A stretch of 64,000 nucleotides of DNA from Bolinopsis microptera. Taxonomy: Eukaryota; Ctenophora; Tentaculata; Lobata; Bolinopsidae. The stretch's first letter is position 1; each line of letters opens with the position of its first letter. The DNA lies in assembly GCF_026151205.1 (NCBI RefSeq), contig NC_087075.1, forward strand, positions 11,826,303 through 11,890,302. Reading direction: 5' to 3'. Shown here piece by piece: positions 1-64,000 of this stretch. The notes below the pieces were generated by a model that ran no database searches, was not told where the DNA came from, and saw only the letters and a program-made list of their open reading frames with translations. The translations under genes were made by a program, and so were the position numbers.

Positions 1-178
1 GAGACGGAGACGGAGACGGAGACGGAGACGGAGACGGAGACGGAGACGGAGACGGAGACGGAGACGGAGACGGAGACGGAGACGGAGACGGAGACGGAGA
101 CGGAGACGGAGACGGAGACGGAGACGGAGACGGAGACGGAGACGGAGACGGAGACGGAGACGGAGACGGAGACGGAGT
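1..178. repeat. (GAGACG)n microsatellite
   Basis: The first 178 bases are almost perfect tandem copies of GAGACG and run off the left edge of the window. No gene is seen in it. Confidence 0.98.
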
Positions 179-431
179 ATCAAATTGTTGTTATTCTCTA
201 GCCGACGGCTTGCTAGTTAAATAAATCGTACGCGTAATCAGTTTCAATCCCGGCCTCACGGAAAATCCCGGAACACGCGGTATCATAAACGTATTCGTAA
301 ACGGATGAAAGGCGACCATGTTACTAGTTCTATATAGATTATAGCTATAAGTATTAGTAGAAGTGTTACTGAGAGATGTGCACTTTGTGTTCATGTGTCG
401 GCAAGAGAATAACCTCATTTGATCTCCTTTT

Positions 432-1813
<1,382 letters not shown>

Positions 1814-1937
1814 TTACCAACATCTTATCATCGTTGTACAATTTTTGTGGTTGCAAATTTCAGTTCTCTGGCAACAAGGATTAAGATAGATCGCTAAATA
1901 TTATGTCAATGTGTACAGTGTAACCATATATTTTCAT

Positions 1938-2827
1938 ACCTTATCGGACCTTATTTGGACGGACATTACTTGAACGCTGGAGGCCCTAGCGTTCATCTTT
2001 ATGTCCGTTCAAATAAAGTCCGTTCAATTAATGTCCGTCCAAGTTAAAGTCCGTTGAAATTTTTTGAAATTTTTCCATTTCGAACTTTTTACCCAGAATA
2101 TGACAACTATGAGAACTTTATTGTGCCGTAAGTTAACGACGGAAAGGTTCTCCTTGGTCTGCCGGAGGCACAGAAAACTCTACTAGTATATGATGTTTTC
2201 AAGGGTCACTTGGAGGAAAAAGTCAACGAAATCATGACACTCAACAACATAGTTCATGAGCTAGTCCCCGCCAACATGACAAACTTGTTCCAGTCTCTAG
2301 ATATTACGGTAAATCGTGTTGCCAAGGACATTGTCCGACGTTTTTATAGTTCATATTACTGAGGGGAGGTAATGAAACAGTGCTAGGAAAGCTCCACGTG
2401 ATTTTAAGGTTAACCTAAAGTTGTCTAAGATAAAACCACTTCACGCCGAATGGCTTGTAAAAGTTAACACTGAAATGCAGGACCAGGGTAGTTTGATAAA
2501 AAAGGTTTCCACAAAGCTAGAAATCACTGATGCTTGTTTAAGCATGGACTATTTCATGCACGAAAACCTATTTAATGAAGATGATATGTGATATTAGACA
2601 CTGATCATGTACACATATTTTAACATTTTTACTGCTTAATGACTGCTTTTCTTACTTACTGTATAAAAAATGGATTAAAAAATCATTTGCTGAAATTAAA
2701 AAAACGTCAAAAATTGAAAAAAATTCGGATTTTTGATGGTTTTGAATGCCTTCGAGCGTTCATATTAATGTCCGTTCACAATTATGTCCGTTCATGTAAT
2801 GTCCGTCCAAATAAGGTCCGATAAGGT
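1938..2827. mobile_element. Decayed DDE DNA transposon with 38-bp terminal inverted repeats
   Basis: The left end ACCTTATCGGACCTTATTTG is repeated inverted at the right end, which closes with AATAAGGTCCGATAAGGT. The ends also carry several internal GGACGGACATTA / ATGTCCGTTCA subrepeats. The 890-bp interior holds a transposase remnant (2141-2591). A shorter relative with the same termini lies at 12655-12813. Confidence 0.85.
2141..2591 (+). pseudogene. Remnant of a pogo/Tigger-like (DDE_1) transposase
   Basis: Read in broken frames, this gives LGLPEAQKTLLVYDVFKGH, then LVPANMTNLFQSLDITVNR and IKPLHAEWLVKVNTEM. This follows the order of the DDE_1 family: a hydrophobic strand ending in a catalytic Asp, then the 'PAxxTxLxQPLDxxVN' motif, then a 'LKPxHAxWL' segment. 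Stops and frame changes separate the blocks, and the N-terminal DNA-binding part is absent, so the copy is dead. It lies inside the inverted repeats of the element at 1938-2827. Family assignment is by motif only. Confidence 0.7.
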
Positions 2828-3012
2828 ATAACATATAGTGAAACAAATGTAATTAACTCAAGATTAAGAAGCGGTTGTAATTTATCAAAACGCAAATTAT
2901 TAAAAATCAAAACGCAAATTATCGTCATGACGGCAAAAGATATATCTTTTATTTCCAATTTGCTGCGAAAATATTGGCAGATGTGCAAAAAATCCCAAGC
3001 TTCCCTAGAATT

Positions 3013-3240
3013 CATGTTTTACTAGCCTGTCACGTGACCAAAACGGTTTTTTTTTTGCTTATAACTCTCCAGGGAAGCATTTTTACCCTACGTCATGGGG
3101 GGTGATTCGGAATTAGCGTCCAAAAATACATCGATTCAGATCAATTTCATACCCAAAGGGCCTTTTCACAAGAATTTTCTTAAAATTTGGGCGAGCGATT
3201 TAGTATGAGCGCGCCGAGCTATGTCATTTATAATACCTTA
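3013..3240. repeat. Dispersed core module (TCACGTGACC ... GGTGATTCGGAATTAGCGTCC)
   Basis: This block carries the TCACGTGACCAAAACGG box, CCAGGGAAGCATTTTTACCC, GTCATGGGGGGTGATTCGGA and GGGCGAGCGATTTAGTA. A near copy sits at about 58160-58355, and diverged copies lie in the centres of the two foldback elements (about 14985-15180 and 33000-33190). Confidence 0.8.
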
Positions 3241-3245
3241 TAATC

Positions 3246-4577
3246 GCTTATAGTCCAGTCATTTATGGAAATGAACCTGCAAATTTTCAGATACTCACGA
3301 AACTTTGCACAGACCTTCCCAAAGGTATGAATAAACGATTTTCGGTTGGAGACATTTTTTTAACATGGGGAAAACCCAGGAGGGCCACGCACATATTGAC
3401 CCAATAACGTAACCGACCCTTTGCTTCTGAAGGTCGTAGAGACTTCAAAATAGGCTTAAACGAAGCCGCATATGCATGTTTATAGAGAAGTTGTTGATCA
3501 ACACATGGCCTAAAATCCTTAATTTTCGAGAAATTCGCCAAAAACCATTTTGGGCGAGGCACTGAGCCAATTTGCTAACTTTTGATATAATCGTGATAGA
3601 GTCTTCGGATAAAGTGCAAAAGAACCGCAATTGGCATATTTATATATAATTTATGAAGAAACATGTGCCTTAAAGTGCTTACTTTTTCAGTTATTGGCGA
3701 AAAACTGATTTTCGGTTCCAGAAATCATGCAAAAATATGGGTATCTGGTAAATTGGGCTATGAAGGCCCTAGAGATTTTTGAATGAGTGCAAATTGTGCA
3801 GAATGGCCATGTTTATATACAACTTATGAAGCAATATGTACCCTAAAATGCTCACTTTTCGAGTTATTTGGGGGAAAACCAGAGAAAATTTTCACGAAAT
3901 AGAGCAAAATTGGTTATATCAGCCATTTTTGCCTCCCGTTCTATGTTAATAACTCGAAAAGTGAGCATTTTAGGGTACATATTGCTTCATAAGTTGTATA
4001 TAAACATGGCCATTTTGCACAATTTGCACCCATTCAAAAATCTCTAGGGCCTTCATAGCCCAATTTACCAGATACCCATATTTTTGCATGATTTCTGGAA
4101 CCGAAAATCAGTTTCCGCCAATAACTGAAAAAGTAAGCACTTTAAGGTATATGTTTCTTCATAAGTCATATATAAATATGCCAATTGCGGTTCTTTTGCA
4201 CTCTATCCGAAGACTCTATCACGATCATATCAAAAGTTAGTAAAATGGGCTCAGCGCCACGCCCAAAATGGTTTTTGGTGAATTTCTCGAAAAGTAAGGA
4301 TTTTAGGCCATGTGTTGATCAATAACTTCTATATAAAGATGCATATGCGGCTTCGTTTAAGCCTATTTTGAAGTCTCTACGACTTTCAGAAGAAAAGGGT
4401 CAGTTACATTATTGGATCAATATGGGCGTGGCCCTCCTGGGTTTTCCCCATGGTAAAAAAAATGTCTCCAACCGAAAATCGTTTATTCATACCTTTTGGA
4501 ACGTCTGTGCAAAGTTTCGTGAGTATCTGAAAATTTGCAGGTTCATTTCCATAAATGTCCATTAATAACTGGACTAT
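3246..4577. repeat. 1.3-kb imperfect palindrome
   Basis: The left arm (about 3246-3870) is matched inverted by the right arm (about 3948-4577), with a loop of roughly 77 bases. Landmarks are CACTTTTCGAGTTATT at the inner left edge against AATAACTCGAAAAGTG at the inner right edge, and the ACCGAAAATCGTTTATTCAT box in both arms. Short open frames inside are not coding. Confidence 0.9.
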
Positions 4578-5480
4578 TATTATAATATCGCGTAATTTTG
4601 TTGTTAATTGTGTCCTCGTTCCAAATACGTAAAAAATTAAGCGCTCATAATCGTTTATAATCGCTTATATACCCCGCTTACATAATCGCTTATATACCCC
4701 AAATAAATCAAATCAAAACATATTTTGATCATAGTTTTAAAATGCGTCAAAAAGCGCTTTTCATCGTTTATAATCGCTTATAAGCGACAATTGAAGACAA
4801 TAACATTTACGATACTTTATAATCACTTATAATCGCTTATAATATCTCGTACCTGACAATTTTTTCCTCGTTTCAAATACGTAAAAAAGCGCTTATAATC
4901 GTTTATAATCGCTTATAGACAGCAAATAAATAAGCGCTTATAAACGCTTTTCAGTAGGAAAATTTCAAGAAAAGCGGTTATAAGCGCTGATCATAGTGAA
5001 AATATCGCTTTTTACCAGATTTCAAAAAATCGCTTATTGTCGCTTATAATCGTTTTATAATCGATTTAAACCGCTTATTAACTTAAGATAAAAAAGCGGT
5101 TTTTTAACGATTAGTAGGCGCTTTTTAATTTGGAACTTTCCCTAGTGAATATAATCGCTTATAGTCGATTAAAAGCGTTTTAAAAACGGTCCAAAAAACG
5201 GTTTATAAGCGTTTTTTTGAAAAGCGCTTACGGAGCGATAATAATCGACAACCCTAAAATAAAAGCGTTTTTTTATCACTAATAATTTTAATTCGCGATT
5301 TATTATCGCTTTTAAAGCGCTAATAATCGCTTTTGCAAAAAAAAATTATGGAAAAAGCGATTATAATCGTTTTTAATCGTTTATTAACGGGACCGTTTAT
5401 AATCGCTTTATAATCGCCAAATAACGGTGGGTTTTATCAATAAGCGCTTTTTTAGCGTAAAAAAAGCGGTTATTACCGCT
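4578..5480. repeat. Field of degenerate TAATCGCTTATA-type repeats
   Basis: About 900 bases dense in variants of CGCTTATAATCG and TAAGCGNTTT in both orientations, with runs of A or T between them. The same words occur at the outer edge of the adjoining palindrome (around 3229-3255). This suggests that palindrome, core module and repeat field belong to one foldback-type element. No gene is seen. Confidence 0.75.
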
Positions 5481-5496
5481 GATCACAAAAAATTAG

Positions 5497-6516
5497 TTAT
5501 GGAAACTTGCCCAAATCATTTATAATAAACTTTAAAAGATTACTTTGGTGTCGACCAACACGTCCTTTCATGGTAAATAACGCATTAACAGCAAATTGAA
5601 GAGCTCTCTGAGCTGGTGATGAGCAGTCACTGCGAAGGACATGTCCAAGCATTTTCCAGCGAGCATATGTCACTCGCTCTGACAACGGTGTTACACCACA
5701 GCGTTCATAGAGTGCTTTATTACTGATAATAATGGGATAAGTCATCTTCAATATTTGACGCAGGTGTCTTCTATGACATGCATCAAGTTTGTCAAATAGG
5801 TTCTGAGGGGTAGCCCAGCTATTGCAGTTATAGAGCATAACAGATGTAACGTATGCTTCGTATATCTTAATCTTGGTCTTCAGATTAATCTTAGATCCTT
5901 GCATCCAAACTTTCTTGTATTTCTCGAATGCGACATTTCCAAGGATTATACGATGCTGTATGTCTTCTTTACTACATAGCTTAGAGCCTAGGGACACACA
6001 CTTCCTCCAAGGTTCTCTATTTCTTAGAGGTTCTCCTTTTTCGTCCTTCTCACTACTTCCAGCCAGATAACACTTTACAAACTCGGTTTTAGATTCATTC
6101 ACAAACAAATTCCATTCTGAGAGAATTTCCTTGCAAATTGGAAGGAGCTGGTGTAACGAATCCTCATCTTCATCAGCAAAGTCCACATCATCAGCATATT
6201 CCCATTCTAAAGGAAGGGAGCTTTCAGATATGGGGGGATTTGGGCGTAGATGTATAACAACAACTCTAAGGTGGTAGAGTGCTCCAGCTAGGTACATGGT
6301 AAACAGCGAGCCAGACAAACAGTCACCTTGAAAGGCTCCTATTGTGACTTCGAACTCTCCCGATGTCGTCTTTTTGATCTTAATTCTGAGCTTGGTGTTA
6401 GCGAGCAGATATCTAACTAGTCTTATGTCATCTTCTGAGCATCCTGCATCTTCGAGTAGCCTGAGGAGAGTTGACCGATGTATCGTGTCGAAGGCTGATG
6501 ACATGTCTATCCCCAT
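5497..6516 (-). mobile_element. 5'-truncated non-LTR retrotransposon ORF (reverse transcriptase)
   Basis: A 339-codon open frame covers the C-terminal part of a LINE polymerase. It starts inside the palm domain (GIDMSSAFDTIHRSTLL), has a GAFQGDCLSGSLF stretch and the catalytic YADDVDF box, and ends with a C-terminal domain carrying LDACHRRHLRQIL and WKMLGHVLRSD. It stops at a TAA just before the repeat field. The fingers domain and endonuclease are missing. The element at 43215-43810 is a relative with the same C-terminal domain. It lies immediately upstream of the duplicated aerolysin-like exons and may mark that duplication breakpoint. Confidence 0.9.
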
Positions 6517-6655
6517 TTTACTAAACTCCCAATGTTTCTCCTTGACAACAGAAATAAGAACCCTTTGTGTCCAGACAATATTAGAGCAGCTGTGTCAGTT
6601 CACAAGCTTTGATTATTTGGATTCATGAAATAGTTATGAACGATTGGTAATTATA

Positions 6656-6960
6656 AATTGAGTGGCTCAGTGGCTCAGTCGGTTAATCAGCCTGTCTATT
6701 GGCCTGCAGGTTGCGAGTCCTAATCCCAGTTGGGCCAAAATCTCAAAAACTGAAGGGCAGCCATCACTCACCAAACCATGGTGTAAATGGTAGTGGCTTT
6801 CATTAGACTTAGAGCTGCGAAAATAACACGAGTGTATACGCCTGGGGTTGCGTTCCGACTATACTGCAGGGAAATCTGTACCGAAAGGACCGTACCCGAA
6901 ATGCAATTAGACAGGGAAATCGGCTCCCCGACTGCGGTCGACCAAATTATTATTATTATT
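6656..6960 (+). mobile_element. tRNA-derived SINE, copy 1
   Basis: The head has an A-box-like TGGCTCAGTCGGTTAA and a B-box-like GGTTGCGAGTCCTAATCC, spaced as in a tRNA. A non-tRNA body follows, with an (ATT)n tail. ATAAATTGAG flanks both ends (about 6651-6660 and 6961-6970) and is the likely target duplication. The element sits only about 20 bases upstream of a splice acceptor. Confidence 0.8.
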
Positions 6961-6982
6961 ATAAATTGAGTAAAATATTCAG

Positions 6983-8034
6983 CGAAAAGGACCTGAGAAA
7001 TGGAGGCAGCACAGATTTGACAGTCCTGTATGTGCGAACTGTTGAGGTTTCTGAAACGATGGAGTTCTCTCGTACTACGGGTGCTTCAGTCACACTCGGC
7101 ACATCATTCGAGATTGGAGTTCCTGGGATAGCATCTGGTTCGATTTCATCTGAGATAAGTGCATCTATGGAGTTCAGTGCAGGTATAAACAAGCTATTAT
7201 TGTTAATTTTCAAAATGCTTTAAATTCAGTTTTAGCGTATATTTATAGTTATACATATAAATAGTAAAAATATAAATAGTAAATATTTAATTATATATTT
7301 GCTTAATTACTTGTCAAAATTCCTGAAAATCGTTCAATCTTCATTTTCTTAAACGCCATTTTCAGCGGTTCTGATCCTCTGAACTAGAAATTTTACAGGG
7401 GAGTCAAGTACTGTTACAAAGACGGTGAGCGTGGAGTTACCTTGCACCGCCCCACCCAACAAGAAGGCCGTGTGTAAAGCGGTGATGACAAAGGACAGAG
7501 TTGAAGTTCCTTACGTGATGACTTGGTCACACAAAAGACTGAACAGTAAGTTTAAGCAAAATTAAATAATGGCAGAATCGAAACTGAGGATATGGAGCTT
7601 TTAAATAAATTCCAAATGTATGAATAGAGAAATCTTTAATGACGCTAATTCTTAACCTACCAAATCTAAGTAGGTACACGAACAGTTTTTTGTTTTCCAC
7701 CGCACCTAATTTAAGTACAGTTAGTTTAAGATCTTTCTCCTCAGGCTGCACTTGCAAAGAGGAGGGTGTGTTTAAAGAGGTGGTGGGGAATAGATATGAT
7801 ATAGAGCAACATGAGTGGGACTACGATCAACCAAATATTGTCCAAGCCAAGCGTGAGGAAATCTCCGGGGGATTCGAAAATTACAAACGTAAGTTGGCAT
7901 TATTTTCAACTTGCACTAAAAATAAAATCATAGCATAAGTCCTGGTGAAATTGATATGAGCATCGTACAAAATTTGTGCAATTTATAAGTTGTTGTGGAA
8001 GTAGCAGTAATAAGAAAATATTTCAGGTGAATAA
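6983..8034 (+). pseudogene. 5'-truncated copy of aerolysin-like pore-forming exons
   Basis: Exons 6983-7182, 7399-7545 and 7745-7888 have consensus GT-AG borders and compatible phases. A short last exon from 8027 ends at TAA 8032-8034. The first exon has the Ser/Thr-rich alternating stretch and LGTSF/PGIASG turn typical of the membrane-insertion region of aerolysin-fold proteins, and the second has a VPYVMTWS strand. These match exons 5-7 of the gene at 8443-12017. No signal peptide, kringle or other 5' exon lies upstream; a LINE fragment abuts instead. The reading frame itself is intact, so it is a gene fragment rather than a damaged copy. It could be the 3' end of a gene whose other exons were lost. 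Confidence 0.7.
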
Positions 8035-8442
8035 TAAAAGTACGGATGACTGGAGCGTTTAAGGACAAGGAATCATGTAGATTAGAAGATTACATTATAT
8101 ATTATTTTTAACTCAAACACAAATGTGCGATATTGGATATCTTTAAAATTTAATTTCATGTTTGATTAATTATTCATTCCTTGAGACACGTTGTTTGAAT
8201 TCAGCAAATTTATTCTGTGACTTATCCATATTCTATGACCAATGTGTGACCAATATGTAAGGATGTTTGCACATCTTTAAACGATGAAACACGATTAATA
8301 TGATCAATTGCAATACTAATATGATCTGCCACACTGTTACCCATGATTTAATATATTGATTCACAAATACCGTTGTGATTCTTAATGCCAACAAACTAAA
8401 GATTTATATTAAAACCAACCATTGAGTTCAGAAAGCAAGACA

Positions 8443-11400
8443 ATGTCAATGTTTTTCTTGGTAACCTTACTCTCGATCATTTCATTGTTATCTGGTAAGT
8501 TTCAATTGTAAACGAATCAATCGATGATTCTATGGAGGTTCATCGCAACTTGAATTGTCCGATAATGCATATGCTACTGACAATTAATCTGGATCAATCA
8601 TTCCTGTCAATTAAATAGCCAAGCTTTTTAAAAGGAGGTCTTTATACTACTACTATTAACTCTCATAATATGACAAATCGACGTGTTTCAGCTCGGGAAT
8701 GTTGGGATGCCAAGGATAGAGCAAACAAAGGATCAGGATACGATGGGACTCAATCTAGAACAAGATTAGGTTACACATGTCAGAATTGGAAATCAAATGA
8801 AGTCCACAAATCAAAAATTAAGAAAACGTAAGTACATAATATAATTACATGTTTTAACTTTGTGAGTGAACTCAATGACTCAATTTTTGTACATGTTGAG
8901 AAGTGTTTGTCGTCTCGATCTCCACAATTATAACTTAAGTGTGAGATACTAGGGACAGGTGTATTGTGGAACCGTCACAATTGCAGTCCATTGTTTTTGT
9001 GATTTTCGAAAGACACGTTATCAAGTATTTCATCTTCTCATCAATCTCTGACTGCAGGTATGGTATCGAAGATAACAACTATTGTCGAAATCCAGAGAGG
9101 AAGTACAGCGATGTTTGGTGCTATACAACAAACCCTAGTGTGAGATATGACTGGTGTGACGTACCCACTTGTTGTGAGTTGACTTTTATACAATGCAGAA
9201 TACTAATAGCACACGTACTGTGGTGCTTTATGGTACGTCATGATACGATTAGGTAACATTAACGCACAAACTTAATTCGTTTATAATTTTGGTTGTGATC
9301 GGTAAAGGAAGCAGGTTTCCACTTTTAGTATACTTAATCTTATGTACATATTATGATGTATAGATTAAATACTTATTGTATATAATACGAAATATTTGAT
9401 ATTATATTCCTCGTGACTTTCTTTATAAATCTCGCAAAACTATAAGTTCTATTGATTTTGCGGGGCTTAACTTGACTGTTAGTAAAATAAGTATAAGCTA
9501 CTGAAATAAGTCAATTCTATTAAATATTTGATATTATATTCCTCGTGACTTTCTTTATAAATCTCGCAAAACTATAAGTTCTATTGATTTTGCGGGGCTT
9601 AACTTGACTGTTAGTAAAAAAGTATAAGCTACTGAAATAAGTCAATTCTATTAATAGACCATTAAAAAGTCTATTTTTAGCGACAGACGCTTGCGACTGT
9701 ACCAATGTCAATGAAGAGGACTTCAAAGCTACCCACATCAAGTACGATATTGATAATGGCATCGTTTCCACAGCTCCGCCTGATGTTGCTGTGTAAGTTA
9801 CCGTAAATTGGGGTAAAATCGCCGTGTGATCGGGAAACTTCGCCAGTATTTTTCGAATAATCATTTTAGCCGTTTTGAATTGTTAGGAGATCAAGTTTTT
9901 GTATAGTATTGTGTTGAAAAAATGGTTATAAAGGTATTCCTATTAAAAAATAAGCATTTGCTATTTTAATTAACCTCAGGCAACATGAAATAATGCAATA
10001 AAGTGGCTAAAACTTCCCGCTTGCATATTTCCCATAATTTCCATGTAAATTTGGTGCGACATCGTTAGTATATGTCCTGTTCATTTAAGGGCGAAGTTAA
10101 TTAACCATGATGCACACAAATGATATTATAACGTTTTCAAATTTTTGTGTGGCGAAGTTACCCTTTTCTGATCCCATCTCACATCTGTTCGGCGAAGTTT
10201 GGCGCGAAATTCGCGCGCGGCTGGCAAAGTCACGCACGTGTATTGGCGAAGTTCGACTACATTTCTACTTCATCCCGGCGATGTTACCCGCAGCATGGCG
10301 ATGTTACCCCCGCGACCAAATTGCCCATTGTAACACGTAGGCTAGGAGCTAGATAAGTAAAATTGGCAGGTATATCAAGGAAATATAATTGAGTCTCGAG
10401 TGGTATGGTGCTAGCACCGAATATGGTATTGTTTCAGAATGGCGAAGTTACCCCATTATATTGCAGAGTAACTTTGCCCTGATTTCAGTGGCACCAATCT
10501 AGCTGACTATTTATGCCTGGCTGATGTGGTTCATACGAAACTATTTGCTTTACCAATCCTGTTCATATGAGCTATAAACTTTTTCAAGTACTCGTAGTCG
10601 TATCGTACTATTTTCGAAATAACATGAAATAGCTGTAAAACATGGCGAAGTTCCCCCATTCTAGTTCTACGGTATGCATGATCCAATATACGATTACAAA
10701 GTAAGGAAATTGAATTTATGTTATTGTTGTTAAACTTTCTATTGTTTTTAAATTTTGGATCAGTTCACAAGCTTTGATTATTTGGATTCATGAAATAGTT
10801 ATGAACGATTGGTATAGTAATTATAAATAGAGTGGCTCAGTGGCTCATTCGGTTAATCCGCCTGTCTATTGGCCTGGAGGTTGCAAGTTCGAATCCCAGT
10901 TGGGCCAAGATCTCAAAAACTGAAGGGCAGCCATCACTCACCAAACCATGGTGTAAATCAAAATGGTAGTGGCTTTCATTAGAGCTGCGAAAATAACACG
11001 AGTGTATACGCCTGGGGTTGCGTCCCGACTATGTCTAATGTCTATAGTTATACTGCAGGGAAATCTGTACCGAAAGGACCGTGGCCGAAATGCAATTAGA
11101 CAGATCGGCTCCACGACTGCGGTCGACAAAATTATCATTATTATTATAAATTGAGTAAAATATTCAGCGAAGAGGAACTGAAAAATGGAGGCAGCACAGA
11201 TTTGTCAGTCCTGGTTGTGCAATCTGTTGAGGTTTCTGATACGATGGAGTTCTCTCGTACTACGGGTGCTTCAGTCACACTCGGCACATCATTCACGGCT
11301 GAAGTCCCAGGGGTAGTATCTGGTTCAGTTTCGGCTGAGATGAGTGCATCTATGGAGTTCAGTGCAGGTATAAACAAGCTATTATTGCTAATTTTCGAAA

Positions 11401-12017
11401 TGCTTTAAATTCAGTTTTAGCGTATATTTATAGTTATACTTATAGTTATACATATAAATAGTAAATATATATATTAGCTTAATTAGCATATAAGTATAAC
11501 ACATTCAATAAATATTCCATACTGATTAGAAATTTTACAGGGGAGTCAAGTACTGTTACAACGACGGAGACCGTGGAGTTACCTTGCACCGCCCCACCCA
11601 ACAAGAAGGCCGTGTGTAAAGCGGTGATGACAAAGGACAGAGTTGAAGTTCCTTACGTGATGACTTGGTCACACAAAAGACTAAACAGTAAGTTAAAGCA
11701 AAATTTAATAATGGAAGAATCGAAACTAAGGACATGGAGCTTTTAAATAAATTCCAAATGTATGAATAGAGAAATCTTTAATGACGCTAATTCTTAACCT
11801 ACCAAATCTAAGTAGGTACACGAACAGTTTTTTGTTTTCCACCGCACCTAATTTAAGTACGATTAGTTTAAGATCTTTCTCCTCAGGCTGCACTTGCAAA
11901 GAGGAGGGTGTGTTTAAAGAGGTGGTGGGGTTCTATATTGATATGGAGCAACATGAGTGGGACTACGATCAACCGAACATTGTCCAAGCCAAGCGTGAGG
12001 CCGAAATCTCCGGGTGA
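8443..12017 (+). CDS. Secreted kringle / aerolysin-like pore-forming-domain protein
   Basis: Seven exons with GT-AG borders and matching phases: 8443-8494, 8692-8827, 9058-9173, 9681-9792, 11168-11367, 11541-11687 and 11887-12017 (894 bases, 297 codons plus stop). Exon 1 is a signal peptide (MSMFFLVTLLSIISLLS). Exons 2-3 form one kringle: CWDAKDRANKGSGYDGTQS, then NNYCRNPERKYSDVWCYTT and CDVPTC. Exon 4 has an acidic CDCTNVNEEDF linker. Exons 5-7 resemble the aerolysin/natterin-type pore-forming module, with a Ser/Thr-rich amphipathic hairpin region and a VPYVMTWS strand. A membrane-attacking or immune role is inferred from the fold only. The frame ends at TGA 12015-12017, a few codons before the point where the upstream duplicate ends. 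Kringle assignment is strong; the pore-forming assignment is good but motif-based. Confidence 0.8.
9392..9652. repeat. 131-bp tandem duplication in intron 3 of the kringle gene
   Basis: Two near-identical adjacent copies start at ATATTTGATATTATATTCCT (about 9392 and 9523). They differ by a few bases near GTTAGTAAAATAAGT. Confidence 0.92.
9797..10677. mobile_element. MITE-like element with GGCGAAGTTACC subrepeats
   Basis: The left end TACCGTAAATTGGGG and the right end CCCCCATTCTAGTTCTACGGTA are imperfect inverted repeats. The words GGCGAAGTT / AACTTCGCC recur throughout. It occupies intron 4 of the kringle gene. No transposase is seen. Confidence 0.65.
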
Positions 12018-12390
12018 TTCGAAAATTACAAACGTAAGTTGGCATTATTTTCAACTTGCACTAAAAATAAAATAAAAGCATAAGTCCTGGTGAAATTGAT
12101 ATGAGCATCGTACAAAATTTGTGCAATTTATAAGTTGTTGCGGAAGTAGCAGTAATAGGAAAATATTTCAGGTGAATAATAAAAGTACGGATGACTGGAG
12201 CGTTTAAGGACAAGGAATCACGTAGATTAGAAGATTACATTATATATTATTTTTAACTCAAACACAAATGTGCGATATTGGATATCTTTAAAATTTAATT
12301 TCATGTTTGATTAATTATTCATTCCTTGAGACACGTTGTTTGAATTCAGCAAATTTATTCTGTGACTTATCCATATTCTATGACCAATAT
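10761..12390. repeat. Segmental duplication, copy 2
   Basis: Direct duplicate of 6596-8254. It carries a SINE and exons 5-7 of the kringle/aerolysin-like gene. Relative to copy 1 it has a TGA near the end of the last large exon (12015-12017). Confidence 0.93.
10831..11150 (+). mobile_element. tRNA-derived SINE, copy 2
   Basis: Same head, body and (ATT)n tail as the SINE at 6656-6960. It was carried along in the segmental duplication rather than inserted independently. The B-box-like region here reads GGTTGCAAGTTCGAATCC, closer to a tRNA consensus. Confidence 0.8.
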
Positions 12391-12443
12391 TGCACGATGT
12401 TTGCACTTGTGTGATTGGTGATGTGGTAAAAACGTAGCTAACA

Positions 12444-12630
12444 ATATGGGGTCGTTCACATATTACGTAAGTAGTTAGCCGAGGGGGAGGTGGGTTTTAA
12501 AATGATTACGCCGCTAGTGTTATTTTGACACAATAGCTATTATATGTGTAAAACTGATTACGGAGGGGGAGGAGGTTAAAAATTTCCAAAAGGTGATTAC
12601 GTAATAATAATATGTGAACGACCCCATATT
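12444..12630. mobile_element. MITE, family GGGTCGTTCACATATTACGTAA
   Basis: About 187 bp with inverted ends: ATATGGGGTCGTTCACATAT on the left and ATATGTGAACGACCCCATAT on the right. The interior has GATTACGCC, ACAATAGCTATTATATG and GATTACGGAGGGGGAGG. Other family members are at 20569-20746 and, expanded, 31545-31916. Confidence 0.9.
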
Positions 12631-12654
12631 AAATATGTATATATACCTGATCGG

Positions 12655-12813
12655 ACTTCATTTAAACGGACATTAGCGTTTATTTTAATTTCCGTTCAAA
12701 TAAAGTCAGACAAAATAGTTAAATCAAATACATTAATTGAATGCCTTCAAGTGTTCATTCATCATTTTAATGTCCGTTCACGCAATGTTCGGTCAAATAA
12801 CGTCCGATAAGGT
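12655..12813. mobile_element. Short MITE related to the transposon at 1938-2827
   Basis: The ends ACCTGATCGGACTTCATTTA and AATAACGTCCGATAAGGT and the internal TGTCCGTTCA words match the larger element's termini. Only about 160 bp remain and no transposase sequence is present. Confidence 0.8.
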
Positions 12814-14101
12814 AAACAATTAGGAATGCTTGTTTCTTAAAATAAAAGATTGCTATTTTATCACAGAATATATTACATAGGTATAGGACTTTGAACTGCA
12901 ATATCAAGAATTTAAAATCCCGCCCCAGAAATAAAGAGAATACCTTTCTGTAAATACACGGTTCATTAATAATAAAATCATATCCAAACCTTAGATCACG
13001 AAACAGAAAACACATATTTAGAAACTAAAATATAATATTTATCATACCCTCGTAATAGTGCAAATATACAATCATTAACAATATCTATAGTTTAAAATAC
13101 ATGACAGTACGCAGCAAAAAAAGGTATGTACAATCCGGAGTTAATCACTATGAATAATTGAGTATTAACAAACATTTATATTAATCTGTTTACATAAAAC
13201 GACAATTTTCAAAATCAATAATTCGATAAGACAGTTTAAATTAACTTTAATACAATACCAGTACCATGCTTATGTGAGAAACACGACAATTTCATTGGCT
13301 TAAAACTAAATTAATGTTTACTCGTTACCAGTAGAGTAGAGATACACCTTATTAATTCATCAAGCATAATGGATAATTCTATTTATAAAACTCGCATTCT
13401 ATCAATGACCAAATATCGGTGGCTAAGAAACTGTTAGTGTTCATTGCTACCAAAATATCTGTTTCCCCGAACTACCAGTCAGTGAAATCACAATGTGTCA
13501 TCAAGGAAGGGTTGAAACTGGGACGAGTTCCCCCCTCCCTCACCTGCTAGTCATATGATGCCATCCTCAAAGCTTCCTTGTGTGTTATTCTCAACGTTTC
13601 GAGCCAACATGTAATTGTCTGCATCAATACTTCTACAGTTGTGTATCGCATACCTTAATCTGGGATCAGGTTTTATATTATTTAACGTTCAATAACAACT
13701 AACAACAACTAATCGGTCATTAACCTTTTTAACTTCATTCCGTTAAGACGCACAATCGCTTGGTGTAACATGATATGTGCGCTTCCAAATAATAGTAAAC
13801 CAGCATATTGAATCCATTACTAATACTAAAAGCAAACACAAAATATGTAATGTAACGTGAATATCACCTTTCTTCCATAATGACTTCAGATGAGTAATCA
13901 GGCAATCTGAGTTGGAAGAAGCAAGTTTGTGAAGTTGGCAGTCCATCCTTGCTCTTATCTGTTTTCATTATCTGGAACCTTTGTGACACATCCGCTATGT
14001 CGTTTGGTAAACGAGATCTACCCGACACGAACCTGTACAATGGGCGTTAGCGCATAGTTAGTGTACAGTACAGACTAAAATATTTCAACACAAACAAGTT
14101 A
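12814..14101. other. Intergenic AT-rich stretch, no gene recognised
   Basis: Short open frames occur (for example on the minus strand at 13743-13946) but show no recognisable motif or supported splice structure. Confidence 0.5.
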
Positions 14102-15755
14102 GGTTCTTTTGCGATAGTCAAAACGCGACAACTAGCGCTGGATGGCGACAACTAGCGCTATCCAGCGCTAGTTGTCGCCATCCAGCGCTAGTTGTCGCTA
14201 TCCAGCGCTGGATAACGCTGGCCAGCGCAAAATATATATGTTCGATAATTGTCGCTATCCAGCGCTAGTTGTCGCCATCCAGCGCTAGTTGTCGCCATCC
14301 AGCGCTAGTTGTCGCTATCCAGCGCTAGTTGTCGCTGGCTATGCGACACTGTCGCACGCGATAGTTTGCGATGGCCAGCGCAACTGGCCATCGCAGAAAA
14401 CAGTTCGATAACTAGCGCTGGATAGCGACAACTAGCGCTGGATAGCGACAACTAGCGCTGGCCAGCGCTGGCCAGCGCTAAGCGATAGCCATCGCTGGCC
14501 AGCTGGATCGCTATCCAGCGCAAAATTTTTGCGGTATTACTCGTCAGCTAGCGCTGGCCAGCGCTAGCCAGCGCTAGTTGTCGCTATCCAGCGCTAGCCA
14601 GCGCTGGCCAGCGCTAGCCAGCGCTAGTTCAAGTTTTCGCTATCCAGCGCTAGTTGTGATCGCTATCCAGCGCTAGCCAGCGCTAGCCAGCGCTAGCCAG
14701 CGTTAGCCAGCGCTAGCCAGCGGTAACCAGCGCTAGCCAGCGCAATGTATCAAAATCATATACTTGCGATATTACTCGGATGATGATTAATCACTTTACA
14801 CTTGACTGTCACGTGCCTTTTTTAACCCATTCTCTGACTCTAGCTGGTTCTGAACGACTTTTCGAAACCCCAACCCTCTAATCTGATCCCAACCCTAACC
14901 CTAACCCAATCCTTAACAAAAACATATGCTGAAACCCTAACAATAACGAGAAATTAGACTAACTTCCTTATACGGTCATATCACGTGATCGATACATGTA
15001 CAGTTTTTCGCCAATATCTCGTCAGGAGAGCATTTTAACCCTATGTCATGGGCCCATGGGGGTTGATTCGGAATTAGCGTCCGAAAATACATCGATTGAA
15101 GTTGGACACAACCATCGGGGGCCCTTTTAGAACAATCTCGAAGATCGACTGTAGAGTGATTTAGCACGCTCGATATTAGTATTACTCGTCAGCCAGTGCT
15201 GGCCAGCGCAATATAGTTGCGATATTACTCGTCAGCTAGCGCTGGCTAGCGCTGGCTAGCGCTGGTTAGCGCTGGCTAGCGCTGGTTAGCGCTGGCTAGC
15301 GCTGGTTAGCGCTAGCTGACGAGTAAAAGCGCAAAAATTTTGCGCCGGATATCGATGGCCAGCGCTAGCCAGCGCTGGCTATCGCTTAGCGCTGGCCAGC
15401 GCTAGTTGTCGCTATCCAGCGCTAGTTGTCGCTATCCAGCGCTAGTTATCGAACTGTTTTCTGCGATGGCCAGTTGCGCTGGCCATCGCAAACTATCGCG
15501 TGCGACAGTGTCGCATAGCCAGCGACAACTAGCGCTGGATAGCGACAACTAGCGCTGGATGGCGACAACTAGCGCTGGATGGCGACAACTAGCGCTGGAT
15601 AGCGACAATTATCGAACATATATATTTTGCGCTGGCCAGCGTTATCCAGCGCTGGATAGCGACAACTAGCGCTGGATGGCGACAAATAGCGCTGGATAGC
15701 GCTAGTTGTCGCCATCCAGCGCTAGTTGTCGCGTTTTGACTATCGCAAAAGAACC
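14102..15755. mobile_element. Foldback element, copy 1, with GCGCTAGTTGTCGC subrepeat arms
   Basis: It begins GGTTCTTTTGCGATAGTCAA and ends with the inverted TTGACTATCGCAAAAGAACC. Both arms consist of many variants of CCAGCGCTAGTTGTCGCTAT and AGCGCTGGCC, arranged as mirror images. The centre (about 14745-15185) is unique-looking. It holds CCCTAACCCTAACCC, a TCACGTGATC box and the GGTTGATTCGGAATTAGCGT core module. There is no transposase. Clear flanking target duplications are not visible here. A second copy lies at 32254-33811. Confidence 0.9.
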
Positions 15756-15946
15756 CATTTTTGTCCTGAACCGAATAAAAATTTGACAAGATATTTTTGT
15801 TTCTAACACACCACATGACTCATGAGCAAGTCACGTATAACTAAAAGTAAAAAGCGCCGACAGGATTGTAAATTTTGTTTTTAATTTATCATGGCTCTTG
15901 TTAAAGGTTCTGGAGATATGTTTATATCTTTATGGCTAGGATTCAG

Positions 15947-17025
15947 GCAGTATTTTTCGTTATGAAAAACACTTCTCAGTTGATGTTTGAAAATAGCCGC
16001 GTCGGTGATGTTAAGATAAAGAATGTTCAAGAAGACTGTTGCTGGGATCAACTGAACGGAGCCGAAGTTTCCGTTTTAAACGACGATATGGACGCGGTAA
16101 AATTGAATCAGATTATTGCTTTATCTTGCAAGTTTATAACCTACCAACTTAATATTAAGTTTTTCTGCAGTTCCTGGCCTGTAATAAAATAGCAGTTTCG
16201 TTAGGATGAGCCAAATGACTTGGCAAAATACGCCTCAGAGCTTCAATTCCTCGACTTATCGGTTCTAATAATATTCATAATTAACTTAAAGATTCGGAAT
16301 AACCACATTAAGACGCAAACATTTTCAGATTTTGTGTGGCTTGGTGAAAGTGGAAAAGACCGATAAATGCGTTACGGTTAATTGCAAAGGTGCAGTTGGA
16401 ACGTATGTCAAAGTAGAAATACCAGGTATCTAAATTAAACACTGCGTGATAAATGATGATTCTTGAAATTAAAAAACACAGAAATTCGATCAATCAAAAA
16501 TCGACCATAGTTAAATTATTGCGTCTTTTGTGGTAGACTTACGGGTTCTAAGCTGGGTATATTTCAAAATTTCCGAATGAACTTGACGAGGTATAGTAGC
16601 ACTTTGGTAACCGTAATATGCTACAGATCATTGATTCAACTTGTTTCAGGAGAAAAGTTTTTACACATTCGTGAAATTGAAGTTTTCAAGAAATGTCCCG
16701 CAGATGAAATGGTAAGCGCACTGGTACTTGAGAGTGCCTTATCATTCATTGTTGTTTATGAAGTTGTTTATAAAAGATACAAAATTACCAAATTATCACG
16801 TAATGTTAGGTAATTAGCGACAATTGAGATTCGCTATTTGCATTGCCTCTAATATTATAATAATATAAGTATAAGTACCCAATATGGTTAGTTGTACAAG
16901 CTTTTTTATCACAGAAAGAGGAAGAGAAGAAGGAGGATGGTGGAGATGATAGATGTAGCAACGGTCTCTCATTCTGTGATGGAGTCTGCAAACATATCCA
17001 CATGTGCGGCAAAAACTACGGATAA
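15947..17025 (+). CDS. F-type lectin (fucolectin) domain protein, 5' end not identified
   Basis: Exons 15947-16096, 16329-16425, 16650-16711 and 16915-17025 have good acceptors and donors and continuous phase, ending at TAA 17023-17025. Exon 1 carries VKIKNVQEDCCWDQLNGAEV, matching the 'NRxDCCxxRLxGAxV' block of the F-type lectin fold. Exon 2 gives CVTVNCKGAVGTYVKVEIPG and exon 3 FLHIREIEVF, matching the 'GRYVxIxLPG ... LxLCEVEV' strands. The last exon is an acidic/lysine linker (KEEEKKEDGGDDR) followed by a short Cys-rich tail, CSNGLSFCDGVCKHIHMCG. F-type lectins bind fucose outside the cell; here the usual WW/VDLG start and a signal peptide are missing. They must lie in unrecognised 5' exons, perhaps beyond the foldback element that ends 190 bases upstream. 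Confidence 0.78.
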
Positions 17026-18020
17026 ACGGAAAGAAGAACTTACTCACAGTTACTGCGATTATATTACCATCGATTTTTAAAATCTAACTGAAAACTGAGA
17101 TATTAAAAAGAGTTGAGCTATAATTCAGACCATTGGTTGATTTAATTATGCTTTGCCGGCCGGCCAAAGCAAAAAACAAAATGTCATATCTTGATGAAAA
17201 AAAATGAACATGGTGTTTAGTCTATTTAGTAGGATCAGTCAAATTCAGATTACTAATTTCTGTTGGTGTTTATAGTTATGCTTGAATGTTTTCTGCGATT
17301 AACAGTAACTATTGCATTTGATTCAAATTGTAATGGTTTTTTAAAACTTTTCCATCGGATTGTGGAATCACCCTTTTTATTGTCAACTGAATGATTACAA
17401 AGTCTTCGCATCACATTACTTTAGATAAATTATAATAAATGATCGAATATGACTATGTATGAACAGTCAAGTCTCAACACATTTTTCCATCTCTGAGTCA
17501 ATTCTTTATTTTTCTGAATCTTACACGGTACTTCATCCCTTGCTTTGGACACAGGAAAACCATCTAGTCTTGCTCATATTCTATCGTCTCATGAAAGCTG
17601 ACGAGGGATGGATAACCATAAACTTGCTGATGATTCTGAGTTCTGTCTAGCCCTGCAGTATAATACCTATAAAACATGTGCTTACCTGCTAGACTCAGCC
17701 ATCTAAAAGTTCTTTACCCTATCTTTATGGGCCTCGTGGTTTTTCCCTCCAGTCTCTGCGCAAATCGGACAGAACAAATCTTTGAATCCTATTGAACTCA
17801 GTAATTCTTTCGAGAGCATACCTGAAAATTCGGGGAGTAATCCTGGGAGTTTTTTCCGACCATGTTGGGTCGTAATAAATAATAATGCTTGAATGACAGT
17901 ATCACAAATAATGATTAAACGTGTGCTCTTCAAAATGGTTCTGTTTGCAATTTGCAATTGCATACAAAAGGCTTCATTAATCATCCAATTATCAAGTTAA
18001 AGTTTATAGTATAGGTAAGA
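17026..18020. other. Intergenic stretch, no gene recognised
   Basis: There is a GCTTTGCCGGCCGGCCAAAG near-palindrome at about 17151 but no supported exon. The open frame on the minus strand at 17703-17984 shows no known motif. Confidence 0.5.
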
Positions 18021-18024
18021 TCCC

Positions 18025-18290
18025 TCGTTTTCACTCTTGTCGCCATAAAGCGTGAACGCTTTCAGCTAGGAACTCCGGAAATTTTCTAGACACATTTGGT
18101 TTGATAATTGAACTTGAAGTGCTTTCCCAAAATGTCAAGTTGATTGTTTACAAGTAACGAACTAAGCCAAGTTATGACCAATACCATTTTAAGATCTTAA
18201 GATCTTGCAGATACGTGATCTGGCACTAAATCAGTGAGTCAGTTACATCTTTACTCAATCAATGGCCTGAATGGTTGGAGACCGCTTATA
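18025..18290. mobile_element. Solo fragment of the Tc1/mariner-like element seen at 54943-57036
   Basis: It shares CACTCTTGTCGCCATAAAGC-like sequence, ACACATTTGGTTTGATAATT, AGTTATGACCA and GATACGTGATC in the same order as the inner left end of the larger element. The termini are not recognisable. Confidence 0.65.
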
Positions 18291-18408
18291 GCACAGCAAC
18301 CAAATCGCTATATAACGCGATCGTCATCCCCCAACATGCTCGTTACTGCGCCTAATGAGGCTCATTATTGCACTCGAGAGAGTAGCTCCCGATGTTTCAA
18401 ATAATTAC

Positions 18409-20447
18409 CTGTCTTGTTAAGAGTCTTCAGATCCTGCCAGCTACCAATAAAAGTTTCGTTCACAAATATCTGAGGTAGATCTCTGATGCCAGTAATCTTG
18501 AGCAGGTCTCTGTAGACTTTTCTGGCAGCTCTGGTGTTGTCGATAGTAACTTCTAGAGCTTCATCTTCTTTAATGTGATGTTTCGTCCGAACCTGTGGCA
18601 GGATGTCAGTGTATACATAGTGTATACATAGTGTATACATAGTGTATACATAGTGTATACATAGTGTATACATAGTGTATACATAGTGTATACATAGTGT
18701 ATACATAGTGTATACATAGTGTATACATAGTGTATACATAGTGTATACATAGTGTATACATAGTGTATACATAGTGTATACATATTGTATGCATAGTGTA
18801 TACATAGTGTATACATAGTGTATACATAGTGTATGCATAGTGTATACATAGTGTATACATAGTGTATACATAGTGTATACATAGTGTATACATAGTGTAT
18901 ACATAGTGTATACATAGTGTATACATAGTGTATACATAGTGTATACATAGTGTATACATAGTGTATACATAGTGTATACATAGTATATACATAGTGTATA
19001 CATAGTGTATACATAGTGTATACATAGTGTATACATAGTGTATAAGTGTATACATAGTGTATACATAGTGTATACATAGTGTATACATAGCATATTGTAT
19101 ACATAGTGTATACATAGTGTGTACATAGTGTATACATAGTGTATACATAGTGTGTACATAGTGTATACATAGTGTATACATAGTGTATACATAGTGTGTA
19201 GTCTGAGGGCCCCAGGTAAGATCAAATGTAGTGCAGATGGCGGAGACTGTAGAGGCAACTCCAGACCTCCTCCCCAGAACCCAGCCGAGCTATAAATTAT
19301 TACTTTGGATGCTCTGTTTTAATCAGATGGAAACTTATTTTAAGGATTTTTAGTTTACCTTTCGTATGAGATTAGAAGCTTTTTTACCGAGACGCTCTTT
19401 TTCTTTCATAAAAACAACTGCGCTGAACCTGAAGCAGAATATAGGCTGTGACTTGTGAGTTTATCAATGAATTGTAGGAATAATGATACAGATAACAGTA
19501 ACGAGTCAGATATAATTACTATTAATTGCTAATTAATAACTAATAATTACTAATAATAATTACTAATTATCCAGCAATTCCACCTTTTTATCATCTCGTG
19601 AGCAAGGTTGATGTAGTGAGCGGAATGTTCGTCTACTTCTCCAGTCTCTATCATGTGGAACATGTTCTCAACCTGTAAATGGGAAAACACGTCAGAAGAT
19701 ATAAATAGAAAGCATGTTCTCTGTAACTTTTTAAGTGAGAATAAGAACTAACTATAAGTAGAAGTAGAAGTAGAAGTAGAAGTAGAAGTAGAAGTAGAAG
19801 TAGAGGTAGAAGTAGAAGTAGAAGTAGACCTATAAGTAGAACTATAAGTAGAACTATCAGCTCGTTTACCTTAACTCACCCAATTGTGGACCCCCATCTG
19901 ATCAATATCTGCTCTCTCAAACCTCCTTCCTCTGTGATTCCTGCCCGGAGGACGGTTCTGTAGTCCTGAACATTGATTAACGCGTTATATCTAACGCGTT
20001 ACAATTAACGCGTGACTGTAGTCCTGGACATATGATTGTGAGCAGCTTTTAGTGCATTTCTGGCAAACAAACGGGGCTATCATAAACATGAGCAAACGGG
20101 GCAAATCGTGATTATTATCTTCTAATGAAAACTTTGTACGTACATTTAATTTGATAAGCATTAGGCATCTTTTGAATCCATTATCAAAATAATATTTCGT
20201 CCCAGATTGATCTGAGCAGCTTTCCCGAAAATAATGCAACTATAATAATTCAAATTTTGGATAACGAGTTATATCTAATGAATTTCGATTAACGTGTTGT
20301 ATCCAACGCGTTTCAATTAACGTGCTGCAATAGAATCATACCTATTTCAAAAGGTGGTGGAACTCTAGCATCCTCCTCACTCTCCTCTTCACTAGAGCTG
20401 GAACCATCTAGAACTATTTATATCGTCTTACCCTTCTTCTTACCCAT
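18409..20447 (-). CDS. Glutaredoxin-like (thioredoxin-fold) protein gene, possibly inactive
   Basis: Five exons join in phase on the minus strand: 20447-20342, 19965-19880, 19672-19584, 19428-19359 and 18592-18409. The first encodes MGKKKGKTI, then an in-frame TAA, then a Ser/Glu-rich segment (SSSSEEESEEDARVPPPFEI). Middle exons give RFERADIDQMGVHNW and VENMFHMIETGEVDEHSA. The last holds the end of a glutaredoxin-like fold: LPQIFVNETFIGSWQDLKTL, which matches the 'cis-Pro, IFV(n)xxxIGG(x)DxL' part of that family. No CPYC active-site motif is visible, so a redox role is doubtful. It may resemble SH3BGR/GRX-related adaptor proteins. Further 3' exons are not identified; the frame after the last donor (18408) is short. 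The early stop could be a real mutation, an assembly error or a misassigned start. Confidence 0.6.
18609..19199. repeat. 11-bp minisatellite (TATACATAGTG)n
   Basis: About 53 tandem copies with few variants. The array starts about 15 bases upstream of the acceptor of the glutaredoxin-like exon (18592). On the minus strand all three frames are free of stops for about 190-200 codons because 11 is not a multiple of 3 and the unit has no stop in any phase. The resulting frames are not evidence of a gene. Confidence 0.98.
19752..19852. repeat. (GTAGAA)n microsatellite
   Basis: About 16 imperfect copies of GTAGAA/CTATAA in an intron of the minus-strand glutaredoxin-like gene. Confidence 0.9.
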
Positions 20448-20568
20448 TAGCTACGTGAGGTGAGGTGAACGCATAGAAATTAAAGAGCCACATTGTAGTC
20501 AAGTTAGGAACTACGGCATGGTTGTTTCCTGTTTAGAAACTGGGCTGACATTTTAAACTAACAGTTAG

Positions 20569-20746
20569 TGGTCGAGTTCGCATATTATAGTATTATGTAA
20601 TCAGCCAAGGGGGAGGCGGATTTCCAAATGATTACGCTAGTGTAAATTTTAATACAATAGCTATGGCTATGGGTAAAACTGATTACGGAGGGGGGAGGTA
20701 AAAATTGTTCAAAAAGTGATTACGTAATATGTGAACGACCCTTATA
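20569..20746. mobile_element. MITE, same family as 12444-12630
   Basis: It shares GGGGGAGG, GATTACGCTAGTGT, AATACAATAGCTATG, GATTACGGAGGGGGGAGG and the right end TTACGTAATATGTGAACGAC. The left end is eroded (GTCGAGTTCGCATATT). Confidence 0.85.
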
Positions 20747-20852
20747 ATCTGTGACAGTTATGTGACTGTGATCGTGTGCCAATCAGTTCTCCAAACTTCA
20801 CAGTCTCTCATCTTACAACTGAACTGAGAAACTTGATTACAAGCAACAGGAA

Positions 20853-21723
20853 ATGTTTATAAGAGTTAACAACAACTCACTTGTAACTGGTGTTCCTCAG
20901 CAGTACAGACAGCTCCTACACGCTTTCTTGAGGAGACTTTTGTTTGTGTCACGTGACTACAGTATTATCAGGTTTCTCTACCGATCATGTCACAGCCTAC
21001 CGCACACTCAAAAACAATCACTCCAAGTCAATTTTCGAAAGAAACCCGAGTATCGCAAAACCACCAAAAGAGGACTTTCTTATTCACAACGGTTTCAAGA
21101 AACGAATTCCTCCGCAATCAACACAACCCATCGGGAGTAAAATATTCACACCACACGTCATTACTAAAACTTTGAAAAGTAGCTTTAGAGAATATTGGGG
21201 GTCCTGTATCAACACTTCTCGGAAATTAGAATTCTATCGTGACCTAAAATCCAAATTTAACAAAGAGTATTACCTAGACAGTGTCATTAAATATGCAGAC
21301 CGTGCTAATATCACAAGACTGCGGATCAGTGCACATCGACTCGAAATTGAACTTGGCCGATACAATCAAACTCCTCGCGATGAGCGAATATGCTCCTGGT
21401 GCAATATAGTCTTAGGTTCTGGTATTATTGAGAATGAAGATCACTTCCTTAACCATTGTGATCTTAACGCTGCATCAAGGCGAAAAGTCCTAGACAAGAT
21501 CCAATCAATCATATCAAATTCAATCAAACCATCTGCGTCATCTTGTTCTGTTTACACTGTCATCCCTGGAGCAAACGTCCTCAAATTCATCAGCAGCAAC
21601 AGTGAAATCATTGAATTAATCACGAATGAAAGTCAAGTCCACCTCACGAGAGTCGTTGCTAGATTTGCCACTACGTGTTTTAACAACCGCAAGAAATTCG
21701 TCGACTCTCTGGCCAGTACATGA
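20853..21723 (+). mobile_element. C-terminal fragment of a non-LTR retrotransposon ORF
   Basis: The open frame to 21723 contains RLRISAHRLEIELGRYNQTP, then RICSWCN and EDHFLNHC. This is the 'LRxxxHxLxIExGRY ... CxxC ... EDxxHFLxxC' tail found after the polymerase in many invertebrate CR1/Jockey-like elements. A frame change near 20950 precedes it. No polymerase domain is present. Confidence 0.7.
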
Positions 21724-22395
21724 ACACTGAAAATCACTGTACCAGCGCTTTTTTTCTTCTCGCGCAACAAAGAGTGCAAAGTAGCCTGGCTCAAGCATTA
21801 GAGCATTACCAAGGCGATTGTAAACAAAATATTTTTTGTCAAAATATTTATGTTTCACTTTAGTTTAAGTTATATTAATATAATAAATTCAAATCTTATG
21901 ATATTGTTATTATCTTAACAGTTACTATTGTAGCTTAAGATTTTAAATTTGTATTCCTTGTATTTGTATTCCTTGTATTCCTTATTCCGTGACCATAGGA
22001 TTTCTGAACGTGCTCACATGTGTTGATTAACATAGTTGTCTCACGTGATTAGTGAGTTTGTGCAGGTCGCCGCTGTCTGCGAGACAGCAAGGTTGTATTG
22101 AATGTGTCATGTGACCACTGAAGAGATGGTTTGTAATTGACTGTAGTTTGTATCATTTAATATTTTGAGACTTGTTTTAAAGTAACTGACTTACCCTTAC
22201 TGCTTTACTGGGTGGCGCTCAGCCTGTCATTCCGCCGAATTTCTATTATGTTTATGAACATAATAGCCTGGTAAAGATCCCCAGGTAAACTAACCCCAAC
22301 TTCAAAAGTTTCTAATGTACACTTTAATTAAGTGTTTATTAGTAATTAGTAATTATATTTATGTCACGTTACATTGTCATCCACATGTGGAAAAT
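21724..22395. other. Intergenic stretch with a small dispersed repeat
   Basis: The segment at about 22195-22290 (TTACTGGGTGGCGCTCAGCC ... CCGCCGAAT ... CCCCAGGTAAAC) recurs at about 52000-52086 and, in part and inverted, at 61445-61548. No gene is seen. Confidence 0.6.
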
Positions 22396-25300
22396 CGGGG
22401 GGGGGGGGGGGGGGGCCAATGGCATAAAATGGCATAAAATGGAGACTTTTTCTATGGAGAAAATGGAAAAACCCATGAGTAATTCTCCATTTTCTCCATT
22501 TTATGCCATGAATTTTGTCTTCGAAATTTCATCTTTAACACCATTTAACACCTAAATTGGACATCCTAACATGTTTATTTACGCTTACTAGGGGCGTAAC
22601 AAGCTTATGAAAGCTCATAGTAGGCTACTAGATGCTTATACTAGGTTAGTAGAGGCACACTTCAGGCAAAATCATAATTACTCAAGCCTAGTGTAAAGTT
22701 ATTTCTACAGGCTACAGCAGGAGTGAGTAATAGGGGAGAGTAATAGGCACTGAGAAGTGAGACCTACATCCTCGACAGTCGAAACAAGCTCGCACTGCAA
22801 AGGGGAGGCCTGCCTTCCGAGATCGCATTACCAGGGGGAAGCCTCGAGTCCAAATTTGTGTATCGAGGGGTAGGTGCAGACTTCGATAAACCGAAAAACC
22901 AAAAAAAATGTTCGGCTTATAATGAAGAAGGTAGCATGAAACGTGGAGAAAAGTGGTTTTTAGAAAAACTTTGAAAAATTTTGACTTAGAAAATTTTCGG
23001 CCCGAGTCATTCTCGATACGTACCTCTCGTATCGAGAGCTCCCGATTCCGAGCTGCGCAGTGCACTCGTGTTGCAAAGGGGAGGCCTGCCTTCCGAGATC
23101 GCATTACCAGGGGGAAGCCTCGAGTCCAAATTTGTGTATCGAGGGGTAGGTGCAGACTTCGATAAACCGAAAAACCAAAAAAAAATGTTCGGCTTATAAT
23201 GAAGAAGGTAGCATGAAACGTGGAGAAAAGTGGTTTTTAGAAAAACTTTGAAAAATTGTGACTTAGAAAATTTTCGGCCCGAGTCATTCTCGATACGTAC
23301 CTCTCGTATCGAGAGCTCCCGATTCCGAGCTGCGCAGTGCGCTCGTGTTGCAAAGGGGAGGCCTGCCTTCCGAGATCGCATTACCAGGGGGAAGCCTCGA
23401 GTCCAAATTTGTGTATCGAGGGGTAGGTGCAGACTTCGATAAACCGAAAAACCAAAAAAGAATGTTCGGCTTATAATGAAGAGGGTAGCATGAAACGTGG
23501 AGAAAAGTGGTTTTTAGAAAAACTTTGAAAAATTTTGACTTAGAAAATTTTCGGCCCGAGTCATTCTCGATACGTACCTCTCGTATCGAGAGCTCCCGAT
23601 TCCGAGCTGCGCAGTGCGCTCGTGTTGCAAAGGGGAGGCCTGCCTTCCGAGATCGCATTACCAAGGGGAAGCCTCGAGTCCAAATTTGTGTATCGAGGGG
23701 TAGGTGCAGACTTCGATAAACCGAAAAACCAAAAAAAAATGTTCGGCTTATAATGAAGAAGGTAGCATGAAACGTGGAGAAAAGTGGTTTTTAGAAAAAC
23801 TTTGAAAAATTGTGACTTAGAAAATTTTCGGCCCGAGTCATTCTCGATACGTACCTCTCGTATCGAGAGCTCCCGATTCCGAGCTGCGCAGTGCGCTCGT
23901 GTTGCAAAGGGGAGGCCTGCCTTCCGAGATCGCATTACCAGGGGGAAGCCTCGAGTCCAAATTTGTGTATCGAGGGGTAGGTGCAGACTTCGATAAACCG
24001 AAAAACCAAAAAAAAATGTTCGGCTTATAATGAAGAAGGTAGCATGAAACGTAGAGAAAAGTGGTTTTTAGAAAAACTTTGAAAAATTTTGACTTACAAC
24101 TTAGAAAATTTTCGGCCCGAGTCATTCTCGATACGTACCTCTCGTATCGAGAGCTCCCGATTCCGAGCTGCGCAGTGCGCTCGTGTTGCAAAGGGGAGGC
24201 CTGCCTTCCGAGATCGCATTACCAAGGGGAAGCCTCGAGTCCAAATTTGTGTATCGAGGGGTAGGTGCAGACTTCGATAAACCGAAAAACCAAAAAAAAA
24301 TGTTCGGCTTATAATGAAGAAGGTAGCATGAAACGTGGAGAAAAGTGGTTTTTAGAAAAACTTTGAAAAATTGTGACTTAGAAAATTTTCGGCCCGAGTC
24401 ATTCTCGATACGTACCTCTCGTATCGAGAGCTCCCGATTCCGAGCTGCGCAGTGCGCTCGTGTTGCAAAGGGGAGGCCTGCCTTCCGAGATCGCATTACC
24501 AGGGGGAAGCCTCGAGTCCAAATTTGTGTATCGAGGGGTAGGTGCAGACTTCGATAAACCGAAAAACCAAAAAAAAATGTTCGGCTTATAATGAAGAAGG
24601 TAGCATGAAACGTGGAGAAAAGTGGTTTTTAGAAAAACTTTGAAAAATTGTGACTTAGAAAATTTTCGGCCCGAGTCATTCTCGATACGTACCTCTCGTA
24701 TCGAGAGCTCCCGATTCCGAGCTGCGCAGTGCGCTCGTGTTGCAAAGGGGAGGCCTGCCTTCCGAGATCGCATTACCAGGGGGAAGCCTCGAGTCCAAAT
24801 TTGTGTATCGAGGGGTAGGTGCAGACTTCGATAAACCGAAAAACCAAAAAAAAATGTTCGGCTTATAATGAAGAAGGTAGCATGAAACGTAGAGAAAAGT
24901 GGTTTTTAGAAAAACTTTGAAAAATTTTGACTTACAACTTAGAAAATTTTCGGCCCGAGTCATTCTCGATACGTACCTCTCGTATCGAGAGCTCCCGATT
25001 CCGAGCTGCGCAGTGCGCTCGTGTTGCAAAGGGGAGGCCTGCCTTCCGAGATCGCATTACCAAGGGGAAGCCTCGAGTCCAAATTTGTGTATCGAGGGGT
25101 AGGTGCAGACTTCGATAAACCGAAAAACCAAAAAAAAATGTTCGGCTTATAATGAAGAAGGTAGCATGAAACGTGGAGAAAAGTGGTTTTTAGAAAAACT
25201 TTGAAAAATTGTGACTTAGAAAATTTTCGGCCCGAGTCATTCTCGATACGTACCTCTCGTATCGAGAGCTCCCGATTCCGAGCTGCGCAGTGCGCTCGTG

Positions 25301-26580
25301 TTGCAAAGGGGAGGCCTGCCTTCCGAGATCGCATTACCAGGGGGAAGCCTCGAGTCCAAATTTGTGTATCGAGGGGTAGGTGCAGACTTCGATAAACCGA
25401 AAAACCAAAAAAAAATGTTCGGCTTATAATGAAGAAGGTAGCATGAAACGTGGAGAAAAGTGGTTTTTAGAAAAACTTTGAAAAATTGTGACTTAGAAAA
25501 TTTTCGGCCCGAGTCATTCTCGATACGTACCTCTCGTATCGAGAGCTCCCGATTCCGAGCTGCGCAGTGCGCTCGTGTTGCAAAGGGGAGGCCTGCCTTC
25601 CGAGATCGCATTACCAGGGGGAAGCCTCGAGTCCAAATTTGTGTATCGAGGGGTAGGTGCAGACTTCGATAAACCGAAAAACCAAAAAAAAATGTTCGGC
25701 TTATAATGAAGAAGGTAGCATGAAACGTGGAGAAAAGTGGTTTTTAGAAAAACTTTGAAAAATTGTGACTTAGAAAATTTTCGGCCCGAGTCATTCTCGA
25801 TACGTACCTCTCGTATCGAGAGCTCCCGATTCCGAGCTGCGCAGTGCGCTCGTGTTGCAAAGGGGAGGCCTGCCTTCCGAGATCGCATTACCAGGGGGAA
25901 GCCTCGAGTCCAAATTTGTGTATCGAGGGGTAGGTGCAGACTTCGATAAACCGAAAAACCAAAAAAAATGTTCGGCTTATAATGAAGAGGGTAGCATGAA
26001 ACGTGGAGAAAAGTGGTTTTTAGAAAAACTTTGAAAAATTTTGACTTAGAAAATTTTCGGCCCGAGTCATTCGGAATTTTTTCTGAAAACTGCTTTTCTC
26101 CACGTTTTCATGCTACTCATGCTACTCTGTTCATTATTTGCCGAAAATATTTTTTCGGTTTTTGAAGTCCACACCTTCCTCTCGATACACAATTTTGGAC
26201 TCGAGGTAATGCGATCTCGGAAGGCAGGCCTCCCCTTTGCAACACGAGCTCGGAATCGGGAGCTCTCGATACGGGAGGTACGTATCGAAAATGACTCGGA
26301 CCGAACATTTTCTAAGTCAACATTTTTCAAAGTTTTTCTGAAAACCACTTTTCGCCATGTTTCATGATACTCTGTTCATTATTGGCCGAAAATATCTTTT
26401 TTTAAAATAATTTGTCTCGAAATTCTAAATTTTTCAGGTTTTCAATGGCATAAAATGGCATAAAATGGCATAAAATGGAGACTATTTCTATAAAGAAAAT
26501 GGAAAAACCTATGAGTAATTCTCCATTTTCTCCATTTTCTCCATTTTCTCCATTTATGCCATTGGCCCCCCCCCCCCCGG
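22396..26580. mobile_element. 4.2-kb poly(G)-bounded inverted-repeat element built on a 277-bp satellite
   Basis: The left edge is a run of 19 G followed by GCCAATGGCATAAAATGG; the right edge is the inverted TTATGCCATTGG followed by a run of C. Inside each end are inverted ATTTTCTCCATTTT words. The interior is a 12-copy direct tandem array (22790-26068) followed by one diverged inverted copy (26070-26410). No coding capacity is recognised; the many 60-130 codon frames repeat with the satellite period. Confidence 0.8.
22790..26068. repeat. 277-bp satellite, 12 tandem copies with higher-order structure
   Basis: The landmark GCAAAGGGGAGGCCTGCC recurs at about 22797, 23073, 23350, 23627, 23904, 24188, 24465, 24742, 25026, 25303, 25580 and 25857. 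Spacing is 277 except for two 284-bp steps, each carrying a 7-bp insertion (GACTTACAACTTAG) at about 24091 and 24929, exactly 838 apart. Each unit has a perfect hairpin, CTCGATACGTACCTCTCGTATCGAG. Confidence 0.95.
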
Positions 26581-26599
26581 AAAATCCTGTATGGTTTCA

Positions 26600-26890
26600 C
26601 ATCCAACGACCTTGAAGTACAGTTCACAGTAAACCCAAGATTGGGTACCCTGGCTAAGGTTCCAGATGTCCGTACAAAAAGCTCATCAGACTCTATATGA
26701 AACATCATTTAGTGTAATGGGTCCCAGACTCTGGAACTGTATACCTTGGCACAATATTAATATATACGCGCAGTCTCAAAGCATGATGGCTTCAGTATAT
26801 TATTTAATACTTATTATGTATTATCTTTTGATTGATGGTGATCATGTATACACACGACGTATCTCAAGGTCTTTAGGAAATTAAGGGAGT
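26600..26890 (+). mobile_element. 3'-end remnant of a LINE ORF
   Basis: The frame contains [17 protein letters not shown], the 'SFxVxGPxLWNxLP' tail of Jockey/CR1-like elements. The same motif occurs at 50122-50400. Only a fragment remains. Confidence 0.65.
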
Positions 26891-26949
26891 ATTGAGTATC
26901 ATGCCTTAATAATTGTAACAAATTTGTAGTGCTGTGCAGTAATACTCCG

Positions 26950-27085
26950 TTAACTTTTTACTTCGGAGATTGATAAAATGAAGAAGCCGCGGTAGATCGG
27001 GGTTTTGATTTTTACATTATGAATGTTAAGCCCTATTTGGGGGAAGGAAATGGCCGCGGTAAATCGGGGTTTTACTGTAATTAGT
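26950..27085. mobile_element. MITE, family CAGTAAAACCCCGATTTACC
   Basis: It carries CCGCGGTAGATCGGGGTTTT and ends CCGCGGTAAATCGGGGTTTT followed by ACTGTAA. Related copies are at 52080-52232 and the ends of 57873-58467. Confidence 0.75.
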
Positions 27086-27330
27086 TGGTGATTGAACGCT
27101 GCTGTTCCACGCTGATATTTCGCGGCAGATGCCACGATTTAACAAAAATCAGGTATCGCGACATCATCCTCATATAATGTATAATATCTTATTATAGTTA
27201 TACTAGTTAGTAAAACTTAATTTATACTGTTTCTTATTATGGTTGCTGCAGTTTCCTGTGTTTTGTTTTTAAACGAAGCAACTAACTCTAAGTATTAAGT
27301 TAAAATTTAATGTTTAGGACCGAATTGACC

Positions 27331-28102
27331 CAGCTGCTTGTCCGCCGTGGCTAAATGGATCGGCGGCGGCGTTTCACTAAAATTACACCGGCGGCGGCGG
27401 CGTACGCCGGCGTGAGCCGTGAAATCAAGGCCAACTAAATTGAGGTCTATGAAATATGAATATGATCATGTACTTAATTTGGGTAATTTAGACTTAACTT
27501 CAACAAATGATGTTGGTATATTGTTATGGTATTATCTGCTATCAAATAAAAGTTGAGACAAATTGATACAATTATTTTATTTAAGGTAAAATACATAAAC
27601 AATAAATTATTATTACAACATGAACATGTCACGAGTACAATTTCACTGTGAATTGTGAATGCATATAAACATAGGCAGACTTAAAACTGCAGAGTGCAGA
27701 TTGCTAATTGTACATTAGAAAATAATAGATCAGTACAATTTAACTTATATTATATTATATTAAGGAGCATGAAATTTTCGATGTAACGCGTCGCGTTACA
27801 TCGAGTCACACGTGGGCGTCAGATGAGAGCTATATAGCTGCTTATAGTAACTGTAGTTCGGATTATTCCATATAATACGGTATAAACAATATTGTTAAGT
27901 TAGCTAAAGGTGTGTATCATGTATGTGTTGCCCCTAGCCGCTAATCTCTATCAGTAACACTGATATCTTCAAATGAAGACAGAATTATTTTGAAGTCAGA
28001 AAATGCACGCCGTACGCCGATGTACGCCGGGGTGTATCGGCGGCGTTCGGCGTGGCAAAATCACCCGGCGGCGGCGGCGTTCGGCGGCGGCGGACAAGCC
28101 TG
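27331..28102. mobile_element. hAT-type non-autonomous element with 8-bp target duplication
   Basis: The element starts CAGCTGCTTGTCCGCCG and ends CGGCGGCGGACAAGCCTG, imperfect inverted repeats rich in CGGCGG. It is flanked by AATTGACC at 27323-27330 and again at 28103-28110. An 8-bp duplication and CAG...CTG-type ends fit the hAT superfamily. The 772-bp interior has no transposase. Confidence 0.85.
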
Positions 28103-28458
28103 AATTGACCGCGTTATGTTTTCGCACAGTCTTTAGTTTATACTTTTATGTATGTACTTATAGTGTTTCATGAGTATTACTATTATATCATACTCATGAA
28201 CGGAGTCACAAACAGCTCTTAATCTGGTAAATCGGGCTGACCGGCCACGGGTTTGTTGTATGATCAAGAAGTTCTGTGATGATTTATATCCGTGACTTAG
28301 CAATAAAGGTATTCACTATTCACAAAACAATGACTGATAAGATTCATCAAGACTGCATGTGGGGTGCACTGTTATAAATTACGCCTGAGTCGTTTTATTT
28401 TAAATGTGACACGTATCGATCTTACGTTTTCTCCCTACAACTCGAACCCTCGACAACA

Positions 28459-29750
28459 TGTTCATGATTTTATTTTCTGCTATAATTTCCCATGTCCATT
28501 CTGAGGGGGAGCAACGTGCTCTCCGATTCGGACATACAGTCGAGGACTACATCCTGCTAGAAAGATGGTATAATGGATACATCAACATCACAGTTTTCTG
28601 TGTGCACTTGGGTCAAGAATAGATTTGATTCAAAATATCCAATAGTGCTGAACTACTATGATAATTACGAGATAGCTCTCGGTTCCCCCGGCTACTTATA
28701 CAACCTGGGTGGTAAATACTAATCTCATACTGAGGGATGAGTACAATGTTCCTGATGGTGAGTGGTTCCACCTCTGCTGGACCTGGACTACCTCTACCTA
28801 CATCCTCACAGTCTACCTTAATGGAGATGTAATAGGATCCACAGCTACTAATGAGAGGGAGCTAGAGACTGGTGGGAGGATGAGCTTGGGAAGCAATGCA
28901 TATGGAACACCAGCTTACATCTTTGGAGGTGATATGTTCAAGTTGAACATTTATAGTAGAGTCCTCAGTTCCTCTGAGATACAAAGAATGTCATCTGACA
29001 TGTGCTCTGTGGAGGAGGAGGTACTCACCTCTATTAAAATTCTAAGTTGGGAGGAGATAGTGCTAAGTGAAAAAAATGGATCAGTGACAAAGATCCCATT
29101 CAGATGTATTCTCGCTGAAAACAACAGGCAGGATCTAGCAGCAATCAAGCAGGATCTAGCAGCAACCAAGCAGGATCTAGCAGCAATCAAGCAGGATCTA
29201 GCAGCAATCAAGCAGGATCTAGCAGCAATCAAGCAGGATCTAGCAGCAACCAAGAGTGAGTTATTTTATAACTTTCTATCCTATTCTACGATTGATAGTG
29301 ATAATCCCCAAATCTTTCTAAATCATAATCCAAACCAGGCAACTCCTATAATACTTTTATAATCTAATGTTATAGTCTTGCTTGATAACACATTAATTAA
29401 CGTGTAATTATTTTCAGAACTGCATCTGACTCTGATAACTGTGTTATCAGTTATTTTCCTGATTCTCCTGACAATTCTTCACCACAAAATGGTGGAAACA
29501 AAGAGAACAAACCAGCCCGTTGTCATGAGTGAACTTGCCAGAGAAATTCCCAGTGTACGAGGACAAGAGCCAGGTGAAAAGAAGGAAACTGGAGTGCTCC
29601 CTGGTAACCTGGTAACCTGGTAACCTGGTAACCGGGTAACTGGAGTCATGCTCCCTGGTGCAGAGGAATACGACACAGTTGATACTTGGACTCTGTTAAG
29701 TAGTAAGTCAGCTATAAGTTGTGGAATTCGAAGAAAGTTTAATTCTTTTA
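28459..29750 (+). CDS. Pentraxin/LamG-like single-pass membrane protein, two frameshifts
   Basis: Starts with a signal peptide (MFMILFSAIISHVHSEGEQ). A pentraxin-like fold follows in pieces: FSVCTWVKNRF, IVLNYYDNYEIALGSPG, then DGEWFHLCWTWTTSTYILTV and FGGDMFKLNIYSRVLSSSEI. The last two match the 'DGxWHHVCxTW ... LxxFNVWxxxLSxxEI' pattern. The frame must shift once near 28558-28566 (GAAAGATGG) and once near 28683-28700 (CCCCC or GGG run); both are at homopolymers, so sequencing error is as likely as decay. About seven copies of a 21-base unit (QDLAAIK) form a likely coiled stalk up to a donor at about 29252. The next exon (from about 29418) has a membrane segment, LITVLSVIFLILLTIL, and a cytoplasmic tail interrupted by GGTAACCT repeats (29602-29640), then EEYDTVDTWTLL. 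Confidence 0.65.
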
Positions 29751-29981
29751 CCGGCCTTATTTTAATTAAGTGATGAAATATTTTAAATCACTAAAGATAC
29801 CTTTTAGGTGAAATTGCATGTATTAGATTTTATCAACGTTAATTCATATCTTGTTCTGATCCGACGGTTATAGGGATCTTTCTATAATCATACAGATCAT
29901 ATTCAACATTCTCGACCATATCTTTGCTACAATTGATAAAGTTTTATTCATTGATTGACCCTAGCGAGTGATTCATATCTA

Positions 29982-30563
29982 CCTTACAAGACATTTTTAT
30001 AACGTACGAAATGCGACGGTTTTCCCGAAATTTCGCCATATTTTCGGACCGCCAAAATTTCGGTCGTCGTAATAGAATCCGTCGCATTATTTTTATCTTA
30101 TTCCAATAATTGTGGCTTCATCGATTCATTTTGTTCTTGAAAAGTTAGTGATATGATGGTGGGACAAATAAACACAATATTCCATGATGAATTTAATGTC
30201 AAGTAATACGTTTTAAATTTACAATAAATTACATTTATGTGCTAACATAAACGTCTTATAAGAGACTAAGTCAAGATAAACAATTTAATACCAAACTCAA
30301 TAAGTGAAACTGAAAGAGTCGAGCCGGACCCCTTAGAGGAAGATGAAGAAATCGATTTATAAGTTTCATTTTGTTTCAACATGATTTTACCGATTTTTAG
30401 AAAATTTGGAATTTCCTTTGTGTCAGAAAACAAAATGATGAAAAATACCCTTATTTTCTGTGACGTCCGAAATGTGACGGTTTTTGTTCAATTTCGCCAT
30501 ATTTTCGGACCGCCAAAATTTCGGTCGTCGCAAATTGGTCCGCCACAAAAATGTCTTGTAAGG
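29982..30563. mobile_element. TA-flanked MITE (CCTTACAAGACATTTTT ends)
   Basis: The left CCTTACAAGACATTTTTAT and right AAAAATGTCTTGTAAGG ends are inverted and bounded by TA on both sides, as for Tc1/mariner-type elements. Each half carries CGCCATATTTTCGGACCGCC and AAAATTTCGGTCGTCG. There is no transposase. Confidence 0.88.
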
Positions 30564-31444
30564 TATCTGATTGTAATCAATTGTAAATATAAGAATCTGG
30601 AAGCTTCCAACGGGAATTATATAACTGATTTACCTGTTACATACTATTACTACCACAGTATCACGTCATATCAAAACAAATTTCCATTGTAACTATTTCA
30701 TATTAGAGCGATTTGATTATTTGATTTCCCGGACGAATTGAATAATAATACTATAAATAGGAATAAATTGAGTATTTACAATTTCCCTGTAAGGCTATAG
30801 TATAACTATAATAATTATCATTACAAAAATGTACGGGCAGGGCCCCATAAAGAAGGAATTCATTTTATAACTTAAGAATAAAACAAAGTTTATCAGAAAG
30901 TCTTACAGGTGCATAAGCTTTATATAAAGTCAAAATGTCCACAGAAAAAAAAATTAATAACCCCATTGTCACAGGATCAGAGTCTCAATAAAATCAATTA
31001 TAAATAGTTACCAGGTTACCAGGTTACCAGGTTACCATGTTACCAGGTTACCAGGTTACCAGGTTACCAGGTTACTAGGTTACCCGGTTACCAGGTTACC
31101 AACATGTCCACGGAAACAAAAATTTAATTTCCCAATGTCACAGAATCAGAGTCTCAATAAAATCAATCATAAATAGTCTCCACTCTACAGATCAAAAGGT
31201 ATTTCATCTCAATAGTATTAATAATACAGAAAGTAATCTTTATTCGCTCTTATAAGTGGGTCAATCATACAATTTGATAGTTGGGGACGACGTGAGAGTC
31301 CCACTTCGTCCCCAACTATCAAAATATTAATACAGAAAGCTAACAATTCGGACATTCGATTGGTTTTAGTTGTCCTTCATAATCCATAGTCATTTCCATG
31401 GCAACAAGATCCCATTTGATGGTACCGGTAGTTAAAATACAAAC
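30564..31444. other. Intergenic stretch with an 8-bp (GGTTACCA)n array
   Basis: 31007-31103 is a tandem array of CCAGGTTA. A near-duplicate segment (CATGTCCACRGAAACAAAAA ... CAGAGTCTCAATAAAATCAA) lies on both sides of it. A GGGGACGACGTGAGAGTCCC hairpin-like repeat is near 31285. No gene is seen. Confidence 0.7.
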
Positions 31445-34400
31445 TCAGCATTGATCTTTATCATCTTCTGTCATGGTAGAGTTGTCAACCTATAAACATA
31501 GTAAAGATAACTGCTTGTATCATAATTAGTCGCTCCAACGCAGTTTTACTACACATATTACGTGCGGGAGGTGTTAGTTTGGAAATCTTTTTAATCTTTA
31601 CACAATTATAGTTGTTATTATAGTTGTTATTATAGTTGTTAATATAGTTGTTATTATAGTTGTTATTATAGTTGTTATTATAGTTGTTATTATAGTTGTT
31701 ATTATAGTTGTTATTATAGTTGTTATTATAGTTGTTATTATAGTTGTTATTATAGTTGTTATTATAGTTGTTATTATAGTTGTTATTATAGTTGTTATTA
31801 TAGTTGTTATTATAGCTGTTACAATAGTTGTTATTATAGTTGTGTGTAAAATGGATTGCGGAAAAGAAGGAGGGCTAAAATAGCAAAAATAGCTGGCTTA
31901 TGTGAACGATCCCTTAGTACAACAGGTTAATGAGGCTGAAGGTAAGCATCCATTAATCAAATTTAGCATATCAATCAATTGATCAATTAAACAATTTATT
32001 AAAACAAGGCGACCTAATTATAAGTTATACATACCATGGCTGTGCTGTCGTCTTCTAGCACTAGTTTAGCAATTGTAGCGTCTATATCAATCTTCAGTTG
32101 AACTGATGCGGACATGTCAGGAATAAGAACGTCTATCAGTTTCACTATCCCGAACACTATGTGCTGAATACATTGTTTTAAATAAATAAATTAGATTGAT
32201 TTATAGATGTGGATACTCATGGGGAGGTGATACATATTTGTATTATAGAACGCGGTTCTTTTGCGATAGTCAAAACGCGACAACTAGCGCTGGATGGCGA
32301 CAACTAGCGCTAAATATATATGTTCGATAATTGTCGCTATCCAGCGCTAGTTGTCGCCATCCAGCGCTAGTTGTCGCCATCCAGCGCTAGTTGTCGCTAT
32401 CCAGCGCTAGTTGTCGCTGGCTATGCGACACTGTCGCACGCGATAGTTTGCGATGGCCAGCGCAACTGGCCATCGCAGAAAACAGTTCGATAACTAGCGC
32501 TGGATAGCGACAACTAGCGCTGGATAGCGACAACTAGCGCTGGCCAGCGCTGGCCAGCGCTAAGCGATAGCCAGCGCTGGCCAGCGCTGGCCATCGATAT
32601 CCAGCGCAAAATTTTCGCGCTATTACCCGTCAGCTAGCGCTGGCCAGCGCTGGCCAGCGCTAACCAGCGCTAACCAGCGCTAGCCAGCGCTAACCAGCGC
32701 TAACCAGCGCTAGCCAGCGCTAGCCAGCGCTAGCCAGCGCTAGCCAGCGCTAGCCAGCGCTAGCCAGCGCAATGTATCAAAAGACAAAATCATATACTTG
32801 CGATATTACTCGGATGATGATTAATCACTTTACACTCGACTGTCACGTGACTTTTTTAACCCATTCTCTGACTCTAGCTGGTACTGAACAACTTTTCGAA
32901 ACCCTAACCCTCTAATCTGATCCCAACCCTAACCCAATCCTTAACAAAAACATATGCTGAAACCCTAACCCTAACGAGAAATTAGACTAACTTCCTTATA
33001 CGGTCATATCACGTGATCGATACAGTTTTTCGCCAATATCTCGTCAGGAGAGCATTTTAACCCTATGTCATGGGGGTTGATTCGGAATTAGCGTTCGAAA
33101 ATACATTGCATCGATTGAAGTTGGTTACAACAATCGGGGGCCTTTTAGAACAATCTCGAAGATCGACTGTAGAGTGATTTAGCACGCTCGATATTAGTAT
33201 TACTCGTCAGCCAGCGCTAACCAGCGCAATATAGTTGCGATATTACTCGTCAGCTAGCGCTGGCCAGCGCTGGCTAGCGCTGGCTAGCGCTGGTTAGCGC
33301 TGGCTAGCGCTGGTTAGCGCTGGTTAGCGCTGGTTAGCGCTGGCTAGCGCTGGTTAGCGCTGGCCAGCGCTAGCTGACGGGTAATAGCGCGAAAATTTTG
33401 CGCTGGATATCGATGGCCAGCGCTGGCCAGCGCTGGCTATCGCTTAGCGCTGGCCAGCGCTGGCCAGCGCTAGTTGTCGCTATCCAGCGCTAGTTGTCGC
33501 TATCCAGCGCTAGTTATCGAACTGTTTTCTGCGATGGCCAGTTGCGCTGGCCATCGCAAACTATCGCGTGCGACAGTGTCGCAACTAGCGCTGGATAGCG
33601 ACAACTAGCGCTGGATGGCGACAACTAGCGCTGGATGGCGACAACTAGCGCTGGATAGCGACAATTATCGAACATATATATTTAGCGCTGGCCAGCGTTA
33701 TCCAGCGCTGGATAGCGACAACTAGCGCTGGATGGCGACAACTAGCGCTGGATAGCGCTAGTTGTCGCCATCCAGCGCTAGTTGTCGCGTTTTGACTATC
33801 GCAAAAGAACCTAGAACGCTTGTAACATTTGTAACTCCCCCCCCCCCCCCCTTTGAAGGCCCCGAATTATTTTCTTTCAAAATATGCAACTTATTGGCAA
33901 CTTGGCAAAACCATTGGCTGAATAAGTTAAACGCTAAAACTGTTTAACAATTCTATAAAAAATCCGTAGTATTAGTTAATCAGTGAGAGAATAGGACATA
34001 AGCCGATCAGCCCTTATTATTTTAAGTAGATTGAGTAATTAAATATTAAGTAATTATTAATAAGTAACAATTAATTGAGTAATTATAAGTAATAACCTCA
34101 AAGAATATGACGAATAGAAGCTGAACGGCGAATAGTTTCCAGAAGAAGAAGTTGTGTTTCCCGTCTCGGTCCCTATACGACCAATACCTGCCAAACATGT
34201 TCTTTTATAATCGTACCCAGAAAAAGAATTAAGATGTAAATCATATTATAATTCAGCCTACTAATTTCTTCATAGAATACCATTTGCAATTGATTAATAA
34301 TTCAGCTAAATAATTGTATAAGAATATAAATAATAAAAATACAAGGTATAGAAATAGCTTTTAAGTTCTGCTAAAAAGTGCTTACTTCTGACTAACGGAG

Positions 34401-37400
34401 GCAGCTGTAGGCTTAGTGTCAGTAGAAGCATAATCCACATATTTTACCTTCCATTCTGTTCCCCTTGAACTTAACAATAAACTCAATGATTTCTGTCACA
34501 TGTTTACAGATTTATAGTTAAACTAATACCGGCCCTTCCCGGCTATTCTCACACACACACACACACACACACCCAGACACCCAGACACCCAAAAAACCAG
34601 ACACCCGGACAAATTAACAACTTTACCTGCAGGTTATATTGAGTCCGGTCATCTCCGGAGAAGCGTAGGCTAAACTGAAGTTAACATATCCACTGAGCCG
34701 GTCCTGTAGACCTTGGGCTTGAAATTCGTCTGCATTCTGTGGAATACACTGTTACCATGGTAATATAACTATAGTAACACCATAGTAACAGGAGTACAGA
34801 TTTAGTCAAACAAAGCAATCTAATATGATCGACCCACTCAGAAGAGCGAAAAAATATAACTAAAATAAATAATATTTATAAGATAACACACTTTAACTTA
34901 CAATATTTTCTAAGTTTTTGATCAGATTATTGATTTCAAGGTTGAACTAACATCGTAAGCGTAGAGCATCATAGGAAGGAAATCAGAGGAAAAAGCAATG
35001 ATACCAGCGTTACAGACTATAGCTATCTTCCCTACAGCGGACAGGATATCGTACCAAATACCTGACAAATACTGTTACCAGGTTACCAGGTTACCAGGTT
35101 ACCAGGTTACCAGGTTACCAGGTTACCAGGTTAGCAATAATACCCACGTTACAGACTATATCTATCTTCCCTACAGCGGACAGGATATCGTACCAAGTAC
35201 CTGACAAATACTGTTACCAGGTTACCAGGTTACCAGGTTACCAGGTTACCAGGTTACCAGGTTACCAGGTTACCAGGTTACCAGGTTGCTATAGCTATCT
35301 TCCCTACAGCGGACAGGATATCGTACCAAATACCTGACAAATACTGTTACCAGTTGACACACGCGCGAAGCCGGCCCCTCTCCAGCCGGCCGGCCAGCCG
35401 GCGTGCACGCTTCGCGTGCACGAGAGGTATACAACGTGTAGCAAGTTACCAGGTTATCAGGTTACCTGGTTATCAGGTTACCAGGTTACCAGGTTACTAT
35501 GTTTAAGTTGATAGTTGTAGAACTAACAGTACTTATTTTACCCCGTTATCATCTCCACACATTTAACCCTGGTATGTAGCAGGGATACCTAGAGGCAGGA
35601 AGAGCATCTTCATGCTTTCCTCTTGTGAGCCACCAGGTCCAGCCTATCTTTAAAAAGGAAAAAAAGAAAAAATTACCTATATCCCTGCACTTGAGGCCAG
35701 TAGGGCGTCTTAATTGGGCCACGAACTTGAACGCGTCCAATCGTATCTCCAGAAGGTTGTTGACAAGAGCTAGAAGGGGAGCAAGAGGCCACGCTGCTAC
35801 AAATATCGTCACAAATCCATACTGCAGGGGTTAGGTGAGATTGATATTGCATAGTTATGAAAGGTTACAGACGTCACCACTAGGTACGGACGGGGCTCAT
35901 TGTAAAATTTGAATGACGACTAGTGAGATTCTATATTGAACATGAACATGAGGTCTCTCCGTACGTGATCAATCAGCATCAAATCTAAAATACACTTTAC
36001 TGGAAGAAGTTGGTTCACTATCTACAAAATATCAATATTTCCAACTCCACATGATCCTAAAATACAATGACACCTGAATAATCATCTCAAGGCGTAACTA
36101 TGGTAACTTGTAGTGTAACTATGGTAACTTGTAGTGTAACTATGGTAACTAGTAGTGTAACTTGTAGTGTAACTATGGTAACTTGTAGTGTAACTATGGT
36201 AACTTGTAGTGTAACTATGGTAACTTGTAGTGTAACTATGGTAACTTGTAGTGTAACTATGGTAACTTGTAGTGTAACTATGGTAACTTGTAGTGTAACT
36301 ACTAACTATGGTAACTTGTAGTGTAACTATGATAACTTGTAGTGTAACTATGGTAACTTGTAGTGTTACTATGGTAACTAGTAGTGTAACTATGGTAACT
36401 TGTTAACCTGTATATCACTCCAAATACTCCGCAAACACGTCTCTGGTCTCACCCTAGTTCGAAAGGCTCTCCCCCGGGGGGCCCTTGGTTCCCCTTTTTT
36501 TTTCCCTTTTCACTTCTTTTTTATTTTTCTTTTTAAAAACCTGCAGGGATGGGGTTTTAATGGAATTTTTAAACCCCACTTTTTAACCATCATTCTGATT
36601 AAATATTTCAAAAATTGTGATTTTAAATTTTCCCCTTTTCGGTTTCCCGAAGGTGTTTGCTGTTGTTTACTCCCGGAAATATGTGCCGCTTTTCCTTTTC
36701 CTTTTAAAAAAACAGTAGAATAAAAACCTGTCCCAGAAAGCCCCCTTTAAATATTGAAACTATGGAACTGTTTTTGTAACTTGGCCCCCACTCCCTGTCC
36801 CCAGCCCCCCTTTATTTTTTGGTAACTATGGTAACAAATATTTAACAATGGAACATACCTGTCCCAGCAGCCCCCTTTTTATTTTTAAAAACTATGGTAA
36901 CTGGGTTTGTAACTAGGGTTTAACCCAAGTATTGTAATTTGGGTTACCCCTACCTGTCCCGCGGGCCCCCTTTATTTTTTGTATATGGAAAACGGGTTTG
37001 TAAACTTGGTAAACTCCCGTCCCAGCAGCTCCCTTTATTTTTGTAACAAGGGTAATGTATTGTAACTAGGGTAACCCTCCCTGCCCAGAGCCCCTTTATT
37101 ATTGTAACTATGGAAACCTGGGTATTCCCAAATTGGGTAACTATGGTCAAAACCCCTGCCCCAGCGTCCCTTTATTATTGTAACTGGGGCCCCCTGTTTT
37201 TACTATTTTTAAACTAGGGTTTAACCTACCTTCCCCAGCAGCTCCCTTTTTTTAAATTTTTCCCTATGGTAAAAGTATTGTAACTTTTGGTAAACTCCCT
37301 GTCCCACCCGCTCCCTTTTTTGAAAATTTTTGGAAACCCAAAGTTTTTACTTTTTGAAAACTATGGTAACATTTACCGGCCCCAGAAAGCCCCCTTTTTT

Positions 37401-40400
37401 TAGTGACATGATAGGAAAAATTTAAACCCGGAAGAAGGGAAGGGAACTTTTTTTCAGTCAGTATGTTTCGCCACCCGGGGTACCCCAGTCGGAATAAAAA
37501 AAACCCTCCTGGGGTCAGTGTTTTTGGAATGTTTGGTTTTAATTAAACGGGTTGATATGTGGCAGCTTGTTCAGGAAGATACGGTAATCTACATCTTATT
37601 CTGTATATGAGCTCTTACTTCTTTATGTGAACTAGAAATCTCAGCTCGATCTTAACTTCACACATCGAGTGAACCGAGCACAAAATCTCGTTTAAATAAA
37701 AGAAATATTTTCAAACCGACTGAAATTATACACCAACCTGGTGGACAGTCCTCCATCTTAACCCCGAACACTAGGGGGTGGTTGCCGGGGTAACCGTTAA
37801 ACCTGGGGATATGTAGAGGTGGTAACACTAGGGGGTGGTTGCCGGGGTAACCGTTAAACCTGGGGATATATAGAGGTGGTAACACTAGGGGGTGGTTGCC
37901 GGGGTAACCGTTAAACCTGGGGATATATAGAGGTGGTAACAGTTAACACTAGGGGGTGGTTACCGGGGTAACCGCTAAACCTGGGGATATGTAGAGGTGG
38001 TAACACTAGGGGGTGGTTGCCGGGGGTAACCGTTAAACCTGAGGATATATAGAGGTGGTAACACTAGGTGGTGGTTGCCGGGGTAACCGTTAAACCTGGG
38101 GATATATAGAGGTGGTAAAACTAGGGGGTGGTTGCCGGGGTAACCGTTAAACCTGGGGATATATAGAGGTGGTAAAAGTCTCAGCAGTGCTCATTGTTTT
38201 GTGGTGTTCTCAGTTAGTCCGCCAGGGATATCTTATGCTCGAATCTGTTACTATGGTTACAAGTTGTGTTACTATGGTAACAAGTTGTTTTACTATGGTA
38301 ACAAGTTGTTTTACTATGGTAACACTCATTAATCTCATAGACTCCATTATCTGAGTTTAATTTGTTTGTACAGTTTTGCATACAACTCACTTTCCTTTAA
38401 AGAAACCAATGTATACAAGAGAACTGTAGAAGTTGAACACTTCGAACACATATCTTCTTATGGTTAGAGTATTCTCGTATTCTAACTGAGTCTTGTAGTT
38501 CTCCCACTCCGTCATTGTTACGGCAAACTTTCCGTAGTACTGAAATTCGATGGCAAATAGTGGACAGAACTATAAGCCACTGAACACTATATTTCATTAA
38601 GCTATGAGACGCAGCATTGAAGATTTGCAGCATTGAAGTCTTTTCAGCTAGGGTTTAGACTGACTATACCTGATACCAGGTTACAAATTAACCATCCCAG
38701 AACACATTTCACTACTGGAAGATCGTAAGAAGTTCCAATTTGCTTATATTTTACGTTATGAATCACGTGCACTACAGCTGTTTACCTTGCTCATAATGAT
38801 AATGAGAGTTAGGCTCATAATCCCCGCACTAAACAGATGAAAACCACCGTGCATATCTCTTCATACTGAGGAAGATGTGTTAATGTGGCTCTTGTGTTGG
38901 TTACCAGGTTACCAGGTTACCAGGTCACCAGGTTACTAGGTTATCAGGTTACCAGGTTACCAGGTTACCAGGTTACCAGGTCACCAGGTTACTAGGTTAC
39001 CAGGTTACTAGGTTACCAGGTTACCAGGTTACCATGTTACCAGGTTACCAGGTTACCAGGTTTAAAAAACAATTATACAATAAGGGTTTTGGGGGTCAGA
39101 AGTCCTCAAAAGTTGTAAGATGAAATCAAAGCTGTGTGTAAACTGTATAATTTAGTATACAGTTTAATTTAGTTTTAATTTATTAAGACTAAACCTACCT
39201 TGGAATATCGAAGAGAGCCAGGTAAACAGCCAGATCGTATACAATAACAGCAACAGCAAACATCAATACACACGCTAACTGAAACATATTACTTTTCTCA
39301 CTCCAATTAAAGTTTGTATACTGTTATCTCGCTGGTATTCAGGGTTTCAACTTTGAAGATTTATTTAATAGTGGAAATAAAGTCATATCTATTATTATAG
39401 CATATATATTATAGCACTGAAAGTAGTAAGGAAGCGTGGGTATCGCTTACTAACAATGAATAGAATTAGAGTGAAAGTAGCAAGGAAGCGTGGGTATCGC
39501 TTACTAACAATGAATAGAATTAGAGTGAAAGTAGTAAGGAAGCGTGGGTATCGCTTCCTCTTGGTCATGTAAGGTTCATGTCTCCTAGTCCGGGGGTTGT
39601 ACTCCCAGCTGTCACAGGTCTGCGTGTAAGTTGGCCTCACTTGCTCCTGAGAATGTGTGAGTATTGATGATGATTTGATTTAAAACTTTTATCAAATAAT
39701 ACAGAATTATACAGTAATGAAATTATATAAAAACCAAAATAATGGCGACAGAGAATGTTTAAGTTGTGAAACTTGGTGAGGGGGTCCCGGACCCCAACCG
39801 CCAAACGGTGCCCGCGGGGCAGCCACGCCCATATTTGGTCCAAATTAGGCCCAATTAAGCCAAATATCCTGAACATGCTCAGAAACCAGATTTTAGGTGC
39901 TTTTCTTGTAGCTAGTGGTCCCTTAAACTCGTATATGAATTTTCATCCAGATTGGACAAAAAATGACTGAGTTATGAGCCAAAAACCATATGACCATATT
40001 TGGGCATACGCACCAAATTTGATAGATTTTGGCCCATAAATTGGTCAAATATCAATATTTTTGAACGAAACTAACTTTATATGGAAGGTAAGCCTATACT
40101 ACACATTCTCTATGATTATCAGCTCAGTATCTACCTAACTGTGGATTCTGTGTTCAAATAATCGCAAAAAATGAACAATAGGGTTTCAATATTTTTACAT
40201 GAAATTTTCAGAATCAACGTAGAATCGCATTTGGACCTTAAGTTTTGTATTGGAATTTTGAGTTAGGCCTTTAAAAAATTTGGCGGCCAAATTCTGAAAA
40301 ATGCCTGGCAAATTTTGGTAACTCACATCAGATTCATCAAACTTCAGGACTCCCCAGATATGGAAATATTTCAGTTGTTACTATGGTAACAAGTTGTGTT

Positions 40401-43400
40401 ACTATGGTAACTCACATCGGATTCATCAAACTTCAGGACACCCCAGATATGGCCCAGCAAAGCCTGCTTTCTCTTCCATGACTCTAAAAAGTAAGCAACC
40501 CAAATAGACATGAACACGCAAAAGAACAGTGTAGCTCCGTTGTTCATCGCCATCGCTGCCTTAGGAAGGTTAATGTTAGGCTAAAGTGAAAGTGAAACAG
40601 AAAGTGAAACAGAAAGTGAAACAAGAAAGTCTGGTGTTCACTGACATCGCCATATTAACATTTTAAGAAGATTGATGTTCAGGGTTTTTCTCAGTTCAAT
40701 TAATTAATTTTCTTCATACATTTTTGTTTATTTGAAAAAGTTATGGCATGATCAATGATCACTTACACTAACTGGTACTACCTGGGCGATGCTACAAATA
40801 CGTTAGGCTAAAGTGAAAGTGAAATAAAAAGTGAAAGTGAAACACTAATTACCTTACACTAGCTAGTACTCTAGTACTACCTGTGCGATGCTGCAGATAT
40901 CGGAGATGTAATAAGGTGGGAACCCCTCGTCTTCACACGCAGGGCACATCATATACGTCTTCTCAGAGTTACAGATGTGCTTGCTTACATAGTCGTCACC
41001 CAGTCCTGTGCAGTCAGTGGATTAGAAATTATAAAGATCTTTACAATTTAACACATGTGTCTGATCAAAACTGAAATTTTAAATGAAAATTATTCAACCA
41101 AATTCAGTAAAACTAAAAAATTAAAGTGGTCCTAATATAAAACCTTTAGGATACTCCAAAACAAATTTTTAATTATTATTTGCCAAATCATTATAAAATT
41201 AAATATTGTTATACCCATCTGACTGTATCCGAATACAAGGACTCCAACGATAGCAGGGATAAACAGAGACTGTGTGTAAAACCCTGAAAGGAGAATATGG
41301 GAGACAATTAGTTCGATTGTAGAAAACTTATTACAATACTTATTACACACCAAACTTCTGTATTATATAATGTTATAATAAGCTCGCAATAAAGTTTTGT
41401 CAAGTTTTGTCAAGTTTTGTCAAGTCTTGACAAAACTAAACTTAAGTTTCCCTACCCGTCCATGCGAAGTACATAGCCACCTTCTCCCCGAAGTACATCC
41501 GTATCAAGTTGAGAGGTTGGTGTTTGTTCCACCTCCTGAAGCTGGCCCAGTAGAACCTCAGGAGTTGCCGGTGGTTGGAGGGCATGTCGTGTGCTTCTGT
41601 AAAGTGAAAAAGAAAGTGAAACAGAAAGTAAAACAGAAAGTGAAACAGAAAGTTGAGAGGTTGGTGTTTGTTCCACCTCCTGAAGCTGGCCCAGTAAAAC
41701 CTTAGGAGTTGCCGGTGGTTGGAGGGCATGTCGTGTGCTTCTGTAAAGTGAAACAGAAAGTGAAACAGAAAGTGAAACAGAAAGTGAAACAGAAAGTGAA
41801 AAAGAAAGTTGAGAGGTTGGTGTTTGTTCCACCTCCTGGAGCTGGCCCAGGCCCAGTAAAACCTTAGGAGTTGCCGGTGGTTGGAGGGCATGTCGTGTAC
41901 TTCTGTAAAGTGAAACAGAAAGTGAAACAGAAAGTAAAACAGAAAGTGTAACAGAAAGTTGAGAGGTTGGTGTTTGTTCCACCTCCTGAAACTGGCCCAG
42001 TAGAACCTCAGGAGTTGCCGGTGGTTGGAGGGCATGTCGTGTGCTTCTGTAAAGTGAAACAGAAAGTGAAACAGAAAGTAAAACAGAAAGTGAAAAAGAA
42101 AGTTGAGAGGTTGGTGTTTGTTCCACCTCCTGGAGCTGGCCCAGTAAAACCTTAGGAGTTGCCGGTGGTTGGAGGGCATGTCGTGTGCTTCTGTAAAGTG
42201 AAACAGAAAGTGAAACAGAAAGTGAAACAGAAAGTGAAACAGAAAGTTGAGAGGTTGGTGTTTGTTCCACCTCCTGAAACTGGCCCAGTAGAACCTCAGG
42301 AGTTGCCGGTGGTTGGAGGGCATGTCGTGTGCTTCTGTAAAGTGAAACAGAAAGTGAAACAGAAAGTAAAACAGAAAGTCGAGAGGTTGGTGTTTGTTCC
42401 ACCTCCTGAAGCTGGCCCAGTAAAACCTTAGGAGTTGCCGGTGGTTGGAGGGCATGTCGTGTGCTTCTGTAAAGTGAAACAGAAAGTGAAACAGAAAGTA
42501 AAACAGAAAGTGAAACAGAAAGTTGAGAGGTTGGTGTTTGTTCCACCTCCTGAAGCTGGCCCAGTAGAACCTCAGGAGTTTCCGGTGGTTGGAGGGTATG
42601 TCGTGTGCTTCTGTAATAATCAAATAACTTATACATATAGATTCGTCCGGGTGTTTGAGTGAAATATATTATTTATTACCCTTGTTCAGGTACATTTTTC
42701 CAGTTTAATTTCGCTACATTTTTTATATCTCTAACTTGACTCTATTCCAATGCCTGATTTTTGTATACATCCTCAATAACTTTGCAGAGAATTTCATTAA
42801 CCTGTCTCATAAGGACCATCGTGTAGAGGATAAGCTGCTTTATAAGTACCGTTAGCAACTAACTCATCCACCCCAAAGAACTCCTTGTTACCCTCCTTGT
42901 GGTAAGGAGCTTGCTGTAGAAGTCGGTACACCTGCAAAGTTACTATGGTGACTACTACTACTTCAGTTGTTACTATGGTAACAAGTTGTGTTACTATGGT
43001 ACACCTGCAAAGTGGTAAATCAGTTAGTATTATCAGAAAATATATTACAGTAAGAGAACTGCGGTTTTTTGTATCACATGTGCTAACGGTGATATGAGAA
43101 TATGTTGAATGCTAAACTTATTTCTTCTAGCAACTTAACTATTGAACAAATTAATAAGTTTATTCAATTTTATGAGTGTGAATATTAAATAACATTATTG
43201 ATTCTAAATTCTAATTCAAAGATTAAATTTCAGTTTGGCGCTTGGCTCCATGCTTTGTAGTAAGGAGGACATCTCTAGAAGGATATGTCTGGGATATGCC
43301 GCGTTTAACAAATACAAGAAAGCTTGGAACCATAAGATCCCTCTGAGCAAGAGGCTTCTGTTGTATGAGGCTCTGGTAGTATCCGTTTTAATGTACAATT

Positions 43401-46400
43401 CATCTTGCTGGGCTGCCCCTAAATCAGTATTGGAAAAACTAGATATTGCTCACAGACGTCATCTGCGATCAATTTTGAATTACAAATACCCTCACATCAT
43501 CTCCAACAAGAACTTGTACAAACGCTGCAATAGCGAACCATTGTCAGCTAAAGTGACTCGTAGTCGGTGGAGGATGCTCGGACATGTACTGCGTGGGCCT
43601 ACAGATGGCCCAGCCTATTCGTCGCTTGTTTTTGCTGTCAACACCTTACAGCTTCAAGGGCGGCGTGGAAGACCGCAGTCAAACCTTTTCTCACTGATTC
43701 TACACGACCTTAGTGTCCGAAAATTATCGTTAAATAATTTATGTGATTTGGACTATTTAACGTTAATTGCTCAGAATAGAGTTAAATGGAGAAGTATGCA
43801 AATTGCATGACTTTTGTTTGAGAAAGATTAGGGGACAGAAATGTTTACTTTGTTTACTATCTGTTTCTTAGAGCTTTTGTTTATATATATATTTTACTAT
43901 GGTAACAAGTTGTGTTACTATGGTAACAAGTTGTGTTACTATGGTAACAAATTGTGTTACAATGGTAACAAGTTGTGTTACAATGGTAACAAGTTGTGCT
44001 CCTATGGTAACAAATTGTGTTACAATGGTAACAAGTTGTGTTACTATGGTATCAAGTTGTGTTACTATGGTAACAAGTTGTGTTACTATGGTAACAAGTT
44101 GTGTTACTATGGTAACTCAGTGCTCTTACTACAGTGCTTCTTTCGGAAGTAGTGAAGAAGTCCTTCCTGTCGCTCCCCATGTATTTATCTTTATGTTTCG
44201 TCAGGAAAGGGGCTTTTACATACTTTGGAAAGAAATTATCCCTCATTGTCGTGTAAAATGGTACCTGCACATGGTAGAGAACTTTTAGGGGTTCAAAGGG
44301 TTTAAGTACTTTGAAATCTAACTGAAACTTGAAATTTCAACGAACCTTCACTGTCACTAATGGTTGTGGTGCAAAACATGTTTCTTGATTTATTTCCTGT
44401 CACGATTATGTTTGTAGCACGTCGTGACCCCCATTGTATCACGTCGTGACCCCCATTGTATCACATCGTGACCCCCATTGTATAACGTCGTGACCCCCAT
44501 TGTATCACGTCGTGACCCCCATTGTATCACGTCGTGACCCCCATTGTATCACATCGTGACTCCCATTACTTAAAGTACATTATGTTAAATACCTTCCCGT
44601 GGAGGATGTAGAATATTGTGTCCTGTATCCAGGTCCAGAACCCTGTGTCTTCAGTGTCCTCTTCTTCTTCCTGACTCATCTAGGATGATTTAGATTACAT
44701 CTTATGCTTAAAAGTGAAGACCGCAAACGAACCCGAAACATTTCATGCCAAAAACCTCAACATACAGATGCCGTGAGGTAAATTAGTAAATTTAATATTA
44801 CAATGAACCTGGCACAGAATCCATGCACGGAATACGTTACCGGTTACTTAGTTACTTAGTTACCGGTGACTGGTCGTTGGAGAGTGATCCAGACTTTGAG
44901 GATGCAGTTTTAGACATCCCTTTAGTTTTAGACATCCCTTTAGTTTTATTTACGTTTCCCTGGCTGGTATCCTGTAAGGGCAAGTTGTAAATTTATCCAT
45001 TTTTAAGGCATGATTATAAGCATAGCTTAGACGTACTTATCAGTTATTACCTTTATCATGCCAAACATTGTACAGTAGGCAGTTTATAGTTACCATAGTA
45101 ACAAAACTTGTTACCATAGTAACAGGACTTCAGAGTGGCAGTTCAATAGTCAGAGTCACTATTTTACTATAACTACCCATTAAATGTAGCTATTTCCCTA
45201 CCTCATTCTTCTTAGTGAAATCCCTCCTGTCGTACTTCAGTGGCTTCTCAAAACCAAACTTCTCCGCCCACTTCATCATCACATGCTCCGGGATATTCAG
45301 CTTTACCACACGAAACATGTCACCCGTCACCCTGAAATCCTGGGATATTCAGCTTTACCACACGAAACATGTCACCTGTCACTCTGAAATCCTGGGATAT
45401 TCAGCTTTACCACACGAAACATGTCACCTGTCACCCTGAAATCCTGGGATATTCAGCTTTACCACACGAAACATGTCACCTGCCACTCTGAAATCCTGGG
45501 ATATCCAGCTTTACTACACGAAACATGTCACCTGTCACTCTGAAATCCTGGGATATTCAGCTTTACTACACGAAACATGTCACCTGCCACTCTGAAATCC
45601 TGGGATATTCAGCTTTACCACACGAAACATGTCACCTGTCACTCTGAAATCCTGGGATATTCAGCTTTACCACACGAAACATGTCACCTGTCACTCTGAA
45701 ATCCTGGGATATTCAGCTTTACCACACGAAACATGTCACCTGTCACTCTGAAATCCTGGGATATTCAGCTTTACCACACGAAACATGTCACCTGTCACTC
45801 TGAAATCCTGGGATATTCAGCTTTACCACACGAAACATGTCACCTGTCACTCTGAAATCCTGGGATATTCAGCTTTACCACACGAAACATGTCACCTGTC
45901 ACTCTGAAATCCTGGGATATTCAGCTTTACTACACGAAACATGTCACCTGTCACTCTGAAATCCTGGGATATTTAGCTTTACCACACGAAACATGTCACC
46001 TGTCACTCTGAAATCCTGGGATATTCAGCTTTACCACACGAAACATGTCACCCGTCACTCTGAAATCCTGGGATATTCAGCATTACCACACGAAACATGT
46101 CACCCGTCACTCTGAAATCCTGTTTACACACATTAACGCTAAAAAGAGCTGTTATATGTATTTGGTTGGTTAAGGGGTTTTCCAAAACTCCAGAGGCTCG
46201 TGAAGTGTCTTACACAACCTCTCCGAGCCCAAGATCCGTAGTGCGTGGTGAAGAGCCACACCCTTCTCGAGGTGCCACTGTTAAGCTTAGTAGCCTGTTC
46301 TGGGTGATTCCAGTTAAAACAGGTGAACGGTAACAGAACACTGCGGCTCTAGACCAGTATAACAGGTCGAAAAATATAACCGGGACATCTGTCTCGTTAG

Positions 46401-49400
46401 GACTGCATGCGGTTCATCGGGTGCGAAGGGCCAGCATCCCTTCCACCTCAAATAACAACGCTACTGAAACAACAAGGAAAAACCGTGATAGGAGTGATTC
46501 TCGGAATGCAAGGAACGGTGATTCCAGTATGAAGCGGTCTGGGCAAAGCCGCAAGGACCCCAGGACGCAGATGAGAACGAAGAGGTCACCTTATTGCCAC
46601 AGTGTTATTAGTTCACACATCACCAACGTGAACGCCGAAAAAGGGAGATCATCCCCTTCCAATTTTATAAAAAACAGACCTAACTTGGGGACGTGGAATG
46701 TTCTGTCTCTGGAAAGCAGCACATCGAAGCTCTATGAATTGTCACAGAATGTTTCTAAGTACAAGTTGGATGTTCTGGGTCTTACGGAAACACATAGACC
46801 AGGTACTGGTGAGGAAATGCTGGATAATGGGTCATTGTTCATTTATTCAGGGAGATCGGATGGGCATAGGAGGCAGGGTGTTGGGTTGGTTTTGTCAAAA
46901 ACCGTCAAGAATTCGCTTATCTCTTACACCCCTATGTCGGAGCGTATCCTAGCAGCTAGACTACATAGTCGGCACATCAATATTTCTGTTGTGGTGGCCT
47001 ATGCTCCTACGGAGGATGCGCAGGATAGCGTTAAGGACGATTTTTATCAGCAGTTGGGTGGATCATTCGACAGCCTACCCAGTCACGACGTGAAGATTCT
47101 TCTTGGTGACTTCAACGCCAAGATTGGTCGCGACAACTCATCTTGGTCTGGGGTAATTGGAGGAGAGTCCTTACATGAGACGTCAAGTAATAACGGACTT
47201 CGGCTGTTGGATTTCTGTGCCATGTATCAGTTGACAGTTGGGGGAACATTGTTTCAACACAAGGACATCCATAAAGGCACCTGGAGGTCTCCCAATGGCC
47301 GTACTGTCAATCAGATAGATCATGTTTGTATCTCTACCAAGTGGAGTCACTCTCTTCTTGATGTTCGAACTTATAGAGGTGCAGACATAGGCTCTGATCA
47401 CTACTTGGTCAAGAGTCCTATGAGGATCAAACTGATGGGAATCAAAAAGATACAAGGGTCACATAGAAAAGCACCAGCTATCGAGCTTCTGCGTGACCAA
47501 TCTAAGGTGCAGGAGTATTGCATCGCACTGCATAACCGATTCAGTGGTCTACCGGTGGAAGAGAGTCTGGATGGAGAGTGGGAGTTGGTCAAGGAGGGCA
47601 TCAGGGAGGTTTCTTTGGAGGTTTTGGGTCAACGCCCGCGCCGGAGGAAGAAGCAGCACTTGTCACAAGAGACAAAGGATCTCATCACGGAGCGGAGTAA
47701 GGTCAAGCAGAAATGCCCAAGTGATGGATTCAATAGATCTGAGTATTCTCTTGCTAATAAGCGTGTTAAGAAGAGCTGCAAGAAGGACGATGAGAACTGG
47801 GCTTTACGGGTTGCAGCCGATCTGGAAACAGCTTCTTCACACGGTCAGCAGAGGGAGGTCTGGCAGATGATCAAGTCCTTGTCAGGCAAGAAAAGTCGGA
47901 AGTCAACTGCTGTCAGAGATAAAACCGAGAAGTTGATTTCTGACCCCGCTGCTCAACGAAAACGATGGGGTGAGCACTTCGCTGAACTACTAAACCCGCA
48001 GATAGGGGACGTGGACCTTTCAGACCTAGACAGTCTAGAGGTCGCACCATGTTTTCCGTATCTGAGTGATAGTGATATACCCCCTAGCAGAACAGAGATC
48101 TCTGAAGCTTTTAAGAGTCTGAAGAATCACAAGAGCCCTGGAATTGATGAAATTTCCAACGAACAGCTGAAGTATGGGGCTCCTGGTCTTTTAGACAGAG
48201 AGAAAACTGTTTGAGAAACTGTTTGCACGTGTATGGGAGACAGAGAATGTGCCAGAGGATTGGGTTAAGGGTATCATTGTTATTGTCCCAAAAAAGGGTG
48301 ATACATCATACTGCTCGAACAACAGGGGCATTACCCTACGCTCCACGGCATCAAAACTCTATCAGATAATAGTGTTGCGACGGATGAATGCGGGGCTTGA
48401 AGAACTGCTCCGAGAGAATCAGTGCGGGTTCAGGAAAAACAGGTCTTGCATAGATCAGATTTATTCGCTCCGTACTATTATTCACAACAGCATTGAGTTT
48501 AATCTCCCCCTTTACATAAATTTTGTTGACTTTAAAGCGGCATTCGATTCACTTAATCGGGAGTTTATCTGGAAAGCTTTCAGTCATTATGGCTTGCCTT
48601 GTAAATACATTCGCATAATGCAAGCATTCTTTTGCGGCACCGTCAGTGCTGTCAGACATAATGGCGAGCTCTCTGAGTGGTTTGACGTTACATCTGGTTC
48701 TGGGCAGGGGGATATTCAGGGTCCACCTATCTTTAATGTTTGCATCAACCTGCCTGCGCAGCGGGCTGAGGATAACAAAGTGTTGTCACACGGGGCAGTG
48801 CAAAATTACTTGGATTTCTACCGCTTTGATAAATGACTACAAGAAGATGGGGAGTTAATCTTGTTGATTTATATAATATAGATTATTTATTCTTTAGTGT
48901 AGATTAACTTTATTTTTATATATTTTACCAAGTGTGAAGGATCAACCATACGTTATTGATATTTTTGAAATATTTAATGATAAATTGATATAATAATAAA
49001 TGATTGTAATATTTTTATTGAGGCACATGCCACCCCGTCGCGGGTTTACTACTACAAGAGAGCTACCACCAGCTCCGGTCAGGATACAGTCGTCCTGGAT
49101 ACTGACTATGCAGATGACTTGGCTATCATGGACAACACCAAGGACGGTCTCCAGGAGACGACTGATCTTTTATGCAAGTATGCGGCTCAGGCTGGCCTCA
49201 GAATCAATGCGAAGAAAACAGAGGTTATGGCCATCGGCAAGAATACATCACAGAGGCCATATACTGAAGCATCAACAGTGGACATTACAGTAGGAGACAC
49301 GGCTATCCAGCAAGTCAGCAACTTCACTTACCTTGGGTCGATTATATCAAGTGATGGGACTATTGACCGGGACTTGTCTGCACGGATCCAGAAAGCCTCA

Positions 49401-52400
49401 GGAGCATTCAATCAGCTCGGTAATATTTGGAAGAATCGCAATATCCAAACTAACACCAAAATACGGATATATGTTGCAGCGGTTCTAACAATATTACTTT
49501 ATGGAAGCGAAGTCTGGAACACTACTTCAAAGCAACTACATCGCTTCGAAGTTTTTCATCAAAACTGTTTGAGGAGAATCCTTCGAATTAAGTGGTTCCA
49601 CCGGACAAGCAATGTTCAAGTGTTGGAGCGGGCAAGAATAAACCCGGTTATAACCTACATCAGTGCCAACCGTCTTCGCTGGTTTGGACATGTTTCTAGA
49701 ATGCCGGACACCAGGCTACCAAAGTATCTATTTGATTGGACACCTGCTCACGGCCGAAGATCACGTGGGCGGCCAAGAAAGAATTGGCGAACCTGTGTCC
49801 TAGAAGACGCAGTAACATTCACAGGAGATCCAGACATTGTATTTGATAAGGTCCGAGAGTTGGCAGGAAACCGAAAGCACTGGAGAGAGATGATACGACA
49901 TAAGCGGCAATTCCTTGGTGCAGGCCACTCGAATGATTGAGGAGACCTTATCAAGTATCAAGTAAGTATATGTATTTCTCCCCAAACAAACGTGAAAATG
50001 AATCCTCTAACTCTCTAAAATGAAAATAAGCTGAACTGGAAACCTCACATCGAATCACTAAATAAAAAGTAAGAAGTTTACAGATACACTCCGTTATGGC
50101 CAGAAAGCAGTAGTCCCTAGCTTGTCAACGTCCAGTAGCCAAAGGAATCAATCGATCTTTGACAGCTCATTTGTAGTGATGGGGCCTCGATTGTGGAACA
50201 TCATTCCCGCAAACCTGCACCTTATCGAGGACCCCCTACGTTTCAAGTCATTGTTGACGGAGTTTGTTACATCTATTCCGGACGAACCTCCTGTTACTGG
50301 ATATTGTTGCCAGAACGGGAATTCGTTATTGAACTGGAGCGCAGAAAAGACAGCAACTTCGCTGCACGGGTGGTCAGCCGTTCTGATGACCCGATAGAGG
50401 ATCTATGAAGCAACCCCAAGTAACCCAAGCAAGTAAGTGCTTGTGGACGTATTAACTGCCTATCCGGGATATTAAGCTTTACTACAAATTTGAAATTTCA
50501 GTTTTTCTGACCAAGAGTATGATTGCCACAAGATAGAAAATGACAAACTCTTGATCATTGAAAATAACTTTGCAACAGTAATGCAAATGGTAACCATGGC
50601 GACGACACAATTACTGCAAACAGTTTACTGTTTAGACGTACTAACACAATGTTTAAATCCATGCTCTTTTTAATAATAACAAAATTTACGGAATTATTTA
50701 TGCATAAACCATATGAGAAATGTTTAATAGAATATTCAAAAACCTCAAACTCTAGATTCAGATCTAGCTTTTTTACCTCAAACTCTAGATTCAGATCTAG
50801 CTTTTTTACAATATCGTGGAAGTTTTTTCTGTTTCTGATGTGCTTTAGTTCTGATCTGGCGAACTCTGTTTCACAGTCCTCCTGAGAATTTTAAAATTAG
50901 CTAATTAACCTTAACGAAATCGAAATGAAACACATCGTACATACATGATACAAACTGAACTAAAGAACTACAAGTTATTGTATCAATGCTGATTTGTTGA
51001 TTATAACCGATAAAATATGCATTATAAAGATATTTGTTACACAGAAACTTGTTCAACAAATTACAGCACCATAGTAAAATTAATAAAATCCAGCTAAAAC
51101 ATCCAAGATCTCCACAACCGATAACACAGTGTAAACACAGTGTAAACACAGTGTAAACACACCCACAGTAATATCACGAGGGGATCCACTTGTTGAGACA
51201 AATTACAGACAAACCCACCTCCACCTTAATAGTAACATCACGAGGGGATCCACTCGTTGAGACAAATTACAGACAAACCCACCTCCACCTTAATAGTAAC
51301 ATCACGAGGGGATGTTACTCCTGGTACCCCTGATCCACTTGTTGAGACCTGGCTCCTGCTCAACTCCGGGTCTGGTCTGTGAAGTGGGGCTCTGTATACT
51401 AGCACAAAATCTGTGGGTATTACTGCCATTACTAATATTACTTATTTTACGACCATTACTAATATTACTAGCCTAAACTCTGATTAACGGAAAATCATCA
51501 GAATATAAGAAGAGATTTAAAAGTAGAGTAACAGGCGTTCAGAAACACGCACTTAATAGTAGAGTAACAGGCGTTCAGAAAAACGCACTTAATAGTAGAG
51601 TAACAGGCGTTCAGAAAAATGCACTTAATAGTAGAGTAACAGGCGTTCAGAAACCCGCACTTAATAGTAGAGTAACAGGCGTTCAGAAAAATGCACTTAA
51701 ACGTAGAGTAACAGGCGTTCAGAAAAACGCACTTAATAGTAGAGTAACAGGCGTTCAGAAACACGCACTTAATAGTGGAGTAACAGGTGTTCAGAAACAC
51801 GCACTTAATAGTAGAGTAACAGGCGTTCAGAAACACGCACTTAATAGTAGAGTAACAGGCGTTCAGAAACACGCACTTAATAGTAGAGTAACAGGTGGTC
51901 CCTGAGTAAAAAGCAACATCTCATGCAGTCACAAACACAGTCCCTCTTTTGATGTGAACCACTGATTGTGTGACCTCAATACAGTAAATGAGTAAAACCT
52001 TACTGGGCGGCTCAGACTGCCATTCCACCGAATCTTTATCTAGGTTTATGAACATGATACTGATAGTCTGGGGTCCTAGGTAAAGTAAAACCCTGATTTA
52101 CCGCGGCTATTTCCTTACTTTAAATAGGGCTTAACATACGTAAACAAACCCTGATTTACCGCGGCTATTTCCTTTCCCCCAAACTCCGCGGTAAATCGGG
52201 GTTTGCGGTAAATCGGGGTTTTACTGTATTCATAAACACGCTTTACTTACACGTACACTTACCAATAGACTTATCTGGGTCTGATCGGAAGGAGTAACCT
52301 TCTCCAGGCTTATACCACGTGATGCCCATATAAGGGTATACTCAGCACGTGATGCCCATATAAGGAGTACACTTACCAATAGACTTATCTGGGTCTGACC

Positions 52401-54763
52401 GGAAGGAGTAACCTTCTCCAGCCTTATTCTTGTTCTCCGCCGAAAGCTGAAATAAAACAGATGTAAGTAAAACTGCAGACTATTATATAGTTAAAACTAC
52501 TTATAAGTAGAATGAGGAAAATGTTGTTTATATATATTTAAACAATTTATTAAAAAAATAAAACGTGACTATTTCTTGTTTGTAAAATTTGATTTTTAAT
52601 GGCCAAAATTGTTGGTGACAGTTCAACTTGAGCAAACATTCCACAATTCTTATCTGAGCCTTTTAAAACCCACCATTACTCTCAAATATGTGTCATCAAT
52701 AGCGTTATAATGGTCTCAACCAAAAGCTAACACAGCATAAGAATACGACTGTGAACTGATGAAACTTCTGAACTTTGACTCAAAGTTAACTCCCCGTTAA
52801 GGATGGATTAGTAGTAGTAACTAGTAATATTAATAGTAATATTACTAGTAATAGCTGGAATTGCATTGGTGGAAATGTAATTACCTACACAGTACCATAC
52901 ACTATATGTCTTGTCAGCAGCTGTATTGAGCAGCATTGTTGTTTTAATCAACTCAAAGTTAAATATTGACAGGATTTTCATTCATTAGCTGAACTCTTGT
53001 ATATTTTCAAATGACAATTTTCAAGTTCATTTGCATATTGGAAGATTAACTGTCCACGAAGAAGTAAAGTAAAGAATAAATAAAGTAAAGAAGAAGTAAA
53101 GTAAAGAAGAAGTAAAGTAAAGAAGAAGTTAAGGTCAAGTATGCACTATAATGTGCTGTTGAGATAGTTGGAAATAACCATCGTAGAAATCTATCATAAC
53201 TAGCTATAATATTTATAAGAGTTAACTATCGTAAATGCGATAGTTAACTTTTTCGCAACGTGTATTTGTAGCCTAGCAACCTGAATGAGCGTATCCTAGC
53301 AACCGGCACTTACTTTTATCTTGCATCCCATACTAAGAAGAGTTGTCATACGATATATAGCCATCACCTCATTGCAGCTCTTCTGCCACTGTTGGTCCGC
53401 TTCAAAATTATCACCTGACATTATCAATCAGTTGAAGCACAAGGAAATAATGTTGAAACACATGGAAATAATGTTGAAACACATGGAAATAATGTTGAAA
53501 CACAAGGAAATATTTTAAACTCTTGGTTAAACTTAAAGAAGTTTAGAATGTTTTGGAACACTGGCATGGAATACACATGAAAAAATTGGGCATGAAATTT
53601 ATAAAATTATCTTACCATAGGATCTTCCATTGAGATGGTTTAGTTCGCCCTGTTATTTGATAATATTAATTGTTTTAAATTTTATGAAAAGTAGCTGAGA
53701 AATACCTAAATTTTAAAACTGACGAGGTTGTTGGAAAATGTAATACAAATGCTCCAGCTTTCAGAATAAAATCAAATTTTATGACACATATTAAAAGGTT
53801 TTGCAGCCAAACAAAATTAACGCGTTAAACAAAAAATTTATAGAGATAGTTTATCATTCAGATCTATTCGTAAAAAGCTTGGTAGCTTCTATGTTCTTTA
53901 CTATGTTCTATATAATATGTTCTATTATGTGTATTGTATATTGTATAATGTATATTGTATATAACAACTTACGTCTGGCTGCACTGTGCTTCCCAAACCA
54001 GCAAATCCTGCGGCAAAAATTCAAATTAATTATAAATGGGGAAAAATATGTGTAGTTGTAAAAGTCAAGCCAGTGCGCATTGTTACAGATCTTTCAGAAC
54101 AAGTATAGTATCTCAATATGTTTATCTATCTGGTGTTAATACAATATGGTCTTTCAAGGAAACTTTTTACCTTACGTAATGCCTCGTCATGTCACTTCTT
54201 TCTTTTATATTATTGCTGTATTGTATATATTGTGAGAGTTTCAAATCTCATTGGTGTAAAAAGAGCACCTCTCATTGGTGTAAAATGTAGATACAGACAG
54301 ATCTTACCTCACATTGGTGTGAAATGTAGATGCAGACAGATCTTACCTCGCATTGGTGTAAAATGTAGATGCAGACAGATCTTACCTCTCATTGGTGTAA
54401 AATGTAGATACAGACAGATCTTACCTCACATTGGTGTGAAATGTAGATGCAGACAGATCTTACCTCGCATTGGTGTAAAATGTAGATGCAGACAGATCTT
54501 ACCTCGCATTGGTGTAAAATGTAGATGCAGACAGATCTTACCTCTCATTGGTGTGAAATGTAGATGCAGACAGATCTTACCTCGCATTGGTGTAAAATGT
54601 AGATGCAGACATATCTTACCTCGCATTGGTGTAAAATGTAGATGCAGACAGATCTTACCTCGCATTGGTGTAAAATGTAGATGCAGACAGATCTTACCTC
54701 GCATTGGTGTAAAATGTAGATGCAGACAGATCTTGTTCTTTTTTAAATATACTCTCTTCCAAC
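31445..54763 (-). CDS. Anoctamin (TMEM16 family) membrane protein
   Basis: Anoctamins are multi-pass Ca2+-activated chloride channels or phospholipid scramblases. Minus-strand exons, each with GT-AG borders and mostly checked phases, run (high-low): 54763-54698, 54007-53973, 53414-53314, 52446-52377, 51422-51283, 50881-50777, 45339-45202, 44971-44864, 44679-44593, 44264-44130, 42931-42802, 41596-41456, 41283-41215, 41005-40881, 40555-40416, 39646-39509, 39278-39199, about 38860-38786, 38539-38391, 37802-37738, 35821-35677, 35061-34952, 34736-34627, 34187-34097, 32163-32035, 31489-31445 (TGA). Diagnostic segments are [105 protein letters not shown] and [12 protein letters not shown]. The exon(s) for TM6-7 should lie in the poor-quality stretch 35.8-37.7 kb and were not found. 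The start codon is uncertain, and exons above 53.4 kb are tentative. Confidence 0.88.
31545..31916. mobile_element. MITE (family of 12444-12630) with internal repeat expansion
   Basis: The outer parts, CACATATTACGTGCGGGAGG and TGGCTTATGTGAACGATCCC, match the family ends. The ACAATAGCTATTAT interior is replaced by about 20 copies of a 12-bp TTATTATAGTTG unit (31607-31842). Confidence 0.8.
32254..33811. mobile_element. Foldback element, copy 2, with 8-bp target duplication
   Basis: Same termini, arms and core as 14102-15755 (GGTTCTTTTGCGATAGTCAA ... TTGACTATCGCAAAAGAACC). It is flanked by TAGAACGC at 32246-32253 and 33812-33819. It lies in the intron between the last two large anoctamin exons. 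The centre again has a CCCTAACCC tract and GGTTGATTCGGAATTAGCGT. There is no coding sequence. Confidence 0.93.
34998..35510. repeat. Duplicated acceptor/exon-start segments separated by (GGTTACCA)n
   Basis: The anoctamin exon starting at 35061 (ATTTGGTACGATATCCTGTC on the minus strand) is repeated with its acceptor at about 35130-35210 and 35286-35350. Arrays of CCAGGTTA lie between the copies (35077-35131, 35216-35287, 35441-35505). Confidence 0.9.
36094..36410. repeat. Tandem TGTAACTATGGTAACTTGTAG repeat
   Basis: About 15 copies of a 21-bp unit in an anoctamin intron. It contains the palindromic GTTACYATRGTAAC word found in several other introns of this gene. Confidence 0.95.
36460..37550. 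other. Probable low-quality consensus over a degenerate repeat
   Basis: The text is full of homopolymer runs (CCCCCGGGGGG, TTTTTTTTTCCC, GGGTTTTAA). It repeats a blurred unit CCTGTCCCAGCAGCCCCCTT + TATTTTTGTAACTATGG with random-looking indels. Neighbouring repeats are clean. At least one anoctamin exon expected between 35.8 and 37.7 kb is missing, which fits a base-calling or assembly problem here. Confidence 0.7.
37752..38178. repeat. 57-bp tandem repeat copying an anoctamin acceptor and exon start
   Basis: About seven copies of AACACTAGGGGGTGGTTGCC + GGGGTAACCGTTAAACCTGG + GGATATATAGAGGTGGT. Read on the minus strand, each copy holds CCCCAG followed by the [11 protein letters not shown] codons of the exon at 37802-37738. 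Only the copy nearest 37802 continues into the rest of the exon. Confidence 0.95.
38898..39062. repeat. (GGTTACCA)n array
   Basis: About 20 imperfect 8-bp copies in an anoctamin intron. The same unit is seen at 31007-31103, 35077-35505 and 29602-29640. Confidence 0.95.
39418..39560. repeat. 54-bp tandem repeat of an anoctamin exon end with its donor
   Basis: About 2.6 copies. On the minus strand each copy encodes [17 protein letters not shown] and ends in the donor-like GTTAGTAAG. The unit is a multiple of three, so read-through stays in frame. Confidence 0.92.
40318..40460. repeat. Duplicated exon end and donor, separated by GTTACTATGGTAAC
   Basis: CTCACATCNGATTCATCAAA + CTTCAGGACNCCCCAGATAT occurs at about 40321-40363 and 40411-40452. 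On the minus strand it is the last 15 codons of the anoctamin exon 40555-40416 plus its GTGAGT donor. Confidence 0.92.
41500..42625. repeat. Eight tandem copies of an anoctamin acceptor plus exon start
   Basis: Each copy of about 120-150 bp reads, on the minus strand, a (TTTCTGTTTCAC)n polypyrimidine tract, CTTTACAG, then codons for [20 protein letters not shown] and [10 protein letters not shown]. Only the last copy (acceptor near 41597) continues into [16 protein letters not shown]. The whole array is open in two minus-strand frames over 390 codons, so skipping the splice would still not introduce a stop. Confidence 0.95.
43215..43810 (+). mobile_element. C-terminal fragment of a LINE ORF, relative of 5497-6516
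   Basis: The frame shows [40 protein letters not shown] and [11 protein letters not shown], and stops at TGA 43808. The sequence parallels the minus-strand element at 5497-6516 residue by residue. It lies antisense in an anoctamin intron. Confidence 0.85.
43893..44125. repeat. 21-bp tandem repeat TTACTATGGTAACAAGTTGTG
   Basis: About 11 copies in the anoctamin intron just downstream of the donor at 44129. Each unit contains the palindrome GTTACTATGGTAAC. Confidence 0.95.
44408..44575. repeat. 22-bp repeat TATCACGTCGTGACCCCCAT
   Basis: Seven to eight copies with the inner palindrome TCACGTCGTGA, in an anoctamin intron. Some copies read ATCACATCGTGAC. Confidence 0.95.
45332..46130. repeat. 52-bp tandem repeat copying an anoctamin acceptor and exon start
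   Basis: About 15 copies of GGGATATTCAGCTTTACCAC + ACGAAACATGTCACCTGTCA + CTCTGAAATCCT. On the minus strand each has CCCAG followed by the [17 protein letters not shown] codons of the exon 45339-45202. The unit is not a multiple of three, so only the exon-proximal acceptor gives the right frame. A final partial copy ends at about 46125. Confidence 0.96.
46421..49940 (+). mobile_element. Non-LTR retrotransposon with AP endonuclease and reverse transcriptase
   Basis: The first frame (to 48214) has a basic N-terminus and then an APE-type endonuclease: [54 protein letters not shown] and GSDHYLV. It ends in the RT fingers ([20 protein letters not shown]) with a frameshift at about 48195. The second frame (48249-48780) has [36 protein letters not shown] and [14 protein letters not shown]. 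After an insertion the third piece has [10 protein letters not shown] and a C-terminal domain, [20 protein letters not shown] and [15 protein letters not shown], ending at TGA 49938. It is inactive and lies antisense in an anoctamin intron. Confidence 0.93.
48782..49025. mobile_element. AT-rich insertion that splits the LINE reverse transcriptase
   Basis: Roughly 240 bases, about 80% A+T in the middle, lie between the RT block ending near PAQRAE and the YADD block. They have no counterpart in LINE coding sequence. Origin and exact ends are unclear. Confidence 0.6.
49985..50405 (+). mobile_element. LINE 3'-end remnant
   Basis: Contains [13 protein letters not shown], then [20 protein letters not shown], the tail motif of Jockey/CR1-like elements, in broken frames. 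It follows directly after the larger LINE and belongs to a different element. Confidence 0.7.
50741..50812. repeat. 36-bp duplication of an anoctamin exon end with its donor
   Basis: Two copies of ACCTCAAACTCTAGATTCAG + ATCTAGCTTTTTT. On the minus strand this is [10 protein letters not shown] followed by GTAAAA. The in-frame unit allows two alternative donors, 12 codons apart. Confidence 0.92.
51175..51312. repeat. About 64-bp duplication of an anoctamin exon end with its donor
   Basis: AGTAACATCACGAGGGGATC + CACTNGTTGAGACAAATTAC + AGACAAACCCACCTCCACCT is present in two full copies. On the minus strand each contains DVTIKVE and a GTGGGT donor. Confidence 0.9.
51524..51897. repeat. 36-bp minisatellite ACAGGCGTTCAGAAACACGC
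   Basis: About ten copies of ACAGGCGTTCAGAAACACGC + ACTTAATAGTAGAGTA, in an anoctamin intron. The minus-strand frame is open but shows no family similarity. Confidence 0.96.
52080..52232. mobile_element. MITE, family CAGTAAAACCCCGATTTACC
   Basis: The left end AGTAAAACCCTGATTTACCG and the right end CGGTAAATCGGGGTTTTACT are inverted repeats. An internal duplicate of the left end lies at about 52146. Confidence 0.85.
52258..52400. repeat. Duplicated anoctamin exon end and donor
   Basis: ACACTTACCAATAGACTTAT + CTGGGTCTGANCGGAAGGAG + TAACCTTCTCCAG occurs at about 52257-52309 and 52369-52422. CACGTGATGCCCATATAAGG words lie between. On the minus strand it is [14 protein letters not shown] plus the GTAAGT donor. 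Confidence 0.93.
54241..54731. repeat. 39-bp tandem repeat carrying a splice donor
   Basis: About 12.5 copies of CATTGGTGTAAAATGTAGAT + GCAGACAGATCTTACCTCG. On the minus strand each copy encodes [11 protein letters not shown] and contains AGGTAAGATC, a strong donor. The unit is a multiple of three and stop-free on the minus strand from about 54704 to 54426. Confidence 0.96.
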
Positions 54764-55170
54764 CTGAAACATGAAATGCAATCGCTAGGTAAGAACATAT
54801 TCATTTAAATACATCCATTATAGTATAGAACAAACGAACCAATTTTTATAATTTGCTCCTTGACATCAAGTTCAGCACTGTTAGCACTATTGAGCACTGT
54901 TATAATAGTGCAGATAAAGGAAGTAGCACCATAGTATACATACAGGGTGGCCCATAAGTGACTACCCACACGCAACCTGTTAATAACTCACGTAATTCGT
55001 CTCAAAATTTCAGAGATTATAGATATGGGTCAAACTTAGATTTCCTGAAAGTTTCGTAAGCCACGCCCAATTACAGTGGGCGTGGCGTGACACTCCCTCT
55101 TTTTCACTATTGTCTTCATAAAATGAGAACGCTTTAAGCTAAGAACTCAAAATTTTTTGCACACATTTGG

Positions 55171-55173
<3 letters not shown>

Positions 55174-55203
<30 letters not shown>

Positions 55204-55970
55204 TTTTTTTTTTTTTTAAATGAGGAACCTGCCAAACCCCAGGACACCAGGAGGATACCACCGGCAAAGCGGCTAATAGTACCCTCCGGTCTGTGTTGTA
55301 CCGAAGAAGCTGAGTTAATCGATCAAGACTCGGCTTACCAGCCAAGAGGCAAAATCTGAGCGGCACCAAGGGTTCAGAGAGTGTCATTTCAGCTTCTCCG
55401 GTGCTGGATGCCCTGGGGTTTCACATGCGCCGTAGCAAAATAAATATAAAAACACACGCACACAATTTTTTTTATTCTTTTAGATAATACGTCGAATAAA
55501 GTCAGTGGATATAGAGTAATAAAATGCACATAAGATGGAGAGAAAAAGGAGAGATACTACTGGTTTTAAATATGACTCTATATCAATACTAGTAGTGGAG
55601 ATAACTCCACTGGCTACAACTTGTGAAATAAAGGGTAAAGGTAAGGCACGGCTGTAATTTCGAGAGAATAAATAAACAAGAGTGTATAGTGGATCCAGAA
55701 CTTTGGGTATAAAATGGTCATCAAGGTATAACGTCTTTAAGGCACCGTATAATATCCGGTTTTTCACCTAATAAGAAAAGCTTAAGATGTTTAAGATAAC
55801 GCTCCCAGAATAGGGGTTCCTTGTTCTGGAAACTCCTTCCAATAAACCAACAGCAAACCGAATTTATGAAGTTAACACTTTTATCTCTGTGATTTAAGCA
55901 AATCAAATAGTGGCGATATGGGTCGTCATAATTTGCGTCAATATTCGATCTAATAAACAGATTTACTCCG
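55174..55970 (-). mobile_element. Poly(A) retroinsertion nested in the Tc1/mariner-like element
   Basis: CACACATTTGGCTT flanks the insert at 55160-55173 and 55971-55984. A 45-base T run at the left edge is the poly(A) tail of a minus-strand insert of about 800 bp. Minus-strand open frames (for example 55721-55979, with FQNKEPLFWERYLKHLKLFL) were not recognised, so it is either a truncated LINE or a retrocopied transcript. Confidence 0.8.
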
Positions 55971-56331
55971 CACACATTTGGCTTGATAATTGAAAACTTT
56001 TCCAAAAGTTTCAAGTTTATTGGTTAAAATATGGCTGAGTTATGACCATTTTAAAATCCATCGGATATGTGATCCGAGCACTCAGTCAGTGATATTTGCA
56101 CTCAATTATTGATCTCGTCACCCAATCTGATCAAGAGTAAGGCGTTAGCGTGTATTAATTAGGTTCATTAGGCTTTGATTGGATACCGATGATGACTTTG
56201 CTAGAAAGGGAAACACAAATTTTTAGGATAAAAACCAGATCGTGACTTTTCAGGAAAAGCCGTTCTCTCCACCACTTCATCCGGTCTAGTAGAGCCCCAG
56301 TGAATTGCATTCTGGGAGTTGACATATCCGT

Positions 56332-56670
56332 TTATATGGCCTTGTCGCTGTACCAGATTTCGTCCTCAAAGTAGGGATCCACATTCTGCTTGGACAGGAA
56401 TGTGTTGGCGAAATCTATCCTCGATTGGAAATCACGGTCCAAAAGTTTGTGTTTCTTTGTGATTCGGTAGGCCCGGTTCGATGATTCAATGGATGGTTCA
56501 TTCCTTTTTATTGATTGTAAGGAACCTGTGACTAGCAGGGCTAACAAGCCCTGAAATGGTGACACCACCATAAATTCGTGTGATAGCGTTTTAGGTGCAG
56601 TCAGCTGTATAGGCTGGCCCATAAGCAGGCTGCAACCAATCAAGCGGTGCATGTGAGCCAAACAGGCCAT
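56332..56670 (-). pseudogene. Tc1/mariner-type transposase remnant
   Basis: The frame ends with YRITKKHKLLDRDFQSRIDF, then DPYFEDEIWYSDKAI. This fits the 'RRxFAxxxL ... xxxIxxSDEAxF' segment with the first catalytic Asp in this superfamily. The remainder of the catalytic domain is not seen. Confidence 0.65.
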
Positions 56671-57036
56671 TAACCAAGTGACGAGATCACTGACTGAGTG
56701 CTCGGATCACGTATCCGATGAGTTTTGAAATGATCATAACTTAGCCATATTTTAACCAATGAACTTGAAACTTTGGGAAAGGTTTTCAATTATCAAGCCA
56801 AATGTGTGCAAAAAATTTTAAGTTCTTAGCTTAAAGCGTTCTCATTTTATGAAGACAATAGTGAAAAAGAGAGAGTGTCACGCCACGCCCACTGTAATTG
56901 GGCGTGGCTTACGAAACTTTCAGGAAATCTAAGTTTGACCCATATCTATAATCTCTGAAATTTTGGTGCAATTTGGAGACGAATTACGTGAGTTATTAAG
57001 AGGTTGCGTGTGGGTAGTCACTTATGGGCCACCCTG

Positions 57037-57872
57037 TAGTATAGTATCTTGAGATTATTAGTATAGTATAGTATAGAATAGTATAGCGACAAAATTCCGA
57101 CTACCCTCTCTTAGATGGAAGCAGATTTATAATTATCCAACAGAATTATCATACTGTTATTAATCAAGCAATATAATAATCAAATTATAAATCAAATAAG
57201 GCTAAGATCATATTTATGGAAACCTTTTTGCAGTGTAACACAAGGAGTTTAAGGAGTTTAAGGAGTAAAAGTACTAACCGAGTCTCAAGGAAAACGTTCA
57301 GTAAGTAAGGTACATTAGGTATAGTATAATAGGTATAGTAAAGAGAAACAACCGTGTCAGTGATGGTGTGAGGTTAATCTTCAAGACTAGAATTTACTGT
57401 GAAATACTACTGCTTAATTTGGTGAATAATCTGCAATTTACAGACATTGACCAGTTGATAAAAGTGCAGGAAGTCTAAATTTGCGAATGGTAGTTTGCTT
57501 CGCAGAAGGCAATATAGTAAGAAAGAGAGGAACTATACTACTACTAGCCAAAAACTAATTCAAGCGAGTATTGCGTACTTTATAAGCTCATAAATATTAG
57601 CTTTATTCGCACTTGTTTCTCTTTCGACAAAGATATGACGACGTCAAATTTTAATGATTTTTATTTTAAGAACACTCTTGCACATTATTTATTAATTTAC
57701 TTCTCTATTGATGTATATAATAGTCAAGACGTGAGTGTTAGGGCTCTCATTGACAAATTTATGTTTAATCCTGTTTAATCCTGCTTACGTTACTCATTGG
57801 TGACATGATCTGATCTCCGTGGGACCCCTGATAATGACTTGGCCGTCCCAATATCTATACTGACATATTATA
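57037..57872. other. Intergenic stretch, no gene recognised
   Basis: Short TATAGTATAG and AAGGAGTTT repeats occur, but no supported exon was found. Confidence 0.5.
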
Positions 57873-58467
57873 CAGTAAAACCCCGAACGCGGCCGTTTTC
57901 TTCCTCCAAATAGGACCAAACCCCGATTTAACGCGGCTTCTTTCTCTCGAACTCCGCGGTAAATCGGGGTATTACATTTGGCTCTTACTAAATCGCTCGC
58001 CCAAAAATTTCACGTGACTTTGGTTTTTTTGGTTTTGCAGCCGCACAAAACGGTTTTACATAAACCCTAATCCCAACCCTAACCCTAACCCCGAAGCTAT
58101 CCATAATCTTAACCACAACCCTAACCCTAACCGGAACCCGAGCCCTAAATAATCGAATTCACGTTTTACTAGCCTGTCACGTGACCAAAACGGTTTTTTG
58201 CCCATAACTCTCCAGGGAAGCATTTTAACCCTACGTCATGGGGGGTGATTCGGAATCAGCGTCCAAAAATACACTGATCTAGATCACTGTCATGCCTAAA
58301 GGGCCTTCTTACAAGAATTTTCTTAAAATTTGGGCGAGCGATTTAGTACTACAAAATCGCTCGCCCAAATTTTAAGTACTACTAATAGTAGGAGCGATTA
58401 CATTTACCCTGCAGTGGCGTAAAGTTGCCCCTCCCCCCGGCTCCCCCTACGCCACTGGGTATTACTG
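57873..58467. mobile_element. 595-bp element with CAGTAAAACCCCG ends carrying the core module
   Basis: The left TACAGTAAAACCCCGAACGC and right GGGTATTACTGTA ends are bounded by TA. The interior holds CCCTAACCCTAACCCC tracts and a near copy of the module at 3013-3240 (TCACGTGACCAAAACGG ... GGGGGTGATTCGGAATCAGC). ATCGCTCGCCCAAATTTTAA occurs inverted on both sides of the module. Confidence 0.75.
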
Positions 58468-58880
58468 TACATATTTAATAGTGGTACAGCAATGCCAATA
58501 CTAATACTTGTACCACGTGATAAATCTAACTTTAAGTTTAACTTCATGTTCAAAATCAGTAACTCTGGGTAATATCTTCATTTTGAACTTGTCCATACCT
58601 GTAAGCAGTCAGTTAATCTGAGTAGTGAGCAGGTGGCATTATCGAGCCCTGCTAGCGTTGAAATTGAAAGTATAATCAATAATTATCTTCCTCTGCTATA
58701 GTACAACTGGGAGGATTGATAAGTTGACGCATGAACGATGAAGCGGTTCATTGTCAACGGACGAGATGTATTAACAGTTAATCTGTTCATTGTTAACAGT
58801 GCTGTAACAGTAACGTTATTTTGTCGAGAAGAAAATCTAAGGTTTGAAAATTGTTGTTATTCCAGTATAACAAATAAATT

Positions 58881-61800
58881 GGCACTATCCGTCGCGGAGT
58901 CGAGTCCGCGGCGGAGCCGCCGGACTCCGAGCGGACTCGGGCGGAGCCGCCGGACTCCGAGCGGACGCCGGCGGTGCTCCGCCAAATGTATTTACAGTGG
59001 ACTCGAGTACATTTTGGCGGACTCCGAGCGGACTCCGAGCGGACTTTAAAGTCCGCCGCGGACTCCGAGCGGCTCCGCGGCGGCTCGGCGGAGTGTCCGC
59101 CGCGGACTAAGCCACTAGGCGGACTCCGGTCCGCCGCGGACTCCGGCGGAGTGCTTGGCGGACTCCGCCGGACCTCTCCGCCAGACTTGAATCCGGCGGA
59201 GTCCGGCGGAGCTTGGCGGAGTCCGCCAGCTCGGCGGACTCCGCTCGGAGTCCGCCGGACTCCAACAGAGTTCACTGACTTCCGCCCTCCGTCTTCCGAC
59301 CCTCGGCTAAATTTGTCACGTGACATACAACATAGCATTTTGCAATATTGTGGTCAGATGAAAAGGTCGCTAGTGTGTAGTGATAAACCTTAACCATTAC
59401 CCTCACAATGTCAATAGTGTACAACTCTAGTCCTAACTTTGACCCTATAATGTATAAACGTTGACCCTAACCCTCCACCAAACCGTCCGCAGCGAAATAT
59501 CAATGTCATTGACTGGTCACGTGACCAAAACAATTTTTGTCATATTATCTCATATGGGGAAGCGTTTTTAGCAAGCAAAAATACGTCGACCATCACAGGA
59601 CGACGCCAGCCAGCACTCTTTACGCTCTTCGAGCTCCGATCGTCCTGTGACGAAGTAAGGACGAAGCCTGAGGTCCTCAGGTAACATCGACCACCGATTG
59701 AAAATTCAAAGATTTTTTGACATAAAGGTCAAATGTAAAACTAAAATCTTGATGCTGATTGATTGACGACGTCAATTTTTGAGCACAGCGCGAGCGCATG
59801 CGGAAAAGGACCGCGTAGCTACAAGCTAGTCAAGATGTTGATAAATATTTGGCTTGTGGCGCGATGTGTTGCTCTAACTATAGCCCTCTCGCTTGCAGTA
59901 GCGCGCGACCGCCGGAAATGACTTGTGGAACAAGCGCGCCCGCAGCGGCGCGAAAGCACCTGGTTAGCTAAATGAACGCGATGTGCCTTGCATTGTAGGA
60001 TGAAATCCTACTATACTAGCTGACGCCACTCGCAGCTGTGATGTTCGCTGTACGTCAGCGATCGAAATTTATACGCGTATCACCCTTAAGATGTGCCACC
60101 CGACGCGCCACGCAATTTTTCTCGTTGCTCGTCGCACGTCGACGAACAACGAAGCTCGTTGCGACGCGCAATGAGCTGCCAGGCTAGGACATCGTCCCTG
60201 GTCCAACAAATTTTGGCGAGCGCGAGCGATTTTCTCCAAAAATTTAATGAGGGCGCCGACTTCCACTCTGGCTAGGTTTCTTTTTATAGCTTAGGGGGTG
60301 CACGATAAAAATAAAGTTGCTTGGATTTAAAAAAATTTTGTACCACTGTTTTCTAGAGACTGTGAGAATTTTCACAATACCAAATTTGTTATACCTTTTT
60401 GGAAAAATCAGTGAGTTTCGCCTAGGTGCCATATTTGATGGTGCGCGGCTTTTGGAGCAAAAGTAGCTGTAAAAGTCGCGTAATTTGACTAAATTCGTCC
60501 AAATTTGACCATTTGTGTCGTATTATTCGGATTTATCTTCAGTTCCTTAAATGAGATCATTCTGGGAATTGGCGACGACCTTCCAATTGGGCTTTCACAA
60601 CTGTCCGAAAACTTTGGTGGATATCGGAGTTGATATAGTAATAAAAATGGGGCAAAATACGCTGCTTTTAGCTGTAACATAATGTCTGATGGTTGGATAT
60701 GCTTTAAATTTTTCGGACACTTTCCTTGTAAGTTTATGAATAAGCTTACCAATTTTTGTTGCAATTGGAGGTCGGGAAGGATACTCTATATCTATTTGTT
60801 TGAAGAAAATTGTGCTGGCCGAAATTTCGATCGCTGACGTACAGCGAGCAGCACAGCTGCGAATGGCGTCAGCTAGTAGGATTTCATCCTACAAGGCACA
60901 TCGCGTTTACCTAGCTAACCAGGTCATTTCCGGCGGTCGCGCGCTACTGCAAGCGAGAGGGCTATATATAGTTAGAGTAACACATCGCGCCACAAGCCAA
61001 ATATTTATCAACATCTTGACTAGCTACGCGGTCTTTTTCCGCATGCGCTCGCGCTGTGCTCAAAAATTGACGTCGTCAATCAATCAGCATCAAGATTTTA
61101 GTTTTACATTTGACCTTTATGTCAAAAAATCTTTGAATTTCAATCGGTGGTCGATGTTACCTGAGGACCTCAGGCTTCGTCCTTACTTCGTCACAGGACG
61201 ATCGGAGCTCGAAGAGCGTAAAGAGTGCTGGCTGGCGTCGTCCTGTGATGGTCGACGTATTTTTGCTTGCTAAAAACGCTTCCCCATATGAGATAATATG
61301 ACAAAAATTGTTTTGGTCACGTGACCAGTCAATGACATTGATATTTCGCTGCGGACGGTTTGGTGGAGGGTTAGGGTCAACGTTTATACATTATAGGGTC
61401 AAAGTTAGGACTAGAGTTGTACACTATTGACATTGTGAGGGTAATTACCTGAGGACCCCAGGCTTTAATGTTGGTAAACAATAGAATAGAGATTATTAGG
61501 CGGAATTATTAGGCGGAATGACAGGCTGAGCGCGGCCCAGTAAGAGGGTAATGGTTAAGGTTTATCACTAGCGACCTTTTCATCTGACCTTGATTTACGA
61601 TGTCAATCCTTCGCAGCTCGGTGAGGCACAGTGGTGCATCTCGCCGATCTACCGATCTATGCGAGAAGCATTATTTGATGCGCGCGCGACCCAGTAGTGC
61701 ATCGCGCTACAACATCTGACCACAATATTGCAAAATGCTATGTTGTATGTCACGTGACAAATTTAGCCGAGGGTCGGAAGACGGAGGTCGGAAGTCAGTG

Positions 61801-62199
61801 GACTCTGTTGGAGTCCGGCGGACTCCGAGCGGAGTCCGCCGAGCTGGCGGACTCCGCCAAGCTCCGCCGGACTCCGCCGCCGGATTCAAGTCTGGCGGAG
61901 AGGTCCGGCGGAGTCCGCCAAGCACTCCGCCGGAGTCCGCAGGCGGACGCCGGACCGGAGTCCGCCTAGTGGCTTAGTCCGCGGCGGACACTCCGCCGAG
62001 CCGCCGCCGAGCCGCCGCCGAGCCGCTCGGAGTCCGCGCGCGGCGGACTTTAAAGTCCGCTCGGAGTCCGCTCGGCTCCGCTCGGAGTCCGCCAAAATGT
62101 ACTCGAGTCCACTGTAAATACATTTTGGCGGAGCACCGCCGGAGTCCGCTCGGAGTCCGGCGGCTCCGCCGCGGACTCGATTCCGCGACGGATAGTGCC
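58881..62199. mobile_element. 3.3-kb giant palindrome (foldback element) with GGACTCCGAGCGGACTCCG subrepeats
   Basis: The left end GGCACTATCCGTCGCGGAGT and right end (CCGCGACGGATAGTGCC) are inverted. Outer arms (58881-59290 and 61780-62199) are GC-rich clusters of GGACTCCGAGCGGACTCCG. Inner arms continue the mirror symmetry (for example GCATTTTGCAATATTGTGGT at 59334 against 61718, and TCACGTGACCAAAACAATTT against its inverse near 61313) down to about 60270 and 60800. The spacer is about 500 bp. The open frames inside are low-complexity shadows. Confidence 0.92.
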
Positions 62200-63806
62200 G
62201 TAAATCTAGCTAAAGTAAAGTAAAGTAAAGTAAAAATTATGACATAACATCATCACTAATGTCTACAAAGTATCATCACACTACATGGAAAAATAACTAT
62301 TTCTCCATCAAATTTAAAGGTAATAATTTATCAAATATTAATCATGAATAAAAACAACATTACAAAATTTAATTTATTCATACTTCCCAGTTAGTGGAGT
62401 AAAGATTTATAAAACGTTTCTTTGCTACATAAGGATGGAACCACAGATAATCATTGTGTTTTTCCTTATTACTGATATAACTGCTGTACAATATTTTCAA
62501 GTAGGCAACTAGTTGAGTTATTAGAATATTTCGAAATCCAATTTGAGTGTGTATTTCGTGATTTAGCGATGCACACGAAAACAATTTGGTAGTTTGTAAC
62601 GGGGTCTGATTCTGATTGTGCAAAATTAGGCAAAAAGATGGCCCATTGGGATCAATCATGGGTGGAGGGAGCTGAAATAAGTGGAAAAAACTTTGGATTT
62701 TTTGGGCTAAAATAGTAACAAGGGAGCTGAAATAAGTGGAAAAAACTTTGGATTTTTTGGGCTAAAATAGTAACAAGAATTGCGCCTGTTGTTTCGTTTT
62801 GGCGGACGCTAGATTTCCATTTCACATTTATATATTACTATAAATTTAAGTATAAGCTCCAATCGGCTCACTTCAATTTTCATGATAATAATATTGATAA
62901 ATTATGCATCAAATACAGGAAACACTTGAAATTCAGTTCAATTGCCGTAGAACTTAACTTGTATCTGTAATTCAAGAAATTATAATGTAAACTATACTCG
63001 TGTACACATCAATACACTACGCGTGCCACGTACAAATTGGGCGTATTACCTAATAGTAATATTATACATTACATACATCATATAATACATTAAAACACAG
63101 TCGCGCCGCGCATTCATAGATCACAGGCTATCTATACATCACATCTCCGCAAGCAATCCTCGCGCGCGCCAACTGTTTCGTTGCATGGTAACGAACGGAA
63201 GGAAGGACACACGAAATATTTAAACCCACCTATCTCGTTCTCCAAAATCCACGTTTTTCTGCAAAAACCTCCATTCGTAACCTTTCACTATTGCCTTTTT
63301 TCAAAAGGGTGAAAAGGAAAAAATCTTGCAATTAGAAAACCATAAAATTCCTATTTTTAATAGGGGGGGGGGGGGGGGGGGGGCTTGGGGCTTGGGGCAT
63401 GATGGTACCCCATACAAATTTTTTCCCTAACCATAATTTCCTCCCACAACTATATATTATTGCTGATAGGAAAGTGATGTTATGAAGTAGAAAAGGACAA
63501 AAAGAGGTGATTATCAAGCGATAATGTTACTGTACATTAGCAGTCCAACATTCATTGTAAGTAAACTAGACAAAAAATATCTTATATTTCAAGTTTTGCT
63601 GAATGTTTATTCTGAACTATGTACAAGTATTTCCTCATTGGCCCAATATTTCCTGACTTAACTTGTACTAACCTGAATTCTCAGTTGTTCATAGCATAGT
63701 TAAAAACAGTAAAGTTCCCAAATTCTCAAGAAGAGAATTCGTAATTTGTTATCAACAACATCAAATTTCAATAAAAATAAACAATTACCAAGGTTTGCCT
63801 TCTCAG
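62200..63806. other. Intergenic or intronic stretch with small repeats
   Basis: A 55-bp tandem duplication (GGAGCTGAAATAAGTGGAAA ...) lies at about 62668-62776, and a poly(G) run at 63363-63383. The minus-strand open frame 62378-62659 was not recognised. Confidence 0.6.
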
Positions 63807-63959
63807 GGACGGACATTTGTGATATCATGCAGCAGTAAAGATTCCATCGCTCGTCTTAAAGCAAACATTCTCCACATTCTTTACGAAATGGGCCGAGGAT
63901 CCCACCAGTTTCGTCTGAAGTTCAAAAGCCAGTACTTAAAGGACTCTTCGACAATTGAG
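63807..63959 (+). CDS. Ubiquitin-like domain exon, gene continues beyond the window
   Basis: A 153-base exon lies between an acceptor (TGCCTTCTCAG) and a donor (GAG|GTACAA) in phase 0. It encodes TFVISCSSKDSIARLKANIL, then FRLKFKSQYLKDSSTIE, which matches the beta-grasp ubiquitin fold (beta1-beta2, helix, 'xLxFKGxxLKDxxTLxDY'). The Gly-Gly tail and the rest of the protein are beyond 64000. The parent protein cannot be named from one exon. Confidence 0.7.
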
Positions 63960-64000
63960 GTACAAAAAAAGAGTGTCTTATGTACATAGAGAGTGAAGTA

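Follow-up and report, generated by a model that had tools for sequence, protein, structure and literature searches.

The 64,000-nucleotide stretch of Bolinopsis microptera DNA analysed here (the window) lies in an assembly of 264.65 Mb and 232 contigs and contains an anoctamin gene, whose predicted protein matches the Pfam families Anoctamin (PF04547) and Anoct_dimer (PF16178). Exon borders were defined by GT-AG sites in a phase-consistent chain and then checked against the best database relative of the gene, P0001, which has 71% identity with the query and covers 69% of it. P0001 is an anoctamin of 1074 amino acids encoded on a contig of 3656 bases, and the close fit of contig to protein length suggests that the contig is a spliced transcript. 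A Mnemiopsis leidyi protein is 89% identical to the query over 20% of its length. Twenty-three exons of the gene could be read directly, and two more, T and T2, lie in error-rich sequence. The comparison with P0001 set the acceptors of exons E and Q at 51413 and 38869, respectively. Exons A (54698-54763), B and X (34386-34463) of the first model have no counterpart in P0001 and were excluded from all counts. The stretch over exons T and T2 (36460-37540) appears to be of low consensus quality, with inflated homopolymers and degraded repeats, and exon Q carries one extra T that causes a one-base frameshift. In the second copy of this gene described below, the T/T2 stretch is clean and the extra T is absent.

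The F-G intron holds an insertion of ~3.8 kb (46164-49966) with endonuclease- and reverse-transcriptase-like reading frames (by eye), which the second gene copy lacks. A dispersed palindromic element made of AGCGCTGGCC-type 10/20-bp units occurs twice, at 32260-33805 and 14114-15743; of the two, the one located in the Y-Z intron has no counterpart in the second gene copy. Elsewhere in the window, a plus-strand multi-exon gene at 8443-12033 (exons by eye) encodes a kringle domain according to Pfam and has a ~132 bp duplication confined to an intron; similar reading frames recur at 6.8-7.9 kb. A Laminin_G_3 domain gene at 28676-29362 contains six in-frame 21-bp repeats within its reading frame, and a 277-bp unit is repeated 11.8 times at 22796-26072.

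Many exon edges of the anoctamin gene are present in tandem copies (Table 1). The term 'mirage' has been used for such minisatellite-like tandem duplication of exon-intron boundaries in the amphioxus globin genes BflGb6 and BflGb9 and in Adh3 (PMC3087553), and we use it here for the structure. The initial annotation had claimed tandem copying of exon edges together with their splice sites at "at least eleven" borders, of which it listed ten. The copying was recovered at nine of these ten, on exons supported by P0001 (with the position of the E donor not pinned), and the donors of exons M and T were found in addition. The tenth border, at 54698, has no match in P0001 despite its splice-like sites and stays unproven as an exon of this gene; the array around it has one frame that is open for 124 codons. 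At the confirmed borders, the repeat unit spans the exon-intron boundary, the extra copies lie on the intron side as previously described, and one copy, the terminal one, continues into the entire exon and represents the authentic edge as judged by homology. Both border types are represented, namely the acceptors of V, S, K and G and the donors of D, E, F, M, N, O and T. The earlier copy counts agreed with ours at V (3), S (7), K (8), O (2.6) and N, F and D (2 each), and differ from ours at G (~15 versus 16) and E (2 versus 2.3).

Table 1. Positions in the window of the anoctamin gene and of the tandemly repeated borders
Feature	Border	Position	Strand	Description
Anoctamin gene, exons C to AA		31445..53414	-	phase-consistent GT-AG chain, Pfam PF04547 and PF16178, P0001 comparison
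Exon V acceptor mirage	35061	34992..35362	-	units of 133/139 bp, 3 copies, (GTTACCAG)n between copies
Exon T donor mirage		36802..37330	-	~66 bp x ~8, poorly resolved; exon T from P0001 and second gene copy
Exon S acceptor mirage	37802	37758..38185	-	57 bp x 7
Exon O donor mirage	39509	39406..39565	-	54 bp x 2.6, in frame, open
Exon N donor copy	40416	40309..40457	-	2 copies, 89 bp spacing, TTACTATGGTAAC minisatellite between (by eye)
Exon M donor copy		40767..40896 (edges approximate)	-	2 diverged copies 99 bp apart; 30-base junction word
Exon K acceptor mirage	41596	41501..42623	-	8 copies, spacings of 132/144/162 bp
Exon G acceptor mirage	45339	45282..46128	-	52 bp x 16; unit nearly all exonic (sequence reading)
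Exon F donor duplication	50777	50735..50817	-	33 bp x 2, in frame
Exon E donor mirage		51158..51319	-	64 bp x 2.3; exact donor not pinned
Exon D donor duplication	52377	52245..52434	-	2 copies, 114 bp spacing
39-bp array at candidate upstream exon without P0001 support		54256..54745	-	~12 copies; present in second gene copy too

Copies within the arrays differ by substitutions. The totals for G and K comprise 15 and 7 junction words, respectively, plus the outermost copy, which was added by reading the sequence; the intron context of these outermost copies differs and the junction word misses them, as it does the F duplication. The unit length is a multiple of three at D, F, K, O and S, and it is frame-shifting at E, G, N and V. 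A single reading frame stays open through all copies of the K array, for 408 codons, and the frame of exon G is closed by a stop just upstream of the terminal acceptor. The number of intron bases in the unit varies from 2 at F to 10 at D and 13 at N, and by sequence reading the G unit also has only 2. At F, the two copies share only two bases past the exon end, which are the GT itself. The E donor is the least certain border: two GT sites 6 nt apart are both in phase, 51283 as given by the initial annotation and 51289 as chosen here, the aligner ended the exon at 51271, and P0001 does not align there. Dispersed minisatellites of the GTTACCAG and TTACTATGGTAACAAGTTGTG types recur near several splice sites (36094-36403, 38246-38324, 43894-44116 and 35074-35287); by eye, they also separate the mirage copies at N, T and V, and one likewise sets off a short copy (~16 bp) of the J acceptor.

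The second copy of the gene is located at C4:13.039-13.055 Mb, 1.2 Mb away; the surrounding region, C4:13.0315-13.0584 Mb, matches 28.1-58.7 kb of the window in inverse order with ~81-99% identity by piece. This second locus represents either a segmental duplication or a haplotype misplaced in the assembly. Exon lengths are mostly equal between the two copies. In 16 exons, 15 of 1848 coding bases differ (10 synonymous, 5 not), compared with 209 of 8272 intron bases outside the arrays; both gene copies therefore look constrained. Copy numbers as assembled, which could be off, differ between the two loci. In junction words (window/second copy), the donors gave 2/2 at D, 2/17 at E, 2/2 at M, 2/2 at N and 2/1 at O, and the acceptors gave 15/6 at G, 7/1 at K, 7/6 at S and 3/3 at V. 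Exon O of the second copy keeps a partial second unit without a donor. The count at T was 0/6, with the window being unreadable there, and that at R was 1/3, so that the R array is found only in the second copy. These counts indicate that most arrays are common to both gene copies and are still changing in length.

Splice sites were scored with a matrix built from 112 junctions of sibling anoctamin genes. At eight of the nine borders scored, the intronic copies were about as strong as the exon-joined site, for example 9.5-10.0 versus 10.0 at S, 7.8 versus 7.6 at K, 9.8 versus 9.8 at D and 5.6-7.7 versus 5.6 at G. Only the copy of the F donor was weaker, at 3.9 versus 5.8. With scores this close, cells should genuinely have to choose between similar sites. 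At V, S, K, G, D, F, N and O, P0001 agrees with the exon joins that the terminal copy forms; it does not align at E, and it has no inserts matching the arrays wherever it can be aligned.

Whether borders are favoured was addressed at several levels. In a strict test, the 40 bases around each of 44 junctions were searched for another gapless copy of at least 80% identity within 3 kb, and 8 of the 44 borders were positive (acceptors V, S, K and G; donors D, E, N and O). Family detection added the F donor and, in poor sequence, the T donor, and the 30-base junction word added the M donor, so that family detection yields nine border families, with T and M in addition. Base by base, the 8 positive junctions out of 44 represent no clear excess over the 15.7% of 18,596 intron 40-mers that have such copies. 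This coverage test is, however, diluted by the arrays themselves, which fill the introns. Counted as events, 10 of the 14 long-unit families lie at borders, compared with 4.0 expected under random placement of each unit, either within a collapsed intron or over a single border (p 0.0007); leaving out one dispersed element lowers the expectation to 3.5 among 13 families (p 0.00014). The 14 families were curated by hand from 16 detected: two pairs were merged, M was not counted, and T, labelled as intronic because exon T was missing from the exon list used in family detection, was reassigned to an exon edge through the second gene copy. The border excess in this gene is thus real by event count, but the gene was selected for its pattern, and the p-values are not corrected for this selection. 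Therefore, the fair test of border preference lies in other genes.

The sibling sample comprised 11 anoctamin genes, namely 13 locus groups less the second gene copy and g13 (weak hits); the eight single-stretch loci L001-L008 lay outside this sample. The models of g5 and g6 are weak, and all sibling exon ends are approximate, having been taken from cross-species alignment. Among the 28 families detected in these 11 genes, 7 were flagged as border families, against a prediction of 5.8 based on unit length and intron size (p 0.35). Junction words confirmed five of the seven, two in g1 and one each in g8, g9 and g10, so that mirages occur in 4 of the 11 genes. The mirages of g8 and g10 are probably shared by descent, which leaves four independent cases among the five. 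The sibling arrays include an acceptor array with a 65-bp unit and ~30 units, an acceptor array with 31/38 bp spacing, a donor array, found in two related genes, with 9-14 copies of a 43-bp unit, and one acceptor whose copies lie 161, 616 and 777 bp upstream of it. The border family at exon 6 of g9 was rejected because the exon is false and made of minisatellite, and the flagged border family in g7 showed no junction copy by junction words. Beyond anoctamins, the comparison consisted of two genes. No long-unit family was found in the PF00118 locus L038 (all nine C1 matches taken as exons by HMM ends; 68 N), and the only long-unit family in the gene encoding the kringle domain (8.4-12 kb; exons assigned by eye) is confined to an intron. 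Mirages are therefore not private to this gene; the border share elsewhere is near chance, and it is the density that stands out here. A doubled myosin-head segment in L039 (C3:9154012-9154485) was rejected as a mirage, as the adjacent similar pair looks like alternative exons. Dynein heavy chain matches at G000 C3:8952495 and C1:6101794 lie in open frames of 3357 and 3703 codons, suggesting largely intronless genes, and about 15 other dynein heavy chain loci are split (our own grouping).

The structure itself has already been described in amphioxus; what is new here is its high density and the pair of gene copies. Amphioxus mirages occur at acceptors and donors, have units of 10-160 bp and comprise many copies with AG or GT; the BflGb6 mirage has 6 copies in one haplotype and 3 in another, somatic instability is reported for the Adh3 mirage, and Adh3 data and globin RT-PCR suggested regular splicing (PMC3087553). 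The arrays reported here are similar in that the boundary is duplicated in tandem at both acceptors and donors with varying copy number. They differ in occurring in a ctenophore instead of a chordate, in numbering about a dozen in one gene and in reaching up to 17 donor words (second gene copy) and ~30 acceptor units (sibling). Splice-site tandem repeats have also been found in lancelet PGBD5, in a paper that also mentions Adh and troponin C and whose authors suggest, for these two as well, that splicing is undisturbed (PMC3902484); unlike the present arrays, these have few copies, and they belong to another phylum. In potato, a tandem duplication over an intron-exon boundary produced a new intron. 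The duplication across the boundary is alike in the two cases, whereas here existing introns were lengthened and exon lengths are unchanged. Intron gain by tandem duplication was rejected for our gene, since the length of exon R (149) and its borders are identical in the window, where there is no copy, and in the second gene copy, which has three junction words. No report of mirages in ctenophores was found in the literature searched, which left out most subscription papers.

The arrays are probably mirage minisatellites in origin as well, that is, products of frequent local tandem duplication in which the unit by chance crosses a boundary between exon and intron, with selection removing those that break exons. 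A tandem duplication across a border would yield a complete exon and an extra exon fragment in the intron. It would be tolerated as long as splicing uses the copy attached to the complete exon, in which case the other copies would fall in the intron and be spliced out. The array could then grow and shrink like a minisatellite, with slippage or unequal exchange altering its copy number. A duplication within an exon would in most cases disrupt the protein and be eliminated by selection. Since the gene has many exons and short introns (median ~360 bp for 24 introns, with arrays and insertions collapsed), a good proportion of randomly arising duplications must fall on a border. The initial annotation held that ordinary minisatellites would not favour exon borders so consistently; that they could not explain the pattern is not supported, as there is no clear base-level excess and the sibling border share is near expectation. 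Its related claim that borders are favoured survives as an excess of events in the chosen gene, but not base by base or in the 11 siblings. Two points speak against the mirage origin: plain random duplication explains 10 of 14 families versus 4.0 only as a selected tail, and, with only 2 intron bases in the G unit, it does not account for splicing passing over as many as 15 similar acceptors upstream. The former excess, together with the twelve border families over both gene copies, would be expected if a mutational process tied to splice motifs or transcribed exon borders raised duplication there, and the F duplication, sharing only the GT past the exon end, is consistent with GT microhomology. 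However, the gene was picked for its pattern, the intronic portion of the unit varies among F, D and N, and the siblings, with 7 of 28 families flagged against 5.8 expected and 5 of the 7 confirmed, show no clear excess. We regard this explanation as doubtful, and equally doubtful is the wider idea that a process connected with splicing or splice motifs draws tandem duplication in ctenophore genes to exon borders, with this gene as an extreme case.

Alternatively, the copies could be retained by selection, either because they act as decoy or alternative splice sites or because they provide in-frame protein variants. In favour of this, eight of nine borders have copies that score on a par with the exon-joined site, unit lengths at D, F, K, O and S are divisible by three, and a 408-codon frame runs open through the K array. 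However, the units at V, G, E and N shift the frame, and P0001 is without such inserts where aligned. The wide copy-number differences between the gene copies do not suggest a maintained function, with R being single in the window and O reduced to one junction word in the second copy, and maintenance by selection is thus very unlikely. An assembly or sequencing artefact is less probable still. The error-rich stretch at 36460-37540 and the exon Q frameshift, which is absent from the second copy, show that the sequence has faults, and the second copy may itself be a misplaced haplotype; however, the substitutions within arrays, the recurrence of the arrays at a separate locus and the unrelated arrays in the siblings all argue against an artefact.

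The mirages of this anoctamin gene extend a phenomenon known from lancelets to a comb jelly, distant on the animal tree, and do so at high density. The two near-identical gene copies, with 2 versus 17 donors at one border and 15 versus 6 acceptors at another, constitute a natural experiment on splice-site choice. If duplication is in fact linked to borders, arrays of up to 17 near-equal donors or ~30 acceptors would be natural tests of spliceosome choice. Such arrays may mislead automatic gene models, and they offer a plausible route to intron lengthening.
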